Shown here one piece after another: positions 1-64,000 of a DNA stretch of 64,000 nucleotides (position 1 is the stretch's first letter; each line of letters begins with the position of its first letter). The DNA lies in NCBI GenBank assembly GCA_963691705.1, contig OY829539.1, forward strand, positions 6,698,501-6,762,500, in the 5' to 3' direction. This DNA is from Viola odorata (taxonomy: Eukaryota; Streptophyta; Magnoliopsida; Malpighiales; Violaceae). A model generated the notes under the pieces. It did not search any database, had not been told where the DNA came from, and was given only the letters and a program-made list of their open reading frames with translations. A program made the position numbers and the translations under genes.

Positions 1-3000
1 GAGCAGGGCATTCTCATAAGCATCGTCCCTCAATTCTTCTAGCTCTTGGATTTGCAAACGCCTGTGTTGGTCAGCGAGGTCTAAATCTGTGTTCACTTTT
101 CTGATAGCCCAAAAAGCCTTGTGCTCTATCTCTACTGGGAGATGGCATGACTTCCCATAAACAAGTCTGTAAGGGGTCATTCCTATCGAGGTCTTGAAAG
201 CTGTACGATAGGCCCAGAGAGCATCACCCAGTTTCAAACTCCAATCCTTCCTGGACTGGTTAACAGTCTTCTCAAGGATGGATTTGATCTCACGGTTCAA
301 GACCTCGGCTTGACCGTTAGTCTGAGGGTGATAAGCAGTGGACGTTCTATGGTAGACTCCGTATTTTTCCAAGAGAGAGGTCACAACACGGTTGCAGAAG
401 TGGGTACCCCTATCGCTGATGAACGCTCTAGGTGTACCGAACCGGTTGAAGATATTGGTGCGGAGGAAGTTCACAACCACCTTGGAATCGTCCGTTCGAG
501 TAGCCTTGGCTTCGACCCATTTGGAGACATAATCGATGGCCAGAAGGATATAGATGTTGCCAAAGGAATTTAGGAAAGGGCCCATAAAATCTATACCCCG
601 GATATCAAAGATCTCGCAAGCAATAATGTTTGTCAAGGGCATCTGATTTCTGGCCCTGATATTTCCAGTGGCCTGACATCGGGGGCATGAAGCGCAAAAT
701 ATATAACTATCCTTGAAAATGGTGGGCCAGTACAGACCGGCTTCCAGAACCTTCAGGGCAGTTTTCTTGGCCGCGAAATGGCCTCCTTCTGAATGGCAGA
801 ATTTAAGGATTGAGGGCACCTCATCCATGGTTACACATCTACGAATGATCTGATCCGAACAGTGCTTCCATAGGTAGGGGCTGTCCCATATGTAGTATTT
901 TGCTTGTCTTCTGATTCTGTTGCATTCAGAGGGAGTGGCATCAGCTGGGTAAGTGCCTGTAGCACAAAAGTTTGCAATATCGAAAAACCATGGGGAATAG
1001 AAAGCTTGGGCTAAACATAATTGCTCGTCTGGAAAAGTATCTCGGATTGGCTCACGCGAATTATCTTCTTGGGCTGGAAGTCTACTCAAATGATCTGCCA
1101 CAAGGTTTTCTTTTCCGGCCTTATCTTTGATAGCGATATCAAATTCTTGTAGGAGCAAGATCCAACGAATAAGCCGTGGTTTGGCATCGGCTTTGGTCAA
1201 CAAACACCGAAGGGCAGAATGGTCAGAGTAGACGAGGACATGAGTACCTAGCAGATATTGTCTGAACTTGTCTAGGGCATAGACTACGGCTAGAAGTTCT
1301 TTCTCTGTGGTAGTGTAGTTCTGCTGGGACGGGTCTAGCAGCTTGGAAGCATAATAGATGACATGGGTCTCTTTATCCTTCTTCTGACCCAAAATGGCGC
1401 CTAGGGCCTGATTACTGGCATCACACATGACCTCGAAAGGTAGTGTCCAGTCGGGGGCTCGAATAATCAGGGCCGAGATAAGTTTGTTCTTGAGAAGTTC
1501 AAAAGCGGTTTTGCAGGCCTCGCTGAAATCAAAGGACACGTCCTTCTGGAGCAAGTGACACATGGGTTGGGCAATCTTGGAAAAATCCTTAATGAACCTT
1601 CGGTAGAAACCGGCATGGCCTAGAAAAGATCTCACATCGCGGACACAGGATGGGTAGGGCAGGGATTCTATTACTTCTACCTTGGCTTTTTCAACCTCAA
1701 TTCCCTTGGCCGAGATAACATGACCAAGCACCAGGGCTCGATCGACCATGAAGTGACATTTTTCAAAATTCAGGACAAGATTCGTCTCTATGCGGCGCTC
1801 TAGGCACCTCTTCAGATTGTTCATGCATTCCTCAAAAGAATTCCCATAGACGGTGAAGTCGTCCATGAAGACCTCGATTCCATCCTCAACTAGTTCAGAG
1901 AAAATGCTGACCATACAACGTTGGAAAGTGGCAGGGGCGTTACACAGACCGAAAGGCATGCGTCTATACGCGAAGGTCCCGAAAGGGCAAGTAAAGGTGG
2001 TCTTTTCCTAGTCTTCAGGAGCAACTGGGATCTGATGGAATCCGGAGTAACCGTCTAGACAGCAATAGTGGGTTTTACCGGTGAGACGTTCTAGCATCTG
2101 ATCGATGAAGGGTAGGGGAAAATGATCTTTTCTGGTAGCGGAGTTCAATCGGCGGTAGTCAATACACACTCTCCACCCATTCTGGATCCGGGTAGGAATG
2201 GATTCGCCATCTTGACCGATGGTGATGGTTATGCCTGTTTTCTTAGGCACGACCTGGATAGGGCTAACCCAAGGGCTATCTGAGATGGGGTAGATAACTC
2301 CCGCATCTAGCAACTTGAGAATCTCTTTCTTTACCACTTCCATCATAGGCGGATTAAGTCGCCGCTGGGGCTGGCGAATGGTCTTGCTCGCGTCTTCTAG
2401 GTGGATGTGATGAGTGCACATCGCTGGAGACAGACCCTTAATGTCTGTAATGGTCCATCCTATGGCTTGTCTGAAGTTCCTCAGCAAGGAAATGAGCTTG
2501 GACTCCTCGAGGTCTTCGATCTTGTTGGAGATAATGATAGGTAGAGAGTTATCGGGGCCTAGATAAGCATATTTCAAATGGGTAGGCAGTGGCTTCAGAT
2601 CTAGGGCTGGAGCCTGATTAATAGAGGGAAATAACATAGCATGGCCTGGATATTCGGGAGACTGATTCGGAGACTCATACTGAGCAACAACGCATTCTTC
2701 TAGGTCAGCGACGACAGAGTGTAATTCAGATCGAATAGGAAGCGTCGAGGCCACGACATCTAGAAGAGCTGGCGTCAGACTCCTGTCAAGGGCAAATTGC
2801 AAGGGGTTAGTAGAATATATGTCATCAATCTCCCCTATAATGGGGTCAACAATATCAACATAATTCACACCAAAAAATTCAGAGGGGTATCGCATAGCTT
2901 CTAGCATATTGAATTTGATGATCTCTCCATCAAATTCGAGGGAGATGGTGGCATCATGAACATCAATCTTTGCTCGGACTGTGGCCAGAAATGGGCGGCC

Positions 3001-3855
3001 TAGAAGGACGTCTGTGGATTTGGTAGAGTCTTCGTTCTCCATTGCAATCACATAAAAATCCGCAGGGAATAAGAATTCTCCCACTTGGACCAAGACATCC
3101 TTGATTATCCCCTCGGGGTAGATGATAGAGTGGTGAGCAAGCTGGATGGCGAGGTCTGTGGGCACGAGAGGCTCGAGGCCTAGACTGTGGTAGGTTATCA
3201 AGGGCATGACATTGATTCCTGCTCTGAGGTCACACATGGCCTTGCCAATATGGACTGTGCCGATTCGGCAAGGGATAATGAACATGCCTTGGTCTTTGCA
3301 TTTTGGAGGGATTTGACACTGGATATGTGCAGACGCGCTGGCCCCTACGCTGATCTTGTTAACTTCAGCGAACTTGTTTTTGTTCGTGCATAATTGCTTC
3401 AGGAATTTGGCATAGCGAGGGACATTCTTCACGGTCTGGAGAAGAGGGATGTTGACAACCACTTTACTGAACATTTCAAAGATATCGCGATCCTCCTTAT
3501 CTTTCTTGGCCTTGACCAATCTGTGAGGGAACGGGGGTTCGAGAATCTTATGAATGTACTCTTGAGTAAATTCTGGTGGGTTGGGGTCATTCCGTGGTGA
3601 TCCTCTAGGGGAGCAGATTCTGTCTTCTTTGACTTCCACGAATCTAGGGACTTTGGGGAGCTTTGTTCTAGGTTTGGGCCGGATTTCGGCCTCTGGAGAA
3701 TTTTCAATATCTTGGGCTAGAAGCTCTAGTGGGTTCAAAGTTGTTCCACTACGCAAAGTTAATGCGCAGACATTGTGCTTGGGATTTATTTCGGTCTGGG
3801 GTGGCAGTCTGCCATGATTTGTTAACTCTTGCAATTTGGCAGTTAGGGCACTCAT
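1..3855 (-). pseudogene. pol: A pol: protease-RT-RNase H-integrase, broken
   Basis: Polyprotein for replication of element A, read right to left. The protease region lies near 3230-3170; its active-site stretch reads DLRAGINVMP where B has DLGAGINVMP. Reverse transcriptase covers about 2400-1600, with the CIDYRRLN stretch near 2150. RNase H is about 1450-1100. Integrase runs from about 1090 to the window edge, with a zinc-binding region near 800-650. A TAG stop at 2010-2008 splits RT; B has CAG there. Another stop (TAA) near 3870 separates this frame from gag. The rest is well conserved with B, so loss of function is by point mutation. Integrase is truncated by the window. Confidence 0.88.
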
Positions 3856-5283
3856 TTGCTTCTTAAGTTAATCTATTTCTTTCTGCTGCTCGGGATTCTT
3901 AGCCATTTCAGCAGTCGGGGGCTGGATAAAAGTCTGATCTGGAGGATGGACAAAGGTCTGATCCTGAGGAGGTTGGCGTTGATACTGGTTCTGATGAAAT
4001 GTGGGTCGAGGTCTAAAATTTGGCATATTAGGCGGGGGGTTTCCATAGGGGTTCTGGTGTGGTTGATGGCTAGGCCCCGAAAGCTGAGTGTTTGGAACCC
4101 ATCCTTGGTTTGGTTGTTTCCAGCCTTGGTTGTAAGTCTGAGCGTAAGAAACTAGAATAAATTAGCCGGCAACATTCACTTGTATTTCCTCCGGAATATA
4201 GGGACATGCATCAGTGGGGTGATCCACAAAATTGCATATCTGGCAGGCCTTGACAGGTGCGGGTTGTCCGGTTATGAAGTTTTGGAACATTCTTGTGAGA
4301 GAGGATATCTAGTTCTGAAGGGCAGCTACTTGGACATCCTGGCCTGGATTGTTGGCAAGGTCATCAAAGGCATTCTTAGCCATGAGATCTATTATTGCTC
4401 GAGCGGCTCTTGGAGTTAGAGCAGTCAGGGATCCATTGGCAGCTGCGTTAAGTAACGCCTTATCATGAGCTTTGAGGCCTTCACAAAAATATTGAACAAG
4501 AGCGTGCTCGGTAAGATTGTGAGCTGGACAGCTAGACTGCATCTTCTGGAATCTCTCATAGTACTGGGCTAGAGTCTCTTCTTTCTTCTGAACAATGGAG
4601 ACGAGTTGCTTGCGCGTGGTGTTGGAGATAGAAGTCGGGTAGTACCTCTCAGTGAAGATTTTTGACATGTCTGCCCAAGAACGAATAGATCTCGCGGAAA
4701 GGTCGTAATACCAATCTAGGGCATCATCTTTGAGGGACCACTGGAATGCGCGAAGCTTGGCCTGCTCAATACTAACGTTGGCGGGTTTCATGGCCTCGCA
4801 AATAGAGTGGAGCTATTGAAGATGGCGGAGAGTATTTTCCTTGGCTACCCCTCGAAAAGTAGGCAGATGATGAAGTATGACTGACTTCAGAGTCCAGTCA
4901 TTAGGGACGTTGGGCCAGTCAATGCAGCTACTGGCTATATCGGGGGTTGCATGGAAATTGTCGATGGTTTGTTGGTCTGGGGGTGGTGGTGGATCTTCGT
5001 GGTTCTCACGGTTGTTGCGGTTGTCATTGTTGGCTAGGTCATCCATTGCTGGAAAATTAAAGTGGTCTGGTATGGGGTTTTTGGGGTTACGATGGAGAAA
5101 GGTCAGGTCTACGAAAAGCTGGTGTTCCTGGTCAGCCAGATTAGAAGGGGATCCGTCGAAGGCAGGATGTGGGATTACTCTACGATGAGCAGATGTTCCT
5201 TGAGCTTGCCTACGAAGTCCTCTTTCTGTTCTGGTCAACTCGAGGTCTAGAGGGAGTAGATCGGGGGCAGATCTCCTGGTCAT
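3856..5283 (-). pseudogene. gag: A gag, broken by stops
   Basis: Capsid/nucleocapsid precursor of element A. The start is the ATG at 5283-5281, the position used in B; upstream codons in the open frame are leader. The central part contains the Retrotrans_gag-like region (tryptophan-rich ALDWYYDL segment near 4700). TAG stops at 4815-4813 and 4311-4309 and a TAA near 4160 interrupt it. The first two are CAG in B, so they are new mutations. The far end is Pro/Gln/Asn-rich, as in B. Confidence 0.85.
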
Positions 5284-5318
5284 ACAAGAAAAACAAAACA
5301 AAATCAGTACTGTTCAAT

Positions 5319-5335
5319 CCCCGGCAACGGCGCCA
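5319..5335 (-). promoter_or_regulatory. A primer binding site (tRNA-Asp type)
   Basis: On the minus strand this reads TGGCGCCGTTGCCGGGG, complementary to the 3' end of plant tRNA-Asp including CCA. It lies 5 bases inside the LTR boundary, the normal place for priming minus-strand DNA synthesis. Identical to the site in B. Confidence 0.92.
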
Positions 5336-5340
5336 AAATT

Positions 5341-6931
5341 TGATCGTCACTCAAATATACTTCAATTTATCCTGATGCCTAAATGCACAAATTAATGTGT
5401 ACAGAGCAAGACAGGGTCGAACCACAGAGATTGAAGGGCTAATTTGCTAATGAAGATGTATGACAAGGCAATATGCAACAGATCAAACCAAAGTAACACT
5501 ACGGGGGGGTTTATGTTGATTAACAAATTAATCAACGCAGAGTGTGGGAGCTAACAAAACAGAATTGGAAAGTACTTATCTAGGGCACGAAAGTAAATCG
5601 TAATCCAGGGCACGAGATGTAAACAGATCGAATACAGGAAAAGTAATGAAAAAGATATTAATCAAATAGGACGAGATCTTAGCGAAAGGTGCTCCCTTGG
5701 GTTGTTTTCTAGGTCGACTAATCATCAGTGCAGAGGTATTCCAGACTCATGCGCAGATCTACTATAGGGACCGCGTTTCCACACCGCATCCCCTGCTTAC
5801 CTTCTTAGATAAAAGTCACACCCCGTTTCCACATATGAGGTGGCCTTGACATTCAGGCATCCTCCCAGCTACCTCCCTTGTCATCAAAAGGAAGCCTTGA
5901 CCGTCCGGCCTATCACGGGCTCGAAGTAGGGAGGCTAAATTCAGAACGCCATGAAGGGGTGGTAAGACAGATCTAGGGCGCGACAACTCGGATTGTCAGA
6001 CCCGTATCACATACCATAGATTACTGTTTACCCCTAGGTGAGGCCTCTCGCGCTGCCTCCCCTAGGTGTCTGCTCAAACTCCAGGGCTTCGCGTCAGGTA
6101 TAACCCTGGAATATGACGTTACTCATGCAGAAATACTAAAAGATGATCAAGCTCTTAACATTTCTTGACAAGCATGGAATTAAATCGGTAAACAATTATG
6201 TGTCACAAGAGAATATGTTAAGCATGCATTAGACCTCTTAGCCGAACCCTACAACCCTTGAAACACCCTTCACCAAGAAAGGGGTATTTAGATACTCATA
6301 CTATAATATAAACAGTAGGTAGATAGAATCATGCAATAACAAAGAAAGTAAAAAGGGAGTAGAGGAAACCGATAGATTAATTAATAATCGAAGAGGAAAG
6401 TTGCAATGAAGGTTGTTCTTGATGATAAGAGGAGAAGATCCCCAGAAAATAAGTGCTAAAATTAATGTAGGAAAATATCCTTGGACAACCGTCCTTACAA
6501 AAACCCTAAAACTATGCTTATATAGCCTAATACTAGCTAGGGGACAAAACAGCTAAGGGCAATGAGGGCGTGACAACACATCTCCTTGCAAAAGGAATAT
6601 TCTGGGATTCCTGACACGCCTGATGCCTTCTGGAAGCGCTTGGGATTCTGGGCGGATCTCAGAAGATGCTTTCTTTGGAAGAAGGTTCAGAACTGTCGAG
6701 GCCTTGAGATAGCGCACTGGTCTGGTTCGCGTCGAGGTCTTGACGACATTCTTTCTTCTAGGCCTGGAAAATGGAATTCCTCAGAAATGCTCTAAAATCG
6801 CTTCTTTTCGGTCTTTTCCCTCCTTTGATGCTAATCTGCAAATCAGATTGAAATAAAGGTCAAATAGCAACATCGAGCCCCCGAAAGGGCTAGAAAGGAG
6901 GGTAAAACCGAGAGTATGAAATGTGCTATCA
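5341..6931 (-). repeat. A 5' LTR (1,591 bp)
   Basis: Ends are TGAT...ATCA. The minus strand begins TGATAGCACATTTCATAC at 6931 and ends GTGACGATCA at 5341. It aligns over its whole length with the two LTRs of B. It contains a TATATAAGC promoter box in the B-equivalent place (near 6525) and a short homopolymer G tract near 5503-5509 on the plus strand. Confidence 0.92.
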
Positions 6932-8064
6932 CAAGCTTATACCTAATTTTCTCATGCACACCATTTAAAAATCGAGCCATAGTTACCTCTTCATCTTCAT
7001 GTGTGTTGGTTTGGGTGAGAAGCGCCTCAAGTTCATTGAAATAATCGCCCACGGATTTTTTCTTGTTTGAGACCTTGCAATCGATTTTGCAAGTCTCGCT
7101 TGTAGTATGAAGGCACAAACCTCTCCCTCATTACTTGCTTCATATCTTCCCAAGTGCAAATCTCTCTCCCCCCTTGTCTTTCTCTACATACCTTCGCCCA
7201 CCAACTCACGGCATAAGCATCAAATTTCATTGTGGTGAGTTTTACCTTTTTTAATTTTGAGTATTGGTGGCAATTGAAAATCCGTTGAATCTTACCCTCC
7301 CACTTCACATATTCGGATGGATCCGTAGTTCCCTCAAAGAGGGGAATTTGTACCTCAATGCTACCCAAATTATGGTCAAGACGAGGCTCTTGATTCCTAC
7401 CCCCCCTCACCCTATTCAACCGGTCACGCTCATTAAGCTTATCAAAATCATAATTAACCTCTTCATAATACTCCTCATAGAATTCTCGTTGATGATGAGG
7501 ATCGGTTCGCGCACGGAGGTGTGGAATGAGAGTTGGGCCGGTCACGACTGTAGCTTCTCCGGTCACTAAATTGGGTATATCGCTAACGGTTGGGTCAATG
7601 GTAACATGTTGGCTTTGTGGCAGCCCAATTGTTTGCCCCTCTTGAAACTGGTGATATTGACCCTGGATCCCTTGGGCATGGAGTGTCCGTATGTTGTTCG
7701 CGTGGTCTTCGGATATGGCAAGGTGTGGAAAAACACTTTGTTTTCGGGGGCCCGTCGTAAGTACTTTGGGAAAGCCACGGTTGGCTACCCGTTGGTGGTC
7801 TTCATTTTCGCCATAACTGTCATGACCCTCTTCTTCGGTCTCACAAGTCACTTGGTTCTTGCTAGGCACTTCATGGGGTTTAGACGGTAAAACCTTGGGT
7901 GGTGGAGGACATGAGGAAGTCGCAGTTGGCTGTCCTTGAGCAAGCTGCAGCATTAGGGACTTGAACATATCCCTCATTTCCTTTTGTTCATTAAGAACAT
8001 TATCCACCTTGGCGACTAAGGAAATGGTGGCCTCGTTGTTTCCAACTACACTTTCGTCGGACAT
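6932..8064 (-). pseudogene. gag: D gag, frameshifted and truncated by A
   Basis: Gag of a plant Ty3/gypsy element. The start is the ATG at 8064. The N-terminal third is low complexity; a capsid domain follows at about 7330-7040 with the family's tryptophan-rich core (AVSWWAKVCRERQ) and the RFVPSYYKRDL stretch. A frameshift lies between about 7118 and 7033: the capsid continues in another frame with the conserved VTMARFLNG segment near 6990-6960. It stops at the LTR of A. No zinc knuckle is visible because the region is displaced by A. Confidence 0.82.
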
Positions 8065-8211
8065 GGTGGAATGCCGTACCTACACACGTAGCAAACGTTA
8101 GTGAAATAAAATACTTCGCTCCCTCACGTGTTTACCCTCGTGTTTAAGCACTTGTAAAAATTATCCTCTCGAAATCTCTCAATTCTAGCCTACCAACGAA
8201 ATGTTGCAAGT
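8065..8211 (-). other. D leader, proximal part
   Basis: Non-coding 5' leader of D between its gag ATG and the S insertion. It ends in CAAGT (8207-8211), which recurs at 37832-37836 on the far side of S. I see no gene in it. Confidence 0.6.
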
Positions 8212-8452
8212 TGATAACAATTAAGGCAACCCTAAGGGTATTGTCGTCCTCGTACAAGTCTAAAGGCCAGAACCCTACCGCGTCTGCTAGGGGTCAGCCG
8301 CGGAAGACTGACGCCCCTTTGCCTGCAAGAAACCCTGGGGTGGTTGACATCAGCGGGGTGGGGGGGTCTCACGCATCATCTATCCACACGCACGACGTTA
8401 TCTCATCCCAGGACAGTCATGATGTCGCTCAAGGCTACCGCCCCTAACGTTA
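8212..8452 (+). repeat. Solo LTR S, left part
   Basis: Begins TGATAACAATTAAGGCAACC, closely similar to the start of the H LTR (TGATAACCATTAAGGCAATC). It includes the ATCAGCGGGGTGGGGGGG G-rich stretch found at the same place in H. It is cut at 8452 by element B, inside the repeated ACGT-containing part of U3. The remainder is at 37475-37833. Confidence 0.85.
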
Positions 8453-10081
8453 TGATAGCACGTTTCATACTCTCGGTTTTACCCTCCTTTCTAGCCCTTT
8501 CGGGGGCTCGATGTTGCTATTTGACCCTCATTTCAATCTTATTTTCAGATTAGCATCAAAGGAGGGAAAAGACCGAAAAGAAGCGATTTTAGAGCATTTA
8601 TGAGGAATTCCATTTTCCAGGCCTAGAAGAAAGAATGTCGTCAAGACCTCGACGCGAACCGGACTAGTGCGCTGTCTCAAGGCCTCGACAGTTCTGAACC
8701 TTCTTCCAAAGAAAGCATCTTCTGAGATCCACACAGAATCCCAGGCGCTTCCAGAAGGCATCAGGCGTGTCAGGAATCCCAGAATATTCTTTTTTCAAGG
8801 ACATGTGCTATCACGCCCTCATTGCCCTTAGCTATTTTTGTCTCCTAAGTAGTTTAGGCTATATAAGCATAGTTTTAGGGTTTTTGTAAGGACGGCTGTT
8901 CCAAGGATATTTTCTTACATTAGTTTCAGCATTTATTTTCTGGGGATCATCTCCTCTTCTCGATCAAGAGCAGCCTTTGTCAACAACTTTCCTCTTTGAT
9001 TATTAATTAATCTAACGGTTTCCTCTACTCCCTTTTTACTTTCTTTATTTTATCATTGTATGATTCTATCTACCTACTGTTTATATTATAGTATGAGTAG
9101 CTAAATACCCCTTTCTTGGTGAAGGGTGTTTCAAGGGTTGTAGGGTTCGGCTAAGAGGTCTAATGCATGCTTAACATATTCTCTTATGACACATAACTGT
9201 TTACCGATTTAATTCCATGCTTGTCTAGAAATGTTAAGAGCTTGATCATCTTTTAGTATTTCTGCATGAGTAACGTCATATTCCAGGGTTATACCTGACG
9301 CGAAGCCCTGGAGTTTGAGCAGACACCTAGGGGAGGCAGCGCGAGAGGCCTCACCTAGGGGTAAACAGTAATCTAGGGTATGTGATACGGGTCTGACAAG
9401 CCGAGCTATCGTGCCCTAGATCTGTCTTACCTCCCATTCATGGGCGTTCTGAATTTAGCCTCCCTACTTCGAGCCCGTGACAGGCCGGACGGTCAAGGCT
9501 GCCTTTTGATGACAAGGGAGGTAGCTGGGAGGATGGTTAAACGTCAAGGTCACCTCATATGTAGAAACGGGGGGTGACTTTTATCTAAGAAGGTAAGCAG
9601 GGGATGCGGTGTGGAAACGCGGTCCCTATAGTAGATCTGCACATGAGTCTGGAATACCTCTGCACCGATGATTACCCGACCTAGAAAACAACCCAAGGGA
9701 GCACCTTTCGCTAAGATGTCGTCCTATTTGATTAATATCTTTTTCATTACTTTTCCTGCATTCGATCTGTTTACATCTCTTGCTCTGGATTACGAATTAC
9801 ATCTCTTGCCCTGGATTACAATTTACTTTCATGCCCTAGATAAGTACTTTCCTATTCTATTTTGTTAGCTCCCACACTTTGCGTTGATTAATTCATTAAT
9901 CAACATACCCCCCCCCCCCGTAGTGTTACTTTGGTTTGATCTGTTACATATTGCCTTGTCATACATCTTCATTAGCAAATTAGCCCTTCAATCTCTGTGG
10001 TTCGACCCTGTCTTGCTCTGTACATATTAATTTGTGCATTTAGGCATCAGGATAAATTTAAGTATATTTGAGTGACGATCA
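8453..10081 (+). repeat. B 5' LTR (1,629 bp)
   Basis: Starts TGATAGCACGTTTCATACTC and ends GAGTGACGATCA. Its mate is 35835-37474. The pair differs by scattered substitutions and by the length of a poly-C tract (12 C at 9908-9919 here, 21 C in the 3' LTR). Short open frames within it are not conserved genes. Confidence 0.95.
8870..8876 (+). promoter_or_regulatory. TATA box of B 5' LTR
   Basis: TATATAA in the context GGCTATATAAGCATAG. It is present in the 3' LTR (near 36243) and in A. It is the likely core promoter that starts the genomic RNA. Confidence 0.65.
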
Positions 10082-10086
10082 AATTT

Positions 10087-10103
10087 TGGCGCCGTTGCCG
10101 GGG
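10087..10103 (+). promoter_or_regulatory. B primer binding site (tRNA-Asp type)
   Basis: TGGCGCCGTTGCCGGGG, complementary to the tRNA-Asp 3' end, five bases after the LTR. This primer choice is typical of the Athila lineage. Confidence 0.93.
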
Positions 10104-10139
10104 ATTGAACGGTACTGATTTTGTTTTTGTTTTTCTTGT

Positions 10140-11507
10140 ATGACCAGGAGATCTGCCCCTGATCTACTTCCTCTAGACCTCGAATTGACCAGAATAGAAA
10201 GAGGACTTCGTAGGCAAGCTCAAGGAACATCTGCTCATCGTAGAGTAATCCCACATCCTGCCCTCGACGGATCCCCTTCTAATCTGGCTGACCAGGAACA
10301 TCAGCTTTTCGTAGACCTGACCTTTCTCCATCGTGATCCCGAAAACCCCATACCAGACCACTTTAATTTTCCAGTAATGGATGACCTAGCCAACAATGAC
10401 AACTGTGAGAACCAAGAAGATCCACCACCACCCCCAGACCAACAAACCATCGACAATTTCCATGCAACCCCCGATATAACCAGTAGCTGCATTGACTGGC
10501 CCAACGTCCCTAATGACTGGACTCTGAAGTCAGCCGTACTTCATCATCTGCCTACTTTTCGAGGGGTAGCCAAGGAAAATGCTCTTCGCCATCTTCAACA
10601 GCTCCACTCTATTTGCGAGGCCATGAAACCTGCCAACGCTAGTATTGAGCAGGCCAAGCTTCACGCATTCCAGTGGTCCCTCAAAGATGATGCCCTAGAT
10701 TGGTATTACGACCTTCCCGCAAAATCTATTCGCTCTTGGGCGGACATGTCAAAAATCTTCACTGAGAAGTACTACCCGACTTCTATCTCCAACACCACGC
10801 GAAAGCAACTCGTCTCCATTGTTCAGAAGAAAGAAGAGACTCTAGCCTAGTACTATGAGAGATTCCAGAAGATGCAATCTAGTTGCCCAGCCCACAATCT
10901 TACCGAGCACGCTCTTGTTCAATATTTTTGTGAAGGCCTCAAAGCTCATGATAAGGTGTTACTTAACACAGCTGCCAATGGATCCCTGACTGCTCTAACT
11001 CCAAGAGCCGCTCGAGCAACAATAGAGCTCATGGCCAAGAATGCCTCTGACGACCTTGCCAACAATCCAGGCCAGGATGTTCAAGTGGATGCCCTTCAGA
11101 ACCAGATATCCTCTCTCACAGGAATGTTCCAAAACTTCATAACCGGACAACCCGCACCTGTCAAGGCCTGCCAGATATGCAATTTCGTGGATCACCCCAC
11201 TGATGCATGTCCCCATATTCCGGAGGAAATACAAGTGAATGCTGCCAGCCAATTTATTCCAGTCTCTTACGCTCAGACTTACAATCAAGGCTGGAAACAA
11301 CCAAATTCAGGATGGGTCTCTAACACTCAGCTTTCGGGACCTAGCCATCAACCGCACCAGAACCCCTATGGAAACCCCCCTCATAATATGCCAAATTTTA
11401 GACCTCGACCCACATTTCATTAGAATCGGTATCAACGCCAACCTCCTCAGGATCAGACCTTTGTCCATCCTCTAGATTAGACTTTTATCCAGCCCCCGAC
11501 TGTTGAA
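10140..11507 (+). pseudogene. gag: B gag, broken by three TAG stops
   Basis: Starts at the ATG at 10140 (MTRRSAPDLLPL). The Retrotrans_gag-like capsid part is about 10490-10960, with the HAFQWSLKDDALDWYY segment. A Cys/His cluster (CQICNFVDHPTDAC) at about 11170-11210 resembles a zinc knuckle. The C-terminal part is Asn/Pro/Gln-rich. TAG stops at 10848, 11421 and 11478 each replace a CAG that is intact in A. Otherwise the frame is continuous with pol, suggesting an ancestral single gag-pol reading frame. Confidence 0.88.
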
Positions 11508-14276
11508 ATGCCTAAGAATCCCGAGCAGCAGAAAGAAATAGATGACCTTAAGAAGCAAATGAGTGCCCTGACTGCCAAATTGCAAGAGTTAACAAATCAT
11601 GGCAGACTACCACCCCAGACCGAAATAAATCCCAAGCACAATGTCTGCGCATTAACTTTGCACCCACCAGAGCTTCCAGCCCAAGATATTGAAAATTCTC
11701 CAGAGGCTGAAATTCGGCCTAAACCTAGAACAAAGCTCCCCAAAGTCCCTAGATTCGTGGAAGTCAAAGAAGACAGAATTCGCTCCCCCAGAGGTTCACC
11801 ACGGAATGACCCCAACCCACCAGAATTTACTCAAGAGTACATTCATAAGATTCTCGAGCCCCCGTTCTCTCACAGATTGGTCAAGACCAAGAAAGATAAG
11901 GAGGATCGCGATATCTTTGAAATGTTCAGTAAAGTGGTTGTCAACATCCCTCTTCTCCAGGCTGTGAAAAATGTCCCTCGCTATGCCAAATTCCTGAAGC
12001 AATTATGCACGAACAAAAACAAGTTCGCCGAAGTTAACAAGATCAACGTAGGGGTCAACGCGTCTGTACATATCCAGCGTCGAATCCCTCCAAAATACAA
12101 AGACCAAGGCATATTCATTATCCCTTGTCGAATCGGCACAGTCGATATTGGTAAGGCCATGTGTGATCTCGGAGCAGGAATCAATGTCATGCCCTTGATA
12201 ATTTACCATAGTCTAGGCCTCGAGCCTCTCGTGCCTACAGACCTCGCCATCCAACTTGCTGACCGTTCTATCATCTACCCCGAGGGGATAATCAAGGATG
12301 TCTTAGTCAAAGTAGGAGAATTCTTGTTCACTGCAGATTTTTATGTGATTGCAATGGAGAACGAAGACTCCACCAAATCCACAGACGTCCTTCTAAGCCG
12401 CCCATTTCTAGCCACAGCCCGAGCAAAGATTGATGTTCATGATGCCACCATCTCCCTCGAATTTGATGGAGAGATCATCAAATTCAATATGCTAGAAGCC
12501 ATGCGATACCCCTCTGAATTTTCTAGTGTGAATTATGTTGATATTGTTGACCCCATTATAGGGGAGATTGATGACATATATTCTACTGACCCCTTGCAAT
12601 TTGCCCTTGACAGGAGTCTGACGCCAGCTCTTCTAGATGTTGTGGCCTCGACGCTTCCTATTCCATCTGAATTACACTCTGTCGTCGCTGACCTAGAAGA
12701 ATGCGTTGTTGCTCAGTATGAGTCTCCGAATCAGTCTCCCGAATATCCAGGCCATGCTAAGTTATTTCCCTCTATTGATCAGGCTCCAGCCCTAGATCTG
12801 AAGCCACTGCCTACCCATTTGAAATATGCTTATCTAGGCCCCGATAACTCTCTACCTGTCATTATCTCCAACAAGCTCGAAGACCTCGAGGAGTCCAAGC
12901 TCATTTCCTTGCTGAGGAACTTCAGACAAGCCATAGGATGGACCATTACAGACATTAAGGGCTTGTCTCCAGCATTATGCACTCATCGTATCCACCTAGA
13001 GGACGCAAGCAAGACCATTCGCCAGCCTCAGAGACGACTTAATCCGCCCATGATGGAAGTGGTGAAGAAAGAGATTCTCAAGTTGTTAGATGCGGGAGTT
13101 ATCTACCCCATCTCAGATAGCCCTTGGGTCAGCCCTATCCAGGTCGTGCCCAAGAAAACAGGCATAACCATCACCATCGGTCAAGATGGCGAATCCATTC
13201 CTACCCGGATCCAGAATGGGTGGAGAGTGTGTATTGACTACCGCCGATTGAATTCCACTACCAGGAAGGATCATTTTCCCCTACCCTTCATCGATCAGAT
13301 GCTAGAACGCCTCGCCGGTAAAACCCACTACTGCTGTCTAGACGGTTACTCCGGATTCCATTAGATCCTAGTTGCTCCTGAAAACCAGGAAAAGACCACA
13401 TTTACCTGCCCTTTCGGGACCTTCGCATATAGACGCATACCTTTCGGTCTGTGTAACGCCCCTGCCACTTTCCAACCATGTATGGTCAGCATTTTCTCTG
13501 AACTAGTTGAGGATGGAATCGAAGTCTTCATGGACGACTTCACCGTCTATGGGAATTCTTTTGAATAATGCATGAACAATCTGAGAAGGTGCCTATAGCG
13601 CTGCATTGAGACGAATCTTGTCCTGAATTTTGAAAAATATCACTTCATGGTGGATCGAGCCCTGGTGCTTGGTCATGTTATCTCGGCGAAGGGAATTGAG
13701 GTTGACAAAGCCAAGATAGAAGTAATAGAATCCCTGCCCTACCCATCCTGTGTCCGCGATGTGAGATCTTTTCTAGGCCATGCCGGTTTCTACCGAAGGT
13801 TCATTAAGGATTTTTCCAAGATTGCCCAACCCATGTGTCACTTGCTCCAGAAGGACGTGTCCTTTGATTTCAGCGAGGCCTACAAAACCGCTTTTAAACT
13901 TCTCAAGAACAAACTTATCTCGGCCCCGATTATTCGAGCCCCCGACTGGACACTACCTTTCGAGGTCATGTGTGATGCCAGTAATCAGGCCCTAGGCGCC
14001 ATTTTTGGTCAGAAGAAGGATAAAGAGACCCATGTCATCTATTATGCTTCCAAGCTGCTAGACCCGTCCCAGCAGAACTACACTACCACAGAGAAAGAAC
14101 TTCTAGCCGTAGTCTATGCCCTAGACAAGTTCAGACAATATCTGCTAGGCACTCATGTCCTCGTCTACTCTGACCATTCTGCCCTTCGGTGTTTGTTGAC
14201 CAAAGCCGATGCCAAACCTCGGCTTATTTGTTGGATCTTGCTCCTACAAGAATTTGATATCGCTATCAAAGATAAG
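11508..14276 (+). pseudogene. pol: B pol, first part: protease-RT-RNase H
   Basis: Protease lies at about 12130-12380 with core DLGAGINVMP, a variant of the usual DTGA type. Reverse transcriptase is about 12980-13640, with CIDYRRLN near 13230 and the catalytic FMDD near 13530. RNase H is about 13960-14230 (DASNQALGA, then YSDHSALR). A TAG at 13362-13364 interrupts RT where A has CAG, and two further stops lie near 13567 and 13597. Coding resumes at 30152 after element C. The polyprotein would cut itself, copy RNA into DNA and degrade the template in cytoplasmic particles. Confidence 0.9.
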
Positions 14277-14805
14277 TGATAAGATCCGAGATCTCTTCTG
14301 GTCGGAAACGGCTGCTGCAGCTAGTCGGATGGGAAGCGAGCGGCGTCGGAGGTACCTGCAAAGCGCCGGAGGGGGACTCCGGCGTAGACACTCCGATGCT
14401 TAAGTCAGTTCGAGTTTTCAGAATGGTAGAGGTTCTCCAAGATGATCTCGATCTTACCTTTTGTTTGGAATTCGAAGGGGTATTTATAGGCTTAAGATGG
14501 CGATATCTTACAGCGATAGGGGATGGCAACGTTGTAACCATCGCTTCGGGCGATATCAGTTCCGTCATTGGGGCGATAATCATGTAGGGTCTATCGGGAG
14601 CGATATCCTCCTTGGTCCCCTAGGATGGGATGACGCCGTGCGCATAAAGGTGCATGAGATCCCCCCCCCCGCTGAAGTCGACCATCCTAGGAAATTTCCG
14701 CTGGCCCAGGCGATAGGTTGGCATTTTAGGGAAGCGTATAGAAACTTGTCCGGGATTGATGTCGTAGCCCCAATGTTGCCGTCAGGAGCATTCCAATTGT
14801 TATCA
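14277..14805 (-). repeat. C 3' LTR (529 bp)
   Basis: Plus strand reads TGATAAGATCCGAG...CAATTGTTATCA. It includes a TATAAATA box on the minus strand (14488-14481). Inverted arms CGCCGGAG and CTCCGGCG lie at 14364-14371 and 14377-14384. Several GCGATATC motifs occur in U3. Its mate is 29625-30151. Confidence 0.95.
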
Positions 14806-15511
14806 TAAGCCCAACTGAAAACTAGCCCGAGTGTTCACCAAGGGCTATCCACGTTTGATATCTTAGAATAGGGATCTGCTCGGTCATGAGGCGATATTAA
14901 TCTTCTTGGCCTCTCGATAGGGCTTATGAGGTCTCCACTTCGTTTAAGTCATAGAAGGACCGTTGTTGGGTTACGTGCGGCGTCATTACGGATATTCAAC
15001 CAGGCCGTGCCCTAGGCTGGCATATATTCGGGGCTATCGTCCTTTCGAGTGTACTGCAAAGACACAGAGGAGATAGATACTTATACAGAGGTTAGCAAAC
15101 CTTATACTTACAGAGGTCTGAGGTCACACGAGCCCCGATGTATTCTTTACGCCCGAGAGAGTAGTGGTATCAACGCGACTTTACGCCATCAGCTACCTTA
15201 TGGTTATCGCGGCTTCATACCACCAGACGCCTGTGATGCCAACGCGGTTTTACGCATCTAGGGCCACCGGTGACATCAACGCGGCCTTATACTGTGGATA
15301 CCGGTAACCTTATGGTTTTAGCGTCAGGGCTACCAGTGACATCGTGTCTTTCGGCGTTTTTTCAGACTCTGCCTCGTACTCCTTCCAGTATCTATATCGC
15401 GACCGTTACCCCTTTCTTCCGTTCTAGGCTTATCAGTCCTTGAGGATATCGGGACGGCTCGTCTTTTGAGGACCTCAATTTCTTTTTCCAAGGCCTCCCT
15501 TCAATGGAGCC
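14806..15511. other. C spacer upstream of the antisense gene set
   Basis: About 700 bases between the C 3' LTR and the first antisense gene. I see no conserved ORF. Degenerate repeats of a motif like ACATCAACGCGGCCTTATAC occur near 15160-15310, and H carries similar sequence at 60440-60610. It probably holds the upstream promoter of the first antisense gene. Confidence 0.55.
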
Positions 15512-15517
15512 TATAAA
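15512..15517 (+). promoter_or_regulatory. TATA box of antisense gene a (C)
   Basis: TATAAA 56 bases before the ATG at 15568. H has TATAAA at the equivalent place (60249-60244, 51 bases before its ATG). Confidence 0.65.
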
Positions 15518-15567
15518 TCGGAGAACTTTCTCCATCCACGTTCTCCTCATCTCTATCAGTCAGCATC

Positions 15568-15945
15568 ATGGATCATTTGACCAAGAATTTTCTTCTCTCC
15601 AAGGGTCATTCACTCAGGAACCTCAACGACGGTGACGTCGGTTTCCTGGAGAACATGCTGGTCAAGACTTCTGAGGATATTCTGGAGCTGCAGGGGATGC
15701 TGACTCCGCTCTATTCCCGGCTGGGAGCCATCTCTCTGGAGGACTTCAGTCCTTTGGAGAGTGTTTCAAAGCTGTCTGCCTCCATCTCTCGGATTCAAGT
15801 GGTGATCGCTATGCTGCAGCAGCGTAAGGACATGTTGGGGTGCTGCCTGAAGGGTATGAGGGCCACTTCCCATGATCTTGTCCTGGTCATGGATTCCTTG
15901 AGGGACCTTCCTGAGGTGCCCGAGGATGCTGGTTCTGACGCCTGA
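15568..15945 (+). CDS. Antisense gene a: 125-aa helical protein of Tat element C
   Basis: Intact ORF (MDHLTKNFLLSKG start, DAGSDA end) on the strand opposite gag-pol. The predicted protein looks mainly helical, with leucine-rich stretches such as LENMLVKTSEDILELQGML (about residues 29-47) and an IQVVIAMLQQRKD segment, suggesting a small coiled-coil or bundle. No signal peptide or membrane segment is seen. I recognise no family. The homologue in H (60193-59816) has the same length and very high identity, higher than expected of neutral decay. It has its own TATA box and an AATAAA signal, so it looks like a separate transcription unit. Function unknown. Confidence 0.8.
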   Translation: MDHLTKNFLLSKGHSLRNLNDGDVGFLENMLVKTSEDILELQGMLTPLYSRLGAISLEDFSPLESVSKLSASISRIQVVIAMLQQRKDMLGCCLKGMRATSHDLVLVMDSLRDLPEVPEDAGSDA

Positions 15946-16017
15946 TAACGGTGGCTCCCTTTGGGCCTTTTTCTTTTCCTCTTGCCTTGTAAATGTATCT
16001 TTCGGCCGGTAGGCCAT

Positions 16018-16027
16018 AATAAATAAA
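16018..16027 (+). terminator. Poly(A) signal of antisense gene a (C)
   Basis: Overlapping AATAAA hexamers (AATAAATAAA) 73 bases after the stop. H has the same decamer 74 bases after its stop (59742-59733, minus). Confidence 0.6.
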
Positions 16028-16336
16028 TCGTTTCAATCATTCCGCCTTGTAACTGTTCTTCTTCTTTACTGCGCTCTTTGTCATTTTCCAAGGAATATTC
16101 TTAGCCCAACTGAAAACAGTCTTGCCATTGGGCGGTTTTTCTGTTGATCGTTCTGCCTTAACTCCGCACCGTCCTCATTATAACAACTGATCGGCAGATA
16201 TTAGCATTATTCTTGATTTGCGCGAGATTTCAACAGGCATGACTTCAAATCTACATTTGCACTTCAGACTGTACACGTGCCAATCTTCAAGAGTCGGGTT
16301 GGAGGATCGAAGAGTCTCTTTTCTTCTTTTCCCAGC

Positions 16337-16343
16337 TATTTAA
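16337..16343 (+). promoter_or_regulatory. TATA-like box of antisense gene b (C)
   Basis: TATTTAA in the context CAGCTATTTAATGAGG, 83 bases before the ATG. H has GGCTATTTAAAGG in the matching position (59425-59418). Confidence 0.5.
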
Positions 16344-16419
16344 TGAGGCTTTTCCTCCTTCATTCTTATCCATTTCTTTCTCCTTCATTTTTCTTCGTTA
16401 TAGATCCTCTGCGAGTCTC

Positions 16420-16878
16420 ATGGCTGATTCTTATTTGCTAGGTACGACTTCGGGGAATTCACCGCCAACTCCTCCGACTACCCCTAACACAGATAATCCT
16501 CCCCCATCGCCTCCTTGGAGGCCGGTTATCCGCCGGCGAGGTCGCAAGAGGTGGAGAAAGGAAGTCGAACAACGAAGGAAGGAGGCTGCCAAGGCCTCTA
16601 AGTCATTTTTCGACTCTCTGGCTTCTCTGGCTAGGGAGGAGAAAAACTCGTTTCCTCCTTTGAGTGATTCGCCTCCGCGGGTTCCTTCTGCTGGTTCAGC
16701 CGTTGATGCAGTATCGCCAAGCGTTAAGGAGAAAACAACCGGGTCGACTACTGCCGCTAGAAAGAGGGTCGGTGAGTCTTCTCCCCCTGCTGTTGTGGAT
16801 TCACCATTCTGGGGTGGCGATGACGAAGAGGACGTAGTCTATTGCTACGGCATTACTTGGTCCGACGGTGAAGAGTAG
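16420..16878 (+). CDS. Antisense gene b: proline-rich, basic-acidic 152-aa protein
   Basis: ORF of 152 codons starting MADSYLLG. The N-terminus is Pro/Thr-rich, followed by PPWRPVIRRRGRKRWRK (about residues 30-46), a basic patch that could be a nuclear localisation or nucleic-acid binding segment. The middle is low complexity. The C-terminus is acidic and ends in the conserved DVVYCYGITWSDGEE. The H homologue (59348-58929) keeps the start, the PPWRP plus basic patch, and the VVYCYGI-WS tail, while the middle diverges. Conserved ends with a drifting linker suggest a real protein with two short interaction motifs. Family not recognised; function unknown. Confidence 0.72.
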   Translation: MADSYLLGTTSGNSPPTPPTTPNTDNPPPSPPWRPVIRRRGRKRWRKEVEQRRKEAAKASKSFFDSLASLAREEKNSFPPLSDSPPRVPSAGSAVDAVSPSVKEKTTGSTTAARKRVGESSPPAVVDSPFWGGDDEEDVVYCYGITWSDGEE

Positions 16879-17149
16879 GGCCTAACCCTTCTTTTTGTAG
16901 ATGCCGTATGGCCTTCCTCATAATAATGAATGATGGTTTTACTTCCTTTTCGCTTCTCATCGCTTACTTATTGTTTCTTTCTGAGCGTTCCGGGTTATCG
17001 CGGAAGCGTCCCTTTCGCTACGGGTAACTGCCTTCAACTTCTAATCGGTAACTGTCTTCTTTCAGAAGGCACAAATGACTATCCACGTGTCTTTTTCTGT
17101 TCTGTACGTGTTTCATTTTTACAGGTTGTCTCTTCTTTAGGCTTTCCTT

Positions 17150-17156
17150 TATAAGG
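17150..17156 (+). promoter_or_regulatory. TATA box of antisense gene 1 (C)
   Basis: TATAAGG in the context CCTTTATAAGGAAATC, 195 bases before the chosen ATG. H has CCCTTATAAGGG in the same position. A CTCCAG/GTATTT junction near 17298 (also CTTCCAG/GTATTT in H) might be a 5'-UTR splice donor; this is uncertain. Confidence 0.55.
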
Positions 17157-17344
17157 AAATCATCTCTCTCTTTTACTGCTTTTGCTAATATTTTGAGTTT
17201 TTGCACATTTTCTCTCTCTTCTGCACTTCTTTTCTTCGAGAGGTTTTACCGCGACTGCTCACTGGTGCCGGCGACTGGCTCACTGGCTTTTTGCTCCAGG
17301 TATTTACTCCTTCTACCGCCGTAGATTTACTTTCCCTGTCCCTT

Positions 17345-19588
17345 ATGTCTTCAACTGTTGAAAACCCCATAGATCCCGAAGCTAGGAGAACTCGCAGCAT
17401 ATTCAATTGTAATGAGGTTTTGAGGGTTGAATTAGAGGAGAGTGGTATTACTTTTCCCACGGGCTATCACCCTTTTGTCTCTTTGAAGGACACTCGGCTG
17501 CCTGACGCCATGTGGGGAACATTCCGGTTAGTTTATTTCAAGATGTTTACTTACGGATTCCGTTTCCCACTCCATACTTCTCTGTTGAAACTGCTAGATC
17601 ATTATGACCTTAATCCCGTCCAGATTACTCCACCCTCTTGGTGTGGTATTTACGCTTTCCTTCGTTCGTGCGAGATGAAGCGTATATTTGCTCCATCGCT
17701 TGATCTATTCCGCACGTTCTTTGTCTTGAGTTGTCGCAACTGCCTGGTAGATATTACCCCCAGATGGGATGATGTCATTGTGCAACTGTTCTGGCGGAAC
17801 TTTCAAGGTTTTGAGGAACACGTAGGTGACTGGAGGTCTGGCTTTTTCACCCTCCGTTTGCCGTCACGACTCTGGCGCGGGGGTTTCAATCGAAAAATCA
17901 ATAGTGGCGTTTGGAAAAGACCGGACGCGCTGTCAAGCCAGGATGTTTCCAACGCTAGCGCCTTGTTAGAAATAGAAGGGTCTTTCCGTATCCGGGAGTT
18001 TGCTCGGTTCAGGCCCTTGTCAGAGTGCGTTGTGGGTGAGTTCCCTTTTTTCTTCTTTATCGCTTCAATCTTCTTAATTTGCTAATATGTTTTGTTGGCA
18101 GGTAACGCTGAGAGTAGTTCTTCTGGGGAAAGTGACGCCCCTTTGAACGTAACACCTCTCCAGTCGCTGCCTCCTTCTCCTTCGCCTGAAAATTCCTGCC
18201 GCCCACCCCTTCCGCCTGGAAGGGAAGGGACTAAACCCGTCACAACTCGCAGAGCCTCCACTCAACCTTCTCGTTTCCTTGAAAATTGGCTTTCGTCCCG
18301 TGGCAAGAGGGTAGCTCAAGGCGATCCTGTGTTTGAGAAAATCGACAGCGATAGCGAGAGCATGGACACTGGTCCTGAATTACGTCATGCTACTATTGCC
18401 CAAAGGATGAAACTTAGGTCGAGGAGGAATGATGACACGGCGGAATCGGCTGAGGACGATAGCGAAGAAATTGCAGAAGAGACGGAGCGTCTCGTAAAGA
18501 AGGTTCGCACAGAGAAAACTAACCCCCCAGTTCCCCCTTTGAAGGGAGTTAACGCGGTCCCCCCCGAGAATATTAACGCTTCTCATACCGCGAGTACTTC
18601 GCAAGTGGTGAAAAATATCAAAGCTATCAGGGTGCCTTCCGCCGTTTCTATCGAAAACAATGAGACCTCGGCAGCCGCGACCTCTCCTTTGTCGTCGGGC
18701 CATCCTGCTTCCCCGATAGGTTCTTTTATCCCCGAGGCAACCCTACCGATTTCGAATTTAAGCGTTCCTCCTGAATTTCTCCCACGGAAGCCTCATCTTT
18801 TGTTTCTGTCTTCAATTTCGGTCGTTGGTGATTGCGCAAAAAGTTGTTCCCCTCCTTATATCGCCAACCTTTCTCCTCAGAGGTCCCAGGGCCCCACTGG
18901 ATATCAGCTGGATTTGTCCTCTTTCGGCACTGACGGGCTTCGTGCCTTAGGAATATCGGATCCATTATCGCGAGAAGAGCCCGTGGGTCCCATAGTGGGA
19001 CAGATGTTTACTTCTTCCAAGGACAGGGAAGAGTTTTTACAGCATGCTCCCGAGACACGACAGTCACACCTCATGAACGACATGCTGGCTAGCTTTCGGA
19101 AATTTCATTATTTTCTTGAAGACCAGCGTAACAAAACTCGACCCTCTTCGGATTTGCAGGAACAATTAGACGCGGCCTTGGCGAAGGCGAAGGAGCTATC
19201 GCAGTTGCAAGAACGAACTCGGGCGGAGTTGGAGGATTGTCGCGCTGAACTTTCTCGGGAGAAGTCGAAGGGGAAAGCGAGAGCAGAGCTTATGGAGGCG
19301 GAACTGGTGGTGGCTGATAAAAAGAACGCCTTCCTCCGTGAAGAGTTGTCATCTCGTGATGCCGATTTGGCCAAAGTTCCTTCGAGGATAGCCTGGTGGA
19401 AGAATAAGACCATCGAGGTTTGTATCGCAGGATTTATGGATCTCCATATCCGAGGCGCCGTCGATTCATCCATGCTGGCCGATTACGCTTCCCAAAAAAT
19501 TAAAGATCTTAGTGAAGGCGAAAGGGGTTTTCCTTCTTCTGGGGAAAAGCAAGGGAATGATGACGGCGAGGCATGCGATGACTCTTAA
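17345..19588 (+). CDS. Antisense gene 1: spliced Transposase_28-like protein, 725 aa
   Basis: Two exons, 17345-18035 and 18102-19588, joined in phase; 725 aa. The start is the ATG at 17345 because H has an ATG at the matching position and similarity begins there. Residues about 60-185 carry a domain like the plant Transposase_28 family (MFTYGFRFPL, ITPPSWCGIYAFL, DITPRWDD). This family is known from plant gypsy elements and its activity is unproven. Residues about 235-490 are low complexity with basic and acidic patches. About 495-565 is a conserved segment (LDLSSFGTDGLRALG, then KFHYFLEDQ), and about 580-650 is coiled coil. An AWWKNKT motif lies near 660. It is a paralogue of antisense gene 2 over this whole architecture. 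Both exons are open. Confidence 0.82.
18036..18101 (+). other. Intron in antisense gene 1 (66 bp)
   Basis: Donor GTGAGT, T-rich body, acceptor TTGGCAG; phase 1. The homologous intron in H (57750-57685) is also 66 bp, with donor GTGAGT and acceptor TTGACAG. Confidence 0.82.
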
Positions 19589-20037
19589 TTGATCCATTGA
19601 AGGACATTGCTATTTATTTTCCATGTCTTGTAATAACGTCCTATCTCGCGGCGATATCGGTACCTTGCTCTTCGGGCGATATCTTATTTTATTTCGCTCT
19701 CTTGTACTGTCTTGAGAACTGTTCTTTTATTCAACGCCGATTTGCATTATTTCCTTTCTTGTGATATCGCTTTTGCTTTTTATCAAAAAATCACATCTAC
19801 TTTTCAGAGCATTTAATGCTCGCGACCCTTCCGTCGGTGCGCGGGAAAAGTCATGATGGTGCAGACACACGTGTTCGTTTCTTCTGCCGCCTCACCTTAG
19901 CGTGTTTAGAAATTTTAACAAGATCGAAGCGTTTGTCGCGCTTCTTCTAGAGTCGTACTCATTGCTTGAGTCTTATCCCTCATGCCGCTTCGACACAACG
20001 ACTGCAGCATCCGTCGTTTCCTTTTAATTACTAGGGT
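19589..20037. other. Spacer between antisense genes 1 and 2 (C)
   Basis: No conserved ORF. It holds the 3' end of antisense gene 1 and the promoter of antisense gene 2. GCGATATC motifs occur near 19650-19680, like those in the C LTR. Confidence 0.55.
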
Positions 20038-20043
20038 TATAAA
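20038..20043 (+). promoter_or_regulatory. TATA box of antisense gene 2 (C)
   Basis: TATAAA in GGGTTATAAACCC, 170 bases before the ATG. H has GGATTATAAAACCC at the matching position. Confidence 0.62.
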
Positions 20044-20207
20044 CCCTCTTTATTTCTTCCCTTTTCTTTTTCACTCCCCTTTTTCATATTATCTCTCGGC
20101 CGTCTTGCCCTTCTCACCTCCATTCAAGGCTTTCGAAGTTCTTTCCTTTCAAAGGTATTTCCCTTCTTTTCCCTCGTCTTCTTCATTTCTATTTCCTTAG
20201 TCCTGCC

Positions 20208-22565
20208 ATGGCAAAGACTCGCCGTTCTGAGTCAAGATCCATCGATGAGAAGAAAATGGATACCACGGTCAGTGTTATTACCACGGAGGCCATTCTCCAG
20301 GAGCATTTGGCTACTCACGGTGCCGTTATTCCTGACGGTTATCAAGTTGTTGTTGCCCCTAGGTCAGTTCGTTTAAACAGCGTTCTGACCGGCAATCAAA
20401 GGGTGTTATATGCCCAGATGTTTCGCTATGGTTTCCGACTCCCTATCGATTCTTTCGTCAAGGATTTGCTTATTGCTGGCAATTTCAATCCTGCCCAGTT
20501 AGCCCCAAATGCTTATTGCTGTGTTTATGCTTTTTTGGAACTCTGTAGATATAAGGGGATCACTTCCCCTTCTCTTTTGTTGCTTAGATCCCTTTTTAAA
20601 TTGATGAAGTGCCGGGGTGTGATAACCATATCGCCTCGCTTTGACGATGATTCTCTCAAGTCTTTTACTTGGAAGTTGCTCCATATTGAGTCTTCTGTTG
20701 AGGCTTGGAAAAAGGAGTTCTTTCTGATAAATCTTCCTGACGCTCCTGGTCCCGAGTGGCGTTCTGGGTTCAACCAGGACGTCCAAGATGGCGTTTGGAG
20801 TCGACCAGGGACACTTCCCGCTCGTGAACAAGGATGGTTAAACACCTTACTCCAACTGGAGATCAGCGTTCATATTCGACTCACGGCCTGCAGAATGGCC
20901 ATTCAGGAGTGCGTTAGACGTGAGTATCGCGCTACTTTTCCCTTTCATCACTGATACTAACGCTGACGTTATTTTGTGATTTTGCAGCGACGGATCCTGA
21001 TTATAAACCCGAAAGCGTAAGAAGACGCTTAAGGAGAGCTCATAATAGAGAAGAAAGGGAAAAGCTCGATTCAGAGGCCACTGATAATCCTTCTGAGCTT
21101 CCGGCTACTTCCGCGAATCTCGCTCAAGTATCCTCCTCCTCAGTTGGCGAAGGGGATACTGACATCCCTGAAGGTGTTCCCATCGTGACCGTTGCTGCTC
21201 CCTCGTCTTCTCAGGCCCCTAAGGCCATTGCCAGAGGAAAAAAGAAGAAAAGAACACGGAGTATCGCCACTCTTACTCCTTCTCCCGACGCTGCGGGTTC
21301 TTCTGAGGCACCACCTTCCCTCGACACCGCTACCGTAAGCGTGTTTTTTTTTTTTTTTGGTGCGATATATTGTGCCTCAATATCTGTCGTCATTTGATCT
21401 ATTTTTCTTTTTTCTCAATTTGTACTCCTTGCAGGAGGCCGTTGTAGTTACTGCTTCCGCTCCTTCAGGCGATATGAATCTCACTTATGTGCTGAGGGGT
21501 TCCGCGAAGAGGGCCCGGATAGAAGGCGAGGATGAGAACATACCCTCCTCTAACATCGCGGGGGAAGGTGGTTCCATTAACGTTCCTAATTCCGCAGTGG
21601 TTCCTCCAGGTGGACATTCCGCGGAAGTTTTGGGGGACCTAGGAGGTGCGGATCCCTTTGGTGCTTCGCCCAGTTCCTTTGGTGGGCCTGTGCATCATTA
21701 TTCCTCTTCTTTAGGCTATCAAGACGTCTTGCAGGACCTTTCGAGCTATCAGCCTCATGGTACCTTCCTGCCCCCGGGCAGTTCTTCTTCACAGGTTCGC
21801 GCCCCTGGGCCTCTGGCTTTCGTTCCCTCTAGCGTTCCTTGGCGGCAACGCTATAATGAAGCCGGAACCTCTTTCAATTTTATGGCGGATCTTTGTCCAT
21901 TAAACGGGCTCGGCAAAGTGACCCATCAGGTTGAGTTGTTCGACTTCCGTACCCGTGGTTTGGCAGCCATCGGGGGCGATGGTTCAGATGAGGTTTCTAC
22001 CCTGCTGGCTTCTCAAATTCTGGCCTCATCTGCAGAACGGGAAACTTTCCTTTCCCTGGCGGAAGATGACCAAGTGAACTCCTTCCGTGCTAGCCTTTTC
22101 TCCAATATGATGAAATTTCACTACTGGGCGGAGGAGGTGAAGCATCGGACTGTTTCCCTCCGTTCTGTTTCGGCGGAGCTGTCCAAGGAGCAAGATGAAA
22201 GGAAAAAGGTGTTGGCAGATCGTTCCAAGATACTGCTGGCTCACCACGATTTACAGAAACAACATTCCGCTCTGGAAACAGCTTTGTCAGAGGAACAGGC
22301 CAAAGTGACTGCTTTGGAGAATGAGAAGTCCTCTTTAGAAAAGGAGAAGGCAGCTTTGGCGGAAGAGTCAGTCGATATGGGCTGGTGGCATGCTGAACAG
22401 ACCGCCCGTGTTCTAGTTAAGTGTTTCGAAGAAATTCATGGGGTGGATGCGTACAAGGGCGAAGATGTCGCGAAAGCCTTTCTACAGAGTTCTGCCCATA
22501 TCAACGAGGCAGGCTATCGCCAGGCCAAGGCAGCGGGCTGGAAACGAAAAGACCCCGAGAGCTGA
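20208..22565 (+). CDS. Antisense gene 2: spliced Transposase_28-like protein, 729 aa
   Basis: Three exons, 20208-20919, 20988-21334 and 21435-22565; the phases fit and give 729 aa. The start MAKTRRSESR is shared with H. Residues about 65-190 resemble the Transposase_28 family (MFRYGFRLPI, LAPNAYCCVYAFL, TISPRFDDDS). Exon 2 encodes a basic stretch (VRRRLRRA, then GKKKKRTRS), a likely nuclear or nucleic-acid-binding segment. About 520-580 is conserved with antisense gene 1 (HQVELFDFRTRGLAAIG, KFHYWAEE). About 595-665 is a strong coiled coil and GWWHAEQ follows near 668. All exons are open. Transcription converges with gag-pol. Role unknown; a chromatin, targeting or regulatory function is only a guess. 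Confidence 0.83.
20920..20987 (+). other. Intron 1 of antisense gene 2 (68 bp)
   Basis: GTGAGT donor and TTTTGCAG acceptor, phase 1. The preceding exon is 712 nt in both C and H; the H intron is 70 bp. Confidence 0.83.
21335..21434 (+). other. Intron 2 of antisense gene 2 (100 bp)
   Basis: GTAAGC donor followed by a long T run, acceptor CTCCTTGCAG, phase 0. The H counterpart is 54431-54337 with donor GTGAGT and acceptor TTCCTTGCAG. Confidence 0.8.
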
Positions 22566-23668
22566 TATGTCACGATATTTTGCCGTTCCCTCCAGCGATC
22601 AAATATCGCTTGGCTTTTGTCTTTTGTCTTTGCGGCATAATTATTTTGAACATTGAATCTTTGTAAATCCTTGAGATGCCTTTAATATTTCTAGACAATC
22701 CCTTTATCGATATTCCTCTTTTATTTTTCTCATCGCGAGACTTCTCTCGTCACTGAGGTTGCCTTATCCTCACGGTGCGTTTACTTTCTTGAGCAGATCC
22801 TTGGTATTTATACCAAGATGACCAAGATCTATGTCGGGTTGGCCTTTCGATAAGCCTATCGGTATCATGACCACCGCTCCTTCCGCTGATCAGAAGTATT
22901 CTGCACATTTCTAATTGTAGATTATCAGTAACAAAATGAGATTTGAGAGATAGTGATTACCCGTAGGAGCCTGTTCGCTGCCATCATTAGGCTTTATCAC
23001 GGAACCCGTTTCGAATCGTGTTTTCCCTCAGCTCTATACTCCGCCAGGGATTACTCATCCGGTTACTAGCTGGGATTACGCGATCCTTCACGTTTCCCTT
23101 ATCTCTCGTTCGGCCTTTCTAAGTGCCTCATCTCGTGAGCTGTCGGATCGGGACGGCTATCACAAGGCTAGGGAATTTTCACTTTTATAGGCGTTGTCCT
23201 CTCGTTTAGAACCGTGTCCTTACTTAATGGTTTAGCTGCACCAGCCCGACCGTTAAGATAGGATTCTTGTTTCTAAACAGAGTTTCTAACTCTTTGGGGC
23301 GTGTCTTGTCTTGATGTACCGTCTCCACGAGATCGGTCATCATTAAAGAACTTTTCACTCCCAAAGATACCGGGCAGTGCCCTCACTTAGTGAGCCATCT
23401 GATCAAGATCGGTCATCACAAGGATAGGACTTTTCACCCCCGGGGGCGTCAAGGATCTTTCAATCCGACGCTAATCAAGGATACACTGGGGTCGTGCCCT
23501 CACTTAGTGGGCCATCTGATCAAGACCGACCATCACAAGGATAGGACTTTTCACTCCCAGGGTACCCCCCTTTTTACCTGCACAAAAGCAACCACAAACC
23601 CACGAAAACTCTCCTATCGAGCGTTAGCCACGGTTAGGGTCGTTATAATCCAAATAGTGCAGATAAAA
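22566..23668. repeat. Convergent junction of C with degenerate repeat array
   Basis: About 1.1 kb between the ends of antisense gene 2 and pol, with no gene. Two clear units at about 23375-23440 and 23500-23565 share CCTCACTTAGTG, CATCTGATCAAGA and ACAAGGATAGGACTTTTCAC; weaker units lie near 23215-23280 and 23295-23365. CTCACTTAGTGAG is an inverted repeat. H carries five similar units at the same place. It may hold 3' processing signals for both strands. Confidence 0.7.
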
Positions 23669-25762
23669 TTAAACTCTAGGATAATATAACTTCAAACGAG
23701 CGATATTCCAGGAGTTGGATAAGGGCGTACCGTCAAGTGTCTCCAGGCGATAGGCCCCTCTTCCGACAACGTGGGTTACGCGATACGGTCCTTCCCAGTT
23801 AGGACTAAGCTTTCCCATACGTTGTCCGGTTGCTCGCCTGTCTCGGAGCACCAGGTCACCGTTTTTCAACAATCGCTCTTTGACCTGCCTGTTATGATAA
23901 CGGGCCATTTTTCTTTTGTAGTGTTGCGTTTTCAGTAGGACTTCTTCTCGAACCTCTGGTAACGCGTCCAGGTTAGCACGTAACCGTTCCTCGTTCAGTT
24001 CCTCACGAAAGTGAGCCACCCGTAGGCTCATGGCCCCAATTTCCACTGGCGTAACGGCTTCAGTTCCAAAAGCCAAAGCGAAAGGCGTTTCTCCAGTGCT
24101 AACTTTTACGGTCATGCGGTATGCCCACATCACATATGGCAATTCATCAGCCCACTTCTTCTTAGACCCCTCTATGTTTTTCTTAATACCGCTGAGGATG
24201 CTCCTATTAGTTACCTCTGCCTGTCCGTTGGTTTGTGGGTGAGCCACGGAAGAGAATCTCTGCTCAATCCCGAATTCTGAGCATTGGTCTTTGAAGAATT
24301 GGCTGGTGAACTGGGTCCCGTTATCGCTGACAAGGATACGAGGCACCCCGAATCTCATGATAACTTGATGTTTGAAAAAACGCCATGTTTTTTCTGCCGT
24401 GATTGTGGCAACCTCTTCAGCTTCCGCCCACTTCGTAAAATAGTCCACAACCACTATCACAAATTTCAGTTGGGACCTTGCCTTTGGAAATGGACCCAGG
24501 ATGTCAATCCCCCATTTGGCAAAAGGGCAAGGGGCGATGATTTCCGATATTTCCGTGGCTGGACGTCGAGGAATTTTAGCAAATTCCTGACATTTGGGGC
24601 AAGCTTGTACATAATCGTGGCAATCCCTTCGTATGGTGGGCCAGTAGAATCCTGATCTGAAAACTTGTGCCGCCATGGTGCCGCCTGACGCGTGCATTCC
24701 GCATATCCCTTCGTGGATTTCGCGTAAGGTGTGAAGGCCCTCTTGTTCGGTTATACATTTGGCGGCGGGGTGAGAAAAAAATCTTCGAATTAGATCCCCG
24801 TTATAGTACGTGCAACGAGCAGCCTGTCTTAGCACTTTCATCTTTTCAGCGTTACCGTCAGGCAGCTCTTCGTGCATCAGGTATTTTATCACTGGCATCC
24901 GCCAATCATTCTCGAGCTCATTCACACACAAAGAGGCTTGTTCCTCCATGAAGGACGGCACCGATAGCTCACGATAATACACATCTTTAGGTATAGATGC
25001 TTCAGGATTCGCGGCCAACTTGGCAAGGTAATCGGCTTCAGCATTTTCCTCTCGGGGAACGTGCTCGAAGCTGACTTGCATGCCCTCTTTCTTTATTTCC
25101 ACTAGTTCTCGCGTTACCTTAGAGAGGTACTGCACCATAATAGGTTCTCGAGCCTGAGAGTGTCCTGAGACCTGGTCAATTATCAGTTTGGAGTCTCCAC
25201 AAATTTTTAGACGCAGATCTCCTGTTTGGCCGGTATCGCGCCTTCCCTTGGAAGAAAACTCTCTTCCTATTCTGAGTCCAGCTAGCAACGCCTCATATTC
25301 GGCTGCGTTATTGGACAAAGGCTGCAAGATTCGAATAGCATACCGTATATGCATATCGTGCGACCCATTTATGAAGACTCCGGCCCCCGCCAGTTCTTGG
25401 TTTTTGGCTCCGTCCACATGAACGATCCAAAGATCCGTATATGTTTCTGGGAACGGGAGATCCATATCGTTCCATTCCGCTTCAGGTACACCACTCAAAG
25501 GGTCCTCTGTGAAAGTACACTCCGCTATAAAATCAGCAAGGACCTGAGCCTTTACGGATGGCCGGGACTGGTACCTCAAACCATATTGTTCGAGTTCTAG
25601 GGCCCAGATCAGCATTCTTCCTGAAGATTCAGGCTTTCGAAATATCCTCTTCAAGGGTTGGTCTGTAAGTACAACGATAGGATAAGACTGGAAGTATCGG
25701 TCCATCTTGCGGGCGACTTGTATGAGGGCGAACGCTATTTTCTCAATACGAGCATATCGCAG
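23669..25762 (-). CDS. pol: C pol, distal part: RNase H-integrase
   Basis: Continues the gag-pol frame after the stop at 25765-25763 and is open to its end near KLYYPRV. RNase H covers about 25480-24980 (HVDGAKNQELAGAG, later AEYEALLAGLRIG and the GDSKL segment). The integrase zinc-binding region lies around 24700-24600 (CPKCQEF). The catalytic core is about 24530-24170, with GIDILGPFPKA, DNGTQFTSQF and [12 protein letters not shown]-terminal tail follows. No chromodomain is seen, as expected for the Tat lineage. It can only be translated by reading through the TAA or from a repaired copy. Confidence 0.88.
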   Translation of the reverse strand: MRYARIEKIAFALIQVARKMDRYFQSYPIVVLTDQPLKRIFRKPESSGRMLIWALELEQYGLRYQSRPSVKAQVLADFIAECTFTEDPLSGVPEAEWNDMDLPFPETYTDLWIVHVDGAKNQELAGAGVFINGSHDMHIRYAIRILQPLSNNAAEYEALLAGLRIGREFSSKGRRDTGQTGDLRLKICGDSKLIIDQVSGHSQAREPIMVQYLSKVTRELVEIKKEGMQVSFEHVPREENAEADYLAKLAANPEASIPKDVYYRELSVPSFMEEQASLCVNELENDWRMPVIKYLMHEELPDGNAEKMKVLRQAARCTYYNGDLIRRFFSHPAAKCITEQEGLHTLREIHEGICGMHASGGTMAAQVFRSGFYWPTIRRDCHDYVQACPKCQEFAKIPRRPATEISEIIAPCPFAKWGIDILGPFPKARSQLKFVIVVVDYFTKWAEAEEVATITAEKTWRFFKHQVIMRFGVPRILVSDNGTQFTSQFFKDQCSEFGIEQRFSSVAHPQTNGQAEVTNRSILSGIKKNIEGSKKKWADELPYVMWAYRMTVKVSTGETPFALAFGTEAVTPVEIGAMSLRVAHFREELNEERLRANLDALPEVREEVLLKTQHYKRKMARYHNRQVKERLLKNGDLVLRDRRATGQRMGKLSPNWEGPYRVTHVVGRGAYRLETLDGTPLSNSWNIARLKLYYPRV

Positions 25763-28700
25763 TTACGCGTCCTTTAAGACATGACTCACGAAGTAAACTG
25801 GGCGATGAGTGTGGTTATCGTCACGAATAAGGACGGCGCTGACCACTTCGTCTGCCGCGCCCAAGTACAAGTACAGGGTATCGCCGGACTCGGGCCTTGT
25901 CAATAATAAATCGGATGATAAATAGTCCTTTAAGTCCACAAATGCTTGCTCACATTCTGGGGTCCACCCGAACGTGGCTTTCCGTCGTATGACTTTGAAA
26001 AAAGGGAGGCACTTTTCTCCTTGCTTGGAGACGAATCGTCCCAGAGCGATAACGCGCCCCGTTAGCCTTTGCACTTCCTTAACGGTTCTCGGCGATATCA
26101 TATCATGTATAGCTTTAACCTTGGAAGGATTAGGCTGGATACCTTTCTGGCTAACTACGTAGCCCAAAAACTTACCCGTCTGAAATGCAAACATGCACTT
26201 CCGGGGGTTTAGCTTCATGCGATACCTTTTCATCACATCAAAAACTTCCTTTAGATCCTGCAGGTGATCATGAAAATTCGCACTCTTCACCAGTATGTCG
26301 TCAACATATGCTTCCACATTTCTCCCTATTTTTTCCTCAAAAATCTTATTTGCCATTCGCTGAAACGTGGCCCCCGCGTTCTTTAGTCCAAATGGCATCA
26401 CTGTGTAACAATACGTGGCTTTAGGAGTAAGGAAGGCGGTCTTCTCCTCATCCTCTAGGGCCATAGGGATTTGATGATATCCGAAATTGGCGTCCAATGA
26501 GCTTAGATATGCGTACCCAGCTGTTTGATCAACCAACTGATCTATGCGAGGAAGCGGGTAGCAATCCTTAGGACAAGCATCGTTCAAATCGGTGAAGTCA
26601 ATGCACATACGCCAGTCTCCATTGGGTTTAGGAACAAGAACCGGGTTGGCTAACCAAGTGGGATATTGTACTTCGCGAATGAAACCCGCGTCAAGGAGCT
26701 TTACAACCTTCTTTTCCACAGCCGACGCTTTTTCGGTGGAGAACGCCCGTCGTTTTTGCTGAACTGGCTTGGCGTCAGGGTCAACGTTAAGCCTGTGTTC
26801 GGCTATTTCTCGTGATATACCTGGCATATCGGCGGGCTTCCATGCGAAATTTCCTTGGCATTTGTTCAGCAGCCATGCCAGTTGAAGATTTTCCGCTGGG
26901 CTGAGCTTATCGCTGACCAGGAAGCTGGCTCCCTCTTTGCCTATCACTGATACGGGTACCATCTTGTCAAGGGGTTGAGCGCGCTTTTCATCACCCTGCT
27001 CGTAGGGGTCTGCCGCTATACACACGTATCTATCGCAGCTTGTCTGAGTCATGAGCGAATAGCATTCTGCCGCCAGTTTCTGATCACCTTTTATCGATAC
27101 CACCCCGTCCCAGGAGGGGTATTTCATCTTTAGATGTTTTTGTGATATCGCCGCTCCAAAGCGATTGAGGAAAGGTCGTCCGAGTATGACGTTATAGGGC
27201 AGATTCAGATCCACAACAAGGAACAACAAATTCTCTGACCGTTTGTAAGTGTCTTCCCGGAAGTATACGGGTAAGGTGATTACTCCCGTAACAGGGATAG
27301 GGGTCCCATCCACGCCGACTATGGGTCTCTTACTAGGCGTTAACTCATCGTGGGGGCGTTTCATGAGGTTGTAAGCTTCCAGCGAAAAAAGGTTCACGGC
27401 ACTCCCGTTGTCCACAAGAGTCCTTCTTATACCATGACTGGCGATGACAGGTGTGACTACCAAGGCATCATTATGGGGATAGATAACGCCTTTTTCATCC
27501 TCTTCTGAAAAGGATAAGATCATGCGATCAAGTATGTCTATCGCTCCACCTTTCTTTGTCATGCCGTCTCGCGTACGCTTTTCCCCTTTCGCCACCATCG
27601 ACTGTTCTGACTCATCTGCGTAGGGGATCCCTCCCACTATGATATTGATTATGGGGATGTCGACGCCATCTATCGCGAAGGTTTCCCCACCCTTTCCTTT
27701 GGGAGCGTTATCCGGCTGTGGGACTGGAGGGGGCCTTGGTCGTTCGTCTGCCGCTCTTCTTATCGGATTGTTTCGGGCATCTTCCCTTACTTGAGTCGCA
27801 AATTCTCCCAGATATCCTTCCTCCACCAAGCGCTCTATCGCCCACTTTAATTCTCTGCAAGCCTTTGTGGAATGTCCTCTAGCTTTATGGAATTTACAGT
27901 AAGCGTTTTCTCTTCTGCCTAAAAGCACTCCAGGTTTCGTGGGTGCAGGATAACGGATAGGAAGATCTCGCCGTTCCGCTATCGCCAAGATCTCCGCTCT
28001 TGGTACATTCAAGGAGGGAAAATCCGGATCATACGCCCGATTTTTGTTAGCGTTCCCTTGACGCTGATGAGGGGAACTACCTTGTTTTCCTTTCGAGGAA
28101 TTTCCTTTTTGCTTATCGTAGGTCTTTGGGATGTAATCTTTCCGTCGAGCGTAATCATCAGTGTAATGATCGTCAACCAGAGGATTTGCGGGAGCGGCAG
28201 GGATGTGAGGTGCCCCAGGCGGCATATTAAATGTTCTATTTCTATTTTCTTCTTCTTCCATTTTCGCATAATTATGGGCTTTAAGTCTTAGTGCGTCCAA
28301 GGATATTGGAGGATCCACCATCAATGCATCTTTCAGTTTTCCATAGTGGCAGTTTCTTTTCAGAGCTTCTATGGCGAAATCAATAGTAACACCCGGCGTT
28401 AATGACATTTCCAGATCGAATCGGCTGAGAAATTCTTTCAATGTCTCTTGGGGCTTCCGCTGTATGTCAAATAACGCTGCAGCAGATTTCCAAATTGGAA
28501 TTGCTGTACTAAATCTGCTCCGAAATTTGGATTCCAACTGTGCGAAATTACTAATGGATCCGCCAGGAAGACCTTCAAACCAAAGACGAGCAACTCCCGA
28601 TAAGGTCATAACAAATATCTGACATAAAGCCGCATCACTGTGGGTTTGAAATTGGACGAAATCCTTCACTTTGTTGATGTGCGAAATAGGATCTTTAGTA

Positions 28701-29539
28701 CCATCATAAGTATCAGCGGGAAGCTTCACTCGCCTACTGACCCTGTGACGTCTTACACGACGACTGAAAGGGTGACCTGAGGTATCATCAAGAATCTCAC
28801 GCGCATGACGTGGGGGAGATATGTCTCCTTGTCGCCCTCCTTCCCTTGGTTCAGGTATATGATGTCGCCTGGGAGACCGACTGCGACTCCTGGGAGAACG
28901 ACTTCGATATCTTCTGCTACTGGATCTTTCACTGTACACGGGAGGTAAACTCCTGTTTGTTCCTTCCCTCCGTCCGGCCCAACGGTTCCCCAACGCCTCA
29001 AGCTGCCTGTCTTCCTGCAGAAGAAGTCTTTGTGGCATTTGTGGTACATAAGCCTCTACTTCTCCTTGAGTGAGCTGTACATGACCAACCGGGGGATTTC
29101 CTGCGGATAAAGGCACTTGGGGGTTCTCTGGAAACAACGGGGGCAGAGGTCGATCAGCAACAATAGATGGTGTGAACATGACGCGAGGAGGAACGCTAGA
29201 TCCAGAAGCACCAGGCGTGACTCTAGTGGCCATTTCAGTCAAATATTCCAAGCGGGAACGAAGGGCCGCTATTTCCATAGCAAAGGGATTTTCATTGTTA
29301 AGCACAGATCCTTCTAAAAGAGGAGTGTAAAGATCAGATCCCACCGTCTGTGATGAAGAAATGACCGTCTGTGAGGAGATAGATCCTCCGGCGATCCCGA
29401 CCGAGAGGTCCAGAGGTCCCGAGATAGTCGATTGCGTCGTCATAGAGAGGTCAGCAGTAGCAAAAGGAAATAACCGCCTGCGAGTTGAGAAAGGAATATT
29501 GGAAAATGTAGACCGGTCTGGCTCCGATCTGGCTGTCAT
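25763..29539 (-). CDS. gag-pol: C gag-protease-RT (1,258 aa)
   Basis: The start is the first ATG after the primer site (29539-29537); the earlier open codons begin with GTG and are an unlikely plant start. Capsid region about residues 275-420 (TYDGTKDPISHINKVKDF, FEGLPGGSI). A Cys/His knuckle CKFHKARGHSTKAC is near 546. Protease core VDNGSAVNLF is near 708; Asn replaces the usual Thr. RT has WRMCIDFTDLNDACP near 976 and the catalytic YVDD near 1078. The frame ends at TAA (25765-25763) between RT and RNase H, where H has GAG. That is the only break I see in the gag-pol of C. Confidence 0.9.
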   Translation of the reverse strand: MTARSEPDRSTFSNIPFSTRRRLFPFATADLSMTTQSTISGPLDLSVGIAGGSISSQTVISSSQTVGSDLYTPLLEGSVLNNENPFAMEIAALRSRLEYLTEMATRVTPGASGSSVPPRVMFTPSIVADRPLPPLFPENPQVPLSAGNPPVGHVQLTQGEVEAYVPQMPQRLLLQEDRQLEALGNRWAGRREGTNRSLPPVYSERSSSRRYRSRSPRSRSRSPRRHHIPEPREGGRQGDISPPRHAREILDDTSGHPFSRRVRRHRVSRRVKLPADTYDGTKDPISHINKVKDFVQFQTHSDAALCQIFVMTLSGVARLWFEGLPGGSISNFAQLESKFRSRFSTAIPIWKSAAALFDIQRKPQETLKEFLSRFDLEMSLTPGVTIDFAIEALKRNCHYGKLKDALMVDPPISLDALRLKAHNYAKMEEEENRNRTFNMPPGAPHIPAAPANPLVDDHYTDDYARRKDYIPKTYDKQKGNSSKGKQGSSPHQRQGNANKNRAYDPDFPSLNVPRAEILAIAERRDLPIRYPAPTKPGVLLGRRENAYCKFHKARGHSTKACRELKWAIERLVEEGYLGEFATQVREDARNNPIRRAADERPRPPPVPQPDNAPKGKGGETFAIDGVDIPIINIIVGGIPYADESEQSMVAKGEKRTRDGMTKKGGAIDILDRMILSFSEEDEKGVIYPHNDALVVTPVIASHGIRRTLVDNGSAVNLFSLEAYNLMKRPHDELTPSKRPIVGVDGTPIPVTGVITLPVYFREDTYKRSENLLFLVVDLNLPYNVILGRPFLNRFGAAISQKHLKMKYPSWDGVVSIKGDQKLAAECYSLMTQTSCDRYVCIAADPYEQGDEKRAQPLDKMVPVSVIGKEGASFLVSDKLSPAENLQLAWLLNKCQGNFAWKPADMPGISREIAEHRLNVDPDAKPVQQKRRAFSTEKASAVEKKVVKLLDAGFIREVQYPTWLANPVLVPKPNGDWRMCIDFTDLNDACPKDCYPLPRIDQLVDQTAGYAYLSSLDANFGYHQIPMALEDEEKTAFLTPKATYCYTVMPFGLKNAGATFQRMANKIFEEKIGRNVEAYVDDILVKSANFHDHLQDLKEVFDVMKRYRMKLNPRKCMFAFQTGKFLGYVVSQKGIQPNPSKVKAIHDMISPRTVKEVQRLTGRVIALGRFVSKQGEKCLPFFKVIRRKATFGWTPECEQAFVDLKDYLSSDLLLTRPESGDTLYLYLGAADEVVSAVLIRDDNHTHRPVYFVSHVLKDA

Positions 29540-29604
29540 AACCGTTCCGATATCCCAACTAAACGGAGCTTGGCTATTAAGGACGCTCACTTAATACACC
29601 AAAG

Positions 29605-29622
29605 CTCTCAATGAAAGCACCA
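29605..29622 (-). promoter_or_regulatory. C primer binding site
   Basis: Minus strand reads TGGTGCTTTCATTGAGAG, two bases inside the 5' LTR. It is identical to the site in H. I do not assign the tRNA. Confidence 0.8.
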
Positions 29623-29624
29623 TT

Positions 29625-30151
29625 TGATAAGATCCGAGATCTCTTCTGGTCGGAAACGGCTGCTGCAGCTAGTCGGATGGGAAGCGACCGGCGTCGGAGG
29701 TACCTGCAAAGCGCCGGAGGGGGACTCCGGCGTAGACACTCTGATGCTTAAGTCAGTTCGAGTTTTCAGAATGGTAGAGGTTCTCTAAGATGATCTCGAT
29801 CTTACCTTTTGTTTGGAATTCGAAGGGGTATTTATAGGCTTAAGATGGCGATATCTTACAGCGATAGAGGATGGCAACGTTGTAACCATCGCTTCGGGCG
29901 ATATCAGTTCCGTCATTGGGGCGATAATCATGTAGGGTCTATCGGGAGCGATATCCTCCTTGGTCCCCTAGGATGGGATGACGCCGTGCGCATAAAGGTG
30001 CATGAGATCCCCCCCCGCTGAAGTCGACCATCCTAGGAAATTTCCGCTGGCCCAGGCGATAGGTTGGCATTTTAGGGAAGCGTATAGAAACTTGTCCGGG
30101 ATTGATGTCGTAGCCCCAATGTTGCCGTCAGGAGCATTCCAATTGTTATCA
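29625..30151 (-). repeat. C 5' LTR (527 bp)
   Basis: Mate of 14277-14805, differing at four substitutions and a poly-C length (8 C here, 10 there). The stem arms are at 29712-29719 and 29725-29732. Confidence 0.95.
29829..29836 (-). promoter_or_regulatory. TATA box of C 5' LTR
   Basis: TATAAATA on the minus strand in the context GCCTATAAATACCCC. The same sequence occurs in the H and S LTRs, so it is the likely sense promoter core of this group. Confidence 0.7.
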
Positions 30152-31620
30152 ATAAGGCCGGAAAAGAAAACCTTGTGGCAGATCACTTGAGTAGACTTCC
30201 AGCCCAAGAAGATAATTTGCTTGAGCCAATCCGGGATACTTTTCCAGACGAGCAATTATGTCTAGCCCAAGCTGTTTATTCCCCATGGTTTTCTGATATT
30301 GCAAACTTTTGTGCTACTGGCACTTACCCAGCTGATGCCACTCCCTCTGAATGCAACAGAATCAGAAGATAAGCAAAATACTACATATGGGACAACCCCT
30401 ACCTATGGAAGTACTGTTCGGATCAGATCATTCGTAGATGTGTAACCATGGACGAGGTGCCCTCGATCCTTAAATTCTGCCATTCAGAAGAAGGCCATTT
30501 CGCGGCTAAGAAAACTGCCCTGAAGGTTCTGGAAGCCGGTCTGTACTGGCCCACCATTTTCAAGGATAGTTACATGTTTTGTGCTTCGTGCCCCTGATGT
30601 CAGGCCACTGGAAATATCGGGGCCAGGAATCAGATGCCCTTGACAAACATTATTGCTTGCGAGATCTTTGACATCTGGGGTATAGACTTTATGGGCCCTT
30701 TTCCCAATTCCTTTGGCAACATCTACATCCTTCCGGCCGTCGATTATGTCTCTAAATAGGTCGAGGCCAAGGCTACTCGAACGGACCATTCCAAGGTGGT
30801 CGTGAATTTCCTCCGCACCAATATCTTCAACCGGTTCAGTACACCTAGAGCGCTGATCAGCGATAGGGGTACCCACTTTTGCAACCATGTTGTGTCCTCT
30901 CTTTTGACAAAGTATGGAGTCCACCATAGAACATCCACTGCTTATCACTCTCAGACTAACGGTCAAGCCGAGGTCTCGAACCATGAGATCAAATCCATTC
31001 TTGAGAAGACCATTAACCAGTCCAGGAAGGATTGGAGTTTGAAACTGGGTGATGCTCTCTGGGCCTATCGTACAGCTTTCAAGACCCCGATAGGAATGAC
31101 CCCTTACAGACTTGTTTATGGAAAGTCGTGCCATCTCCCAGTGGAGATAGAGCATAAGGCTTTTTGGGCTATCAGAAAAGTGAACACAGATCTAGGCCTC
31201 GCTGACCAACACAGGCGTTTGCAAATCCAAGAGCTAGAAGAATTGAGGGACAATGCTTATGAGAATGCCCTGCTCTATAAGGGCAAGACAAAAGCTTATC
31301 ATGACCGGCACCTTCCTCCCAAAACATTCATAGTTGGACAGCAAGTCTTGTTGTACAACTCAAGCCTGTGACTCTTTGCTGGGAAGCTGAAATCTAAATG
31401 GTCAGGACCTTTCGTGGTCACGATAATCTACACCCATGGGGCAGTTGAAATTCAGAACCCGGTCATAGGAATCATCTTCAAGGTTAGTGGGCAGAGACTG
31501 AAGTCCTTCTATGAAGGTTTCCAGCCCTCGGTTGTTGAGGAGGTTATGGTGGATGCCTCACGTGTCCAGACCTAGAGTATCAAAGTACGTCGAGGTCCCG
31601 ACGAGTAAATGGACCACGCT
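30152..31620 (+). pseudogene. pol: B pol, second part: integrase, broken
   Basis: Resumes B's pol after C, with the ATAAG duplication. The zinc-binding region lies around 30480-30620. The catalytic core is about 30660-31040 ([31 protein letters not shown]), followed by the C-terminal domain. Stops occur near 30370 (TAA), 30597 (TGA), 30757 (TAG) and 31369 (TGA); the A copy is intact at the first three. It would have joined cDNA ends to host DNA in the nucleus. Confidence 0.87.
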
Positions 31621-32112
31621 GGAGGCATTTGATATGCCGTCTGAATCCTTTCTCTCTCCCTTATCTTCTCTCCACCTTTTTGGATTCTCTGATTTTATTT
31701 TATTTTATTCCCAGGTTTTGTTAATTGTATATATCCCTTTCACCTATGATTTTATTCCTTTTATTTAGCATTAACTCACCTTTATTCTCTCTTTTTGTCC
31801 ATATCTTATATCAACCGACTCCCTTTTTGAAATTTAAAAGTTGTTCTCCTTTTTAGGCAGTTGAGATACGCGTGGGCTGTCGTGCTCCACGCCCAGGGCG
31901 CCACGTGGCCTGACAAGCGCAGTAAAGGCAGGCCTCATCAATACAAAAGTTGCGCCATTTATTGCCAGGTGTGATTACCACTCTCTCTCCCACGCTCCTA
32001 CCTAATTTTCACTCATATCACTTTCACCTCTCTCCCCCACCAAACACGCAACCATATCCTCTCTCCACCACCATCTCCATCCCCAATACTGTCATCTCTT
32101 CCCTCACCATCA
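31621..32112. other. B spacer between pol and the third ORF region
   Basis: T/C-rich non-coding sequence of about 490 bases. The stretch 31990-32100 is a CT-rich run just before the next ATG. No gene is seen. Confidence 0.5.
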
Positions 32113-32967
32113 ATGACACCTAAGACAAAAATGCCAGCCCCCAAGAACGCTGCTGGACCTAAACCGGTGGACACATCCAGCCCCGTTCCTTCCAGATCCA
32201 GATCCCAATCAGCTACCCCGAACTCGGCTTCATACAAAATAGTCACACCACCGTCTGTCAACCTACGTCTCATTCCCTCTCCTACGGCGGTCTCACCCAC
32301 AACCGTGGATCAGATCAGAAAGTTCACCCCGGTGGAAGATGACATAAAAGTCAAAGGCTTCATTCCTCCGACCACGACGACTACTAGAGGCGGCCTTGTG
32401 GTGAAGCTCCCTCCTGGATCGTCCACAGCCAAGTCCAAATCCAAAAAGCCCTCTACATCAGCCAAGCAGTCCCCCCTTGACGCGGCCGTCAATCATTTCC
32501 TAGCTCCTCAACCTGCCTTAACGGTGGAGGAGGTCCTCAAGGACATCCTAATCTCTGACGAAGAAGCCGAGGTCATGGAGGACCAAACAGAGACTGGTAT
32601 TGGCCAGGAGAATGAAAACCCCGAGGTCATGGAGGAGGGAACGGGAGAAAGTGGGGAAGTTGAGGGCAGCGAAGGAGACGAAGAGGAGGAAGATCTCGAG
32701 GCCCAGGAAGCTGCAGAGGAGGCGGAGAGAAAGCAGAAAGCAGCCGCGGCAAGATCAGCGGCTAAGAAAGGAAAATCCAAAGCTGAGGCCAAACCAGGGC
32801 AGCCAACTGTAGTTGATACACCAGTGAGTCTCAAGAGGAAACTTTCAGCCACTAGTGCCGGCAAGCCCTCGGGTTCCAAGAAGCCTCGGGCCCCCGAAAC
32901 AGATGAGGATGTCGAGGTCGAGACCCCAGCACCTTCATCCATCCCAGATCCAGCTCACAACAGGTGA
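32113..32967 (+). CDS. B third ORF region, N-terminal part (284 aa, low complexity)
   Basis: ATG at 32113 (MTPKTKMPAPKNAAG). The first ~130 residues are Ser/Thr/Pro/Lys-rich. Then follow an acidic Glu-rich stretch, an Ala/Lys-rich helix (AEERKQ-like) and a basic PSGSKKPRAP patch. No signal peptide or clear membrane segment is visible, so an envelope role is not supported. It is followed without a gap by an Athila ORF-like domain in another frame; the two probably formed one protein before a frameshift at about 32950-32967. Athila elements are known to carry an extra ORF here. Confidence 0.6.
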   Translation: MTPKTKMPAPKNAAGPKPVDTSSPVPSRSRSQSATPNSASYKIVTPPSVNLRLIPSPTAVSPTTVDQIRKFTPVEDDIKVKGFIPPTTTTTRGGLVVKLPPGSSTAKSKSKKPSTSAKQSPLDAAVNHFLAPQPALTVEEVLKDILISDEEAEVMEDQTETGIGQENENPEVMEEGTGESGEVEGSEGDEEEEDLEAQEAAEEAERKQKAAAARSAAKKGKSKAEAKPGQPTVVDTPVSLKRKLSATSAGKPSGSKKPRAPETDEDVEVETPAPSSIPDPAHNR

Positions 32968-34124
32968 CTTCTGACCTTTCCTCACCTCATGAATGGATTG
33001 TCTTTAATGATAAACCTTCTCTTGACAAGTTAACTATGCTGAATTCCAAGGGCGTTAGCTCATGTGCGCGCCTGGATTTTGATTTCCTTGCTAAGATAGG
33101 CATTGAGTCCAAGATCAGGGAGTATGTAGCCAACATTGGTTGGGAGTCTCTGTTCTATTTGGAGCACCCAACCTTTGTCGAGCTTTCCCTTGAGTTTTTT
33201 ACTACATTCTGGGTAGATGGCACTTTTAGGCCCAAGGGCAAGGTCGGTCCGAACTCCTCTACCCCTGGTTTGATCAATTTTAGGCTAGCTAACAAATGGG
33301 AGCATCTGACCCTGGGTGAATTTAATTGCTGGTTAGGATTTGTCACTAAGGATGAACTGAACACCCCTCTGTACAAGAATGCCTTGACTGTTATCCCTTC
33401 TGTTTTTGATGCCACTGCTGCTTTTCGTGAGCTAACCAATAAGGCTACTGTTAAGTATGATCCTAAGGGTAGTAAAGCCCATGAAATAGTTGATCTTGCA
33501 TTGCGTATCCTGCACCGGTATCTGGCCCTCACCTTTTCAGCAAGATTTGGTTCCTCGGGACAGATATCTGTCTAGGAACTTTTCTTTTTATGGTGCATGA
33601 AATGCAAACGTAGGGTCAATCTAGGTTTTTGGGTAGCTTCGGGCATTTTGCATGTATTAAATGGTGGTCGTGGGCCTATTTTTGGATCCCTTATCTCCCT
33701 GTTTGCTGTGAAGATGCGTAAGATTGACCTGGCTGCTAGTAACCTTTTTGAGCCCCTGGCATTCAAGGATTTGGATATCCAAACCTTGGATGTCATGGGC
33801 CATTTGTGTCTCTCATGTGGTGTGTTGAGTTTTTATCCAGGTTGTGCCCCAGCAGCGGAGAAGGTTTTCGGGACCAAGAACGGTGGCATCTTTGACTATC
33901 CAGATCTTTCGGATCCCCACTCCAATGCCATTCCTCCAGCCCCCGAAAAGCAAGTGCCCCAAGCGGAAGCAGCTCGACAAGGCCAGAATGCGGCAACAGC
34001 AAGCCAGCCCCCGATTCCTCTCATTGTCTACGATCCGACCCAGACGAGACTTCTCCAGCTTATTCTGCGAGAACTTCAGGCTTTGACGGCTGAAGTTGCC
34101 CGCAGAAATTTGCCACCCCAGTAA
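32964..34124 (+). pseudogene. B third ORF region, Athila ORF-1-like domain, broken
   Basis: The first open segment (32964-33575) has the pattern of the plant Athila ORF-1 family: a helical region, HPTFVELSLEFFTTF near residues 70-84, then LINFRLANKWEHLTLGEFN, where family members show a reduced RNase H-like or mobile-domain-like fold of unknown role. A frameshift near 33535 and stops at 33573 and about 33598 break it, and a second open segment (33597-34124) continues similarity and ends in a Pro/Gln-rich tail. Assignment to the family is from motif memory and is moderately secure. Confidence 0.6.
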
Positions 34125-35820
34125 CCCACCCCCGAACGTTTTCATCTCTCCAGCCCCCGAAAGGGGCACTAAACAATTTTACTATTTTTATTTTGTACTG
34201 TACTTATACTTCTTGAACTCCTTTTTATACTCTCCCCGTATTGAGGACAATAAGCTGCCTAAGTGTGGGGAGGGAATTATTTATGCGTTTTGCTTGTTCG
34301 ATTGCATGTTTATTTTCACGTTTGCTGCATCATTACATGATCTTCGGATTTTATTTTTAGCCATGCTAGGAAACTTTTCCCACTATCAGTTTTCAAACCC
34401 TCATTTTTGGCATGCATTTAACAACTTTCGATGTATAGAAGAAGCATGACATCCATAGCACCTACGCCTAAACATGCATTTTTAGACCTGCTAGCCCTTA
34501 TACCCATATCTAGGCAACAACACCACTAGTCACAATTTGATCCCGTGAGCATATTTTAGCTTCATGCCCTTTTATTTTTGAGAAAAAATGCTTAGCTAGG
34601 CACAGTCTAGGTTTGCATGATATCCCTGGATATAGTCACTGTTAGGACATAGGAAAGCTTAGATATGACAGAAAACTTCGCATCAATGTCTCTTTCTTTC
34701 TCTTCTCCCCCCTCTCTCTCTTTTCTTTTCGAGCCCCCGACATTCCCCTTCTTTTCATACTCTTTCCTAACCATTCATTTTTTCTTCATCTTTTTCCTTG
34801 GCAGGTGAGCTAGCGATTATTGAGGGTAACGTCGAGGGCTAGACACCTAAGTGCGCAAACAAGTTCAAGTGTGGGGAAGGAAGACAAAAGCAAAAGACTT
34901 CAGAGCAGAAAGCAGAAATCTAGGGCAAGAAAAAAAGCAAAAGCTCGAAAGAGTTTCGAGCCCTAGACCATTCAGACAATTCGAGCCCCAGAAACATTCA
35001 AGTGTGGGGAAGCGAAAAAGAAGTCACCATCGATGCTGGAAGCAGATCAAGGGTAAGCGATGAGCGGAAGATCAAAAGTTTCACGCCCTGGTAGAATCAA
35101 AAGTTTTGTTGCATGTTCGTGCCCTCTCCTAAAAAAAAACATTTAAATTTCAAAATAAGAAGAGAAGGGCACCGAACGTCCAAGTAAAATCATCCGCATC
35201 CGAAGCCTCAATAAGAAGACTTTCCTGCCCCCGAAAGAAGACCTCTGTCTAGCCCTCGAATCATCTCGTGCCCTCGATGAAAGCTGCCTCGCCACTTCGC
35301 TTTTTCCCAGCCAAGGGATCCAACCAGGTTTTGCCTGGTTCTTTCTTTTCCTTCCTTCTTTTCTCCCCTCATTTCTCTTCTGTACATCTCCTACTTCTCT
35401 CTTCCACATTTCTACCTCTTTCGATCCCGTTTCTTTCTTTTTGCTGATGCGTTGCTTTTCTGATTGTTGATTGCCCATGCATGTGTTCTACAGTACTCGG
35501 ATTGACGTGCAAACCATGCCTGTGTTGTGTTATTTGCATTCATGAGTGGTAGCCTAAACATATATTTTATTCTAAGTATGAGTGCAAATACATATCTTTG
35601 TAAGGACTGCTGGTGAATAGGCTAGATATAGAAAAGTCTGGTTGATAGGGTCGTTATTCTAATCAGCCAGATGCAGGTGCTTTTCTAGGTCTGGATTTAC
35701 TCTGGTTGGGTGTAGCTTGTAGGATGGCGTGTCAATTCTGTGTGTTGGAAGTTAATTATGTATGTTTTGAATGAGGTGGCCTTTCCAATTTTGTTTATGC
35801 TCGAGGGCGAGCATAGGGGC
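34125..35820 (+). other. B 3' non-coding region with repeated purine motif
   Basis: About 1.7 kb without a conserved ORF. The motif AAGTGTGGGGA (or AGTGTGGGGA) appears near 34261, 34866 and 35000, and a fourth time at 35821 where it serves as the purine tract next to the LTR. CT-rich stretches occur at 34685-34800 and 35335-35410. Confidence 0.65.
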
Positions 35821-35834
35821 AGTGTGGGGATGTT
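35821..35834 (+). promoter_or_regulatory. B polypurine tract
   Basis: AGTGTGGGGATGTT immediately before the 3' LTR. It is the likely RNase H-resistant primer for plus-strand DNA synthesis, although it is shorter and less pure than a textbook tract. Confidence 0.6.
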
Positions 35835-37474
35835 TGATAGCACGTTTCATACTCTCGGTTTTACCCTCCTTTCTAGCCCTTTCAGGGGCTCGATGTTGCT
35901 ATTTGACCCTCATTTCAATCTTATTTACAAATTAGCATCAAAGGAGGGAAAAGACCGAAAAGAAGCGATTTTAGAGCATTTCTGAGGAATTCCATTTTCC
36001 AGGTCTAGAAGAAAGAATATCGTCAAGACCTCGACGCGAACCAGACCAGTGCGCTGTCTCAAGGCCTCGACAGTTCTGAACCTTCTTCCAAAGAAAACAT
36101 CTTCTGAGATCCGCACGGAATCCCAGGCGCTTCCAGAAGGCATCAGGCGTGTCAGGAATCCCAGAATATTCCTTTTGCAAGGACATGTGCTGTCACGCCC
36201 TCATTGCCCTTAGCTGTTTTTGTCTCCTAGCTAGTTTTAGGCTATATAAGCATAGTTTTAGGGTTTTTGTAAGGAAGGCTGTTCCAAGGATATTTTCTTA
36301 CATTAGTTTTAGCATTTATTTTCTGGGGATCATCTCCTCTTCTCGATCAAGAGCAGCCTTTGTCAACAACTTTCCTCTTCGATTATTAATTAATCTATCG
36401 GTTTCCTCTACTCCCTTTTTACTTTCTTTATTTTATCATTGTATGATTCTATCTACCTACTGTTTATATTATAGTATGAGTAGCTAAATACCCCTTTCTT
36501 GGTGAAGGGTGTTTCAAGGGTTGTAGGGTTCGGCTAAGAGGTCTAATGCATGCTTAACATATTCTCTTGTGAGACATAACTGTTTACCGATTTAATTCCA
36601 TGCTTGTCTAGAAATATTAAGAGCTTGAGTATCTTTTAGTATTTCTGCATGAGTAACATCATATTCCAGGGTTATACCTGACGCGAAGCCCTAGAGTTTG
36701 AGCAGACACCTAGGGGAGGCAGAGCGAGAGGCCTCACCTAGGGGTAAACAGTAATCTAGGGTATGTGATACGGGTCTGACAAGCCGAGCTGTCGCGCCCT
36801 AGATCTGTCTTACCTCCCCTTCATGGGCGTTCTGAATTTAGACTCCCTACTTCGAGCCCGTGACAGGCCGGATGGTCAAGGCTGCCTTTTGATGACAAGG
36901 GAGGTAGCTGGGAGGATGGCTGAACGTCAAGGTCACCTCATATATGGAAACGGGGGTGACTTTTATCTAAGAAGGTAAGCTGGGGATGCGGTGTGGAAAC
37001 GCGGTCCCTATAGCAGATCTGCGCATAAGTCTGGAATACCTCTGTACCGATGATTAGCTGACCTAGAAAATAACCCAAGGGAGCACCTTTCGCTAAGATC
37101 TCGTCCTATTTGATTAATATCTTTTTCATTACTTTTCTTGCATTCGATCTGTTTACATCTCTTGCTCTGGATTACGAATTACATCTCTTGCCCTGGATTA
37201 CGATTTATTTTCGTGCCCTAGATAAGTACTTTCCAATTCTGTTTTGTTAGCTCCCACACTTTGCGTTGATTAATTCATTAATCAACATAACCCCCCCCCC
37301 CCCCCCCCCCCGGTAGTGTTACTTTGGTTTGATCTGTTCCATATTGCCTTGTCATACATCTTCATTACCAAATTAGCCCTTCAATCTCTGTGGTTCGACC
37401 CTGTCTTGCTCTGTACACATTAATTTGTGCATTTAGGCATCAGGATAAATTTAAGTATATTTGAGTGACGATCA
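35835..37474 (+). repeat. B 3' LTR (1,640 bp)
   Basis: Starts TGATAGCACGTTTCATACTC and ends GAGTGACGATCA; mate of 8453-10081. It has a 21-base poly-C at 37291-37311. Confidence 0.95.
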
Positions 37475-37554
37475 CGTCACCCGGAGATACCGCCCCTGAC
37501 GTCACCCGGAGATATCGCCCCTGACGTCATTCGGAGGTATCGCCTCTGACGTCA
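37472..37554 (+). promoter_or_regulatory. U3 array of TGACGTCA palindromes in S
   Basis: TGACGTCA occurs at 37497, 37522 and 37547, an exact 25-bp spacing, each followed by a CCxGGAG-ATATCGCC-like unit. A fourth position falls at the B junction (37472-37479). TGACGTCA is a plant bZIP-type binding sequence (established knowledge), so this looks like an LTR enhancer. Confidence 0.7.
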
Positions 37555-37833
37555 CCTGGAGTTATCGTCCTCGATGCCGCTGGGGGAGTTATTTTCTCCA
37601 AATAACGCCTTCAGCCTAGCCTATAAATACCCCACCATTTGAAACGCAAGGTAAGCCTAAGATTGCTGCTGGAACCTCTGCTATTTTCGAACCACCTTAC
37701 TAACTTAAGCATCAGAGTGTCTACACCGAAGCTCCCCCTCCGGCGCTTTGCAGGTACCCTTGGCGTCAGCTATAGTAACCCCGAGCTACCACAGTCCTTG
37801 TCCCGATTTTCCAGAAATCTGAATCTTATTACA
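37475..37833 (+). repeat. Solo LTR S, right part
   Basis: Resumes S after B. It holds the rest of the U3 repeat, a CCTATAAATACCCC promoter box near 37620, and the R/U5 block CTTAAGCATCAGAGTGTCTA shared with C and H. No primer site follows, and sequence returns to the D leader, so S is a solo LTR. CAAGT precedes the left end (8207-8211) and recurs at 37832-37836, overlapping the expected CA terminus, so the exact right end is uncertain by two bases. Confidence 0.82.
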
Positions 37834-38897
37834 AGTTATGCATGATTTTGTATCCACCGTCGTCAATTTCTTTTCACCTCAAGTTTCAACCACACAACAC
37901 TCAACAATAAAAGGACACAAGGCAAGAGACTCAAGTTGGATTAGTCAAAAACTGAAAAGGACGAAGAAAATTAGGAGGAAAATAAAATGAGAAAGATTAG
38001 CTTGCAAAAGAAATAAAGAGTGAGGTGTTTAGGAAAGTTTAAATAGAGGGAAAAGAAAACTGGACCCTTGGGACGTTGTAATGGAGGCAAAAGAAAGAAG
38101 GTAGCAGTTGTCACTTACCAAGTATTTAAAACTCCCCACTTTGCCTTTTGATCCCTACTATTTTGACTAATTTTGGAAGGGGTTTGTGTGCAATTTGATG
38201 CTTTGCTATTTGGACCTTTAGCTTAGGAATTTAGGGTATTTTTCTGTGGCTTCTTTTGGTGCATTAGGTATGTGAGGCTCAGCTGGGCATTTAATGCAAA
38301 GGCTGGTTGCTTGTACAGAAATGGAAATCCAGCAGCTTCCTTTTAAAGTCTCCTCTTTGGCTTAGCACAAAAGGGGTAAGTTTGGGGCAAAGGAAAGTGG
38401 TAGGTGAGGAAAAGCTGACCTTGTTCAGTTTTGAGGTGGATTAAAATAAGAAAAAACACTGAGTTTGCCTAGGGACAACGAAATTAATGATCAAACTCAA
38501 GGATTTTCAAAAGCTACCTCCAGAACACTCAAGAACAACTTGAATGTTCTTGATTGTGAATTTCGAATTTTGGCCCTAGAATTTGGAAAACAAGAGTGAA
38601 AAATTATGCACTTGACTCTAGACTCTTTTAAGACTCGGCACAACAAGTTTCAACCAAGAAAGAAGAAGAAAATTTGGCTGAAAATACTAGGAAAAACTGA
38701 CCTCTTGATGAACATTAAGAACTCCAATGTTGAAACCTTTGTAGCTTTCAACTTTGTTGCTCAAATGATTTGAAGCTTTCACCAAAACATCCAGAAATTC
38801 AAGAGTAATGTTTTTAACAGATGAATGTGTGATTTCTTGACAAAGTTTGAATCTTTTCGGATTTAAAACACACTCACAATAAGAACAACTCAAGACA
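37834..38897 (-). other. D leader, distal part
   Basis: About 1.06 kb of AT-rich non-coding sequence between S and the D primer site. No conserved ORF. It is the long 5' leader of D. Confidence 0.55.
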
Positions 38898-38914
38898 GCT
38901 ATGCTCCACTACCA
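38898..38914 (-). promoter_or_regulatory. Putative D primer binding site
   Basis: Minus strand reads TGGTAGTGGAGCATAGC, two bases inside the D LTR. It begins TGG as expected for pairing with a tRNA CCA end. The matching tRNA is not identified. Confidence 0.5.
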
Positions 38915-38916
38915 CT

Positions 38917-39863
38917 TGATAAGTTCCAAGCTCTTTTTAAGAAGTTGAATTTTGGATTAAGGAGCAAGGATCTAGCTTAAGTTGTCTTACAAATATGCAA
39001 TGAAGATACTCAAGGATTTGATATTGAAAATGGAGAAGGATTCAGCAGAAATAAGAGCACAAAGGAAGACAAGTGATTAACAAGACAAACACAAGAAAGA
39101 TGGATTGATACTTGGAGGTGAAATAGATTTGAACAACAAGAAATGCTTAACATAAACTTGAAATAACTTACACAAAGATCAAGTCTTGAATCTCACAAGA
39201 TTCCAGTCATAAAACACAAATACAAGGATTGAAAGTTTAATAATTTTACTTGCAAGATTTAAGGAACTTTCAACCTTAAATCACACAAGTTGAGTTTATG
39301 GTGTTAAAGGGAGGAGTGTTCTTAACTTAGCTTTAACACTCAAAATAAACTAAGGAAAGAAATAAAGAAAAGAACTATTTAAAGCATTACACAAAACAGG
39401 CTGAAAAGCCTTCAAAAATCTACATTTGCTCCATAAGTGAGGGTTTGGCGGTATGCCGCCTGGAGGCTAGCGACATACTGCTAGCTTTGCTTGAAATCCA
39501 CCAAAATAATTGAAGGTCTGGCGGTATACCGGTACAATCCTGGCGGTATACTGCTAGTCTCGGCTTCTCACGTATCCTTAGGGCATTTCTGGCGGCATGC
39601 CGCCTGGTGCCTGGCATTATACCGCCAGATTCGACTAGAAGTCCCTAAGGTGCTCCAAGATTAGTTCCACGGGGATTCTTAGCCTCTATGATGATGGGTG
39701 ATCATCATTAAGATCCGTCCTTCATTTTGAAACACCTCTTCACTCATCTGGCCTTCAATCCATAGTACGATCTTCTTAACCATGCCTCTTGTGATTGGGC
39801 CTTTTGGTAACATGTTTTGCTCTTCAAGCTTTAATATATCCTTGATCGTATCATAACTTATCA
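38917..39863 (-). repeat. D 5' LTR (947 bp)
   Basis: Plus strand runs TGATAAGTT...AACTTATCA, a 9-bp inverted terminal pair. The assignment rests on these termini, the adjacent primer-like site and position upstream of D gag. The mate LTR is outside the window. It contains palindromic GGCGGTATRCCGCC-like motifs at 39447-39626. Confidence 0.75.
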
Positions 39864-40011
39864 AAATCTAGCTGATAGCGTGCAATTCCACAAAAACTCT
39901 CTTTAATGCCCTTATCTGTAAATAGGAAGGAAATAGACACTAATCAATAGTATCTACGTCTAAAATGGACAGAAAAGAGGGATTAAATCATATACAGAAT
40001 ACACGCTATCA
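39864..40011 (-). repeat. E2: LTR fragment, same family as E1
   Basis: Aligns with the right end of E1 (43158-43305), including GGAAGGAAA and the terminal CACGCTATCA. Similarity continues to the D LTR edge, so D is inserted in E2. E2 itself interrupts the RT of F, with GTAGA at its right junction; the left junction is outside the window. Confidence 0.7.
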
Positions 40012-40430
40012 GTAGAAAAATCTATCCAAGAAGGGCCAAAATATCTTGCTCATCATAGTGCAAAAAGTTGCAGGGGCGTTAGTTAGACCGACTGTCATTA
40101 CAAGAAATTCGTAGGAGCCATACTTTGTTACACATGCAGTCTTCTCCTTGTCACCTTCAGAAATGCGTACTTGATAGTACCAAACCATAAGTCAAGCTTG
40201 GTGAACCATCGTTCTCCACCAAGTTGAGCAAACAAGTCGGCTATGAGTGGGTTAAGATACTTGTTCTTCACCGTAACCTTATTTAACACCCGATAATCGA
40301 TACATAACCGCAAGGAGCCATCATGCTTCTTTTGAAATAACACCGGTGCTCTGTATGATGCCTTGCTTAGTTGGATGAAACCTACATCCAACAGCTCCTT
40401 TAGTTGTTCTCCTCCAATTTCAGAGGTGCC
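40012..40430 (-). pseudogene. pol: F reverse transcriptase fragment
   Basis: Minus-strand coding with [20 protein letters not shown] and [11 protein letters not shown] near 40370-40270, a [11 protein letters not shown] segment near 40200, and the [17 protein letters not shown] stretch near 40090-40040 in a shifted frame. It stops just before the expected catalytic Asp-Asp motif because E2 is inserted there. Confidence 0.8.
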
Positions 40431-41667
40431 ATGCGATAGGATGCAGTAGTGGGTGGTCGCGCTCCCAGCTCCACCTCAATCTTGTGGTCCACCTTTGAAC
40501 TATGTGGAAGTCTCTTTGGAAACTCGTTGGATGAATGAGCTAACTATGGATATGATGCTAGAAATAAGTGTCGTGGAGAGCAACAAAAGTCCACAGACCG
40601 CCTAATTGACACCAACGAGTAAAATCCCCTTGTGCTTACTGCCGAGCCATTTTTTATTAACATAGCGGCACCAAGCACTTATTGCAGCCCGTGCTAACAA
40701 TACTCTTGCTTATATATTAACAACAAATTTATCTACGCTAGGATAATTAGTTATGTGTCAAGAGAAATTAAGCATCACATCCGCGAACTCCTCAAGCACA
40801 CTGCAAACATCCTTGAGCATTTCTTCCTCTTTGGTGGGTGCTCCCTTATCCACCTTCAATGTCACAAGGTACGTTCCTTCCTTACACTTGACATCATTTT
40901 TCAATTACATTGCAGAGTTTGACTTAGCCTTCACTTTCTCACGCAAGACCAGAACCGCGTAAGGCTTGCCCCTTTTTAGGATAATCAACATGTTGGCAAA
41001 TGGCACCGGGAAGGCCTTTGTCTGATCCATGAAGTTGATACCTAGCACGACCGAGTAGTCATCCTATGGTATGATAAAAAAATTCACGTTACCTTCCTAA
41101 GAACCCATCCCAAACTTCATCCCATAAGCAATTCCTTTAATCTTCTTAGTTTCGGAGTTCACAGCCTTGAGCCAACCTGTCTCTAGCTTGTAAGCGATGC
41201 CTAAGCACTTGGCCTCCTCTTTCTCCACGAAAATATCGGACGCTCACATATCAATGAGCACTTTCACCTCGTGCCCATTGATCTTCATCATTACGTACAT
41301 GCGTCCCTCTTGGGAGTTGTTCACTTACTCCACTTAGCCCTTCATAGAGCCCAACATTTGTAAGCACCCCATTATGGCTCGAACAGGGCTGATCATTTTG
41401 GAGAAGTGAGGAGATCTTAGACCGATTTGGGCACCTCCTCACCACGTGCAACCCGCTGCATAAATAGCATTCTAGCCTCCTTTCTTCGCCTCCTTTGTTA
41501 CCTCCAAACTACTTCTTTTTAGTGGGCCTTGCTAGTTTATCCTTGTCCCCATCTTCCTCTAGCTTCGCCTGATCTCCCCCACCTTTGCCCTTATTGAACC
41601 TCGAGGGCTTGGGCATGGGTTGATTAACCTTCTTGTACTCGACAAGGGACTCCGTGACAATGATGGC
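40431..41667 (-). pseudogene. F nucleocapsid and protease region, decayed
   Basis: A zinc knuckle CYLCSGLHVVRRC (CX2CX3HX4C) is seen on the minus strand near 41470-41430. A protease remnant with LIDM, then a stop in place of the active-site Ser-Gly, lies near 41250. The remaining sequence to 40431 is weakly coding with several stops. Confidence 0.6.
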
Positions 41668-41940
41668 CTAATCCAAATCATGCACATTCCGCCTTTGAAG
41701 CCCATTTAAGAATGCAAAGAGCACCTCCTTCTTGGGCATATCCCCAATCTTTATGTGCAGCTCGGTGAACTCCTTCACGTACTCATGCACATTACCCTTG
41801 TGCGTTAGGTGCTGAAGCTTGGCCCTAACTTCGTTCTCCATATCTCGTGGGTAGAAAACAAACTTCAGCTTCCTAGTGAAGTCAGAGTACATGTCGACAA
41901 CCCCTATCCTACGCTCAATATCACGATACCTACGCCTCCA
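41668..41940 (-). pseudogene. gag: F gag, C-terminal part
   Basis: Encodes the Retrotrans_gag core from RRRYRDIERR through FYPRDMENEVRAKL, VHEYVKEFTELHIKIGDM and VLFAFLNGLQ. The upstream half lies beyond E1; when E1 and one target copy are discounted, the frame stays in register. Confidence 0.8.
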
Positions 41941-43305
41941 TGATAGGTTGTCGAAGCCGTAAAAAATAATAATAAATTTTATCACATAATGCACAAGATT
42001 AATTATGTATAATGGTAACATGGTTGAACTCGGGGACTAGGGCAAGACGCTTACTTCAGTATATGACTGGAATCAACAAACCGAATCAATTGTAGCAAAG
42101 GGGGGTTTTGAGTGTGTGGTGAATTAATTACTAACAAAGCAAACATGGACATAGTAAATAATAAAATGAAATCAATGAAAGGGAGCTTCCTAGTAAAGAT
42201 CTATCTCCGGTTGCGATTACGGTCAATCGATCATTGGTGAAAAGATATTCTATTCCTAGTTTATACATGTGCTACAGAAACCGGGTATGTTTAGGTATCC
42301 TACTTTCCTTCGTATGAAAAGAAACTCTAAGGTACGCTTATGGAGAGGCCTTGACAGTCCATCATTCCCTAAGGTACGTTTATAGGGCCGTAATCTGGAC
42401 TGTCGATGAAGAGGAGGAAAGACACACCTAGGACGAGACACGCGGTACGTTTAGAGCCTCTACCCTAATTGGTTATCTAATCTAGTCAGATTGGACTGAC
42501 AACTCAATGACTCCGATCTAGTCGCCTACTCTACTAAGTAGCTTCGCATAGGAGTTATTGCTACAAAGATGATGATAATCACCTAGATTCAATTATTAGT
42601 TAGTCGGACTTCCAATTAACCCTAGCTAATTTGACAACCATGTAATAGATAAGCAAATATAAACATAAGAATTTCTTAGGACCGTTTTGGACCTCAGAAC
42701 TAACCTACGCAACCTTCAATGACCCTTACTAAGAAAGAAAGATTTAGCTTCTCATACTCGTAATTAAACAAACAAGATAATAAAACGTAAATATAATAAA
42801 AGAGAGAAAAAGAAGAAGGAGACGTTGTACAACCGCAACTCTCCAATGTCGTCCGGAGCTGGGGATCCGGGATTATTCCAAAAATAAAGTAACAAAAGTA
42901 TAGAACAGTCGCCAAAAGGGAGAAGTAGCAAAAGTTGTCAAAAACCCTAAAAACTCTAGTATATATATTAGCAGAAAAAAAGTCCTAAGTCTAATAGACC
43001 TAGGGTTTCTATAAGAATGCATCCATTGAGCTGGATATGTAGGAAGGAAAGAGGTGATTCTATCAAATTTTCTCTTTCGATAGTTTCCTTTTCTACCTCG
43101 GGCTCCTCAGCGTCTGCAAACAATCAGTTGCAAGGCCTCGACGCTCAATTTTCTTCAGAATTTGGCCGAAAGCATGTATTTCCGTGAATTCTCCTCTCTA
43201 AGTCCATATCTGTAAAAAGGAAGGAAACATATGCAAATCAGTAGCATCTATATCAAAAGTGGACTAGAAAAAGAGAGGAAAACACATATAAAATGCACGC
43301 TATCA
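41941..43305 (-). repeat. E1: solo LTR (1,365 bp) in F gag
   Basis: TGATAGGTTGTCG...GCACGCTATCA, flanked by perfect CTCCA duplications (41936-41940 and 43306-43310). No internal region or second LTR is present. Strand is uncertain; the minus is chosen because E2 has the same relative orientation. No gene inside. Confidence 0.9.
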
Positions 43306-43560
43306 CTCCACCATAGCATCATGGTATCGGCTAGGTAGTTCATCGTGGTCTTGATCTTTTCCTCATCCTTCACGATGTGGCATTGATCAAAGTAGCGGCC
43401 AAAGCTCCACAAGAAATTATCGACTTCCTTGACGCTCCTCGCCCCATAAAATGTCTTGGGCCTTGGTGTATCGACCCTCGACTGTGCAACTACAACCCTG
43501 ACGCGATTCGAGTTTCCTTTTGAAGAATCAGATGCGTTGAGCTTAGCAGCTGATGGATCT
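43306..43560 (-). pseudogene. gag: F gag, N-terminal part
   Basis: Minus-strand coding with RPKTFYGARSVKEVDNFLW, a YFDQCHIVKDEEKIKTTMNY segment and MLWW at the E1 junction, all typical of gag N-terminal capsid. It lacks a confident start. Confidence 0.75.
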
Positions 43561-44390
43561 AGCTCGATTTATCAAGTAAACCTAGTATGGGTCACAAGCG
43601 GAAACGATGACGAAGCGAAAAAAGAGAGATGAGGAACACAACGAAAATAAGGAGTTGAAGATGAACACGGAAGGAAGTAGTGATGGAATTTGCAGTGGAT
43701 AATTAATTCAAAACAATCGATTAATAACAAACATCCAAATCACACTTGCTCATAAAGATCCAAGTACAGAAATCCAAGATAATTGATTGAACACAAATAT
43801 CCCGAAAATTATAAAGGATATAATATACAAATAGTAAATTGAAAGGTTGAAGACTAAGAATCTTTTCCTTGCAATGAATCAAGTCGTCTTCTGGACTTGA
43901 TTATCAAAAGGTGAGTTTCTGGTGTTTAAGGGAGGAGTATTCTAAACGCAAGCAAAAATACTTTACACAAAAACTGCCAAAATAAAATACACAGCGTGCT
44001 ATTTATAGGCTGAAGGAAACCCAGAAGTTTTGGGAAGCTAACGGTAGTCGGTAGATCTGGACACGTCATCAACGTGGTAAGGAAGTGGAAACAGTTTGAC
44101 TCATGTTGGCTTTGTCCCGTTTGACGTGAGTTGACCTTTCCCGATAGATGTATCTGCTTGACAGCTTCCTTCAATGCTTTTGGTAAAGTATCGTAGTCCG
44201 TTTGACTGCAGTTGAATTTTCCCGATAGATGTGTTTGTCTGATAGCTTCCTTCAAGGCTTTCGGTAAGGTAACGAAATTTGATTGACTGTAGTTGACCTT
44301 TCTCGATAGATGTGTTTATCCGATGACTTCCTTCAATGTTTTTCATAAAGTAACAGAATCTGCTTGACTTTGTGCTTTGGCAACATCCGT
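43561..44390 (-). repeat. Probable leader and 5' LTR of F
   Basis: Upstream of F gag. It has a TATAAATAGC box on the minus strand near 44009 and layout similar to the D LTR (shared GAGTTTMTGGTGTTWAAGGG stretch near 43912). Ends are not clear. It contains the 81-bp tandem repeat. Confidence 0.45.
44117..44359. repeat. Three tandem 81-bp repeats
   Basis: Units at 44117-44197, 44198-44278 and 44279-44359 plus a partial fourth. Each has CGATAGATG, then GCTTCCTTCAA about 20 bases later. 81 is a multiple of 3 and the minus strand stays open as a 27-residue repeat, probably by chance. Confidence 0.85.
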
Positions 44391-44423
44391 TTCTATCTCC
44401 CGCTCAATCCATAGTGTTAACTT

Positions 44424-44716
44424 CTTGGCTCGGTTGCGATTTATCGGTCCAGCTGGAGTTATATCCGGATAGCATCACCCCCTCAACCTCTTCCTTCCAG
44501 GCGACGCTTTTGACCTCATCAATCACTTGTGCCAAGACTGCCCTCAACCTCGCCTGCCTAGAAACCATCTCATACACCGACATCCTCACCGCTGCGACCC
44601 GTGATCTCGTCACCTTGGTCAGCAAACCTTATTACAACATATTCCTCGACCGTAAAGACTACCGCATATCTAAATTCGCCTAGGTCGATGGCCAACTCCC
44701 CAAACCCACCATGCCA
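44424..44716 (+). pseudogene. Class III peroxidase pseudogene fragment
   Basis: Resembles part of a plant secretory (class III) heme peroxidase. Pieces visible: a GCD-SV remnant of the distal heme site, LPGDAFDLI in one frame, then after a one-base shift CAKTALNLAC, YTDILTAATRDLV and RKDYRIS, then a stop and VDGQLPKPT. The family's catalytic distal histidine segment (FHDC) is missing upstream, and the conserved Cys of SCADIL is replaced (SYTDIL). No introns or flanking exons are seen. The only clear host-gene trace in the window; a dead fragment. Confidence 0.75.
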
Positions 44717-45387
44717 AAAAATAGAGATGGTGATCAAAGATGAAACTCTGTGCTTGGTTGCTGATATGATAATGATGGGTTTTGTTTCTGTAGTGTAGGG
44801 ATTTTCTTTTGTTTAATTTTTTAATGACAAAAAATGCGATGATGGCCCCACCTTTTTTTGTAAATTTTTTATTTCCACATAGGAAAAAAATATTTTCGAA
44901 ATTAAAAATATGCCAATTTGAATTGAGGGGCTCAATTGAGCCAAATTGGACAAATATAAGGATAAATAAATAATTTTCAAAACGCAGGGTGCTATTTGGA
45001 ATGTTTTTACAAACGTAAGGGGGAATAAGGTTGTTTAGCCCAAAACATTATAATCTAGCTTGTATGGTTCGTTCTTTTTTAATCACAAAATTGCTCAAGG
45101 CATATCATTAAACGAATGCTTAAGGAGGGTGCTCCTTGGTAATTAAATGAACAAAAATGGGGTATTTAATTAGAGACTTAAATGCACTTCGTGAACAATT
45201 GGAGGTTGAGTTTGATAATACAGACTTTGATAAGAAATTTGCAGCTGAGTTTGCTTATCTAGAGATTAAAATAAAAGATCAACTTTCGTTATTACTTATA
45301 CTCTCAATTTTGTAGTGAATAGGGTCAATGGCCTACTCATTTGAACCTCCATGATTGATTTGTGAGATAACAATTTGAGAGCCACTT
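44717..45387. other. AT-rich non-coding DNA
   Basis: About 670 bases without a convincing gene or repeat; may be ordinary intergenic sequence predating the H insertion. Confidence 0.5.
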
Positions 45388-45393
45388 TTGAAA

Positions 45394-45582
45394 ATGACGG
45401 ATCTCCAACCACGCGAAATAGCCAAACTACAAGCTTTTTTCAACGTAAGCACCTCTCCCACCGACGCGGAATCCGCTCTCCCAACCAACGCTAAAACCCT
45501 CCACCATGCTACCTATGTATGTCTCGCTATAATCCCCAAACCCACGCTCTTATTTGTTTGGTTCCACCTTCATCACAATTGA
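45394..45582 (+). CDS. Small unrecognised ORF next to H
   Basis: ATG at 45394 opens a 62-codon frame (MTDLQPREIAKLQAFFN start) ending eight bases before the H insertion site. Composition looks protein-like but I do not recognise it and see no continuation beyond H. It may be a first exon, a relic, or chance. Confidence 0.25.
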   Translation: MTDLQPREIAKLQAFFNVSTSPTDAESALPTNAKTLHHATYVCLAIIPKPTLLFVWFHLHHN

Positions 45583-45589
45583 TCTTGAT

Positions 45590-46172
45590 TGATAACCATT
45601 AAGGCAATCCTAAGGGCATTTCTGTAATTATGACCCCTGCCGAAGAGGGCGTCCCACGAGCCTTGTCGGACATTTAAGCTATCGCTACCGGACCTTGAAG
45701 TGTTTACTGGGATGGTCGACATCAGTGGGGGGGAGGTCTCACGCGTCTCTTAACGCACGGCATCATCCCATCCCAGGGACCTATAGAGATATCGCCCCCG
45801 ACATGATCATAGGTATCGCCCCCGGTACCCTCCTCAGAGACATCAACCTTGACGTTACCTCAGGTATCGCTGATGACATCGGGTTCAGGTATCGCCCGTG
45901 ACGTCATCAGGAGCGACGTCTCACCTGGATATCGCCTTACGTCCAGCTATCGCCTCTAGTGGCCTATAAATACCCCTTAATGAAAAACATCAAGTAAGCC
46001 AGAATTCACTTACTAGAACCGCTGCTATTTTTGAACCACTTACTACTTAAGCATCAGACTGTCTACGCCGGAGCCCCCCTCCAGTGCCTTGCAGGTGAGT
46101 TCGACGACAACTACAGCAACACCGACCATCGGAAGTCACCATCCCGATCGCACAAGAGATAGAATCTTAACA
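45590..46172 (+). repeat. H 5' LTR (583 bp)
   Basis: Starts TGATAACCATTAAGGCAATC, ends AGAATCTTAACA. It has a 7-G tract, repeated GGTATCGCCC motifs, one TGACGTCA at 45899 and a TATA box. Confidence 0.95.
45965..45972 (+). promoter_or_regulatory. TATA box of H 5' LTR
   Basis: TATAAATA in GGCCTATAAATACCCC, the same as in C and S. Confidence 0.7.
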
Positions 46173-46175
46173 AAT

Positions 46176-46193
46176 TGGTGCTTTCATTGAGAG
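46176..46193 (+). promoter_or_regulatory. H primer binding site
   Basis: TGGTGCTTTCATTGAGAG, three bases after the LTR; identical to C. tRNA not assigned. Confidence 0.8.
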
Positions 46194-46258
46194 CCTTGGT
46201 ATATTAAGTGAGCATCCTTAATATCCAAGCTCTGTTCTACCCAGAGATCGAAACAATC

Positions 46259-48127
46259 ATGAATTCTGAGTTGGAACGGACGTGACCCCCATCTTCTAAT
46301 GTTCCTTTCACGATTCGTAGACAGTTATTTTCTTTTGCTACTGCTGAACTTTCTGGGACGGCACAACAAATCAGTACAGAATCCCTAAACCCTTTGACCA
46401 GGTCTGCAGGGGAAGCTCTCTCCTCGCAGGCGACCATTTCGTTGTCCCAAATGGCGGGATCCAGCTTCTCTACTCCTGCTTCGAGGGGATTTGTGTTAAA
46501 TAGTACAGAATGCCCTTTTGCGAGTGAAATAGCGGCCCTTCGTTCTCGGTTGGACTATTTGACTGAAATGGCTGCCAGAATGACACCTGAAATCTCCGGA
46601 TCGAGTGTCCCTCCCCGTGTCATGTTCACACCGTCTATTGTCATCGAGCGGCCCTTGTCACCATCATTACAGGGAAATCTCCAGTCAACTTTATCCGTAG
46701 CTGATCACCCGATTAATTTTGTGCATCTCACTCAAGGACGAGTGGAACCTTATGTGCCGCAAGTGCCCCTAGGTCCCATCCCTCTGGAGGATCGGCACCT
46801 GGAAGAGGCCAGAAACCGTTGGGACGGTCGAAGGGAAGGAGCGAATAGGGATTTGTCTCCTAAGCGCAGTGAAAGATCCAGCAGTAGGAGATATTGAACT
46901 CGCTCGCCCAAAAGCCACAGTCGGTCTCCTAGGCGACATCCCACGCCAGATCCACGAAATTGGAGGGATCCTGCGGAAATGTCTCCCCCATGCCAGGAGC
47001 GTGAAATTCTTGATGACACATCAGGTCATCCATTTAGCCGTCGTATAAGACGTCATAAGGTCAGTCGACATGTGAAGCTTCCCACTGAGACTTATGACGG
47101 CACTAGAGATCCCATTTCACACATCAATAAGGTGAAGGATTTCGTGCAGTTTCAGACGCACAGTGATGCGGCGTTATGCCAAATATTTGTTATGACATTA
47201 TCAGGGGTTGCGCGCCTCTCGTTCGAGGGCCTTCCCGGCGGATCTATTAGCAATTTCGCACAGTTGGAATCAAAGTTTCGGAGCCGTTTCAGTATAGCGA
47301 TTCCAATCAGGAAATCTGCAGCCGCGTTATTTGACCTACGTCGAAGGCCTCAGGAAACTCTGAAGGAATTTCTTAGTCAATTTGATCTGGAAATGTCACT
47401 AACGCCGGGCGTTACCATTGATTTTGCTATAGAAGCTTTGAAGAGGAACTGCCGTTATAGTAAATTAAGAGATACACTAATGGTGGACCCTCCAGCGACT
47501 CTAGACGCTTTAAGACTTAAAGCTCATAATTACGCGAAAATGGAAGAGGAAAACAGAGAGAGAACCTATGGCATGCCACCTGAGGCACCTCTGATTCCGA
47601 ACGCTCCTGCAAATACTATTCTTGATGACCGCCTCACCGAAAGATCATATTCCCAAAACCTCCAGTGGGCGGAAAGGTAACACTTCGAAGGGAAAACCTG
47701 GCAGTTCCCCATCTCAACGCCAAGGAGATTCTTCTAAAGGTCGGGCATACGATCCTGATTTCCCTTCCCTTAATCTACCAAGGGCAGAGATTTTAGCGAT
47801 AGTGGAACAGCGAAACCTTCCCATCCGGTACCCCGCGCCCGTAAAGCCCAGAGTACTTCTAGGGAGAAGAGAAAACGCTTATTGTAAGTTCCACAAAGCC
47901 AGGGGGCATTCTACAGAAGTATGCAGGGACTTAAAATCAGCAATAGAACGTTTGGTGGAAGAAGGTTACTCGGGAGAATTCGCAACCAAAGTAAGAGAAG
48001 ACACCATAAATAATCCCACGAAAGGGTCGCAGATGACCGACAAGTATCCCCTCGCGTCCCACAAAAGGATAATGCTCTCGGAGGAAGAGGTGAGGAAACT
48101 TTCGCAGTTGATGACGAGGGCTTCCCT
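46259..48127 (+). pseudogene. gag: H gag, broken
   Basis: Homologue of C gag. The ATG at 46259 is followed by a TGA at codon 9; another TGA is near 46896 where C has CGA. The capsid region at about 47040-47560 is well kept (TYDGTRDPISHINKVKDF). A frameshift near 47630 and another near 48020 shift the frame around the Cys/His knuckle CKFHKARGHSTEVC (about 47890). Confidence 0.85.
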
Positions 48128-50143
48128 ATGATTAACATCATAGCAGGAGGGACTCCTTACATGGATGAACCAGAACTATCGACGACGGCGTTAGGAGAAA
48201 AGCGCAAGCGAAATGGCGCGACAAAGAAAGGTGAAACGATAAGCACCCTAGATCGCATGGTGTTAGCCTTCTCCGAAGAGGACGAGAAAGGCGTTGTCTA
48301 TCCGCATAATGATGCGCTGGTGGTTACGCCCATCATTGCCAGTCACGGAGTCAGAAGAACTCTCATAGATAACGGGAGTGCAGTAAACCTCTTCTCGTTG
48401 GAGGCTTACAATCTCATGAAACGGCCCGACAACGAATTGATACCTTGCAAGAAACCTATAATTGGGGTGGACGGGGTCCCAATCCCAGTCACAGGGATAA
48501 CCACTCTGCCCGTATACTTCAGAGAAGACACCTCCAAGCGGTCAGAGGATCTGTTATTCCTTGTCGTGGACCTAAACTTGCCCTACAATGTTATACTCGG
48601 ACGACCTTTTCTCAACCGCTTTGGAGCGGTAATATCTCAGAAGCATTTGAAGATGAAATACCCCCCCTGGGACGGAGTGGTGGCGATAAAGGGCAATCAA
48701 AAATTGGCGGCCGAATGTTACCTGCTCATGACTCAAAAGAGTTGTGATAGGTATGTATGTATAACAGCGGACCCATATGAACAAGGCGATGAGAAGCGCG
48801 CTCAACCTCTTGACAAAATGGTGCCCGTACCGGTAATCGGCATAGAAAAAGCAGACTTCCTTGTCAGCGAAAGGCTTAGTTCAGAAGAAAACCTTCAGTT
48901 GGCTCGGTTATTGAACAGGTGTCGAGGAGAATTTACATGGAAACCCGCAGACATGCCAGGTATATCGCGAGAAATAGCTGAGCACCGACTCAACATTGAC
49001 CCTGGCGCTAAGCCGATCCAGCAAAAGCAGCGCGCGTTCTCTAAGGAAAAAGCCTTAGCTGTTGATAAAGAACTAGCGAAGCTCCTTGACGTTAGTTTCA
49101 TCCGCGAAGTTCAGTACCCCACCTGGTTAGCCAACCCAGTCCTCGTTCCTAAGTCCAATGGAGACTGGCGTATGTGTATCGACTTCACCAATTTGAACGA
49201 TGCCTGCCCTATGGACTGCTACCCGCTTCCCCGCATTGACCAATTAGTCGATCAGACTGCCGGGTACGCATATTTGAGTTCACTTGACGCCAACTCTGGG
49301 TATCATCAAATTCCCATGGCTATTGAAGATGAAGAGAAGACTGCCTTCATCACTCCTACGGCCACTTACTGTTACACAGCGATGCCATTTGGGCTAAAGA
49401 ACGCGGGGGCGAGGTTCCAACGTATGGCAAACAAGATATTCGAAGAGCAAATAGGGAGGAACGTGGAAGCCTACGTTGACGATATACTGGTAAAAAGTGC
49501 TAGTTTTCAGGATCACTTGCGGGATCTAAAAGAAGTCTTTGACGTGATGAAATGGCACAGTATGAAACTGAACCCCCGAAAATGCATGTTCGCGTTTCAG
49601 ACGGGAAAATTCCTGGGCTACGTGGTCAGCCAAAAAGGAATCCAGCCTAATCCGTCAAAGATTAAAGCCATACAAGACATGATATCTCCAAGAACCGTTA
49701 AGGAAGTACAAAGGCTAACAGGGCGTGTTATCGCCCTAGGGCGCTTTATCTCCAAACAAGGCGAGAAGTGTCTTCCTTTTTTCAAAGTCATACGCAAGAA
49801 AGCATCCTTTGGGTGGACCCCGGAATGTGAAGAGGTGTTCGTTAGCCTAAAAGATTACCTATCGTCTGATCTGCTGCTGACCAGGCCAGAACTAGGTGAT
49901 ACTTTGTACCTATATCTCGGCGCTGCTGACGAAGTGGTCAGCGCCATCCTCGTTCGCGACGATAGCCACACGCACCGCCCCGTGTATTTCGTGAGTCACG
50001 TTCTGAAGGATGCAGAGTTGCGATATGCCCGAATTGAGAAAATAGCGTTCGCGCTAATACAAGCCACTCGAAAAATGGACAGATACTTTCAGTCCTTTTC
50101 CGTTATCGTACTTACAGATCAACCGCTGAAAAGGATATTTTGA
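48128..50143 (+). CDS. pol: H protease-RT (671 codons, ends in TGA)
   Basis: Open frame with protease core IDNGSAVNLF near 48370. RT has WRMCIDFTNLNDACP near 49170 and the catalytic YVDD near 49475, then a connection region. The TGA at 50141-50143 replaces a CGA in C, 38 codons beyond C's own stop. Since gag is broken upstream, this copy is unlikely to produce a polyprotein. Confidence 0.85.
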   Translation: MINIIAGGTPYMDEPELSTTALGEKRKRNGATKKGETISTLDRMVLAFSEEDEKGVVYPHNDALVVTPIIASHGVRRTLIDNGSAVNLFSLEAYNLMKRPDNELIPCKKPIIGVDGVPIPVTGITTLPVYFREDTSKRSEDLLFLVVDLNLPYNVILGRPFLNRFGAVISQKHLKMKYPPWDGVVAIKGNQKLAAECYLLMTQKSCDRYVCITADPYEQGDEKRAQPLDKMVPVPVIGIEKADFLVSERLSSEENLQLARLLNRCRGEFTWKPADMPGISREIAEHRLNIDPGAKPIQQKQRAFSKEKALAVDKELAKLLDVSFIREVQYPTWLANPVLVPKSNGDWRMCIDFTNLNDACPMDCYPLPRIDQLVDQTAGYAYLSSLDANSGYHQIPMAIEDEEKTAFITPTATYCYTAMPFGLKNAGARFQRMANKIFEEQIGRNVEAYVDDILVKSASFQDHLRDLKEVFDVMKWHSMKLNPRKCMFAFQTGKFLGYVVSQKGIQPNPSKIKAIQDMISPRTVKEVQRLTGRVIALGRFISKQGEKCLPFFKVIRKKASFGWTPECEEVFVSLKDYLSSDLLLTRPELGDTLYLYLGAADEVVSAILVRDDSHTHRPVYFVSHVLKDAELRYARIEKIAFALIQATRKMDRYFQSFSVIVLTDQPLKRIF

Positions 50144-52099
50144 AAGCCTGAGTCCTCGGGAAGAATGCTAATCTGGGCTCTTGAACTCGAGCAATACGGG
50201 CTGTGGTATCAGTCTCGGCCATCTGTAAAGGCTCAAATCTTGGCAGATTTTATAGCGGAATGCACCTTTACGGAAGATCCGTTAACAGACGTACCCGAAG
50301 AGGAATGGGGTGATTTGGATCTCCCATTTCTGAAGACTTATACGGACCTCTGGATCATTCATGTAGATGGAGCTAAAAATCAAGAATTGGCTGGAGCAGG
50401 AATCTTTATAAATGGGCCAAACGATATGCGAATACAATACGCTATCCGAATCCTGCAGCCATTACCCAATAATGCGGCAGAATATGAGGCGTTACTAGCC
50501 GGACTCCGGATAGGGAGAAGCCTTTCTTCCAAAGGTAGGCACGATACCGGAAGAACAGGAGACCTGCGTCTGAAAATTTGCGGCGACTCCAAACTAGTGA
50601 TCGACCAAGTCTTGGGGCGCTCTCAAGCTCGGAAGCCCATCATGGTCCAGTATCTCGCCAAAGTGATGCGGGAGCTATTAGAAATAAAGAAAGAAGACAT
50701 GCAAGTCAGTTTTGAGCACATTCCCCGAGAGGAAAATGCCGAAGCCGACAACCTTGCCAAGCTGGCTGCAAACCCGGAAGCATCCATACTCAAAGGCGTG
50801 TATTACCGAGAATTACCTGTACCCTCCTTCATGGAAGAGCAAGCATCTCTGTGTGTGGAAGAACTCGAGAACGACTGGCGAGTCCCCATAATCAAATACT
50901 TAAAACACGAAGAACTGCCTGAGAATATCGCTGAAAAGAAAAGAGTGCTGAGACAGGTAGCTCGCTGTACGTATTATGACGGGGACCTGGTTCGAAGATG
51001 CTTTTCGCACCCAGCAGCCAAATGCATAACTGAACAAGAGGGTCTTCACACGTTACGCGAAATTCATGAAGGGATATGCGTTATGCATATATCGGGCTGC
51101 ACCCTGGCTGCACAAGTCTTCAGATCTGGATTCTATTGGCCCACTATCCGGAAAGATTACCACGACTATGTGCAAACTTGCCCGAAATGTCAGGAGTTCT
51201 CTAAAATTCCTCGATGTCCCGCCACTGAAATATCCGAGATCATCGCTCCTTGTCCTTTTGCTAAATGGGGGATCGATATCCTGGGTCCGTTCCCAAAGGC
51301 AAGGTCCCAACTAAAATTTGTAATAGTGGCAGTGGACTACTTTACGAAGTGGGCGGAGGCTGAAGCGGTCACCAACATCACGGCGGAAAAAACTTGGCGT
51401 TTCTTCAAGCACGAAGTTATCATGAGGTTTGGCGTACCTCGTATCCTAATCAGCGATAATGGGGCACAGTTCACCAGCCAATTCTTTAAAGACCAATGCT
51501 CGGAATTCTGGATAGAGCAACGATTCTCTTCCGTGGCTCACCCCCAAACCAATGGACAAGCAGAAGTGACAAATCGGAGCATCCTCAGTGGCATCAAGAA
51601 AAATCTGGAGGGGTCTAAAAAGAAATGGGCTGACGAGCTGCCATACGTGATGTGGGCGTACCGCATGACCGTTAAAACCAGTACAGGAGAAACACCTTTC
51701 GCATTGGCATTCGGAACCGAGGTTGTTACACCGGTAGAAATCCGTACCATGAGCCTGCGAGTGGCCCACTTCCGAGAGGAGCTGAATGAGGAAAGGTTAC
51801 GAGCTAACCTTGACGCGTTACCGGAGGTCCGAGTAGAAACCCTCATGAAAACGCAACACTACAAACGAAAGATGGCCCGTTACCATAACAGACGCATCAA
51901 AGAACGGTTGCTAAAGGCAGGTGACCTGGTGCTCAGAGACAAACGAGCGGCTGGTCAACGTATGGGGAAGCTCAGCCCAAACTGGGATGGACCATATCGT
52001 GTTACCCGAGTTATCGGAAAAGGAGCCTATCACCTGGAGACACTCGATGGTACTCCCCTATCTAACTCTTGGAATATTGCTCATTTGAAATTATATTAA
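50144..52099 (+). CDS. pol: H RNase H-integrase
   Basis: Continues after the TGA in the same frame and is open to 52099. RNase H has HVDGAKNQELAGAG near 50365 and AEYEALLAG near 50480. The integrase CPKCQEF is near 51185, the core GIDILGPFPKA near 51275, DNGAQFTSQF near 51460 and [10 protein letters not shown] near 51540. Closely similar to C. Confidence 0.85.
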   Translation, partial: KPESSGRMLIWALELEQYGLWYQSRPSVKAQILADFIAECTFTEDPLTDVPEEEWGDLDLPFLKTYTDLWIIHVDGAKNQELAGAGIFINGPNDMRIQYAIRILQPLPNNAAEYEALLAGLRIGRSLSSKGRHDTGRTGDLRLKICGDSKLVIDQVLGRSQARKPIMVQYLAKVMRELLEIKKEDMQVSFEHIPREENAEADNLAKLAANPEASILKGVYYRELPVPSFMEEQASLCVEELENDWRVPIIKYLKHEELPENIAEKKRVLRQVARCTYYDGDLVRRCFSHPAAKCITEQEGLHTLREIHEGICVMHISGCTLAAQVFRSGFYWPTIRKDYHDYVQTCPKCQEFSKIPRCPATEISEIIAPCPFAKWGIDILGPFPKARSQLKFVIVAVDYFTKWAEAEAVTNITAEKTWRFFKHEVIMRFGVPRILISDNGAQFTSQFFKDQCSEFWIEQRFSSVAHPQTNGQAEVTNRSILSGIKKNLEGSKKKWADELPYVMWAYRMTVKTSTGETPFALAFGTEVVTPVEIRTMSLRVAHFREELNEERLRANLDALPEVRVETLMKTQHYKRKMARYHNRRIKERLLKAGDLVLRDKRAAGQRMGKLSPNWDGPYRVTRVIGKGAYHLETLDGTPLSNSWNIAHLKLY

Positions 52100-53229
52100 C
52101 CTAGACCTTGAACTATCTATACCTTTGACTGATGCCAACCCTAACCTTAGCTAACGCTCCCTGAGAGAGCTTCCTTGGGTGTTTGTGGTTGCTTTTTTTG
52201 CAGATAGAAAAGGGGGCACCTGGGAGTGAAAAGTCCTATCCTTGTGAATGTCGGTCCTGATCAGATGGCTCACTAAGTGAGGGCACGACCCAGGATGACT
52301 TGAACTAGCGTTGGGATTGAAAGATCCCGAGCGCCCCCGGGGAGTGAAAAGTCTTATCCTTGTGAATACCGGTCCTGATCAGATGGCTCACTAAGTGAGG
52401 GCACAACCCGGGAATCCCTGGGAGTGAAAAGCCCTTTTCTTGTAATGACCGTTCTCGTAGAGACGGCCCATCAAGACAAGGCACGCCCCAAGGAAATAGT
52501 AACTCCGTTCTAGAAATGAAAAGTCCCCTCTTAGTGACCGGACTAGTGTAGTGGGTCCACTAAGTAAGGGCATGATTCTAGACGTGAGGACAACGCCTGA
52601 AAGTGAAAAGTCCTATCCTTGTGATGGCCTGTCCCGATCCGACGGCTCACTAAGTGAGGGCACTTTCCAGGCCGATCGTGGAAAGATGGAAACGCAAAAA
52701 TCGTGAAATTCCAGCTAGTAACTACAAGTGTAATCCCTAGTGAAGTAGAGCTGACGGAAAAGCGATTCATGCAGTTTCCATACTAATGCCCTATGACGGC
52801 AGTGGAAAGGCTCCTACGGGTAACTACTATCTCTTGTAACCCGTTATGCTACTGATGGTTTACAATTGAGAATGTGCAGAATACCTTTCGAGTAGCGGAA
52901 AGATTGATGACTGCACAAGCGGCAATACTATGAGGCTCGCCGGGAAAGCTAACCCGATACTGACCTCAGCGATATCTGTTGCTGAAACGCTACGAGCCTG
53001 CCCGAGAGAGTAAGCATATTATATCACCCGGATGGTAGCGACGCCCTGGGGGTTTCAGAAAGTAAAAGCTAAAGAAAGAGAAAAGGCAGCAGCAAAGATA
53101 TAAACTGTTTAAATGCATAAAAGTGCCTTAGAGAGGTCACAAGTTCCAGAGAACAAAACAATAATGTCGCGGAGGTAAAAAACAAAAAGCACGATGGCTG
53201 CAAAAGAGGCGGCAAAGCTTGGGAATGTG
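52100..53229. repeat. Convergent junction of H with five-unit repeat array
   Basis: No gene. Units start near 52222, 52340, 52421, 52516 and 52600. The best share GAGTGAAAAGTCCTATCCTTG, or variants, and GATGGCTCACTAAGTGAGGG; spacing is irregular (about 80-120 bp). Same element-relative orientation as in C. Confidence 0.72.
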
Positions 53230-55572
53230 TCAACCCTCGGGGTTCCTCCGTTTCCAACCCTCCGCCTTAGCTCGGCGGAAACCCGCTTCATTAAGGTCGG
53301 CAGACTTCTGTTTGAAGGCCTTTGTGACCTCGTCACCTTTGTACGCATCTGCTCCATGGGCCTCTTCAAAACAGTCAACCAAGATAGTGGCCGTCCGCTC
53401 GACGTGCCACAGGCTCTTATCGGCTGATTCCTCCGTCAGAGAAGCTCTCTCTTCCTCCAAGGCCACTTTCTCCCTTGCCAAGGATGACTTCTCTCCTTCC
53501 AGCACGGCATTCTTTGCATCAAGGGTGGACACTTGCCCTGACAGCTCCTGCTGAGCCAGTAACAATCTAGTGCGTTCCTCCAGCAGCTTATTCTTTTCAT
53601 TTCACTCTTGCAAAAGTTCAGAAAGGGACGCGGTGAGAGAAGCAGCCTGACACTGTACGTGCTCTGTCCAGTAGTGAAATTTCACAAAATTGGAAAAAAG
53701 ATTAGAGCGTAGCAAATTCTCCTTATCATCATCTGTCTGTGAAAGGAAAGCTTCCCGCTCAGCGGCGGACGACAGTATTTGGGCTGCCAAGATCGCCCCC
53801 AAGAGCCGCTAAACCTGTATTGCGAAAATCATATAAGCCCACTTGGTGAGTCACAGTACCAGGCTCACTCGAGGAACTTAGGTCCGCAGAATAGTCGAAG
53901 GTGGAGGGCCCTTCGCCACAACGTTGCGATAAAGGAATGCTTGAGGGCACAAAGGCCAGAGGGACAGGAGGGCGGACTTGAGAAGAAGAACCCCTTTAGA
54001 CGGCATAGGAACCGTGAGGGTGGTAGCCCGAAAAGTCCTGTAAACCTTCATGATAGCCCAAGTTAGGACCGTATGTATGAACAGGCCCACCGAAGGAATT
54101 GGGTGAAACCCCGAAAGTCTCAGTCGTACCCATGTTCACAAGAAACCCAGAAGGGTGAGTCTGGGAAGCATCCATAGAAACAAAGGTGTTGTCCGGTCCG
54201 ACTTCCGCCTCGGCAACAGTAGAAGATAAGCTTTCACCCTCTCCCTCCGGCCGGGACCTCTTCTTAGAGCCAACCAACACATAACCCATGTCCATCTCGC
54301 CTAGGGGGGCGCGGAAGTAGAAACAGCGGCAGTATTCTGCAAGGAACCCAGCAGAAACACTGATAAGAGAAACGGGTAAAATAACGCCCGACATCAAGGT
54401 ATAACGTATCGTGGATAAAAAGCACACTCACAACAGTTGTGTCAAGAGGAGGCACTTCAGAAGAAGCTGCCGCGTCTGGAGAAGGAGTGAGAGCAGCAAC
54501 ACTCCTGGTTCTTCTCTTCCTCTTTCCTTTGTCAGGAACCCTAGGGGTTTTAGAAGGAGACGGCCGAGCGGAAGGGGCAGCGACGGTTACAATAGGAATA
54601 CCCGAAGGGATGTTGGTATTCCCCTCACCGGCTGAGGAAGAAGATACTTGAGCAAGGCTCACAGAAATAGCAGGTCGAATAGTGGAGTTATCGGCAGCTT
54701 CCGTAGAGGTGGCCTTCTCTTTTTCTTCTCTTTCCTGGGCTCTTTTCAGTCGCCTCCTAACGCTTTCAGGCTTATAGTTGGGATCTATCGCTGCATGATG
54801 ACAAAATAATGTTAGCATTAGTATCAGTGATAATAAAGAAGGAAGCGACTCGACACTCACGTCTAACGCAGGCCTTCATATTGACTCTGCATGCCACATA
54901 GCGGATATGAACGTTGATTTCCAGTTGAAGAAGTTTGTCTAACCAGCCTTGTTCGCGCGGAGGAAGAGTCTCCGGCCGACCCCAGACGTTGTCCTTAACG
55001 TCTTGGTTAAACCCAGACCACCACCAGGAACTGGGGTCTTTAGGAAGATCTATCACAAAGAACTCTTTCTTCCAAGCATCAACAGAGGACTCAATATGGA
55101 GAAGTTTCCAAGTGAAGGACCTGAGTGAGTCATCGTCATAACGGGGCGATATCGTTATCACTCCCCGACACTTCATCAGCTTAAAAACTGATTTAAGCAG
55201 TAAAAGGGAAGGGGAAGTGATCCCCTTATATTTACAAAGTTCTAAGAAGGCACAAACGCAGCAGTATGCATTTGGAGCTAATTGAACAAGATTCAAATCG
55301 CAGACAATGAGCAACTGTTTTATGAAAGAGTTGATGGGAAGCTGGAAACCGTAACGGAACATTTGTGTATACAGGACCCTACGCTTGCCCGTCAAAATGC
55401 TATTCAAGCGTACCGACTCAGGGGCAATGGTGGCCTTGTAACCATCAGAGATAACAACATTATGTGCGGCTAAATGCTCACTTAGAGCGACCTCAGAGGT
55501 GATACTACTAACTGTAACATCCATCTTTTTCTCATCGGCATATCTCGACTCAGAACGGCGAGTCTTAGCCAT
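53230..55572 (-). pseudogene. H antisense gene 2 (Transposase_28-like), broken
   Basis: Homologue of C antisense gene 2. Exon 1 55572-54861 (712 nt, same as C), exon 2 54790-54432, exon 3 from 54336; GT-AG borders are kept. Exon 3 is frameshifted near 54307. A stop lies near 53998 and further shifts near 53950-53800 and 53600. Domains match C: MFRYGFQLPI near 55350, basic exon 2 with KGKRKRRTRS, and a C-terminal coiled coil. No intact protein can be made. Confidence 0.82.
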
Positions 55573-55741
55573 GGCAGAAATAAAAAAGTAAAGATGAAGA
55601 AGACGACGAAAGAAAAGATGAGGTACCTTTAAAGAGAAAGCGCTTCGAGAACCTTGAACTGTGGAAAGAAAATAAGACGGCTAGAGAAAGTATGAAGAAA
55701 GCAGAACGGCCAAAGTAAGCAAAAGAAAACAAGTATTGGGT

Positions 55742-55747
55742 TTTATA
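55742..55747 (-). promoter_or_regulatory. TATA box of H antisense gene 2
   Basis: TATAAA on the minus strand, 170 bases before the ATG, the same spacing as in C. Confidence 0.6.
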
Positions 55748-56244
55748 ATCCTAATAGCCAAAGAAACGACAGACGTTGCAGTCGTTGCGTGAGAGGATCA
55801 CTAGGAAAAGACTCAAGCAATGAGTACAATTCTAGAAAGAGCGCGGCAACGCTTCGATTTTGCTAAAATTATAGAGCACGCTAGCCCATGGCGCCATAAA
55901 AAATAGACACGTGTGTCTATGCCAGGATGACTTTTCTCCCGCATCTATGAGAAGATCGTAAGCATTAAATGCTCTGAAAAGAAAGGATTTTTTTAAAATA
56001 AGACAAGAGCGATACTACACTAGAGAAGATAACGCGGAATGGCGTTAACCAAGCCGGTATCCTCCGGGATAACGTGGAAAAGCAAAGCAAAGATTATTTA
56101 TTATCTAAAAATGAAGTGCAAATATCGTTTCGCACGGAAAGGCGTTATTACAATACAAGAAAAAGTGAATAAATGGGAAAATCTTCCCAGAGAATCAGCC
56201 TTGACCAGTCGATGGCCGGCACAGATATCGCTGCCACCATTCGC
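55748..56244. other. Spacer between H antisense genes 2 and 1
   Basis: Holds upstream sequence of gene 2 and the 3' end of gene 1. No gene seen. Confidence 0.5.
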
Positions 56245-58456
56245 CTACTCCTCCCCGAGAGAAAGAAAATCTCCCTCGCTTTCGCCTAAAGACTTTATCT
56301 TCTTGGAAGTATAATCAGACAGCTTGGTCAAATCAACAGTTCCCTGGCGATAGAGATCTTTAAAGCCAGTGATACAGACCTCCATAGTCTTATTTTTCCA
56401 CCAAGCTATTCTCGAAGGTACTTTGGCCAAATCCGCATCACGAGACAATCTCTTCACGAAGGAGAGAGTTCCTTTTGTCGGCCGCCACTAGTTTCGCCTC
56501 CAGTAGCTCCACTTTAGCCTTCCCTTTGGATCTTTCTCGTGCAAGATCGGCGTGGCACTCGTTCAACTCTGCCCGGGTACGATCATGAAGCTTGGACAGC
56601 TCTGTTACCTTCGCCAAAGCGGCATCTAATTGTTCCGTCGAATCGGGAGAGCGTCGAACCTTGCCGCTCTGATCCTCGAGAAAATAGTTTAGCTCGCGAA
56701 AGCTGGCCAGCATATCATTCAGGAGACGTGTATGTTGAACTTCAGGAGGGCGCTGCAGGAACTCTTCCTTGTCCTTCGAAGAACTGAACATCTGGCCCAC
56801 TATGGTCCCTACCGGCTCATCTCGCGATAGCGGTTCTGATATCCCTAAAGCACGAAGCCCGTCAGTACCGAAAGGCGACAGATCCAGCTGAAACGCAGCA
56901 TCTCCTTGAGGGCCTTGAGGGGAAAGTTTGGCGATAAAGGGAGGAGAGCAACTCTTTACGGAATTACCAACGCCCGAGATCGACGAAAGGAATAAAGGCT
57001 GAGGTTTCTTCGAGACAGGATTAGGAGGAGCGCTTGGGTTTGAAACCGGCACGGTCACGTCCGGAATACAGGAGGAAATCAGAGAATCAGGGCCACCGGA
57101 TGGCAAAGGTGGGTCCACCGCCGCGGAAACCTCATCAGTGTTGGAAGGAACAATGGAAGGTGCTTTGAGAACCTCCACCACTCGCGAGGTACTCGCAATA
57201 GGACAAGTATCGACCTTAGTGGGGAGAACTGCGTTAACTCCTTTTAAAGGAGGAATGGAGGGACCAGTTTTTTCTTTCCGGATTTTCTTTTTAAGACGCT
57301 CCATTTCAGCGGCCATATCCTCACTATTGTCCTCGGATGACTCAGCCACTGGGTCATTTTTCCTCGCCCTAAGCTTCATCTGTTGGGCAAGGGTGGCGTG
57401 ACGCAGTTCGGAACTAGTATCCATGCTCTCGTTATCGCTGTCAATCATTTCAGTCACAGGACGACTCGAAGACACCCCCCTACCCCGAAGTGGCAACCAA
57501 TTCTCAAGAAAACGAAAAGATTGGGCGGAAATGTTGCGCGCTGCAACAGTCTTAATCCTCCTTTTCCTCGGCGGGATAGTTGGATGGCTGGAACTTTCGG
57601 GCAGGGGAGAAGGAGGTAACGTCTGGAGCGGTACCACGTTTAGTGGAGTGTTATTTCCACCGGAAGAACAACCCTCCGTGCTGCCTGTCAACGGAATATA
57701 TTAATATAACAAGTCAAGTGAAGCGATAACGCAGCAAAAGAAAAACTCACCAACGACACATTCTTTCAAGGGTCTGAACCGAGCAAATTCCCTAATGCAG
57801 AAAGGCCCTTCTATCTCTAACAGAGCAGAAACATGGGACACATCGGTGCTAGATAGCACTTCTGGGTTTTTCCCATCAGCACTAGCAATCCTCTGATTAA
57901 AGCCTCCGCGCCACCAGCGGGACGGCAGTCGAAGGTTGAAGAAGCCATTTTTCCAATTATCCACGTTTTCTTCAAAACCTTGGAAGTTTCGCTAGAAAAA
58001 TCGCACGACGGCGTCGTTCCACCTAGGAGTGATATCCACCAAACAGGCACGACAACTCAACTTGAAAAATGTACGGAATAGATCAAGGGATGGAGTGAAA
58101 ATACGCTTCATCTCGCATGACCGAAGGAATGCATAAATCCCACACCAGGAAGGCGGAGTTATTTGAACCGGATTGAGGTCGTAGTGGTCTAGCAGCTTCA
58201 TCAGAGAAGTATGAAGCGGGAGATGAAATCCATAGAGGAACATCTTGAAGTAAACCAGCCGAAACGTTCCCCACATGGCGTCATGAAGCCAAATATCTTT
58301 CGTAGGAATATATGGGCGACAACCCAAGGGGAAGGTGATACCGTTCTCCTCTAACTCCGCCCTCAAAACTTCATCACAATCGAAAATACTACGAACCCTC
58401 CTAGCCTCGAGATCTATGGGATTTTCGACTCTTGTAGAAGCTCCAATATGAGACAT
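56245..58456 (-). pseudogene. H antisense gene 1 (Transposase_28-like), broken
   Basis: Homologue of C antisense gene 1. The start is the ATG at 58456. Exon 1 58456-57751 has an in-frame TAG at 57994-57992 where C has TGG. Exon 2 begins at 57684 and is frameshifted near 56455, just before the SRDADLAKVPSRIAWWKNKT segment. The intron 57750-57685 is 66 bp, equal to C. Domain order as in C. Confidence 0.82.
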
Positions 58457-58645
58457 AAGGAATTGGGAAAATAAACTACGGAAAAAGAGAGACAAAATAC
58501 CTGGAAGGGGTAGCCAGAGAACAGACCGTCGTCGCCGGCGAGCAGTTGTGAAGACTCTCCTCGAGCAAGAAGAAACACAAGAGAAAGAGAAAGTGTGAGA
58601 AATTGCAGAATATTAGCAAAAATGATGAAAGAGAATAGGGTTTCC

Positions 58646-58651
58646 CTTATA
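58646..58651 (-). promoter_or_regulatory. TATA box of H antisense gene 1
   Basis: TATAAG on the minus strand inside CCCTTATAAGGG, about 190 bases before the ATG, matching C. Confidence 0.55.
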
Positions 58652-58928
58652 AGGGTTCAGCTTGAAGAAGAAGACAGCCTGTAAAATTGAAACACGTGCC
58701 GAGCAGAAAGAGACGCGTGGATAGTCACTTATGTCTTTCAGAAAAGACAGTTATTTACTAGAAATAAAAAGACAGTTGCACTCGGCTATTGATCTCCCTC
58801 GGCGATAACCCATGACGTTTGAAGAAGTGAGTTAGAAAGGCGATAAGGGAACCAAAGAAAAGGGAAGATTATCTTATTCATTTTCGGAAAGCCATACGAC
58901 ATCTACAAAGAGACGAAGACATTCTAAA

Positions 58929-59348
58929 CTAATCACCCTCAGACCAAGAGATACCATAGCAATAAACTACATCATCATCCGAGAGCGATGGCTCCCTGCT
59001 AAAGGGAGGGAAAGGCTCTTCCTTCCTCTTTCCCACGTGTATCAGTGATCGGTTGGGATCCTCTTTTGTGGTCGACATCGCCGTTTCAGCGCTCGCGGAG
59101 GGGAGAACTATTTTTGGCAAGACACGGGGAGGAAGAGAGGGTTTATCCCCCTTTTCAGCAGAAGAGGCATGGTACTTAAAAAGTGGTGCAGACACTTTTG
59201 AGGCATTTTTCCTCTGCCTCTTGCATCCCCGCCGGCGAACGAACGGCCTCCACGGAGGCAACGGGGGAGGGTTGTCTGAGTCTGGCGAAGTTGGAGGAGT
59301 TGGCAGAGAATCCCGCGCCGCTGTATCCAAAAAATAAGAGTCAGCCAT
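58929..59348 (-). CDS. H antisense gene b (about 139 aa)
   Basis: Start is the ATG at 59348 (MADSYFLD). Conserved with C gene b at the start, in the PPWRPFVRRRG patch and in the tail DDDVVYCYGISWSEGD; the central part is divergent. The frame is open upstream of the ATG but similarity starts there. Function unknown. Confidence 0.72.
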   Translation of the reverse strand: MADSYFLDTAARDSLPTPPTSPDSDNPPPLPPWRPFVRRRGCKRQRKNASKVSAPLFKYHASSAEKGDKPSLPPRVLPKIVLPSASAETAMSTTKEDPNRSLIHVGKRKEEPFPPFSREPSLSDDDVVYCYGISWSEGD

Positions 59349-59417
59349 GAGATCACAGGCGATCTGCCAAGAAGAAAAATAAACAAGAAGATGACCAGAA
59401 ATGAGGGAAAGGATCCC

Positions 59418-59425
59418 TTTAAATA
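59418..59425 (-). promoter_or_regulatory. TATA-like box of H antisense gene b
   Basis: TATTTAAA on the minus strand, 70 bases before the ATG; TATTTAA in C. Confidence 0.5.
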
Positions 59426-59732
59426 GCCAAAAGAGGGGGAAAAGCTTTTGATCTCCCAACACGACTTTTGAGAACTGACACGCGTACAACTTGGAGTACA
59501 AATCTAGATTTACAGTCACGCCTGTTGAAATCTCCCCCAGATCGAGGAAAACTGAAAATTGGCCCAATCGGCGGATAGAGAGGTGGCGGCGCAGAATTAA
59601 TGTGGAACGGTTAGTGGGGAAACCATCCAGTGACTGACTCATTTTCAGTTGGGCTGAGAATGCCTCCAATCGAAAAAAGACAAAGGACGCATTAAAGAAG
59701 AAGAATAGTGATTAAGGGCACAACGAAACCAA

Positions 59733-59742
59733 TTTATTTATT
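59733..59742 (-). terminator. Poly(A) signal of H antisense gene a
   Basis: AATAAATAAA on the minus strand, 74 bases after the stop, as in C. Confidence 0.6.
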
Positions 59743-59815
59743 ATGGCCTAATGGCCGAAAGGTACAGCCGCATAACTAGGAGAAAAGAAAAAAGACTCAA
59801 AGGGAGCCACCGCCG

Positions 59816-60193
59816 TCAGGCATCAGAACCAGCGTCCTCGGGAATTTTGGGAATGTCTCTCAGAGAGTCCATGACCAGAGTCAGGTCGGCAGAGGTGACC
59901 CTCATCCCCTTCAAGCAACACCCCAGTATGTCCTTGCGCTGCTGCAGCATGGCGATTACCACCTGAATCCGAGCGATGGAGGTGGCCAACCTCGACACGC
60001 TCTCTAAAGGACTGAAATCCTCCAGAGACGTGGCTCCCAGCCTGGAATGGAGTGGGGTCAGCATCCCTTGCAGCTCCAGGATGTCCTCGGAAGTCTTGAC
60101 CAGCATGTTCTCTAGGAACCCAACGTCACCATCATTGAGGTTCTTGAGAGTGTGGCCCTTGGAAAGGAGAAATTTTTTAGTCAAATGATCCAT
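59816..60193 (-). CDS. H antisense gene a (125 aa)
   Basis: The ATG at 60193 gives a 125-aa protein with the same length and ends as C gene a. By eye roughly 85-90 percent of residues are identical, with mostly conservative changes. It is intact although the large antisense genes and gag-pol of H are broken. Helical, no recognised domain. Confidence 0.8.
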   Translation of the reverse strand: MDHLTKKFLLSKGHTLKNLNDGDVGFLENMLVKTSEDILELQGMLTPLHSRLGATSLEDFSPLESVSRLATSIARIQVVIAMLQQRKDILGCCLKGMRVTSADLTLVMDSLRDIPKIPEDAGSDA

Positions 60194-60243
60194 GATGCGA
60201 ATTTCCAAAGATGAGGAGAGCGTGGGTGGAGAAAGCCCCCTGA

Positions 60244-60249
60244 TTTATA
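60244..60249 (-). promoter_or_regulatory. TATA box of H antisense gene a
   Basis: TATAAA on the minus strand inside CCTATAAATCAGG, 51 bases before the ATG. Confidence 0.6.
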
Positions 60250-60998
60250 GGCTCCGAGAAAAGGGCCTGGGGAAAAAAGGAGGTCCTCAAAAGACGAGCC
60301 ATCCCGTTACCCTCGAACGCCGATGGACCTGAAACGGAAACGAAGGTCGACGTTCGTATACTACCAACGATGCAGATATTCGAAGGGGTACGAGATAGAA
60401 TCCTGAAAAATGCCAAAAGGCACGATTTACGGGTGGCCATGACGTAAAAGCCATACGGTTGTCGGTGTTCACAGTATAAGGCCGCGTCGATGTCGCAGGT
60501 AGCTCCAAGCAGCATAAAGCCTCGTCGATATCTCAGGTATCTAGTGATATAAAGCCGCGCAAATCGTAGGCAGCTGATGGCATAAAACCGTGTCAATATC
60601 GCTGTTTCCTTAAGCGGAAAGGAAAGACAGAGCCTGCGCTGTCTCAAAATCCCTGTAAGTGCAAAGTTGGTTAATTTCTCCATGAATACCTATCTCCTCT
60701 ATGTGTTTGGAGTTCACCCAAAAGGATTGATGGACCCAGAACGTATGCAAGCCTATGGTATGACCTGGTCGCAATCCACGGCACGAACAAATTTACAACC
60801 TTCTAAGCCCTGCTGATGGATCAGGTAGAATAATATCGCTAGACGAAAGCGACGCCCTAATGGCTACGGGCGGGATATCGGCATCTCTCGCTGGTTCCTT
60901 GATAATCTGTGAGGGCAGGACCCTCACCTAAGATTCCAGACATGGACAGGGAATGACAGCCCTTGGTAAACACTCGGGCTAGTTTTCAGTTGGGCTTA
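60250..60998. other. H spacer between antisense genes and 3' LTR
   Basis: About 750 bases, no gene. It matches C 14806-15511 in parts (ending AGTTTTCAGTTGGGCTTA next to the LTR; the reverse complement is at 14806 in C). No clear polypurine tract is seen at the LTR edge. Confidence 0.5.
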
Positions 60999-61134
60999 TG
61001 ATAACCATTAAGGCAATCCTAAGGGCATTTCTGTAATTATGACCCCTGCCGAAGAGGGAGTCCCACGAGCCTTGTCGGACATTTAAGCTATCGCTACCGG
61101 ACCTTGAAGCGTTTACTGGGATGGTCGACATCAG

Positions 61135-61166
<32 letters not shown>

Positions 61167-61607
61167 AGGTCTCACGCGTCTCTTAACGCACGGCATCATC
61201 CCATCCTAGGGACCTATAGAGATATCACCCCCGGCATGATCATAGGTATCGCCCCCGGAACCCTCCTCGGAGACATCAACCTTGACGTTACCTCAGGTAT
61301 CGCTGATGACATCGGGTTCAGGTATCGCCCGTGACGTCATCAGGAGCGACGTCTCACCTGGATATCGCCTTACGTCCAGCTATCGCCTCCAGTGGCCTAT
61401 AAATACCCCTTAATGAAAAACATCAAGTAAGCCAGAATTCACTTACTAGAACCGCTGCTATTTTTGAACCACTTACTGACTTAAGCATCGGAGTGTCTAC
61501 GCCGGAGCCCCCCCTCCGGCGCCTTGCAGGTGAGTTTGACGGCAACTACAGCAACTCTGACCATCGGAAGTCACCATCCCGATCGCACAAGAGATAGAAT
61601 CTTAACA
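60999..61607 (+). repeat. H 3' LTR (609 bp)
   Basis: Mate of 45590-46172. It carries a 30-base poly-G (61136-61165) and the stem arms CGCCGGAG (61500-61507) and CTCCGGCG (61514-61521). Followed by TTGAT. Confidence 0.95.
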
Positions 61608-61821
61608 TTGATAGAATTAGGCTATGGTATGGTTCGTGTGGTACAAATGTTTGACAAGTTAATAAAAAGATGAGAAAAAACCCCAAAATAATTAAAAATT
61701 AGGAAAATAAAAAAATCATGAAAAATAATGTGGGTCATACACAATAAAATCTAGGCATATCCATTGTTTTACATTTTACAATATAGCACGAGATTAATTA
61801 AATACAAGCAAAACAACTCAA

Positions 61822-61839
61822 AATAATAATAATAATAAC

Positions 61840-61890
<51 letters not shown>
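61822..61890. repeat. AAT microsatellite
   Basis: About 23 units of AAT with one interruption (AAC near 61838). Any translated tyrosine run here is an artefact. Confidence 0.95.
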
Positions 61891-61892
<2 letters not shown>

Positions 61893-61956
61893 CCTCTCCA
61901 TTTCAAACTAAATAATTTGTAAAAGTATAGTTTTTTTAAAAGGAAACTTATATACT

Positions 61957-63050
61957 GATGGTTGCCGAAACCGTCAAAATTATAAATACAGTTTACCATG
62001 CACATGTAACTAAGAATAGTAGCAATAGCGGTAAAGGGATCGATCCATAGGGATTCAGTGGACTATTTAAAGACTTTTGTAAGTGACCAGTGGTGTGGTT
62101 GTGGTAAATACCAATGTGAGAGTGACTGTAATGCAATAGAACTTAAAGAACAGAAACGTAAACAAACAATAGACAAAATCGTGTGTGTAATCAAGTGGTG
62201 ATAAAATCCCGGCGAAGATCGTGCTCATGATTCATCTGTTGATCATCGATTCAATAATATTAGAACTAGAGTGTGTAGGCAGCTATAGAGATCAAGTTTT
62301 CACCTAGATCTCTTACTCTCTACCTATTCGAGATTCCTAAAGGTTTTCACCTATTAAAATCCTTGGTCTGATTTCATGGCCTAAAGAAGTTATTCTATCA
62401 GGTCTAATAAAATGACCAAATATACGTCGTCAGAGACCGATCCCAGGTCTGGGATATCTAATCCTATAAACCTAACTAATACGATCCTAGCCACGAGGCT
62501 AACCCTAGCGCGCACCCAACGCGCACACGCCTTGCGACCAAGGCCAATCACCCCAAAGCGTCGAGCCCAAGATGTTCCAAAGCTTAAAGAGAGGTTACAA
62601 CAACCTCTAGATATGGAAACTAGGCAAGGATCATTGCTGGATCAAGTCCTTAGATAAAGGATGACATGGAAGGTGGCTTGGAGGCTCTTAGGGCAAGACT
62701 TTGCATCCGACCAAGCCATGACATGAAAGCGAGGCTTCCATCAAAGACCCAACACATATAAAAGACCTATTGGGATCTTAGGAAGGCTGTGTCCAAGTTT
62801 CAGAGCATTTCGACGAGTATATCTCAAGAAGGTTCGAGATGACAATCAAGCATGCAAGTGTCCTAAGCGCAAACGTGACGGACAACTTCGTCGAACCCTA
62901 TCTCGATCATCAGAAGTCAGAATCGTGCGATCTATATCAATTATGAAACCTCAGGATGTATTCTTCATTTTGTCCAAATTTTAGGTCAAACGGACAAGCC
63001 GTTTGTTTTTTATCGGTTGAGACATTTTCGCTGACAGTAATCGTACGCGA
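61957..63050. repeat. LTR-like sequence, boundaries unclear
   Basis: Begins TGATGGTTGCCGAAACCGTC, similar to the start of E1 (TGATAGGTTGTCGAAGCCGT). The following layout also resembles E1. I find no matching far end, so it may be a truncated LTR of a related family. Small ORFs inside are not supported. Confidence 0.4.
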
Positions 63051-63304
63051 ATGAGGACTTCAAAACGCGTCCGTCAACGCCAACGACCATTCTTAGGACC
63101 AGTCTGGCACGCAAGCGAGCAAGGGCATGCACTACCATGGTTCGAAGATAGAGCAGAACGCAAGCCCTATTGGCACGCAGACAGATTGGAACGCGAACCA
63201 CCTTGGCATAGACCTGAACGCCAGTCACAAAGTGAGAATTTGTATAAGGAGGTTGCGCATGAGAGAGCCTTGAGAGGCTAGGGCAGAATGTTAGGTATGA
63301 GAGG

Positions 63305-64000
63305 ATGGAGACACCACCAACATTCATTCCAAGGAAGCCCCCGGTTAGCTTAAAGGCCAATGACGGAACCTCGAAGGAGATGTCATGGAAAGAATTGGTT
63401 AATCGCCTCAGAGAGAAAGTTGAAGAGATGGGTAAGGCGCTGGAACAAAAAGGAAGAGAGGACTGTGAGTTGGCTATGCCGAGACCAAGTCATGATCCGG
63501 AGGTAGTCAAGGGAACAAATCCATCACCGAGCGCCCCATGTTTAGAAGAGAAATTAAATAAACAAAACAGCCCCCATGAAAAGAGTGAGCATGGGTTGAA
63601 AGAAGAGAATTGTACTCATAAAAAGGACGAGTTGAGTGAGAGTACCGAAGGGAGAGAAACTGGAAACGCATTAGTAGTGTAAGAGATTGTTCTTGGCAAA
63701 AAGAGTGAAGCTTTGCCGAAGCAATTGAATTTTACTAACCCTTATCCAATTGTTTTCTCTTCTTCTATTTCATCTTCTTTAGGGCAGATAAAGAAAGAAG
63801 TTATTAAGGATGATGAGTCCCCTAAGCTACTGCAATTAGAGGGAAGTAATGAGAGAGCTTGGAGAGCGAAGTGTTATTCGTTGGTTTGCAAGTTTGAGTT
63901 GTTTAGTGAATTTTCACTTATGTTTACTTGCAACCAATGCGGCTTTGATTTTATATTTAGGGGTTCATCGAATCCTTGGTGTTTGGAGTACTTGGGAAGT
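63305..64000 (+). pseudogene. Unrecognised open frame with one stop, runs off the window
   Basis: The ATG at 63305 (METPPTFIPRKPPVSL) opens a frame to a TAA at 63680-63682; the same frame then stays open to the window end. A charged, probably coiled-coil segment (SWKELVNRLREKVEEMG) is near residues 27-43; the middle is Ser/Glu/Lys-rich. A pair of cysteines occurs in TCNQCGFDF near 63930. Position after LTR-like DNA suggests a retroelement gag or ORF1, but no motif proves it. Confidence 0.4.

Follow-up and report, generated by a model that had tools for sequence, protein, structure and literature searches.

The window, the whole stretch of DNA that was analysed, spans 64,000 nt of Viola odorata (GCA_963691705.1, OY829539.1, 6,698,501-6,762,500, forward strand) and contains two LTR retrotransposons, denoted here as C and H. 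Table 1 presents their features. Between pol and the 3' LTR, a region of 8.9 kb in each element, four genes termed a, b, c and d lie antisense to gag-pol in an order that is identical in C and H. Described in the initial annotation as four ORFs opposite gag-pol in C, they are present where it placed them, and H carries the same set, likewise ordered, between 60193 and 53230 on the minus strand. The description as ORFs is apt for a and b, each of which is a single ORF, but not for c and d, which resolve into multi-exon gene models. In C, all four genes are open when c and d are read without their predicted introns; in H, genes a and b are intact and genes c and d are broken by stops and frameshifts.

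Table 1. Positions of the elements, antisense genes and predicted signals in the window
Feature	Position	Strand	Comment
Element C	14277..30151		gag-pol on - strand
3' LTR of C	14277..14805	-	LTR alignment, ends read
LTR-edge motif of C	14808..14821	+	AGCCCAACTGAAAA (TTTTCAGTTGGGCT in gag-pol sense); 2 nt from 3' LTR, the polypurine-tract position
TATAAA box, gene a	15512..15517	+	
Gene a of C	15568..15945	+	125 aa
AATAAATAAA, gene a	16018..16027	+	polyadenylation-like signal
Internal copy of LTR-edge motif, C	16103..16116	+	157 nt past gene a stop
TATTTAA box, gene b	16337..16343	+	
Gene b of C	16420..16878	+	152 aa
TATAAG box, gene c	17150..17155	+	
Gene c exon 1 of C	17345..18035	+	TRP28 (PF04195)
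Gene c predicted intron	18036..18101	+	66 nt, GT-AG
Gene c exon 2 of C	18102..19588	+	coiled-coil-like by reading; Pfam sub-threshold only
TATAAA box, gene d	20038..20043	+	
Gene d exon 1 of C	20208..20919	+	TRP28 (PF04195)
Gene d predicted intron 1	20920..20987	+	68 nt; TACTAAC-like sequence inside
Gene d exon 2 of C	20988..21334	+	
Gene d predicted intron 2	21335..21434	+	100 nt
Gene d exon 3 of C	21435..22565	+	coiled-coil-like by reading; Pfam sub-threshold only
gag-pol of C	23669..29590	-	two open ORFs: 25763-29590, 23669-25705
5' LTR of C	29625..30151	-	LTR alignment, ends read
Element H	45590..61607	+	LTRs 45590-46172 and 60999-61607; TSD TTGAT
Gene d of H	53230..55572	-	frameshifts and stops in exon 3
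Gene c of H	56209..58456	-	exon 1 has a stop, exon 2 a frameshift
Gene b of H	58929..59348	-	intact, 139 aa
Internal copy of LTR-edge motif, H	59642..59655	-	
Gene a of H	59816..60193	-	intact; TATAAA begins at 60249
LTR-edge motif of H	60983..60996	-	

Both elements have the two LTRs and 5-bp target site duplication (TSD) of LTR retrotransposons. The LTR pair of C differs by 4 mismatches in 531 aligned bases and is flanked by the duplication ATAAG (5 bp) at 14272-14276 and 30152-30156. The ORF at 23669-25705 encodes an additional RNase H (RVT_3) and an integrase; in this ORF, Pfam places RVT_3 at 97-231, the integrase zinc-binding domain at 326-375 and rve at 392-490, and RT_RNaseH, below the cut-off, at 3-41. 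An additional RNase H between RNase H and integrase, the position by which the Tat clade is defined (PMC6317226), assigns C to the Ogre/Retand type, and the antisense PF04195 ORFs between pol and the 3' LTR are those expected of Retand. By these features, C and H are Retand-like Ty3/gypsy elements. Their 8.9 kb between pol and the 3' LTR exceeds the 2.9-6.6 kb of a 2025 survey (PMC11963269), a range that is descriptive and not a definition. No tRNA gene is present in the 64-kb window.

Genes c and d both encode a Transposase_28 (TRP28, PF04195) domain, scoring 46.5 and 33.4 bits, respectively, against a cut-off of 26.2. The two genes resemble one another in the TRP28 part (E 2e-35) as well as in the C-terminal part (E 4e-12), and the c intron and d intron 1 share an identical site and phase. 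On these similarities, a single TRP28 gene that already contained an intron was duplicated in tandem long ago to give c and d. The donor site of c is kept in all 19 copies in which the end of exon 1 was located, and the site of d intron 1 in 22 of 24. A further intron in the 5'UTR of both genes, considered from a conserved AGGTATT block, was rejected as too short (~25 nt in c, 46 nt in d), and in d its acceptor is absent in H. The AlphaFold model of TRP28 was unusable (mean pLDDT 36.8). When a TRP28 alignment (A1) was compared with the protein collection, one protein among 4603 candidates reached E <= 0.001; it comes from a 1,068-base contig and is 59% identical to d exon 1. Nothing was confirmed for A1 in GTDB contigs.

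Genes a and b are small and unnamed. The AlphaFold model of gene a, built from a 2-row alignment, consists of three helices (mean pLDDT 72.5) and yielded 0 matches at E <= 0.001 in Foldseek searches of PDB and BFVD. In the protein collection, which seems poor in plant proteins, gene a alone returned 19 candidates, none at E <= 0.01, and a 7-row alignment returned 463, none of which matched. Queried with gene a and d exon 1, the PDB sequences gave only E 0.18-0.6. None of the queries run against IMG/VR, namely gene a, exon 1 of gene c, A1 and 24 bases of LTR-edge sequence, produced a confirmed match. Pfam hints of a Rev-like identity for b and a circadian-repressor identity for a were set aside (E 0.34 and 0.14, below cut-off). 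Gene b has conserved ends, a basic stretch and a middle that evolves fast. Its indels between C and H are all multiples of three; gene a has none.

Each gene had been proposed to follow a TATA-like box at a matching position in C and H, and all of these boxes do recur at the aligned place. Using the patterns TATAWA, TATTTAA and TATAAG, variants chosen after inspection of the sequence, six boxes are found on the antisense-gene strand of the 8.9-kb region of C, one upstream of each gene and two inside d coding exons. All six recur in H within 6 columns, versus two of seven on the other strand. Distances from box to ATG in C/H are 56/56 for a, 83/77 for b, 195/195 for c and 170/175 for d. Dinucleotide shuffles contained a box in 2-11% of 200-nt upstream stretches, a product over the four genes of ~5e-6 in C and 1.4e-5 in H for patterns picked post hoc. 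Across copies, a TATA stands at a near-fixed distance in 18 of 19 for a, 15 of 16 for b, 13 of 18 for c and 19 of 19 for d, in keeping with the proposal of four separate promoter-equipped units. Five of the 18 copies of c have no TATA within 250 nt, and four of these carry TATAAA at -295 to -359 of the approximate start. At the other end of gene a, the previously noted AATAAATAAA signal was located 73 bases past the stop in C and aligned in H, and it is the sole AATAAA block on the antisense-gene strand of the C region. Each cassette gene is very probably its own RNA polymerase II transcription unit, with promoters, splicing and 3' ends all inferred from sequence. The G-box CACGTG occurs three times in the C region (upstream of b, c and d, of which only d's aligns in H) and three times in H (once each upstream of c and d, and once inside b); a link to the cassette genes is only suggestive.

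Between C and H, dN/dS is 0.07 for a, 0.39 for b, 0.16 for c and 0.17 for d. Shifted-frame controls gave omega values of 0.73-2.83 versus 0.07-0.39 in frame, which rules out chance ORFs. Codon models of 14-22 copies gave omega values of 0.16 for a, 0.50 for b, 0.23 and 0.31 for c exons 1 and 2, and 0.19 and 0.33 for d exons 1 and 3. Higher values were seen for gene b in three recent pairs (1.19-1.32) and for d exon 2 (pairwise median 0.72; 1.34 for C and copy L021). On these ratios, all four genes are under purifying selection between families, gene b weakly; values of about 1 for all four, named beforehand as half of the outcome that would speak against the proposal, were not obtained. The pN/pS of gene a between C and H is 0.124 (0.067/0.540), compared with 0.117 for the gag core, 0.112 for PR-RT and 0.115 for 3' pol. 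Gene a is constrained as strongly as gag and pol in this comparison. In the same pair, dS is 0.95-1.53 in the cassette and 1.1-1.7 in gag-pol, near saturation.

The copies compared all stem from a single genome; they were chosen by similarity and mostly for few stops. Gene order is kept in the 19 copies with gene a, with b undetected in three, and is still kept where gene a is 50% identical to that of C (range 50-98%). Many copies are broken, and 12 of the 19 retain gene a without interruption. No gene a was detected in five of 20 fetched copies (L009, L011, L012, L017 and L026); a search of these five and 9-10 kb further upstream revealed neither gene a (E <= 1e-3) nor the LTR-edge motif within 1 mismatch. 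In L009, some 13 kb separate d from a part of c upstream of it, and a further integrase-like match falls in this interval. Since this arrangement looks like a nested insertion, the absence of gene a cannot be claimed as a family trait.

Antisense TRP28 genes, whose products are predicted to bind DNA, are a published hallmark of Retand elements (Vicient 2025, PMC11963269), in line with the initial annotation, which named antisense Transposase_28-like ORFs as known from Tat-lineage elements. That survey counted ORFs of at least 600 bp and found 57 TRP28 ORFs among 104 antisense ORFs in 63 clusters. C and H resemble the surveyed elements in their antisense PF04195 ORFs between pol and the 3' LTR, SMC-like antisense ORFs and long 3' region; they differ in its length, in the presence of a TRP28 paralog pair for which introns are predicted, and in two small genes that fall under the size cut-off. 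The words 'intron' and 'TATA' are absent from the available text of PMC11963269. Compared by description, ORF3/ORF4 of Silene Retand, rice RIRE2 and PvRetro13 also have antisense ORFs between pol and the 3' LTR (PMC7264820, PMC11728184). Gene23 of maize Grande is an accessory gene in antisense orientation that reportedly has its own promoter and encodes a nuclear protein (Gomez-Orte 2013, via PMC7264820). The genes of C and H would likewise have promoters of their own, as predicted from the TATA boxes; by description, however, Grande has one such gene versus four here, each with a conserved TATA. A four-promoter set, TRP28 paralogs, introns and a doubled motif were not found described in the literature searched. 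The initial judgement of 'not well described' therefore holds for the four-gene set, which is new, but not for antisense accessory genes as a kind, which Retand TRP28 and the promoter of Grande gene23 already exemplify. The underlying observation is confirmed and stronger than had been claimed, and its interpretation as four promoter-equipped genes is supported.

The cassette of C and H is probably a set of four protein-coding antisense genes that form a trans-acting accessory module, a judgement that applies to the gene-cassette reading and not to the guessed function. In the antisense position, introns and 3' signals would be invisible to the sense genomic RNA, and the introns would survive reverse transcription because they are antisense to it. 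The accessory genes could also be expressed while the LTR promoter is not active. As to function, the proteins may be an accessory set that works in trans within the nucleus, a tentative idea that we hold with more doubt than confidence. Both TRP28 proteins could be DNA-binding, oligomerising regulators of their own element's chromatin or transcription. The gene a product may be a small helical partner or structural subunit, and that of gene b a disordered adaptor following a changing host target.

Antisense RNA regulation of LTR elements has been discussed (PMC12786077, PMC7264820), and the cassette transcripts might themselves work as RNA, be it dsRNA, an siRNA source or a trans-silencing RNA, with the proteins incidental. 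The near lack of constraint on gene b in recent pairs would agree with this. However, an RNA role needs neither frame-specific constraint on a, c and d, nor in-frame indels in b, nor their absence in a, nor kept splice sites, and we regard it as improbable. Another possibility, very unlikely, is that the cassette began as a mobile element of its own, for instance a DNA transposon with Transposase_28, that inserted in an ancestral retrotransposon and is merely carried. Four autonomous genes may resemble an inserted unit, but the argument is one of name, namely 'Transposase' in Pfam; moreover, dS is similar in cassette and gag-pol (near saturation), and the region lacks similarity to other known TEs in the Retand survey (PMC11963269). 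Introns and TATA boxes are also reminiscent of host genes, which could have been captured recently by transduction. There is hardly any chance of this, as the cassette occurs in divergent element families of the same genome, judging by the range of gene a identity; nor was a gene a homolog found in the apparently plant-poor protein collection.

Next to gene a, the 14-base motif from the LTR edge is present a second time. All 19 element copies with gene a carry this internal motif behind the gene, with 0-2 mismatches, and the outer copy follows the LTR-end sequence TTATCA-TA in all 17 element copies where it was found, with LTRs mapped in C and H only. Lentiviruses possess a central polypurine tract and Ty1 a second polypurine tract, which are likewise internal copies of a 3' LTR-edge sequence. 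Unlike these, the motif described here is found next to gene a, in the 3' accessory region, rather than in pol and, as TTTTCAGTTGGGCT, is not purine-rich. A literature search for an internal polypurine tract in retrotransposons and a narrow query for a central polypurine tract gave no match. The internal motif is possibly a second plus-strand primer site. Usual polypurine tracts are purine-rich, and this difference, together with the fact that both copies point the same way with respect to the antisense genes and precede a and b, respectively, would suit a protein-binding site targeted by c, d or a host factor. We give such a site a little less than an even chance, since the outer motif sits where the plus-strand primer must lie and, within the window, neither c nor d is preceded by a copy.

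If the motif is a primer sequence, the framing of the gene a module by two copies would imply a second plus-strand origin and gain or loss of the module by template switching. A scenario that joins these events to a four-gene antisense programme, with a promoter for each gene and splicing of the two TRP28 genes, that would work in trans so that the element stays expressible in the face of host silencing is speculative and rather unlikely. In how it would work, and in that respect only, it is comparable to VANC, the anti-silencing proteins encoded by VANDAL DNA transposons, which target tandem repeats (PMC12844716): VANC proteins act on non-coding motifs of their own element, as the proteins here would. 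VANDALs are, however, another class of element, and the motif here occurs twice per element rather than as tandem repeats.

The function of Retand antisense genes is an open question in both PMC7264820 and PMC11963269. The present locus makes it testable by offering four gene models, predicted promoters and splice sites, and a 3' signal for gene a. Despite its constraint, gene a would escape a 600-bp ORF cut-off, and genes c and d suggest that ORFs listed separately can be exons of a single gene. For the antisense placement a simple reason is on offer, in that introns and 3' signals would leave the genomic RNA undisturbed, and the doubled LTR-edge motif allows a concrete test of whether plant elements have a second plus-strand origin. 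That evolution has kept the cassette working suggests that its genes matter for the life of the element in the genome.

The four antisense genes a to d occupy the region between pol and the 3' LTR of two LTR retrotransposons, C and H, a region of about 8.9 kb in both. In C, all four lie on the strand opposite to gag-pol and all are open. The two LTRs of C differ by 4 mismatches in 531 aligned bases, and those of H by 17 in 583. Within the pol of C, a second RNase H domain sits between RNase H and integrase, which is the Ogre/Retand arrangement according to PMC6317226. Together with antisense genes carrying the Transposase_28 domain (TRP28, PF04195), this domain makes C and H Retand-like by sequence. 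The coordinates of the main features are collected in the table.

Features of elements C and H and of their antisense cassette
Feature	Coordinates	Description
Element C, LTR retrotransposon	14277-30151	gag-pol on minus strand; both LTRs; target duplication ATAAG
Element H, LTR retrotransposon	45590-61607	gag-pol on plus strand; both LTRs; target duplication TTGAT
Gene a of C		125 aa
Gene b of C	16420-16878	152 aa
Gene c of C		725 aa; 2 exons
Gene d of C		729 aa; 3 exons
Outer motif copies	C 14808-14821; H 60983-60996	2 nt from 3' LTR
Internal motif copies	C 16103-16116; H 59642-59655	157-160 nt past the stop of gene a, between genes a and b

Several other features were seen in the window. The right LTR of H contains a run of 30 G at 61136-61165 (the left LTR has 7), reflecting either slippage or an assembly artefact. 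Positions 37597-37755 match a portion of H's LTRs at about 80% identity and are possibly a solo LTR or the remnant of a related element. Another retroelement (1-14276) forms a 94%-identical inverted pair, 1120-6934 versus 14276-8450; part of this element recurs at 35835-37474.

The initial annotation had placed the same four ORFs in H. All were located there, with a and b intact, but c and d are broken. It had also treated c and d as single ORFs, for which multi-exon models are now substituted; the introns predicted in C (66, 68 and 100 nt) have GT-AG boundaries, and these line up in H. Both c and d match PF04195 above the curated cut-off, and they resemble each other in the TRP28 part (34% identity, E 2e-35) as well as in the C-terminal part (E 4e-12). 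Given this paralogy and first introns of identical place and phase, the sequences identify c and d as products of the tandem duplication of one intron-containing gene. The C and H versions of each gene are much closer to one another than c is to d, from which we infer that the duplication predates the C-H split. Their C-terminal parts, where Pfam matches are sub-threshold only, appear to us coiled-coil-like. Gene a has three helices in its predicted structure, and no relative was found.

Related copies were taken from the same 699-Mb genome. Twenty stretches were chosen among 142 listed matches, a non-random sample that favoured few stops and a spread over identities, and two more came from the 150 entries of the PF04195 list. 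Gene a is present in 17 of these 22 stretches, giving 19 copies with C and H; in 16 of those, gene b could also be located. Genome-wide, 146 of the best 150 matches to d exon 1 and 142 of the best 150 to gene a are stop-free, best-scoring copies being biased towards intact ones. The donor of gene c falls at a kept site in every copy with the end of exon 1 located (19/19). Both ends of gene d intron 1 are kept in 22 of 24 copies (exceptions, L011 and L026), with TACTAA inside the intron in 21 of the 22. Upstream of the ATG, by about 50 nt, a donor-like AGGTAT block occurs before gene c (about 17298; 12/13 copies) and an AAAGGT block before gene d (about 20151; 16/17 copies); a fitting acceptor was not found for these blocks.

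The TATA-like boxes that had been noted at matching positions before each gene recur across copies at near-fixed distances, measured to the expected place of the ATG where some copies have lost it. They comprise TATAAA 55-68 nt upstream of gene a (18/19 copies), TATTTAA 73-83 nt upstream of b (15 of the 16 with b located), TATAAG 195-198 nt upstream of c (13 of the 18 with the start located) and TATAAA 170-182 nt upstream of d (19/19). Four of the five exceptions for gene c have TATAAA at -295 to -359 of the approximate start, and one has none. As a control, each TATA window was compared with every other hexamer window from -30 to -250 of the start codons of C. The TATA window of gene a is the most kept, with 1 of 221 windows reaching it, those of b and d are each among the two most kept, and that of c is equalled or bettered by 12 of 221. 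Kept boxes and splice sites are the trace to be expected if these were separate Pol II units that undergo splicing. The C region also holds three CACGTG (G-box) sites at 16274, 17084 and 19868, upstream of b, c and d; the one upstream of d alone aligns in H.

Comparison of C with H gives dN/dS values of 0.07 for a, 0.39 for b (0.26 under protein-guided alignment), 0.16 for c and 0.17 for d, none of them near 1, as against 0.73-2.83 in a shifted-frame control. The pN/pS of gene a (0.124) matches that of the gag core (0.117), protease-RT (0.112) and 3' pol (0.115). Near saturation, dS is similar in the cassette (0.95-1.53) and gag-pol (1.1-1.7), which fits shared descent. Codon models of 14-22 copies (kappa fixed at 1; L034, L035 and the integrase, which had a single row, left out) gave omega values, inclusive of post-insertion decay, of 0.16 for a (0.20 with kappa free), 0.50 for b, 0.23 and 0.31 for the c exons, and 0.19 and 0.33 for d exons 1 and 3. 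Of the 19 copies of gene a, 12 are free of interruptions. The close pair L016-L020 gives omega values of 0.43-0.85 for gene a, exon 2 of c and exons 1 and 3 of d. Exon 2 of d is weakly constrained (median 0.72; 35 of 45 pairs). For gene b, omega is 1.19-1.32 in three recent pairs and 0.26-0.52 in three deeper pairs. With d exon 2 set aside, exons of the other three genes range from 0.06 to 0.52 in those recent pairs. The start of gene b is conserved, as is an acidic end of DVVYCY type in 12 of 14 aligned copies, and its middle evolves fast; this pattern would suit a disordered protein whose short contact sites are conserved.

The 14-base LTR-edge sequence AGCCCAACTGAAAA has four matches in the window, all exact with up to one mismatch permitted (expected 0.01). 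In 17 of 19 element copies an outer motif was detected, and each one follows the LTR-end sequence TTATCA-TA. All 19 copies with gene a have the internal motif, at 0-2 mismatches and about 137-179 nt past the expected stop of that gene (17 measured); the bases preceding this motif differ between families, and YGAGTC after it recurs in most. When 154 other 14-base windows were slid across the same non-coding stretches, the median was 1 of 16 copies, and the other well-kept windows were the remainder of the LTR edge and the AATAAA block of gene a. An identical T-to-C change affects both motif copies in three elements of one subfamily and is confined to the internal copy in a fourth. Reverse transcription requires a plus-strand primer at the position beside the LTR; the internal copy may accordingly serve as another plus-strand origin or, alternatively, mark the addition of the gene a module. 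The motif is not rich in purines, an argument against a polypurine tract of the standard kind.

That antisense Transposase_28 ORFs were already known, as the initial annotation held, is borne out by a 2025 survey (PMC11963269), where antisense TRP28 genes are a Retand hallmark in all but two clusters; its 600-bp ORF cut-off would have left out both a and b. For gene23, the antisense accessory gene of maize Grande, PMC7264820 reports a promoter of its own. The literature searched yielded no element with a set of four antisense genes each equipped with a promoter, and no tandem TRP28 paralogs, conserved introns or doubled LTR-edge motif.

What the sequence shows directly is the four genes with their constraint, the c-d paralogy, the conservation of splice sites and boxes, and the motif. 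Beyond that, the arrangement suggests that each antisense gene would be transcribed on its own, and that introns would survive because they lie antisense to the genomic RNA. The c and d proteins could have trans-acting nuclear roles, in line with the nuclear localisation reported for GENE23 (PMC7264820) and the predicted DNA binding of TRP28 (PMC11963269). By analogy to VANC, the anti-silencing proteins of VANDAL DNA transposons described in PMC12844716, the cassette may serve an anti-silencing role.
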